From positions 1 to 15,872 of the forward strand of contig JAGBWH010000037.1 of the NCBI GenBank assembly GCA_017629925.1: a stretch of 15,872 bases of DNA, in the 5' to 3' direction. Of this stretch, positions 1 to 15,872 are shown one piece after another (position 1 is the stretch's first letter; each line of letters begins with the position of its first letter). Below the pieces are notes generated by a model. It did not search any database. It saw nothing but the letters and a program-made list of their open reading frames with translations, and was not told the origin of the DNA. A program made the translations under genes and the position numbers. This DNA is from Clostridia bacterium (GTDB lineage Bacteria; Bacillota; Clostridia; Oscillospirales; CAG-272).

Positions 1-34
1 AGAAAATATCTCAAAAAAGAACAATATTTCGTTT

Positions 35-52
35 CAAAAGAACATTCTTTTG
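35..52. promoter_or_regulatory. 18-bp palindrome, possible operator
   Basis: CAAAAGAA, a CA centre, then TTCTTTTG form a perfect inverted repeat of two 8-base arms. It sits about 240 bases before the RpiR-type regulator. Sugar-phosphate-responsive RpiR proteins bind as dimers to inverted repeats, so this could be an autoregulatory site. This is inference from position and symmetry only. Confidence 0.3.
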
Positions 53-62
53 TTTCAAACAA

Positions 63-89
63 GAAAATTGTTTTCAGAAAATCATTTTC
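63..89. promoter_or_regulatory. Tandem GAAAA(N)TTTTC palindromes, possible RpiR operators
   Basis: Two short palindromes stand side by side one base apart. GAAAA-TTG-TTTTC spans 63-75 and GAAAAT-C-ATTTTC spans 77-89. Their centres are 14 bases apart. They could be a tandem operator pair for the RpiR regulator encoded downstream. In such AT-rich DNA chance matches are common, so confidence is low. Confidence 0.3.
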
Positions 90-175
90 AAAAGAAGAAA
101 AACACTTTCAAACAACAATATTTTCAAAAAGTAATATTTCAAAAAAGAACAATATTTCCAAGCACCATCAAAAAA

Positions 176-233
176 CCATCCTAAAACCACCAAAAGAACA
201 TCCTAAAACCATCCTAAAACCACCAAAAGAACA
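176..233. repeat. 33-base-period tandem repeat
   Basis: The 25 bases at 176-200 recur exactly at 209-233, a period of 33 bases. The units are built from the submotifs CCATCCTAAAA and CCACCAAAAGAACA. Only A, C, T and a single G occur in each unit. This may be a small satellite or slippage-prone tract upstream of the regulator. Confidence 0.7.
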
Positions 234-237
234 ATCA

Positions 238-256
238 AAAAACGAAAATCGTTTTT
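238..256. promoter_or_regulatory. Small inverted repeat upstream of rpiR-like gene
   Basis: AAAAACGA (238-245), a three-base loop AAA, then TCGTTTTT (249-256) form an 8-bp perfect stem. It could be an operator next to the start of the regulator gene or a weak terminator-like hairpin of an upstream transcript. It lies 39 bases before the start codon. Confidence 0.3.
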
Positions 257-294
257 GACATCTAAAAAAATCTAAAAGAAAGGAGATAAGAGGC

Positions 295-1140
295 ATGAAT
301 AGAACTTTATTGCGGGCGCAATTGCTCTATGGCGAGATGGGTAGCTCTGAAAAGCGCATTGCCGATTATCTCCTTGCTCATGCAGATGCGCCGGAGCCCA
401 TGTCGATTACCGAGCTGGCGCAAAAATGCAACAGTAGCGAAGCCACTATCGTTCGTTTTTCAAGACGACTTGGTTTTTCGGGCTATCAGGAATTTAAAAT
501 CTCTTTGGCGCAAGAAAGCCCCCGTGCTATCGTTTCCCCCACCATTGAGGAAGCGGACGATTGCTTCACCATTTTTGATAAAATCGTAAATGATGCCTAC
601 CTATCCCTTGAGCGCACCAAGAAAACCATTTCCGCCGAGTCGCTGGGCGAAGCCTCCGAGCTGATTTCGGGTGCGAACCGCATCGTGCTGATTGGTCTTG
701 GCTCGTCCGCTTCCGTGGCAGAGGATATGGCAGGGAAGTTGCTCCGTGCAGGTTGTCAAGTGGTGGCGTATAGCGATACGCACATGCAAGCCATTGCCGT
801 TTCTTTTGTAGGGCCCGGCGATGTAGTGGTGGGTATTTCCCATTCGGGCGCATCCAAAGATATTGTGGAGTCTCTCCGTGCCGCTCGTCTCAAAGGCGCA
901 GCTACAATCTGTATCACGGGCACTACCCGTTCACCCATTATGAAGTGCTCGGATGTGGTGCTACTCACCGACACCGAAGAAACCCGACATAGCGCACTAT
1001 CCCTTTCCTCTCACATTGCCAGACAAATGGTAGTGGATGCTATTTGCTATCATGTGGTATCGTCTCGAAGCGGCGGTCTCAAAGAACGGTATGTCACCGA
1101 AAACGCCGGCGAGCTGGCGTCAAAACGCGTGACGGAGTAA
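295..1140 (+). CDS. RpiR-family transcriptional regulator (HTH + SIS domain)
   Basis: 281 residues, the usual length for MurR/RpiR regulators. Residues 1-77 form the HTH_6 domain, with the helix-turn-helix around residues 38-62 (ITELAQKCNSSEATIVRFSR). Residues about 125-255 form a SIS sugar-phosphate-binding domain with the motifs LIGLGSSAS (132-140) and GISHSGAS (180-187). Such proteins sense phosphosugars, so a pathway sugar phosphate (fuculose- or rhamnulose-1-phosphate) is a natural inferred ligand. AAGGAG at 280-285 lies 9 bases before the ATG and fixes the start. The gene is in the same direction as the microcompartment operon and 210 bases ahead of it. It is likely the local regulator. 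Whether it represses or activates cannot be told. Confidence 0.93.
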   Translation: MNRTLLRAQLLYGEMGSSEKRIADYLLAHADAPEPMSITELAQKCNSSEATIVRFSRRLGFSGYQEFKISLAQESPRAIVSPTIEEADDCFTIFDKIVNDAYLSLERTKKTISAESLGEASELISGANRIVLIGLGSSASVAEDMAGKLLRAGCQVVAYSDTHMQAIAVSFVGPGDVVVGISHSGASKDIVESLRAARLKGAATICITGTTRSPIMKCSDVVLLTDTEETRHSALSLSSHIARQMVVDAICYHVVSSRSGGLKERYVTENAGELASKRVTE

Positions 1141-1350
1141 CGGGCGTCAGAACCTTTCTGGCGATATGTTTGATGTGGCAAAGTGAAGTTTGCTTTGAAA
1201 GTGAAATCATCTCGCAGATCGTGAAGTGTTTGCCATGCGCACCCTGAAAGCGAGGCAAAAAGCGGTGTGCTGACGGGGCAATGCAAACCCATATTCTTCT
1301 CTCGTAAAATTGAAAAATAATATATTCTCAAAAAAGAAAAGGAGACGACA
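1141..1350 (+). promoter_or_regulatory. Intergenic region before the metabolic operon; probable promoter region
   Basis: A 210-base gap without a convincing gene. The heptamer TGGCAAA (1176-1182) is matched by its complement TTTGCCA (1229-1235). TGAAAGCGAGGCAA (1245-1258) matches the first half of a CcpA cre site (TGnAAnCG) but not the second half. Weak promoter candidates are CTGACG (1270-1275) with TATTCT (1292-1297) at 16-base spacing, and a TAATAT at 1318-1323 without a good -35. No intrinsic terminator is seen, so read-through from the regulator gene is possible. Confidence 0.35.
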
Positions 1351-2547
1351 ATGAAAATTCTTGTGATTAACGCAGGCTCATCTTCCCTGAAGTATCAAGT
1401 GTTTGATATGGAAAAGGGCGAGATGATTGCCAAAGGTCTTTGCGATAGAATTGGCGTTGACGGCGCTATCTCTCACAAACGTCCCGGCAAAGACACCTAC
1501 AAAAAGGATGTAGAACTTCGCACCCACGACGATGCCATCGCATTGGTGCTCAAGCTACTCACCGATCCTGAACTGGGTGTGCTGACTGACATTTCCGAGA
1601 TTGGCGCTGTGGGACATCGTTTTGCTCACGGCGGTGAAAAACTCACCAAATCCACCATTTTAGGCGAACAAGAGAAAGAATATCTCTATTCCATCGTTGG
1701 CATTAACCCCCTCCATGGCCCTCCTGCCATCAAGGGACTCGAAGCTTGCCAAAAATTGCTTCCTAATGTCAGCCACGTGGGTGTGTTTGACACCTCCTTT
1801 TACAGCCAAATGCCCCCCTCCTCCTATGTGTATCCCATTCCTTATGAATATTATGAAACCTACAAAATCCGCCGTTACGGTTTTCACGGCACCTCTCACC
1901 GCTATGTATCAGGCAAAGCGGCAGAGTATGTAGGAAAAGACATAAAAGAACTGAAAATGATTACCTGCCATTTAGGCAACGGCTCTTCCATTTCCGCCAT
2001 CAAAAATGGCGTGTGCATTGACACTTCCATGGGCTTTACCCCCCAAGAAGGTCTGCCCATGGGCACTCGTTCCGGCTCGATTGATCCCACCGTGGTCACG
2101 TACCTGATGAACGCTTTGGGACTTTCTCCCAAAGAAATGGACGATATCTTAAACCGCAAATCCGGTCTTTTGGGCGTATCGGGTGTGTCCTCCGACTGCC
2201 GTGAGATCATGCAAGCCGATGAAGAGGGCAACCCCCGCGCACATTTGGCGATGGAAATTCTCTACCATTATATTGTCAAAATTATCGGTTCTTATGCCGC
2301 TGAAATGGACGGTCTTGACGTGCTGGTATTTACCGCAGGTATCGGTGAAAACGATGCTGTGGTCAGAGAAAGCGTGTGCAAGCGTTTAGGCTTCCTCGGC
2401 GTGAAAATCGACGAGGATAAGAACCGCACCGCAAAACGCGGAGAGTTCTGCGATATGTCCCTCGAAGGTGCGGCAGTGAAGGCTTTGTGCATTCCCACCG
2501 ACGAAGAATACATGATTGCACTCGACACCTACAACCTTGTGAAATAA
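1351..2547 (+). CDS. ackA: Acetate/propionate kinase
   Basis: 398 residues, full length for acetate kinase of the ASKHA fold. Visible family motifs are VINAGSSSLKYQ at the N-terminus, GHRFAHGG, VFDTSFY, RYGFHGTSHRYV, HLGNGSS, MGFTPQEGLPMGTRSG and FTAGIGEN near the C-terminus. It transfers phosphate from acetyl- or propionyl-phosphate to ADP. Beside PduL and an aldehyde dehydrogenase its likely role is the last ATP-forming step, propionyl-phosphate to propionate, as PduW does in B12-dependent pdu operons. AAAAGGAGAC just before the ATG supports the start. No encapsulation-peptide-like extension is visible at either end, so it probably works in the cytosol. It is the first gene of the metabolic operon, 43 bases before the aldolase gene. 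Confidence 0.95.
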   Translation: MKILVINAGSSSLKYQVFDMEKGEMIAKGLCDRIGVDGAISHKRPGKDTYKKDVELRTHDDAIALVLKLLTDPELGVLTDISEIGAVGHRFAHGGEKLTKSTILGEQEKEYLYSIVGINPLHGPPAIKGLEACQKLLPNVSHVGVFDTSFYSQMPPSSYVYPIPYEYYETYKIRRYGFHGTSHRYVSGKAAEYVGKDIKELKMITCHLGNGSSISAIKNGVCIDTSMGFTPQEGLPMGTRSGSIDPTVVTYLMNALGLSPKEMDDILNRKSGLLGVSGVSSDCREIMQADEEGNPRAHLAMEILYHYIVKIIGSYAAEMDGLDVLVFTAGIGENDAVVRESVCKRLGFLGVKIDEDKNRTAKRGEFCDMSLEGAAVKALCIPTDEEYMIALDTYNLVK

Positions 2548-2590
2548 TTAAAAAAATAAATATTTGTCAAATAAAGAAAGGAACATTACT

Positions 2591-3415
2591 ATGCAGTCAC
2601 CTTACGAAATCAAAAAAGAAATCTGTGAAATGGGTCGCCGTTTGTATGCTGCAGGCTTCGTTGCTGCCAACGACGGTAACATCTCCGTGAAAGTCAGCGA
2701 CAACGAATATTACTGCACCCCCACAGGCGTGTCTAAAGGCTTTATGACGCCCGACATGATCATCAAAATTGATAGCAACGGCAACAAACTGGAAGGCAAA
2801 CTCAATCCCTCCAGCGAAATCAAAATGCACCTTCGTGTGTATCGTGAACGCCCTGACGTAAAAGCAGTTGTTCACGCACATCCCCCTGTGGCTACCGCAT
2901 TTACCGTTGCAGGTGTGCCCCTCAACCAATACATTCTCCCCGAAGCCGTTTTGTCTTTGGGTGATGTACCTACTTGCGACTACGGCACTCCCTCCACCAT
3001 GGAAATTCCCGATAGCCTCATGCCTTATATCCAAACACATGACGCTTTCCTGCTCAAAAACCACGGCGCATTGACCGTTGGTTGCGACCTGAAAAAAGCC
3101 ATGTTTGTCATGGAAGAAGTAGAATTTAACGCCAAGATTTGTATGTATGCTCGTCAACTCGGCGGCGTGGAAGAAATTCCTTGCGAAGAACTTGAAAAAC
3201 TGATGGAACTCCGCAGAAAATTCAATATGCCCGGCAAACATCCCGGTTGCAAGAAATGCTCTAACTTGGGTACCGAAAAATGCCGTTGCAAAGACAATGC
3301 AGGCAAAAGCACTTGCTCTTGCGGTGACCACGGCGGAAAACCCGCTTCTCCGGCACTTGATGGAGATGTTGTGGCGGAAATCACACGGAGAGTGTTGGCT
3401 GCCCTCGGTCAATAA
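2591..3415 (+). CDS. fucA: Class II aldolase (L-fuculose/rhamnulose-1-phosphate aldolase) with C-terminal encapsulation peptide
   Basis: 274 residues from the ATG at 2591; GAAAGGA at 2576-2582 supports this over a TTG upstream at 2564. Residues 1-212 are a zinc class II aldolase of the FucA/AraD family, with a probable catalytic Glu in PSSEIKMH (E76) and metal ligands in HAHPP (H95, H97) and KNHG (H158). It would split a 1-phosphate of a deoxy-ketohexose into DHAP and lactaldehyde. Residues 216-250 form a polar linker with six cysteines (220, 223, 231, 233, 242, 244). Residues 255-274 form an amphipathic helix (VVAEITRRVLAALGQ) typical of encapsulation peptides. Fuculose aldolases of this kind mark GRM5 microcompartments, so it is likely inside the shell. 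Fuculose versus rhamnulose preference cannot be read from the sequence. The linker function is unknown. Confidence 0.9.
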   Translation: MQSPYEIKKEICEMGRRLYAAGFVAANDGNISVKVSDNEYYCTPTGVSKGFMTPDMIIKIDSNGNKLEGKLNPSSEIKMHLRVYRERPDVKAVVHAHPPVATAFTVAGVPLNQYILPEAVLSLGDVPTCDYGTPSTMEIPDSLMPYIQTHDAFLLKNHGALTVGCDLKKAMFVMEEVEFNAKICMYARQLGGVEEIPCEELEKLMELRRKFNMPGKHPGCKKCSNLGTEKCRCKDNAGKSTCSCGDHGGKPASPALDGDVVAEITRRVLAALGQ

Positions 3416-3448
3416 GCTGACACTTTCTAAAAAGAAAGGAATACAACC

Positions 3449-4909
3449 ATGGCAATGAATTGGACTGAAGCCCAAATCAACCAAGTCGTCACCTCCGTGC
3501 TAAACCAATTAGGCCATGCGGGAGATGCCCCCAAAGCAAAAACCTACAATGCAACTTCCTACGAAGGACGTGCGTTTGTGGGGGTATATAGTGATATGAA
3601 GGACGCCATTGCCGCCGCAGAAGCAGGGTATAAAGCCATTCGCTCTATGTCTGTTGCAGAGCGGGAAAAACTGATCACTCGTATTCGCGAGAAAACCAGA
3701 GAAGAAGCGGCAATTATGGCCTATTTGGGCGTAGCCGAAACGAAAATGGGCCGCGTGGATCATAAAACCGCCAAACATATATTGGTGGCAGACAAAACAC
3801 CCGGCACGGAGGACATTACCTCCTATGCCAAAACAGGCGACTTTGGGCTAACTTTAGTCGAGATGGCTCCCTTTGGTGTGGTGGGGGCAATCACCCCTTC
3901 TACCAATCCCTCGGAGACCGTCATTTGCAATAGCATGGGTATGATCGCGGCAGGCAATGGTGTGGTATTCAACCCCCATCCCGGTGCGATTGCCACCTCA
4001 AACTATGCTGTTGACCTTGTCAACCGTGCTTGCTATGAAGCAGGCGGGCCGAAAGTGCTGGTGGCGTCTGTTGAGAAGCCGACACTTGAAACGGCTGATG
4101 TGATGTATAAGCACCCCTCCATTCGACTGCTGGTCTGCACAGGTGGGCCAGGGGGGGTCAAGAGCGTGCTGTCCTCGGGCAAAAAAGCCATCGGGGCAGG
4201 TGCGGGCAATCCCCCTGTCATCGTGGACGACACGGCAGACATTGAAAAAGCAGGCAAGGATATCATCGACGGATGCACCTTTGATAACAACCTGCCTTGC
4301 ATTGCAGAAAAAGAAGTATTTGCATTTGCAAATATCGCAGACCGCCTGATGGCTTCCATGAAGCAAAACGGCGCCTACCAAATCACCTCAGAGCAAGCCG
4401 AGGCGCTGGCGAAGGTGGTGCTGGTGGAAAAAATCAATCCCAAAACAGGCATTGCGCAAAAAACGATAAGCCGTGACGCTGTGGGCAGAGATGCCAAAGT
4501 ATTGCTTGCTAAAATCGGTGTGACGGTGGGCGATGATGTGCGCTGTATCATCTGCGAAACCGACTTTAACCATCCCTTTGTGCAGGAAGAACTAATGATG
4601 CCCATTTTGCCGATTGTGCGCGTCAGAGATATTGACGAGGCGATTGACCTGGCTTGCAAAGCCGAAGGCGGACGCCGTCATACAGCGCATATGCACTCCA
4701 AGAATGTGGATCATCTCTCTCGCTTTGCCAGAGCGGTGGAAACCACCATTTTCGTTAAAAATGCCCCCTCCTATGCCGGCATCGGCTTTGGTGGAGAAGG
4801 ACATACCACCTTTACCATTGCAGGACCTACCGGGGAAGGCATTACCTCTGCAAAATCCTTTACTCGTCTCCGTCGCTGTGTGATGGTAGATAATTTCCGC
4901 ATTATTTAA
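3449..4909 (+). CDS. pduP: CoA-acylating propionaldehyde dehydrogenase with N-terminal encapsulation peptide
   Basis: 486 residues, of the PduP/EutE aldehyde dehydrogenase group. Residues about 4-22 (NWTEAQINQVVTSVLNQLG) form an amphipathic helix like known encapsulation peptides, followed by a linker to about residue 35. The catalytic domain has AITPSTNPSE (148-156), VCTGGPGGVKSV (229-240) and the catalytic Cys in NNLPCIAEKE (C284). It would convert propionaldehyde, NAD+ and CoA to propionyl-CoA and NADH inside the compartment. AAAGAAAGGA at 3431-3440 precedes the ATG at 3449. An in-frame ATG two codons later is a possible alternative start but would hardly change the protein. Its neighbours, an alcohol dehydrogenase and PduL, use its NADH and its acyl-CoA respectively. 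Confidence 0.95.
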   Translation: MAMNWTEAQINQVVTSVLNQLGHAGDAPKAKTYNATSYEGRAFVGVYSDMKDAIAAAEAGYKAIRSMSVAEREKLITRIREKTREEAAIMAYLGVAETKMGRVDHKTAKHILVADKTPGTEDITSYAKTGDFGLTLVEMAPFGVVGAITPSTNPSETVICNSMGMIAAGNGVVFNPHPGAIATSNYAVDLVNRACYEAGGPKVLVASVEKPTLETADVMYKHPSIRLLVCTGGPGGVKSVLSSGKKAIGAGAGNPPVIVDDTADIEKAGKDIIDGCTFDNNLPCIAEKEVFAFANIADRLMASMKQNGAYQITSEQAEALAKVVLVEKINPKTGIAQKTISRDAVGRDAKVLLAKIGVTVGDDVRCIICETDFNHPFVQEELMMPILPIVRVRDIDEAIDLACKAEGGRRHTAHMHSKNVDHLSRFARAVETTIFVKNAPSYAGIGFGGEGHTTFTIAGPTGEGITSAKSFTRLRRCVMVDNFRII

Positions 4910-4925
4910 GAAAGGACAAATAGAG

Positions 4926-6119
4926 ATGGAACTTAGTGCAAAACAAATCGAAAGTATTGTACGTCAAGTGCTTTCCGAAATGCAAGAACAACCTACCTCT
5001 CATGCCGTCCCTGCAACCGCCAAGGTAGCGATGCTGACAGGTCCTAAACACATCGAGGTAAAAGAATATCCCATTCCCGCTTTGCAAGATGATGATATTT
5101 TGGTGAAAGTAGAAGGTTGCGGTGTGTGTGGAACGGACGTGCACGAATGGCGGGCTGATCCATTTGGCATTATGCCCGTTACCCTTGGTCATGAAGGGAC
5201 AGGCGAAATTGTGGCACTGGGCAAAAATGTCAAGTGCGACACCGCAGGCACACCTCTTAAAGTGGGGGACAAAATCGTTACCTCTGTGATCTCTTGCGGA
5301 GAATGTTATGCTTGCCGTATGCAACCTGCTCGCACCAATCTGTGCGACAAACAAGGCGTGTTTGGGCTGATTCCCCATAGCGACGAGCAACCCCTGACAG
5401 GTTGGTTTTCTACCCACCTGCTCATTCGTGGCAAAGGCTCTACCTATTTTAGAGTCAACGAACTTGACTTAGAGGAGAGAATGTTGCTTGAACTTGCCTG
5501 TGTGTGCGTGCATGCTTTTAACAGAGCCAACGCCACAGGCCTGCTCAACTTTAACAGCCGCGTACTCATTCAAGGTCTTGGCCCTGTGGGGCTGATGCAA
5601 CTCGCTGTACTTCGCGCAGCAGGTATCAACCACATTATTGCCATTGACGGCACACCTCGCCGTTTGGAAATGGCAAAACGCTTGGGTGCAAAAACAGTCA
5701 TTAACTTTACTGAAGTGAAAACCTTAGAAGAACGCGTGAGTATGGTCAAAGGTGTGGCAAATGGTGTTGGTGCTGATTTTGCTTTCCAATGCACAGGCGC
5801 ACCTATGGCAGCCAAGGATATTTTCGAATATATCCGTCGTGGCGGTGGGCTGTGTGAAATGGGCTTCTTCGTCAACAATGGTACATACGAAATCAATCCT
5901 CACTTTGCGATGTGTAATAAAGAGATCAACATTATCGGCTCTTGGGATTACAGCGCAGAAGACTATCCCACCACCGTGGCATTCCTGCTCCAAGCCAGAG
6001 AGATGAATATTCCCATCAAAGAACTCATCACTCACCGCTTCCCGCTACACCAGATGAACGAAGCCATGGAAACCAACGTGTCTCAAAAAGGCATCAAGAT
6101 TTGCTATATTGCAGACTGA
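4926..6119 (+). CDS. Zinc-dependent alcohol dehydrogenase (MDR family) with N-terminal encapsulation peptide
   Basis: 397 residues. The first 20 (ELSAKQIESIVRQVLSEMQ) are an amphipathic helix resembling an encapsulation peptide, followed by a Pro/Ala-rich linker to about residue 31. The rest is a medium-chain dehydrogenase. Catalytic zinc ligands lie in GVCGTD (C68) and GHEGTGE (H89, E90). Structural-zinc cysteines are C124, C127, C130 and C140. The Rossmann motif is GLGPVG (217-222), with an Asp in AIDGTPRR that favours NAD. The last structural spacing is nine residues where seven is usual. It probably reduces propionaldehyde to 1-propanol and may also reduce lactaldehyde to 1,2-propanediol, recycling NADH within the compartment. 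It replaces the iron-type PduQ of B12-dependent pdu operons. The gene lies 16 bases after the aldehyde dehydrogenase gene. Confidence 0.92.
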   Translation: MELSAKQIESIVRQVLSEMQEQPTSHAVPATAKVAMLTGPKHIEVKEYPIPALQDDDILVKVEGCGVCGTDVHEWRADPFGIMPVTLGHEGTGEIVALGKNVKCDTAGTPLKVGDKIVTSVISCGECYACRMQPARTNLCDKQGVFGLIPHSDEQPLTGWFSTHLLIRGKGSTYFRVNELDLEERMLLELACVCVHAFNRANATGLLNFNSRVLIQGLGPVGLMQLAVLRAAGINHIIAIDGTPRRLEMAKRLGAKTVINFTEVKTLEERVSMVKGVANGVGADFAFQCTGAPMAAKDIFEYIRRGGGLCEMGFFVNNGTYEINPHFAMCNKEINIIGSWDYSAEDYPTTVAFLLQAREMNIPIKELITHRFPLHQMNEAMETNVSQKGIKICYIAD

Positions 6120-6128
6120 GAGTAAGCT

Positions 6129-6452
6129 ATGGCAAACGCATTAGGTATGATTGAAGTCTATGGGTTTACCACCGCTATTGTGGTGGCAGACAGGGTGGCA
6201 AAATGCGCCGATGTCAAAATCGTAGCCATAGACAAGAACAAGCCCGCCAATGCAGACAAAGTGGAAGTGCCACTTGTGATGATCGTGAAGTTTGAAGGAG
6301 AAGCGGGGGCAGTGGAGAGTGCGCTGGAGGCAGGCGTGGCAGAAGCCAAGCGCCGTAATCTCTATATCACCTCAAAACTCAATGCCGGTTTTTCTCCCGA
6401 GGCGGAATGGTTTGCACATCTATCTGCATTAGGCAAAGATAAATTAAGATAA
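6129..6452 (+). CDS. BMC-H shell protein with divergent pore loop
   Basis: 107 residues, one BMC domain. The start (MANALGMIEVYGFTTAIVVAD) is typical of hexameric shell proteins. The loop that normally carries KIGSG at the central pore is replaced by a longer polar stretch, KNKPANADKVEVP (residues 36-48), about eight residues longer than in its neighbours. The C-terminus (from about residue 75) also differs from the canonical paralogues and ends in a basic tail, GKDKLR. It therefore probably forms hexamers with a different pore or a specialised role. The ATG lies 9 bases after the dehydrogenase stop, preceded only by a weak GAGAG ribosome binding site, so translation is probably coupled and modest. 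It is the first of four BMC-H genes in a row. Confidence 0.88.
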   Translation: MANALGMIEVYGFTTAIVVADRVAKCADVKIVAIDKNKPANADKVEVPLVMIVKFEGEAGAVESALEAGVAEAKRRNLYITSKLNAGFSPEAEWFAHLSALGKDKLR

Positions 6453-6485
6453 TCAAAAAAACATAACATAAAGGAGAACAAAGAA

Positions 6486-6761
6486 ATGAAAGAAGCACTC
6501 GGAATGGTCGAAACCAGAGGTCTTGTGGCTGCTATCGAAGCAGCAGATGCTATGGTAAAGGCAGCAAACGTTGAACTCATCGGAAGCGAAAAAATCGGCT
6601 CCGGTTTGGTCAGCGTGATGGTTCGTGGCGACGTTGGCGCAGTAAAAGCTGCAGTTGAAGCAGGCGGCGCTGCTGCTCAAGCACTCGGCGAAGTGATCGC
6701 TTTGCATGTGATTCCTCGTCCTCATGCTGACGTGGAAAAAATTCTGCCCTCTCTGAAATAA
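6486..6761 (+). CDS. pduA: BMC-H hexameric shell protein, PduA/EutM-like (copy 1)
   Basis: 91 residues, a canonical single BMC domain. It has [19 protein letters not shown] at the N-terminus, the KIGSGLV pore loop (36-42) and the [14 protein letters not shown] helix segment. Such proteins form flat hexamers that tile the shell facets and let the diol pass through a narrow central pore. A strong AAAGGAG (6470-6476) lies 9 bases before the start. It is nearly identical to the gene at 7111-7383: aligned from EALGM onward, six of 89 positions differ. This points to a recent duplication or ongoing gene conversion. With its twin it is probably a main facet protein. Confidence 0.96.
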
Positions 6762-6771
6762 GATAAAAGAG

Positions 6772-7047
6772 ATGGAAAAGGCGATTGCGCTACTGGAGGT
6801 GCAGGCAAATGTGGCTGCCATCGTGGGACTTGATGCCATGGTGAAAGCCGCAGATGTCACCCTCATTCATGTAGAACGACGTCTGGGCGGCAGACTTGTG
6901 ACTGCTGTGGTAGAAGGCGAAGTGTCGGCGGTTCAAGCAGCTGCCGACGCAGGCGCTCTGGCTGCCGCAGAGGTGGGAAGCGTGAAACTTTGCGAAGTGA
7001 TTGCGCGTCCACATCCGGACGTTATGCGGTTTTTGAAAACCGACTAA
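6772..7047 (+). CDS. BMC-H shell protein with RRLGGR pore loop
   Basis: 91 residues, a single BMC domain (MEKAIALLEVQANVAAIVGLD). The pore loop reads RRLGGR (36-41) in place of KIGSG, one residue longer and with three arginines, so the pore would be more positive. The C-terminal half keeps the usual fold (GEVSAVQAAADAG, VIARPHPDV). It starts 10 bases after the previous gene and has no clear Shine-Dalgarno sequence (only AAGATAAAAGAG), which suggests coupled, lower-level translation. It is probably a minor shell component with a different permeability, perhaps for phosphorylated or CoA-bearing molecules. That role is inference. Confidence 0.93.
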   Translation: MEKAIALLEVQANVAAIVGLDAMVKAADVTLIHVERRLGGRLVTAVVEGEVSAVQAAADAGALAAAEVGSVKLCEVIARPHPDVMRFLKTD

Positions 7048-7110
7048 AAAAGATACCCCCGCACACAAAAAACATATAAAAAAACAATATTTTTAAGGAG
7101 GATTTTCCCA

Positions 7111-7383
7111 ATGGAAGCACTCGGAATGGTAGAAACCAGAGGTCTTGTTGCTGCAATCGAAGCAGCAGATGCTATGGTGAAAGCGGCAAACGTTGTTCTG
7201 ATCGGTAGCGAAAAAATCGGTTCCGGTTTGGTCAGCGTAATGGTTCGCGGTGATGTTGGCGCTGTAAAAGCTGCTGTTGAAGCAGGCGGTGCTGCTGCAC
7301 AATCTCTGGGCGAAGTGGTGGCAATTCACGTCATCCCCAGACCCCACGCAGATGTGGAAAAACTGTTGCCCAGCTTGAACTAA
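7111..7383 (+). CDS. pduA: BMC-H hexameric shell protein, PduA/EutM-like (copy 2)
   Basis: 90 residues, the near-twin of the protein at 6486-6761. They differ at six aligned positions: E/V, A/S, I/V, L/I, I/L and the last residue K/N. The canonical KIGSGLV pore loop is intact. A very strong AAGGAGG (7095-7101) lies 9 bases before the ATG, the best ribosome binding site in the operon. Together with the downstream hairpin at 7394-7424 this suggests high expression as the bulk facet protein. The gene is set off from the previous one by a 63-base A-rich spacer. Confidence 0.96.
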
Positions 7384-7393
7384 TCCCCATAGG

Positions 7394-7424
7394 TGTGCGC
7401 CCAAGGCGAAAACTTGGGCGCACA
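7394..7424 (+). promoter_or_regulatory. Strong GC-rich hairpin after the shell genes
   Basis: TGTGCGCCCAAG (7394-7405) and CTTGGGCGCACA (7413-7424) form a perfect 12-bp stem with the 7-base loop GCGAAAA. No T-run follows (ATACCCCCGC), so it is not a classic intrinsic terminator. It lies 10 bases after the last shell-gene stop in a 150-base gap. It could be an mRNA 3'-stabilising or processing element that raises shell protein levels over downstream genes. The function is inferred. Confidence 0.65.
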
Positions 7425-7533
7425 TACCCCCGCATTTCCTCTCTTTTGAAAGGGAGATAGAGACCGCTGTCTTTATTTCAAAAAAGATGAAAGCACAACT
7501 CATGCATCCGAAACATCGAAAGGAAGTATATCT
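7425..7533 (+). promoter_or_regulatory. Rest of shell-pduL gap, with weak hairpins
   Basis: Two weaker hairpins are possible here. One is TCTCTTT (7440-7446) with AGGGAGA (7451-7457), using G-U pairs. The other is TAGAGAC (7458-7464) with GTCTTTA (7469-7475), followed by a short TTTCA. The second could act as a weak attenuator. No convincing internal promoter was found. AAAGGAAG (7519-7526) is the ribosome binding site of pduL. Confidence 0.35.
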
Positions 7534-8184
7534 ATGATAAACGAAACGCAAGTCAGAGAATTGGTGAGCCGTATCGTCAGAGAGATAGAACAGACAGATC
7601 AAAAGGCAGATATGTCCGTACCCGTTGGGGTATCCAATCGCCATATTCACCTCAGCCGAGAGCACGTGGAGGTGCTATTTGGAGCAGGGTATCAACTGAC
7701 GCATCTCAAGGATCTGTCCCAGCCCGGGCAATATGCCTGCAAAGAAACCCTGACCATCATAGGTCCTTCTATGAGAGCCATTGAAGGGGTGCGGGTGCTT
7801 GGGCCTGAAAGAAAGGCCTCGCAGGTGGAAATTTCTCGCACAGACAGCTTTCAGCTCAAAGTCAAACCGCCCGTTCGTGAGTCGGGCAGGCTGGAAGGCT
7901 CAGCCCCCATTACCATCGTGGGACCAAAAGGCATCGTCACCTTAAAAGAGGGCTGTATTATTGCTAACCGTCATATTCATATGTCCCCCGAAGATGCCGC
8001 ACGATTTGGTGTCAAGGATTTTGACCGTGTGACGGTTGACGTCAATAGTCCCGACCGTCCCGGAACATGGTATGATGTGCAAATTCGTGTGCATCCCGAT
8101 TTTCGTTTGGAAATGCACGTAGATACGGATGATGCCAACGCAGTTGGCATTGGCAACGGCGCAAAAGTCATAATCAAACGGTAA
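7534..8184 (+). CDS. pduL: Phosphate propanoyltransferase PduL with N-terminal encapsulation peptide
   Basis: 216 residues, the usual length for PduL. The first 20 or so (INETQVRELVSRIVREIEQ) form an amphipathic helix typical of encapsulation peptides. Two PduL domains follow, each with an RHIHxS zinc motif: SNRHIHLS (H37, H39) and ANRHIHMS (H147, H149). A further His lies in EMHVDTDDANA (H195). It converts propionyl-CoA and phosphate to propionyl-phosphate and frees CoA for the aldehyde dehydrogenase. AAAGGAAG lies 7 bases before the ATG. The acyl-phosphate can then leave to feed acetate kinase at the start of the operon. Confidence 0.97.
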   Translation: MINETQVRELVSRIVREIEQTDQKADMSVPVGVSNRHIHLSREHVEVLFGAGYQLTHLKDLSQPGQYACKETLTIIGPSMRAIEGVRVLGPERKASQVEISRTDSFQLKVKPPVRESGRLEGSAPITIVGPKGIVTLKEGCIIANRHIHMSPEDAARFGVKDFDRVTVDVNSPDRPGTWYDVQIRVHPDFRLEMHVDTDDANAVGIGNGAKVIIKR

Positions 8185-8205
8185 AAAAGAGAAGAGGTAA
8201 AAGAT

Positions 8206-8454
8206 ATGCAAAAAGGTATTATTGTTGGCACTTTGGTTTCCACTCGTAAGCAAGAGGCTTTGGTGGGCAGTAAATTTATGGAAGTGCAACTCATCAAAAA
8301 CAACCAACCCACAAAAGAGTTCATCATTGCCGTGGATAGCGTGGGCGCAGGGATTGGCGAAACGGTACTCCTCACCATGGGCAGTTCTGCTCGCATGGCA
8401 TTGCAAAATCACAATGCACCTGTGGATGCTGTGATTGTGGGTATTGTGGACTGA
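8206..8454 (+). CDS. pduN: BMC-P pentameric vertex protein (EutN/CcmL/PduN family)
   Basis: 82 residues. It begins MQKGIIVGTLVSTRKQEALVG and has the conserved VDSVGAGIGETVLLTMGSSAR stretch (residues 44-64), followed by PVDAVIVGIVD at the end. Members of this family form pentamers that close the twelve corners of the polyhedral shell. AAGAGGTAAAAG precedes the ATG. The stop lies 4 bases before the next start, so the two genes are probably translationally coupled. Only one BMC-P gene is in the window. Confidence 0.96.
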   Translation: MQKGIIVGTLVSTRKQEALVGSKFMEVQLIKNNQPTKEFIIAVDSVGAGIGETVLLTMGSSARMALQNHNAPVDAVIVGIVD

Positions 8455-8458
8455 TACC

Positions 8459-9793
8459 ATGACACTCAAAGAAATTCTGCAAAATGCAGGCATTGCGGGA
8501 GCAGGTGGCGCAGGGTTTCCTGCCTATGCCAAGCAAGCGCCCGGAGCAGATGTATTTGTCGTCAACGGAGCAGAATGTGAGCCTTTGCTTTATACAGACT
8601 TTACCCTCATCCGTTTGTTTTTGCCCCAAATCGGTGCAGGCGCAGACGCGGTGGTAGAGGCGGCAGGTATGAAGCGAGCTGTGTTGGGCATTGAAAAAGA
8701 AAAAGCCAAAAAACTGTCTCTTGTAGAGGGGCAGTCAATTGGAAAATATACCAAAATTCACCTGCTCCCCGATGCCTACCCCATAGGGGATGAGATTTCT
8801 CTCATTTATGAGACCACGGGACGAGTGGTCACCCCCGGCAAACTCCCCATTACAGCAGGGGTGATTGTGGGCAATGTGGAAAGTGTTCTGCAAATGTATG
8901 CTGCGCTCACCGAAGGGAAACCCGTGACCGATAAGTGGCTCACCGTCGCAGGGGCGGTAAAAGAACCGACGGTGCTCCGTGTGCCCCTCGGCACGCCTGT
9001 AAAAGACATTTTATCCTATTTACATATAGAGATACCCGAAGGGTATATGCTGCTGGACGGTGGCCCTGCGATGGGCAGAAAAATCCAGCCCGAGACGGCG
9101 GTGGTCAAAAAGACCACAAAAGCCCTTACCCTCATCTCGCCCGATACCGAGGCGGCGCTGCAGCGTATGAGAGGGGAGCAGTCTCATAAGGGGCTGGCAT
9201 CAACCGCTTGCTGTCAATGCACCAGATGCACAGACCTATGCCCTCGCTTTTTGCTCGGCTATCCCTTGCAGCCTCATCTGATGGTGAGAGCGGCGTCTTG
9301 CCCCAATCCCAATTTGGAGCTTTTGAAAACCGCCACTCTTTGCTGCGGGTGCGGGATTTGCGAGACGGTGGCTTGTAGCCAAGGCATCTCCCCCAAAAGC
9401 ATTATCGCGGGATACAAAGCCAAACTCCGCCAAGAGAACATGGCATTTACGCCCACACCCGACAGAGACTATGCCCCCTTGGATATGCGGGCATACAGAA
9501 AAGTGCCGGGGGCGAGATACGCCACTCTTTTAGGGGTAGGGAACTATCACCGTATACCTTCAAAAATTGACACCGACTTTGTGGCGCGGAGTGTGAGCAT
9601 TCCGCTTTCGGGGCATATCGGTGCGCCCTCTGTGGCGTGCGTTTCGGTGGGGGATAAAGTAGAAAAAGGGCAAGTGATTGCCACTCCTGCCACGGGGTTA
9701 TCTCTTCCTCAACACGCATCTATCACAGGACGAGTCTCGTCTGTGACCAAAGATGACATTACCATAGAAAACATAGAAAGAAAGGCAGAGTAA
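8459..9793 (+). CDS. pduS: PduS-like Fe-S flavoprotein (RnfC-related NADH dehydrogenase)
   Basis: 444 residues when started at the ATG at 8459, 4 bases after the vertex gene; a TTG 24 bases earlier would overlap that gene and is less likely. The N-terminus has the RnfC-like glycine-rich nucleotide/FMN-binding segment (GIAGAGGAGFPAYAK, 11-25). Two [4Fe-4S] motifs follow: C251-x2-C254-x2-C257-x3-C261-P and C295-x2-C298-x2-C301-x4-C306. The C-terminus has a barrel-sandwich (biotinyl-like) domain, SGHIGAPSVACVSVGDKVEKGQ. In B12-dependent pdu operons PduS reduces cobalamin. There is no B12 enzyme here, so it more likely passes electrons between NADH and the Fe-S centre of the adjacent PduT shell protein. 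That role is inference. Confidence 0.93.
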   Translation: MTLKEILQNAGIAGAGGAGFPAYAKQAPGADVFVVNGAECEPLLYTDFTLIRLFLPQIGAGADAVVEAAGMKRAVLGIEKEKAKKLSLVEGQSIGKYTKIHLLPDAYPIGDEISLIYETTGRVVTPGKLPITAGVIVGNVESVLQMYAALTEGKPVTDKWLTVAGAVKEPTVLRVPLGTPVKDILSYLHIEIPEGYMLLDGGPAMGRKIQPETAVVKKTTKALTLISPDTEAALQRMRGEQSHKGLASTACCQCTRCTDLCPRFLLGYPLQPHLMVRAASCPNPNLELLKTATLCCGCGICETVACSQGISPKSIIAGYKAKLRQENMAFTPTPDRDYAPLDMRAYRKVPGARYATLLGVGNYHRIPSKIDTDFVARSVSIPLSGHIGAPSVACVSVGDKVEKGQVIATPATGLSLPQHASITGRVSSVTKDDITIENIERKAE

Positions 9794-9797
9794 AGCC

Positions 9798-10343
9798 ATG
9801 TACCATGCCATTGGCGTGATTGAACTCAAAAGCATTGCCTTGGGCATTGATGCCACAGATGCGGTGCTCAAAAGTGCAAATGTAAAACTGGTCAGCGCAC
9901 ATCCCTCTTGCCCGGGCAAGTATGAAATACTGCTTACGGGTGCGATTGCCGATGTGACGGCTGCCGTTGACTATATTGAAAGCAAATTCCAGCAAAATAT
10001 CATTGATTGCTCTGTGATGGGCAGAATTGATCCCCAAGTCATTTCTGCGTTGTTTGGGACACAAACAACGCCAAGAGAAGGTAGTTTAGGCATTATCGAG
10101 ACCTATTCTGCCGCAGGTGCGGTCAAAGCCGCAGACTTGGCTGTCAAATGCGCCAAAGTGGAGCTCTATGACCTGCGCCTTGCCCGTGGTATCGGTGGCA
10201 AGGGGATGGTTTTGCTGGTGGGTGATGTAGGAGACGTGACCGCCGCCGTTGAGGCAGGCGCTGCCCATGCCGCAGAAAAAGGACTTTTGGCGCATACGGC
10301 AATCATTGCCGCCCCCCACAAAGAACTGTGGGAACAACTGTAA
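9798..10343 (+). CDS. pduT: BMC-T trimeric shell protein PduT, probable [4Fe-4S] pore
   Basis: 181 residues with two BMC domains in tandem: MYHAIGVIELKSIALGIDATD, and GSLGIIETYSAAGAVKAADLA from about residue 94. Residue C38 in PSCPGKY aligns with Cys38 of Salmonella PduT, which binds a [4Fe-4S] cluster at the trimer centre with one Cys from each subunit. The second domain keeps the GIGGKG loop. It probably carries electrons across the shell in partnership with PduS, whose gene ends 4 bases upstream. GAAAGGCAG inside the end of pduS serves as the ribosome binding site. Confidence 0.95.
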   Translation: MYHAIGVIELKSIALGIDATDAVLKSANVKLVSAHPSCPGKYEILLTGAIADVTAAVDYIESKFQQNIIDCSVMGRIDPQVISALFGTQTTPREGSLGIIETYSAAGAVKAADLAVKCAKVELYDLRLARGIGGKGMVLLVGDVGDVTAAVEAGAAHAAEKGLLAHTAIIAAPHKELWEQL

Positions 10344-10355
10344 AGGAGTGAGACT

Positions 10356-12899
10356 ATGGCCACCTTGGAAAAACTTCCCTATGTGATCCCAAAAAGCCCT
10401 CGTATTGAACGACTGATAGCACATCTTTATGCCAAAATGCCCGAAATCGAGCCATATCGCGCGGAGCTGATTACTGAAAGCTACAAGGCCACCGAGGGGC
10501 TTCCCATTATTCGCCGTCGTAGTGCTGCTTTTCGTCATATTTTGGAAGGCTTGCCCATCGTCATTCGCCCCGAAGAATTGATCGTTGGCGCAAACTCTGT
10601 CGCCCCCCGTGGTTGCCAAACGTATCCTGAATATTCGTTTGAATGGCTGGATGCGGAACTGGATACGGTTGCCACTCGTGAAGCAGATCCTTTTTACATA
10701 TCGGAAGATACCAAACAGCGTCTGCGCACCCTTCACCCCTATTGGAAAGGCAAAACCAACTCCGACCTTGCCGCCGCCAATATGGACCCCCACGCCCTTG
10801 ACGTGTTTTTAAACCATGGCGTGTTTACCGTTGGCAACTATTTCTATAATGGTGTAGGGCATCTTTGTGTTGACTATGCCAGAGTGTTGAGGGAAGGGTA
10901 TAGCGGTATCAAAGCCGAAGCCGAAGAACGTTTAGGCGATTTGGTCGTCGCCTCCTCGGATTACTGCGACCGTCGCAACTTCCTTATGGCGGTGATTGAA
11001 AGCTGTGAAGCGGTCATTTGCTATGCAGAGCGATATAGCAAACTCGCTTTGGATATGGCGCAAAAAGAAAAAAATGCCCAGCGCAAAGCTGAGCTGGAAG
11101 AGATTGCACGTGTGTGTGCGAAAGTGCCAAAAGAAGGGGCTACGAGTTTCCGTGAAGCCTGCCAAGCTTTTTGGTTTGTGCAACAGTTGCTTCAAATGGA
11201 ATCCAGCGGACACTCTATCTCCCCCGGTCGTTTTGACCAGTATATGTATCCCTACTATGAAAGAGATCTCAACGCAGGTAAAATCACCCCCGAACAAGCG
11301 CAAGAACTCATTGACTGCATTTGGGTGAAACTCAACGACTTAAATAAAGTGCGTGATGCCGCTTCTGCCGAAGGTTTTGCAGGCTATGGCTTATTCCAAA
11401 ACCTCATTGTGGGCGGTCAGTTTCCCCATGGCGGAGATGCGACCAATCCCTTGTCATTTATGTGCCTTGAAGCCTCCATTCATGTGAAATTGCCACAACC
11501 CTCGCTCTCCATTCGAGTATGGCAAAACACCCCCCACGATTTGATGATCAAAGCTGCTTCTGTGACGCGTGAAGGGCTGGGCGTACCTGCTTACTATAAC
11601 GACGAAATTATCATTCCTGCCATCATGGCAAGAGGACTTGCCTTAGAGGAAGCCAGAGACTACTGCATTATTGGTTGTGTTGAACCTCAAATCGCCGCCA
11701 AAACCGACGGTTGGCATGATGCCGCATTCTTTAATATGTGCCGTCCGCTTGAGCTGGTATTCTCTAATGGTGTAGATAAGGGCAAGCAAATTGGCCCTAA
11801 GACAGGCGTGCTCACCGATTTTAAGACCTTTGAGTTATTCTATCGCGCGTATTGCATCCAAGAGGCGGCTATGATTGCGCTCATGGTTAATGCCATCAAT
11901 GCCATTGACGCCGCACACGGCACAAGAGTACCTCTGCCGTTCCAATCTTCAATGGTAGAGGATTGCATGGCAAAAGGCAAATCCGTGCAAGAAGGCGGGG
12001 CTCATTATAATTTCTCAGGCCCGCAAGGCTTTGGTATTGCCAACATGACAGATGCGCTTTGGGCCATTCGCCGTTTGGTATATGAACAAAAACGATACAC
12101 CCTCTGCGACTTCAAAGAGGCACTTTCACTCAACTTCGGCAAAGGTTTTCCCAAAAAAGTTGCCTTAGAAATGACGGTTGCAGCGGTTGCAAAAATGGCT
12201 TTGGAAGGCAAAACCCCCTCCGAAAATGACATAAAAGCCATCTACAATCGTCTTGTGACGGATAGTGGCGCAACCAAAGAGCAAAAAGAAAAATTTGAGG
12301 GTATGCTCCGCCACATCGACAGCCTTGAAAAATACGGCAACGATATCGAAGACATTGACCTCTTTGCAAGAGAGGTAGCCTATTCCTATACAAAAGAAGT
12401 AGAACGCTACAAAAACCACCGTGGCGGTGTCTTCCAAGCAGGGCTTTATCCTGTGTCTGCCAACGTACCCCTCGGCGCACAAACGGGTGCCACGCCCGAC
12501 GGTAGATTGGCATACACCCCCTTAGCTGATGGTGTTGGCCCTATGTCAGGCAGAGATAAAAAAGGTCCTACTGCCGCTGCCAACTCTGTGGCAAAACTCG
12601 ACCATGCCAATGCCTCCAACGGCACGCTATTTAACCAAAAATTCCATCCCAATGCGCTCAGTGGCATGCAAGGCTTGGCAAAATTCGCCGCTTTGGTGCA
12701 AGGCTTCTTTGACCAAAAAGGTATGCATATGCAGTTTAATGTGGTCAGCCGTGAAACTTTGCTCGATGCGCAAAAGCATCCGCAAAAATATGCCTCCCTT
12801 GTGGTGCGCGTGGCAGGGTATAGCGCCCTCTTTACCACCCTATCCAAGAGTTTGCAGGACGATATTATTGCGCGTACCGAGCACGCGTGGAACAGATAA
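10356..12899 (+). CDS. Glycyl radical 1,2-propanediol (B12-independent diol) dehydratase
   Basis: 847 residues, full length for a glycyl radical enzyme. The radical loop is VRVAGYSAL with G821, 26 residues from the end. The thiyl Cys is C441 in IIGCVEPQ. Diol dehydratase residues are present by comparison with Clostridium butyricum glycerol dehydratase (H164, H281-S282, C433-E435, D447): H169, H286-S287, E443 and D455 in GWHDAAFFN. It would dehydrate 1,2-propanediol to propionaldehyde, and glycerol use cannot be excluded. No encapsulation-type extension is visible at the N-terminus, which runs straight into the enzyme core (SPRIERLIAHLY). AAAGGAG (10343-10349) precedes the ATG. It is the signature core enzyme of the compartment. 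Its activase follows 66 bases downstream. Confidence 0.95.
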   Translation: MATLEKLPYVIPKSPRIERLIAHLYAKMPEIEPYRAELITESYKATEGLPIIRRRSAAFRHILEGLPIVIRPEELIVGANSVAPRGCQTYPEYSFEWLDAELDTVATREADPFYISEDTKQRLRTLHPYWKGKTNSDLAAANMDPHALDVFLNHGVFTVGNYFYNGVGHLCVDYARVLREGYSGIKAEAEERLGDLVVASSDYCDRRNFLMAVIESCEAVICYAERYSKLALDMAQKEKNAQRKAELEEIARVCAKVPKEGATSFREACQAFWFVQQLLQMESSGHSISPGRFDQYMYPYYERDLNAGKITPEQAQELIDCIWVKLNDLNKVRDAASAEGFAGYGLFQNLIVGGQFPHGGDATNPLSFMCLEASIHVKLPQPSLSIRVWQNTPHDLMIKAASVTREGLGVPAYYNDEIIIPAIMARGLALEEARDYCIIGCVEPQIAAKTDGWHDAAFFNMCRPLELVFSNGVDKGKQIGPKTGVLTDFKTFELFYRAYCIQEAAMIALMVNAINAIDAAHGTRVPLPFQSSMVEDCMAKGKSVQEGGAHYNFSGPQGFGIANMTDALWAIRRLVYEQKRYTLCDFKEALSLNFGKGFPKKVALEMTVAAVAKMALEGKTPSENDIKAIYNRLVTDSGATKEQKEKFEGMLRHIDSLEKYGNDIEDIDLFAREVAYSYTKEVERYKNHRGGVFQAGLYPVSANVPLGAQTGATPDGRLAYTPLADGVGPMSGRDKKGPTAAANSVAKLDHANASNGTLFNQKFHPNALSGMQGLAKFAALVQGFFDQKGMHMQFNVVSRETLLDAQKHPQKYASLVVRVAGYSALFTTLSKSLQDDIIARTEHAWNR

Positions 12900-12965
12900 G
12901 CAAAGTGGCATAGCCACCTTGGCGTGATATACCCTTTGTGATAAAAAAAGAAAGGAGAACACCGT
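12900..12965 (+). promoter_or_regulatory. Gap between dehydratase and activase with a small hairpin
   Basis: GTGGC (12905-12909) and GCCAC (12913-12917) form a short hairpin with an ATA loop. An outer CAAAG (12901-12905) can alternatively pair with CTTTG (12934-12938). No T-run follows. It may lower expression of the activase, which is needed in small amounts, relative to the dehydratase. GAAAGGAG lies just before the activase start. Confidence 0.3.
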
Positions 12966-13754
12966 ATGACAGATTATGCTTCTGTTTCAGGTCGGATATT
13001 TGATATCCAACGCTATTCTATCCATGACGGGCCAGGCATTCGTACGGTGGTCTTTTTCAAGGGTTGCGGTCTGCGATGCAGATGGTGCTGTAATCCCGAG
13101 TCGCAATCGGGCAAAACGGAAATATGGCAAAGGTCGTCTCTCCCCGAAGAGGTTGGCTATGACGTGACTGCGGGGGAAGTCATCAAAGAAGTGTTGCGTG
13201 ACTTGCCCTACTATCGACGTTCAGGCGGTGGCATCACCCTGTCCGGCGGCGAATGTTTACTCCAACCTGATTTCGCCTACGCTCTTTTGTCGCTTGCCAA
13301 AGCGCATGGCATTCATACCGCCATTGAAACGGCGTTGTTTGCTCCCCCCTCTCATGTAGAAAGAATATTGCCGCTGGTGGATGTGGTGCTCATGGATATC
13401 AAGCACATGAACCCCCAAAAGCACAAAGAATTCACAGGGCAAGACAATGTGCGCATCTTGGAAAATGCACGCTATGTAGGTGAGCACGCGCATGATTTGG
13501 TGGTGAGAGTGCCGGTGGTGCCTACCTTTAACGACACCATAGCTGACATTGGTCAAATTGCCGCTTTTGCTCGTCGGTTGCCCCGCGCTCGCGCCATTCA
13601 TTTGCTCCCCTACCATCGGCTGGGGCAGGATAAATACACAGCCCTTTCCCGTGATTATGGCATGGGAGAGATTCCCACACCCACCGATGCGAAAATGCAA
13701 TCGCTACGGCGAGCAGCCGAAACCGCAGGCTTGCCCTGCCAAATTGGTGGCTGA
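12966..13754 (+). CDS. Glycyl radical enzyme activase (radical SAM), short form
   Basis: 262 residues. The radical SAM motif is GCGLRCRWC (C34, C38, C41), preceded by SIHDGPGIRTVVFFKGC, the usual activase signature. GGGITLSGGE (87-97) is the SAM-binding region, and DVVLMDIKHMN and RVPVVPTFND follow. The N-terminus and the rest closely follow the diol-dehydratase activase pattern. However, the auxiliary ferredoxin-like insert with two CxxCxxCxxxC clusters, expected after NPES, is missing and replaced by about twenty residues with no Cys (46-67). The protein is therefore about 40 residues shorter than typical glycerol/diol dehydratase activases and nearer in layout to PflA. It would install the radical on G821 of the dehydratase. 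Confidence 0.94.
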   Translation: MTDYASVSGRIFDIQRYSIHDGPGIRTVVFFKGCGLRCRWCCNPESQSGKTEIWQRSSLPEEVGYDVTAGEVIKEVLRDLPYYRRSGGGITLSGGECLLQPDFAYALLSLAKAHGIHTAIETALFAPPSHVERILPLVDVVLMDIKHMNPQKHKEFTGQDNVRILENARYVGEHAHDLVVRVPVVPTFNDTIADIGQIAAFARRLPRARAIHLLPYHRLGQDKYTALSRDYGMGEIPTPTDAKMQSLRRAAETAGLPCQIGG

Positions 13755-13778
13755 TGCTACCTAAAAAAGGAAAAAGAT

Positions 13779-14132
13779 ATGCAAGATAAAATGAGAATTG
13801 TGCAGGAGTTGGTACCCGGAAAACAGGTAACGCTCGCGCATATTATTGCCAACCCCGATCCCTTGCTTTATGTAAAGCTGGGGCTTGTAGCCGATGAAGA
13901 AACCCGTGTGGACGCCATTGCTATTTTGACCGTAACGCCTGCCGAGGCGGCGGTGATTGCCGCAGACGTTGCCATGAAATCCTCCGGAGTAGAACTTGGT
14001 TTTGTTGACCGTTTCAGCGGTACGCTGATTGTCACAGGCACCGTGTCTCAGGTTGAGTCCGCCATGGAAGCGACCTGCCGTTATCTTGAGGATAAAATCG
14101 GATGCACGGTGTGCCCCGTTACCCGTACCTAA
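13779..14132 (+). CDS. pduU: Permuted BMC-H shell protein (PduU/EutS family)
   Basis: 117 residues. The N-terminus MRIVQELVPGKQVTLAHIIANP is the hallmark of PduU/EutS. In PduU this segment forms a beta-barrel cap over the hexamer pore. The circularly permuted BMC domain follows (AIAILTVTPAEAAVIAADVAMKSS, FVDRFSGTLIVTG) and the protein ends in CPVTRT as in PduU. It is probably a minor shell component. In pdu systems PduU has been linked with PduV, and here pduV follows with one base between the genes, consistent with that partnership. Confidence 0.95.
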   Translation: MQDKMRIVQELVPGKQVTLAHIIANPDPLLYVKLGLVADEETRVDAIAILTVTPAEAAVIAADVAMKSSGVELGFVDRFSGTLIVTGTVSQVESAMEATCRYLEDKIGCTVCPVTRT

Positions 14133-14133
14133 T

Positions 14134-14562
14134 ATGAAAAAATTATTGCTCATCGGGCGAAGTGAGGCAGGAAAAACCAGCCTCATTCAATGTCTCAAAG
14201 GAGAGATGCTCCACTATGAAAAAACGCAAACGATGTCGCTTTCAGGCGCATTTATTGACTCGCCCGGAGAATATGTCCAAACGGTGCCTTATGGCAGAGC
14301 CTTGGCACTTTATGCCTATGAAGCGGATGTGGTGGGGTTGCTTATCTCGGCTGACGAGCCGTTTACCTTGTTTTCGCCCGGGATTACCTCGCTTGTCAAC
14401 CGCCCTGTGATTGGGATTGTGACAGGTATAGACAAGCCCGAGGCAGATATTGCCCTCGCTGAAAGCCGACTGCGCCTCACGGGATGCGAGACCATTTTCC
14501 GCGTGAGTGCCTACACGGGCGAAGGGATCTCTGAACTTTTAGAATATTTATCTCAAAAATGA
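14134..14562 (+). CDS. pduV: PduV/EutP-like small GTPase
   Basis: 142 residues from the ATG at 14134, one base after the pduU stop. An earlier in-frame start inside pduU is unlikely because the protein would then lack the family's normal N-terminus. Motifs: P-loop GRSEAGKT (8-15), G3-like DSPGEY (42-47) and a G4 position reading TGID (97-100) instead of [NT]KxD, followed by SAYTGEG in the G5 position. The lost Lys may weaken guanine specificity. No clear Shine-Dalgarno is seen, so translation is likely coupled to pduU. PduV has been reported to sit on the shell surface and to be connected with compartment movement. Here it directly precedes a ParA-type ATPase gene. Confidence 0.9.
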   Translation: MKKLLLIGRSEAGKTSLIQCLKGEMLHYEKTQTMSLSGAFIDSPGEYVQTVPYGRALALYAYEADVVGLLISADEPFTLFSPGITSLVNRPVIGIVTGIDKPEADIALAESRLRLTGCETIFRVSAYTGEGISELLEYLSQK

Positions 14563-14584
14563 TAGACAAAAAAGGAGATTTGTC

Positions 14585-15370
14585 ATGACAAAAGTGCTAT
14601 GCTTTGCCAATAATAAAGGCGGAAGCGGAAAGTCGACCACTTGCTCGTCTGTGGGCTATGTGCTGGCAGGAAAGGGCAAAAAAGTGTTGCTCGTGGATGC
14701 CGACGGTCAAATGAATTTGACACTATCTTGCTTTTCCGAAGAGCAAGCCCTTGGGTTTTTAGAGGAAAACAAACACCTTTACTATGGGCTGTCGTCTCAA
14801 GTCTCCCCCCAGACACTTGTTGTTGCCACGGATTTTGAAAATCTCTATATGCTCCCCGGCTCTCCTGCTTTAAGCCAAATGGAAGGGGTGCTTCATGGCG
14901 CATACGAAAAACAGTTTGTGCTTCGGAAATATTTGGAACGTATCAAAAAAGAGAATTTGTATGATTATATACTTATAGATGCACCGCCTGCGCTCAGCGA
15001 CTGGACTACCAACATCATGTGTGCATCTGACGGCTTAATTATTCCCGTAGAGGCAAGCCCTTGGGGATTGTTTGGACTCGCCAATATGCTGGAGTTTTAT
15101 ACAAATACCCTTCTCTATGCACCTGACCTGCAACTCTATGGGGTGCTTGTGACCAAAGCCGATGTGCGCAAAAATTACTTTAAGCAAACCATGGAGACAC
15201 TATCCGCTTTGCCTGACGTTCGTGTGTTTTCGACCGTTATTCACGTGGATAGCCATGTGGAGTGGGCGCAAGAAAACAGCCGTCCCGTAGGGGCGTATGC
15301 CAAGAGCTGTCGCGCTGCCAAAGAATATGTAAAACTCGCAAAGGAGATAGAAGAGTATGCCGGTTGGTAA
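14585..15370 (+). CDS. ParA/MinD-type ATPase, probable McdA-like compartment-positioning protein
   Basis: 261 residues, a compact ParA without an N-terminal DNA-binding extension (as in ParA of type Ib and McdA). The deviant Walker A motif KGGSGKST (11-18) keeps the signature lysine K11. The Walker A' motif is VDADGQMN (37-44), Walker B is YILIDAPP (128-135), and LPGS occurs at 90-93. Such ATPases dimerise on ATP, bind the nucleoid non-specifically and move cargo by partner-stimulated hydrolysis. The strong AAAGGAG ribosome binding site, co-directional place at the end of the operon and 14-base overlap with a small partner-like gene point to spacing of the microcompartment rather than a chromosome or plasmid. 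No parS-like sites or ParB gene are in the window. The cargo assignment is inference. Confidence 0.88.
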   Translation: MTKVLCFANNKGGSGKSTTCSSVGYVLAGKGKKVLLVDADGQMNLTLSCFSEEQALGFLEENKHLYYGLSSQVSPQTLVVATDFENLYMLPGSPALSQMEGVLHGAYEKQFVLRKYLERIKKENLYDYILIDAPPALSDWTTNIMCASDGLIIPVEASPWGLFGLANMLEFYTNTLLYAPDLQLYGVLVTKADVRKNYFKQTMETLSALPDVRVFSTVIHVDSHVEWAQENSRPVGAYAKSCRAAKEYVKLAKEIEEYAGW

Positions 15371-15650
15371 AAGTAGTTTAACTCGTGCGGCTGAAAGTGC
15401 TGCCGCCGCCAAAAAGAAAAAACCTACCAAAATTGAAAAACCCGCCACAGACGTAGAGGCTATGCCTATTGAAGTGGCAGAGGAGGGCATCCCCACCCCA
15501 GAGCCTATGATCCCTGAAGTGACGCCAGAAGAATTGGCATTGCCCAATGCGGTGGGCATTGAATTTCCGGGAGTAGTTGATCCCATGCCTGAGCTTGAGC
15601 ATAAGCATTTTGTGGCGATTGGGGATGATTTACCCATCCATTTGCTATAA
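15357..15650 (+). CDS. Small basic/acidic protein, candidate partner of the ParA-like ATPase (McdB-like role)
   Basis: 97 residues, start overlapping the end of the ATPase gene by 14 bases; AAGGAGAT (15341-15348) lies 8 bases before the ATG. I do not recognise a database family. Residues 1-25 are strongly basic (VGKSSLTRAAESAAAAKKKK), resembling the short N-terminal peptides with which ParB-type partners stimulate ParA. Residues 28-62 are rich in Pro, Glu and Ala, with no predicted fold. Residues 63-97 contain more hydrophobic residues (NAVGIEFPGVV, HFVAIGDDLPIHLL) and could bind the shell or cargo. It has no tryptophan or glutamine-rich region as carboxysomal McdB proteins do. An adaptor linking the ATPase to the shell is the best guess. 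This is inference from gene order and composition. Confidence 0.75.
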   Translation: MPVGKSSLTRAAESAAAAKKKKPTKIEKPATDVEAMPIEVAEEGIPTPEPMIPEVTPEELALPNAVGIEFPGVVDPMPELEHKHFVAIGDDLPIHLL

Positions 15651-15663
15651 GTGATTTTGAGTA

Positions 15664-15718
15664 AAAAAAGCGATTTTCTCTTATTTTTGGCGTGTGCCAA
15701 AGAGAAAATCGCTTTTTT
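15664..15718. terminator. Bidirectional intrinsic terminator
   Basis: A perfect 19-bp stem: A6-GCGATTTTCTCTT (15664-15682) pairs with AAGAGAAAATCGC-T6 (15700-15718) around a 17-base loop. T-runs follow on both strands. It lies between the last operon gene and the convergent minus-strand gene and ends transcription from both sides. It marks the 3' edge of the microcompartment operon. Confidence 0.93.
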
Positions 15719-15728
15719 GATGGAAGTT

Positions 15729-15872
15729 TTATACCTCCTCGGCTTGTCCCACTTGGGTGGGGGTGATGGCGGCGCAAACGATTTCGTCTGCTTGTGCCAC
15801 AGAAATGTCAAGCACCAGAGAAAGTTCACTATATAAATTGTCTTGGGCTTTCTTTTCAAAGTCGGTATCGGC
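15729..15872 (-). CDS. 3' end of an unrecognised minus-strand gene
   Basis: On the minus strand an open frame enters from the window edge and runs 47 codons to a TAA at 15729-15731. The C-terminal residues include NLYSELSLVLDISVAQADE and end QVGQAEEV. The start lies outside the window. Codon use fits the neighbours, and the stop lies 11 bases from the bidirectional terminator as expected for a converging gene. I do not recognise the product and it need not belong to the microcompartment system. Confidence 0.5.
   Translation of the reverse strand, partial: ADTDFEKKAQDNLYSELSLVLDISVAQADEIVCAAITPTQVGQAEEV

Follow-up and report, generated by a model that had tools for sequence, protein, structure and literature searches.

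The window analysed here, a 15,872-nt stretch of a Clostridia genome, ends with a ParA/Soj-type ATPase gene and an overlapping gene for a 97-aa protein, both built into the 3′ end of a bacterial microcompartment (BMC) operon. Our analysis is best explained if the two products form a dedicated BMC-positioning pair, most likely acting through a ratchet of the McdAB type, and we regard this explanation as quite likely. The ATPase falls in a clade tied to microcompartments, and its partners share two short conserved ends, between which some of them hold a ParB fold.

Gene pair at the end of a GRM5-type operon

The window contains a single co-directional operon, running from ackA to the small ORF, with intergenic gaps of -14 to 150 nt. 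The gene order is ackA, class II aldolase, aldehyde dehydrogenase, zinc alcohol dehydrogenase, four BMC-H genes, pduL, eutN, pduS-like, pduT-like, glycyl radical enzyme, activase, eutS, eutP, parA, and the 97-aa ORF, followed by a hairpin. The names acetate kinase, PduS-like, and PduT-like are assignments made from sequence and domain content. The principal features, in window coordinates, are as follows.

1351..13754, + strand: GRM5-type BMC operon upstream of the pair (ORFs with Pfam and NCBIfam domains)
13779..14132, + strand: EutS-like BMC shell protein (Pfam BMC, 2.6e-13; the NCBIfam EutS subfamily match is below its cut-off)
14134..14562, + strand: EutP/PduV-family GTPase, directly upstream of parA (Pfam PduV-EutP, 1.1e-45)
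14585..15370, + strand: ParA/Soj-type ATPase, 261 aa (ORF; Pfam AAA_31, 1.7e-44)
14615..14638, + strand: deviant Walker A, residues 11-18 (KGGSGKST; K11, G12, G13, S14, G15, K16, and T18 invariant in 21 homologues)
14966..14980, + strand: Walker B region, residues 128-132 (L130 and D132 invariant in 21 homologues)
15357..15650, + strand: 97-aa partner, candidate McdB-like adaptor (ORF; same-position homologues at 15/15 genus loci)
15357..15416, + strand: N-terminal motif of the partner, residues 1-20, predicted ParA contact (table of 68 partners; AlphaFold helix 5-19, block pLDDT 85 and 77)
15606..15647, + strand: C-terminal motif of the partner, residues 84-97, ending LPIHLL, predicted organelle-docking tail (68 partners; pLDDT about 86)
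15664..15718, + strand: terminator-like hairpin at the operon end (-28.8 kcal/mol, z = -7.9)

The parA gene and the 97-aa ORF overlap by 14 nt. None of 200 shuffled sequences folded as well as the hairpin, which did not appear in the output of a consensus terminator scan of positions 13700-15872. GRM5 loci combine an aldolase, a lactaldehyde reductase, and a glycyl radical enzyme with PduS and PduT, and have an activase without the ferredoxin insertion (excerpts of PMC6325248). In the window, an aldolase, a zinc alcohol dehydrogenase, a glycyl radical enzyme, PduS, and PduT occur in a single locus, and the operon content fits GRM5 as those excerpts define it. The original prediction, which placed an overlapping pair, co-directional with shell genes, at the end of a glycyl-radical microcompartment operon, is thus borne out. 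At all 15 homologous loci in other genomes of the genus, parA stands directly 3′ of eutP, and a small ORF bearing the same end motifs adjoins it downstream; the arrangement is therefore not a product of chance.

Some further observations concern the operon itself. Because the EutP/PduV GTPase gene (14134-14562) adjoins parA, two NTPase families, each proposed to place BMCs, are neighbours. In two members of the genus (L036 and L045), the glycyl radical enzyme and its activase are missing between pduT and eutS, and the rest of the operon, ParA, and the partner are kept. BMC-H genes 2 and 4 of the window (6486-6761 and 7111-7383) are 93% identical over 89 residues, and gene 4 is the best match for two BMC-H genes at 11 of the 15 relatives' loci. 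The contig begins with an A-rich segment (1-258) of short repeated units, translated as TILKPPKE repeats.

Phylogenetic position of the ATPase

The Walker A, A′, and B motifs of the ATPase are intact, and the aspartates of the A′ motif, D38 and D40, are likewise invariant in the alignment of 21 homologues. Besides AAA_31, the protein matches Pfam CbiA (3.7e-18), and it has the features of a ParA-type deviant Walker A ATPase, as had been claimed for it. Its nearest solved relatives in a PDB search were ParA/Soj proteins. A profile built from 21 clade members scored 144 bits against 8ray and 115 bits against Soj (6iub), versus 70 bits against the McdA-labelled chain 6noo. McdA was rejected on these scores as the closest kin, the ATPase being not specially McdA-like. 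As judged from sequence, a BMC-linked ParA nearer to Soj than to McdA looks new.

Among 59 relatives, the ParA matches fell into two classes, one of matches with at least 46% identity (E < 1e-75), in 16 genomes, and one of other full-length matches, which do not exceed 35%. The next-best match below the clade had an E-value of 7.9e-36 and 34% identity, and short partial matches in the same search reached 48% over 50 residues. A separate full-length Soj-like ParA (≤35% identity) is present in most of these relatives, the clade carriers included. The comparison set comprised 18 ParAs, of which 16 came from the relatives and 2 from plasmid records. For 8 of them, the sequence that follows showed a ParB with a G[LI]G[KRM]GLxxxF-like motif at its start, which marks the chromosomal type; elsewhere the following gene was unreadable or different.

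Two trees were built, both quick and with long outgroup branches, and in each the BMC-linked ParAs formed one clade. In the first (115 rows), with 16 genomic and 4 plasmid-record ParAs and one alpha-McdA as outsiders, the clade comprised 94 rows (SH-aLRT 99), and the alpha-McdA lay on a branch too long to place. The second (117 rows), made by removing three plasmid rows and the McdA and adding six rows from family f76, gave a clade of 100 rows with a support of 99. The nearest outsider sampled was L146, from an Acetoanaerobium record of 2.6 Mb that is classed as a plasmid, in which a full ParB (ParB_N plus HTH) adjoins parA. Plasmid and phage origins of the window's ParA were both rejected: a ParA match was found in 3893 plasmid records, all below 60% identity, and the best identity among the matches listed was 35.4% for plasmids and 34.6% for phages. 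The window's ParA is placed by these comparisons in a BMC-tied clade apart from the sampled chromosomal Soj-like and plasmid ParAs, the outcome that had been anticipated for an organelle-dedicated ATPase.

Co-occurrence of the ParA clade with microcompartments

Among the 59 relatives, BMC domains score over the cut-off in 16 genomes, and the 16 clade carriers are these same genomes (Fisher 9e-15, uncorrected for kinship); one further relative had a sub-threshold BMC hit of 22 bits. In a class-wide sample, the clade occurred in 3 of 391 genomes, all three EutN-positive, versus 107 of 391 overall (p = 0.02). Because only 3 of the 107 EutN-positive genomes carry it, and most BMC genomes in this sample are without it, the clade is best regarded as an accessory of certain BMC types. 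All nine genomes of family f76 carry the clade, and EutN was found in eight; in the ninth (G469, 76% complete), neither EutN nor any BMC domain was found. In a second family, that of G069, EutN was present in 21 of the 22 carriers versus 56 of all 200 genomes (p = 2e-12), a value that, like the others, overstates the linkage because both families were picked for a member carrying the clade and the genomes are related. The 22nd, EutN-negative carrier had one BMC-domain match. The predicted co-occurrence with shell genes was thus seen both among the relatives and in the second family.

We examined 95 ParA loci, namely the 15 of the genus and the best 80 of 521, which are not a random draw and include two repeats. 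BMC genes lay inside the locus in 57 of these, and for each of the remaining 38, BMC domains are present elsewhere in the genome (23 + 15). Four f76 loci (L155, L156, L158, and L159) have ParA and a ParB_N-containing partner ending in LPxYLL or [LM]PTFLL, with no BMC gene in the stretch examined, and in all four the pair is followed by a gene for a protein of 441-444 aa. In Robinsoniella (L126) and Konateibacter (L070), an iron-type alcohol dehydrogenase gene (identified by Pfam in L126) lies 3′ of the pair, and the BMC operon is elsewhere.

Two conserved ends of the partner protein

The 97-aa protein matched no Pfam or NCBIfam family at E ≤ 0.001. A search with its single sequence returned, besides itself, only P0122 and P0123, and the partners were therefore traced by gene position. 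A partner with both end motifs adjoins parA at 69 of the 95 loci (67 distinct proteins), and one further partner locus (L053) is broken at a contig end. The partner genes start between 7 bases before and 47 bases after the last matched parA base. Including that of the window, the 68 partners are 63-215 aa long (median 116).

The N-terminal consensus is M-x-[IV]-G-K-x-S-[IL]-x-[RK] and the C-terminal consensus [LM]-P-x-[YHFW]-L-[LM]. The 67 partners were selected by G at position 4, residue classes at 3, 5, 7, and 8, P at -5, and residue classes at -6, -2, and -1, so positions 10 and -3 lie outside the rule. Over the 68 partners, G4 occurs in 68, K5 in 65, S7 in 64, I or L at position 8 in 68, and R or K at position 10 in 66; at the other end, L or M stands at -6, P at -5 in 68/68, and position -3 is invariably occupied by a ring residue (Y in 39, H in 17, F in 7, and W in 5). 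The 15 genus partners had first been examined with no motif filter, and both ends were found in all 15. When the two rules were counted apart, all 63 small ORFs near parA that satisfied the N-terminal rule also satisfied the C-terminal one, while one stray ORF satisfied the C-terminal rule alone and 25 satisfied neither. Among 9983 small ORFs elsewhere in the loci, 20 matched the N-terminal rule only, 24 the C-terminal rule only, and 4 both. As a search away from parA found no ORF matching both rules, these 4 are interpreted as partner ORFs called from a start farther upstream. A profile of the partners retrieved 347 proteins at E ≤ 0.001 from 7997 candidates; none of the 120 listed carries a named function.

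In the AlphaFold model of the window's protein, residues 5-19 form a helix, the middle is of low confidence, and the tail is extended and confidently predicted. The middle of the partners is variable and probably disordered; it is rich in K, A, T, E, and P (K 20% and A 19% over the 68 partners), with a mean column identity of 17%. The original prediction had described the partner as basic and then acidic. This is correct for the window's protein, with net charges of +6 over residues 1-30 and -14 over residues 31-97, but it is not a conserved feature of the family, in which the termini are conserved and the middle varies. The first 20 residues are positively charged in 63 of the 67 locus partners.

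The pairing of the ATPase with an adjacent partner likewise holds at most loci but not in one ParA subclade. The 25 loci without an adjoining partner all belong to one clade (support 92 in the first tree). In 24 of them (L076, L084, L095, L103, L112, and L118 are among the partnerless set), parA is directly followed by an AraC-type gene; the 25th, L075, has neither an AraC-type nor an FGGY gene and a different gene after parA. An FGGY-kinase gene lies at most 2.2 kb downstream of parA in 20 of the 25, and an HD-domain gene at most 160 bases upstream in 22, with one more about 1.1 kb upstream; these domain names come from Pfam in L084 and L103. The partner profile found no match in 11 partnerless genomes, although it was weak even on the Robinsoniella positive control (E = 0.36). 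No ORF with both motifs was found in seven BMC operons of partnerless genomes (that of L137 is broken at a contig end), and two BMC operons of partner-bearing genomes were likewise without one; in the same search, the C-terminal rule by itself was satisfied by three ORFs, all antisense or stray. In f76, two of six loci have no adjacent partner. Because the partnerless clade is nested within the partner-bearing set on both trees, loss or relocation of the partner is likely.

ParB/Srx core in some partners

ParB_N (PF02195) was found in 6 of the 58 partners scanned out of the 67, over the Pfam cut-off in 4 (best L123, 38.9 bits), and in all 4 f76 partners, from six loci, over the cut-off at 36-54 bits. 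These partners keep both end motifs. The scanned partners, from the loci and from f76, gave no HTH_ParB match, and the ParB_N fold is absent from the window's own 97-aa protein. In a Foldseek search, the model of the L122 partner (pLDDT 72-83 in the block of residues 31-90, 60 over the whole) was closest to Myxococcus ParB and also matched Noc and KorB (best E 5.5e-6). The L123 partner is 28% identical to the L146 ParB over 110 columns. A partner ORF of f76 (L159:9250-10731), which begins inside parA, combines a ParB_N core with a long K/A/P linker and looks like an intermediate.

Plain parsimony on the first tree required three changes for ParB_N. In the second tree, where deep supports are 48-88, the f76 branch with ParB_N lies at the base and the other ParB_N partners are scattered, a pattern that would fit an ancestral ParB core followed by repeated loss. 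A ParB/Srx fold between the same end motifs, with no detected DNA-binding domain, looks new. We found no mention of a ParB-fold BMC adaptor in the papers searched, and the main text of a 2025 survey of the ParB-CTPase fold (PMC12704722) contains none of the terms microcompartment, carboxysome, or McdB.

Comparison with known positioning systems

The idea of a BMC-positioning pair is not in itself new, since McdB-like proteins near GRM loci have been published. According to excerpts of PMC11321042 and PMC8262871, bioinformatic work has reported McdAB-like pairs near PDU and GRM loci, which weakens the original prediction on this point; McdAB-like genes near EUT and PDU operons also appear in part of PMC13052382, and ParA is listed as an ancillary BMC family in part of PMC4207490. 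The word ParA does not occur as a whole word in PMC6325248, and in PMC3557285 "para" occurs twice, in the excerpts as part of "parallel" and "paradoxes".

Like McdA, the window's ATPase is encoded within a BMC operon with its partner directly downstream. The alpha-McdAB systems of Halothiobacillus and of a Nitrobacter hamburgensis plasmid (L150, called McdAB here from its place and tail) likewise consist of a ParA-type ATPase and an overlapping small partner in a BMC operon, and their partners share a short C-terminal motif in which acidic residues lie near an aromatic one. In H. neapolitanus McdB (alpha-McdB), the N-terminal 20 residues are necessary and sufficient for interaction with McdA, and the C-terminal aromatic motif binds carboxysomes (parts of PMC12204374 and PMC11321042). 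The partners studied here have the layout of carboxysome McdB, with conserved ends and a variable middle, and the window's protein, small, charged at the N-terminus, and largely disordered in its predicted model, resembles McdB in these respects. However, the Nitrobacter ParA is short (211 aa) and its partner ends in RIWPD, whereas the window's ATPase is 261 aa and Soj-like, and the tail LPx[YHFW]L[LM] requires no Trp; the invariant C-terminal Trp of McdB is absent from the window's protein, which ends LPIHLL. As sequence closeness to McdA and a C-terminal Trp were both looked for and not found, we treat the pair as a variant and not as a member of McdAB.

The McdB-like proteins of PDU and GRM loci are described as small BMC-linked partners having no Trp, with Y or F within the last five residues (Basalla 2024; excerpts of PMC11321042). 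Those of GRM loci are probably the partner family described here. In the window's tail, His stands at -3 and the last five residues contain no Y, F, or W, as in 17 of the 68 partners; the other 51 have Y, F, or W there. A ParB/Srx core is not mentioned in the excerpts of that paper.

The resemblance to Soj/Spo0J lies in the Soj-like ATPase, in the ParB_N fold of some partners, and in the partner start [IV]GKxS[IL], which recalls the ParA-binding motif LG[R/K]GL of ParB (excerpts of PMC12704722). The present pair differs in having no HTH among the partners scanned, in its BMC linkage, and in its separate ParA clade. PadC of Myxococcus, in which a ParB/Srx domain recruits ParA to a non-DNA structure, the bactofilin cytoskeleton (excerpts of PMC12704722), ranked 14th among the Foldseek matches of the L122 model, with a loose superposition (rmsd 10.8 over 136 columns). 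PadC has a different cargo, however, and the window's own partner is without the ParB fold.

Proposed mechanism and alternatives

If the pair positions microcompartments, ATP-bound ParA dimers would coat the nucleoid, and the 97-residue partner would act as a two-ended adaptor. The C-terminal tail would attach the adaptor to the BMC shell or to a protein bound to the shell; the basic helix at the N-terminus would contact the ParA dimer and stimulate ATP hydrolysis. Each BMC would thereby clear the ParA near it and move up the remaining ParA gradient, so that the organelles would become spaced and both daughter cells would inherit them. Some BMCs evidently have no positioning system of this type, since Salmonella Pdu BMCs are unaffected by heterologous McdAB, native ParA, and MinD (part of PMC12866334).

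The pair could instead be an ordinary chromosome or plasmid partition pair lying beside a BMC operon by chance, as the ParA fold, the Soj-like nearest solved relatives, the ParB_N domain of some partners, and the full ParB next to parA in L146 might suggest. This is very unlikely, because most relatives, carriers included, have a separate full-length Soj-like ParA, the clade tracks BMC genes among the relatives and in the family samples, the matches in the 3893 plasmid records are distant (the best one listed at the 35.4% given above), and the scanned partners revealed no HTH_ParB. Another possibility is a role of the pair in BMC assembly, maturation, or cargo condensation and not in positioning, with a K/A/P-rich partner that nucleates or tunes condensates and a ParA that regulates it. 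McdB proteins do form condensates (excerpts of PMC11321042), the low-complexity middle is of suitable composition, and the C-terminal tail might function as a motif for cargo or assembly; yet it is the ends that are conserved, as in a tether, whereas the middle is unconserved and in some partners holds, or is replaced by, a ParB fold, and we consider this improbable.

It is also conceivable that ParA and EutP/PduV make up a joint NTPase module in which the partner links ParA to EutP and not to the shell. The position of eutP directly upstream of parA at all 15 genus loci would agree with this, as would the suggestion that PduV positions Pdu BMCs (excerpts of PMC8262871). The tail motif is unchanged, however, in 13 loci where the pair has neither a BMC gene nor eutP as a neighbour, and also in the four f76 loci, which leaves such a module little credibility. 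We therefore retain the dedicated positioning pair as the preferred reading.

Origin and significance of the adaptor

The putative positioning pair probably descends from a module of the Soj/ParB type that was recruited separately from carboxysome McdAB, the direction of evolution being inferred. Its partner would have lost the DNA-binding half of ParB and gained a shell-docking tail, and in most lineages, including that of the window, the ParB/Srx core would then have been lost too, leaving two short motifs on a disordered tether. The fuller proposition, that the BMC adaptors are remodelled ParB proteins, captured by a metabolosome, deprived of the DNA-binding domain, supplied with the LPx[YHFW]L[LM] tail, and mostly stripped of the CTP-fold, seems to us evenly balanced between being right and wrong. 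Some of the surviving ParB/Srx cores may bind nucleotide and gate attachment to the organelle.

McdB-like adaptors are short and disordered, which makes their origin hard to trace, and this family of pairs offers apparent intermediates between ParB and a protein of two motifs. As both ends of the adaptor now have a sharp motif, its docking site on the shell can be sought. Many of the loci come from gut metagenomes, which gives the pair a bearing on fucose- and rhamnose-using gut bacteria. If the proposed origin is true, McdB-like orphan adaptors can arise from a ParB stripped down to two motifs, independently of carboxysome McdAB.
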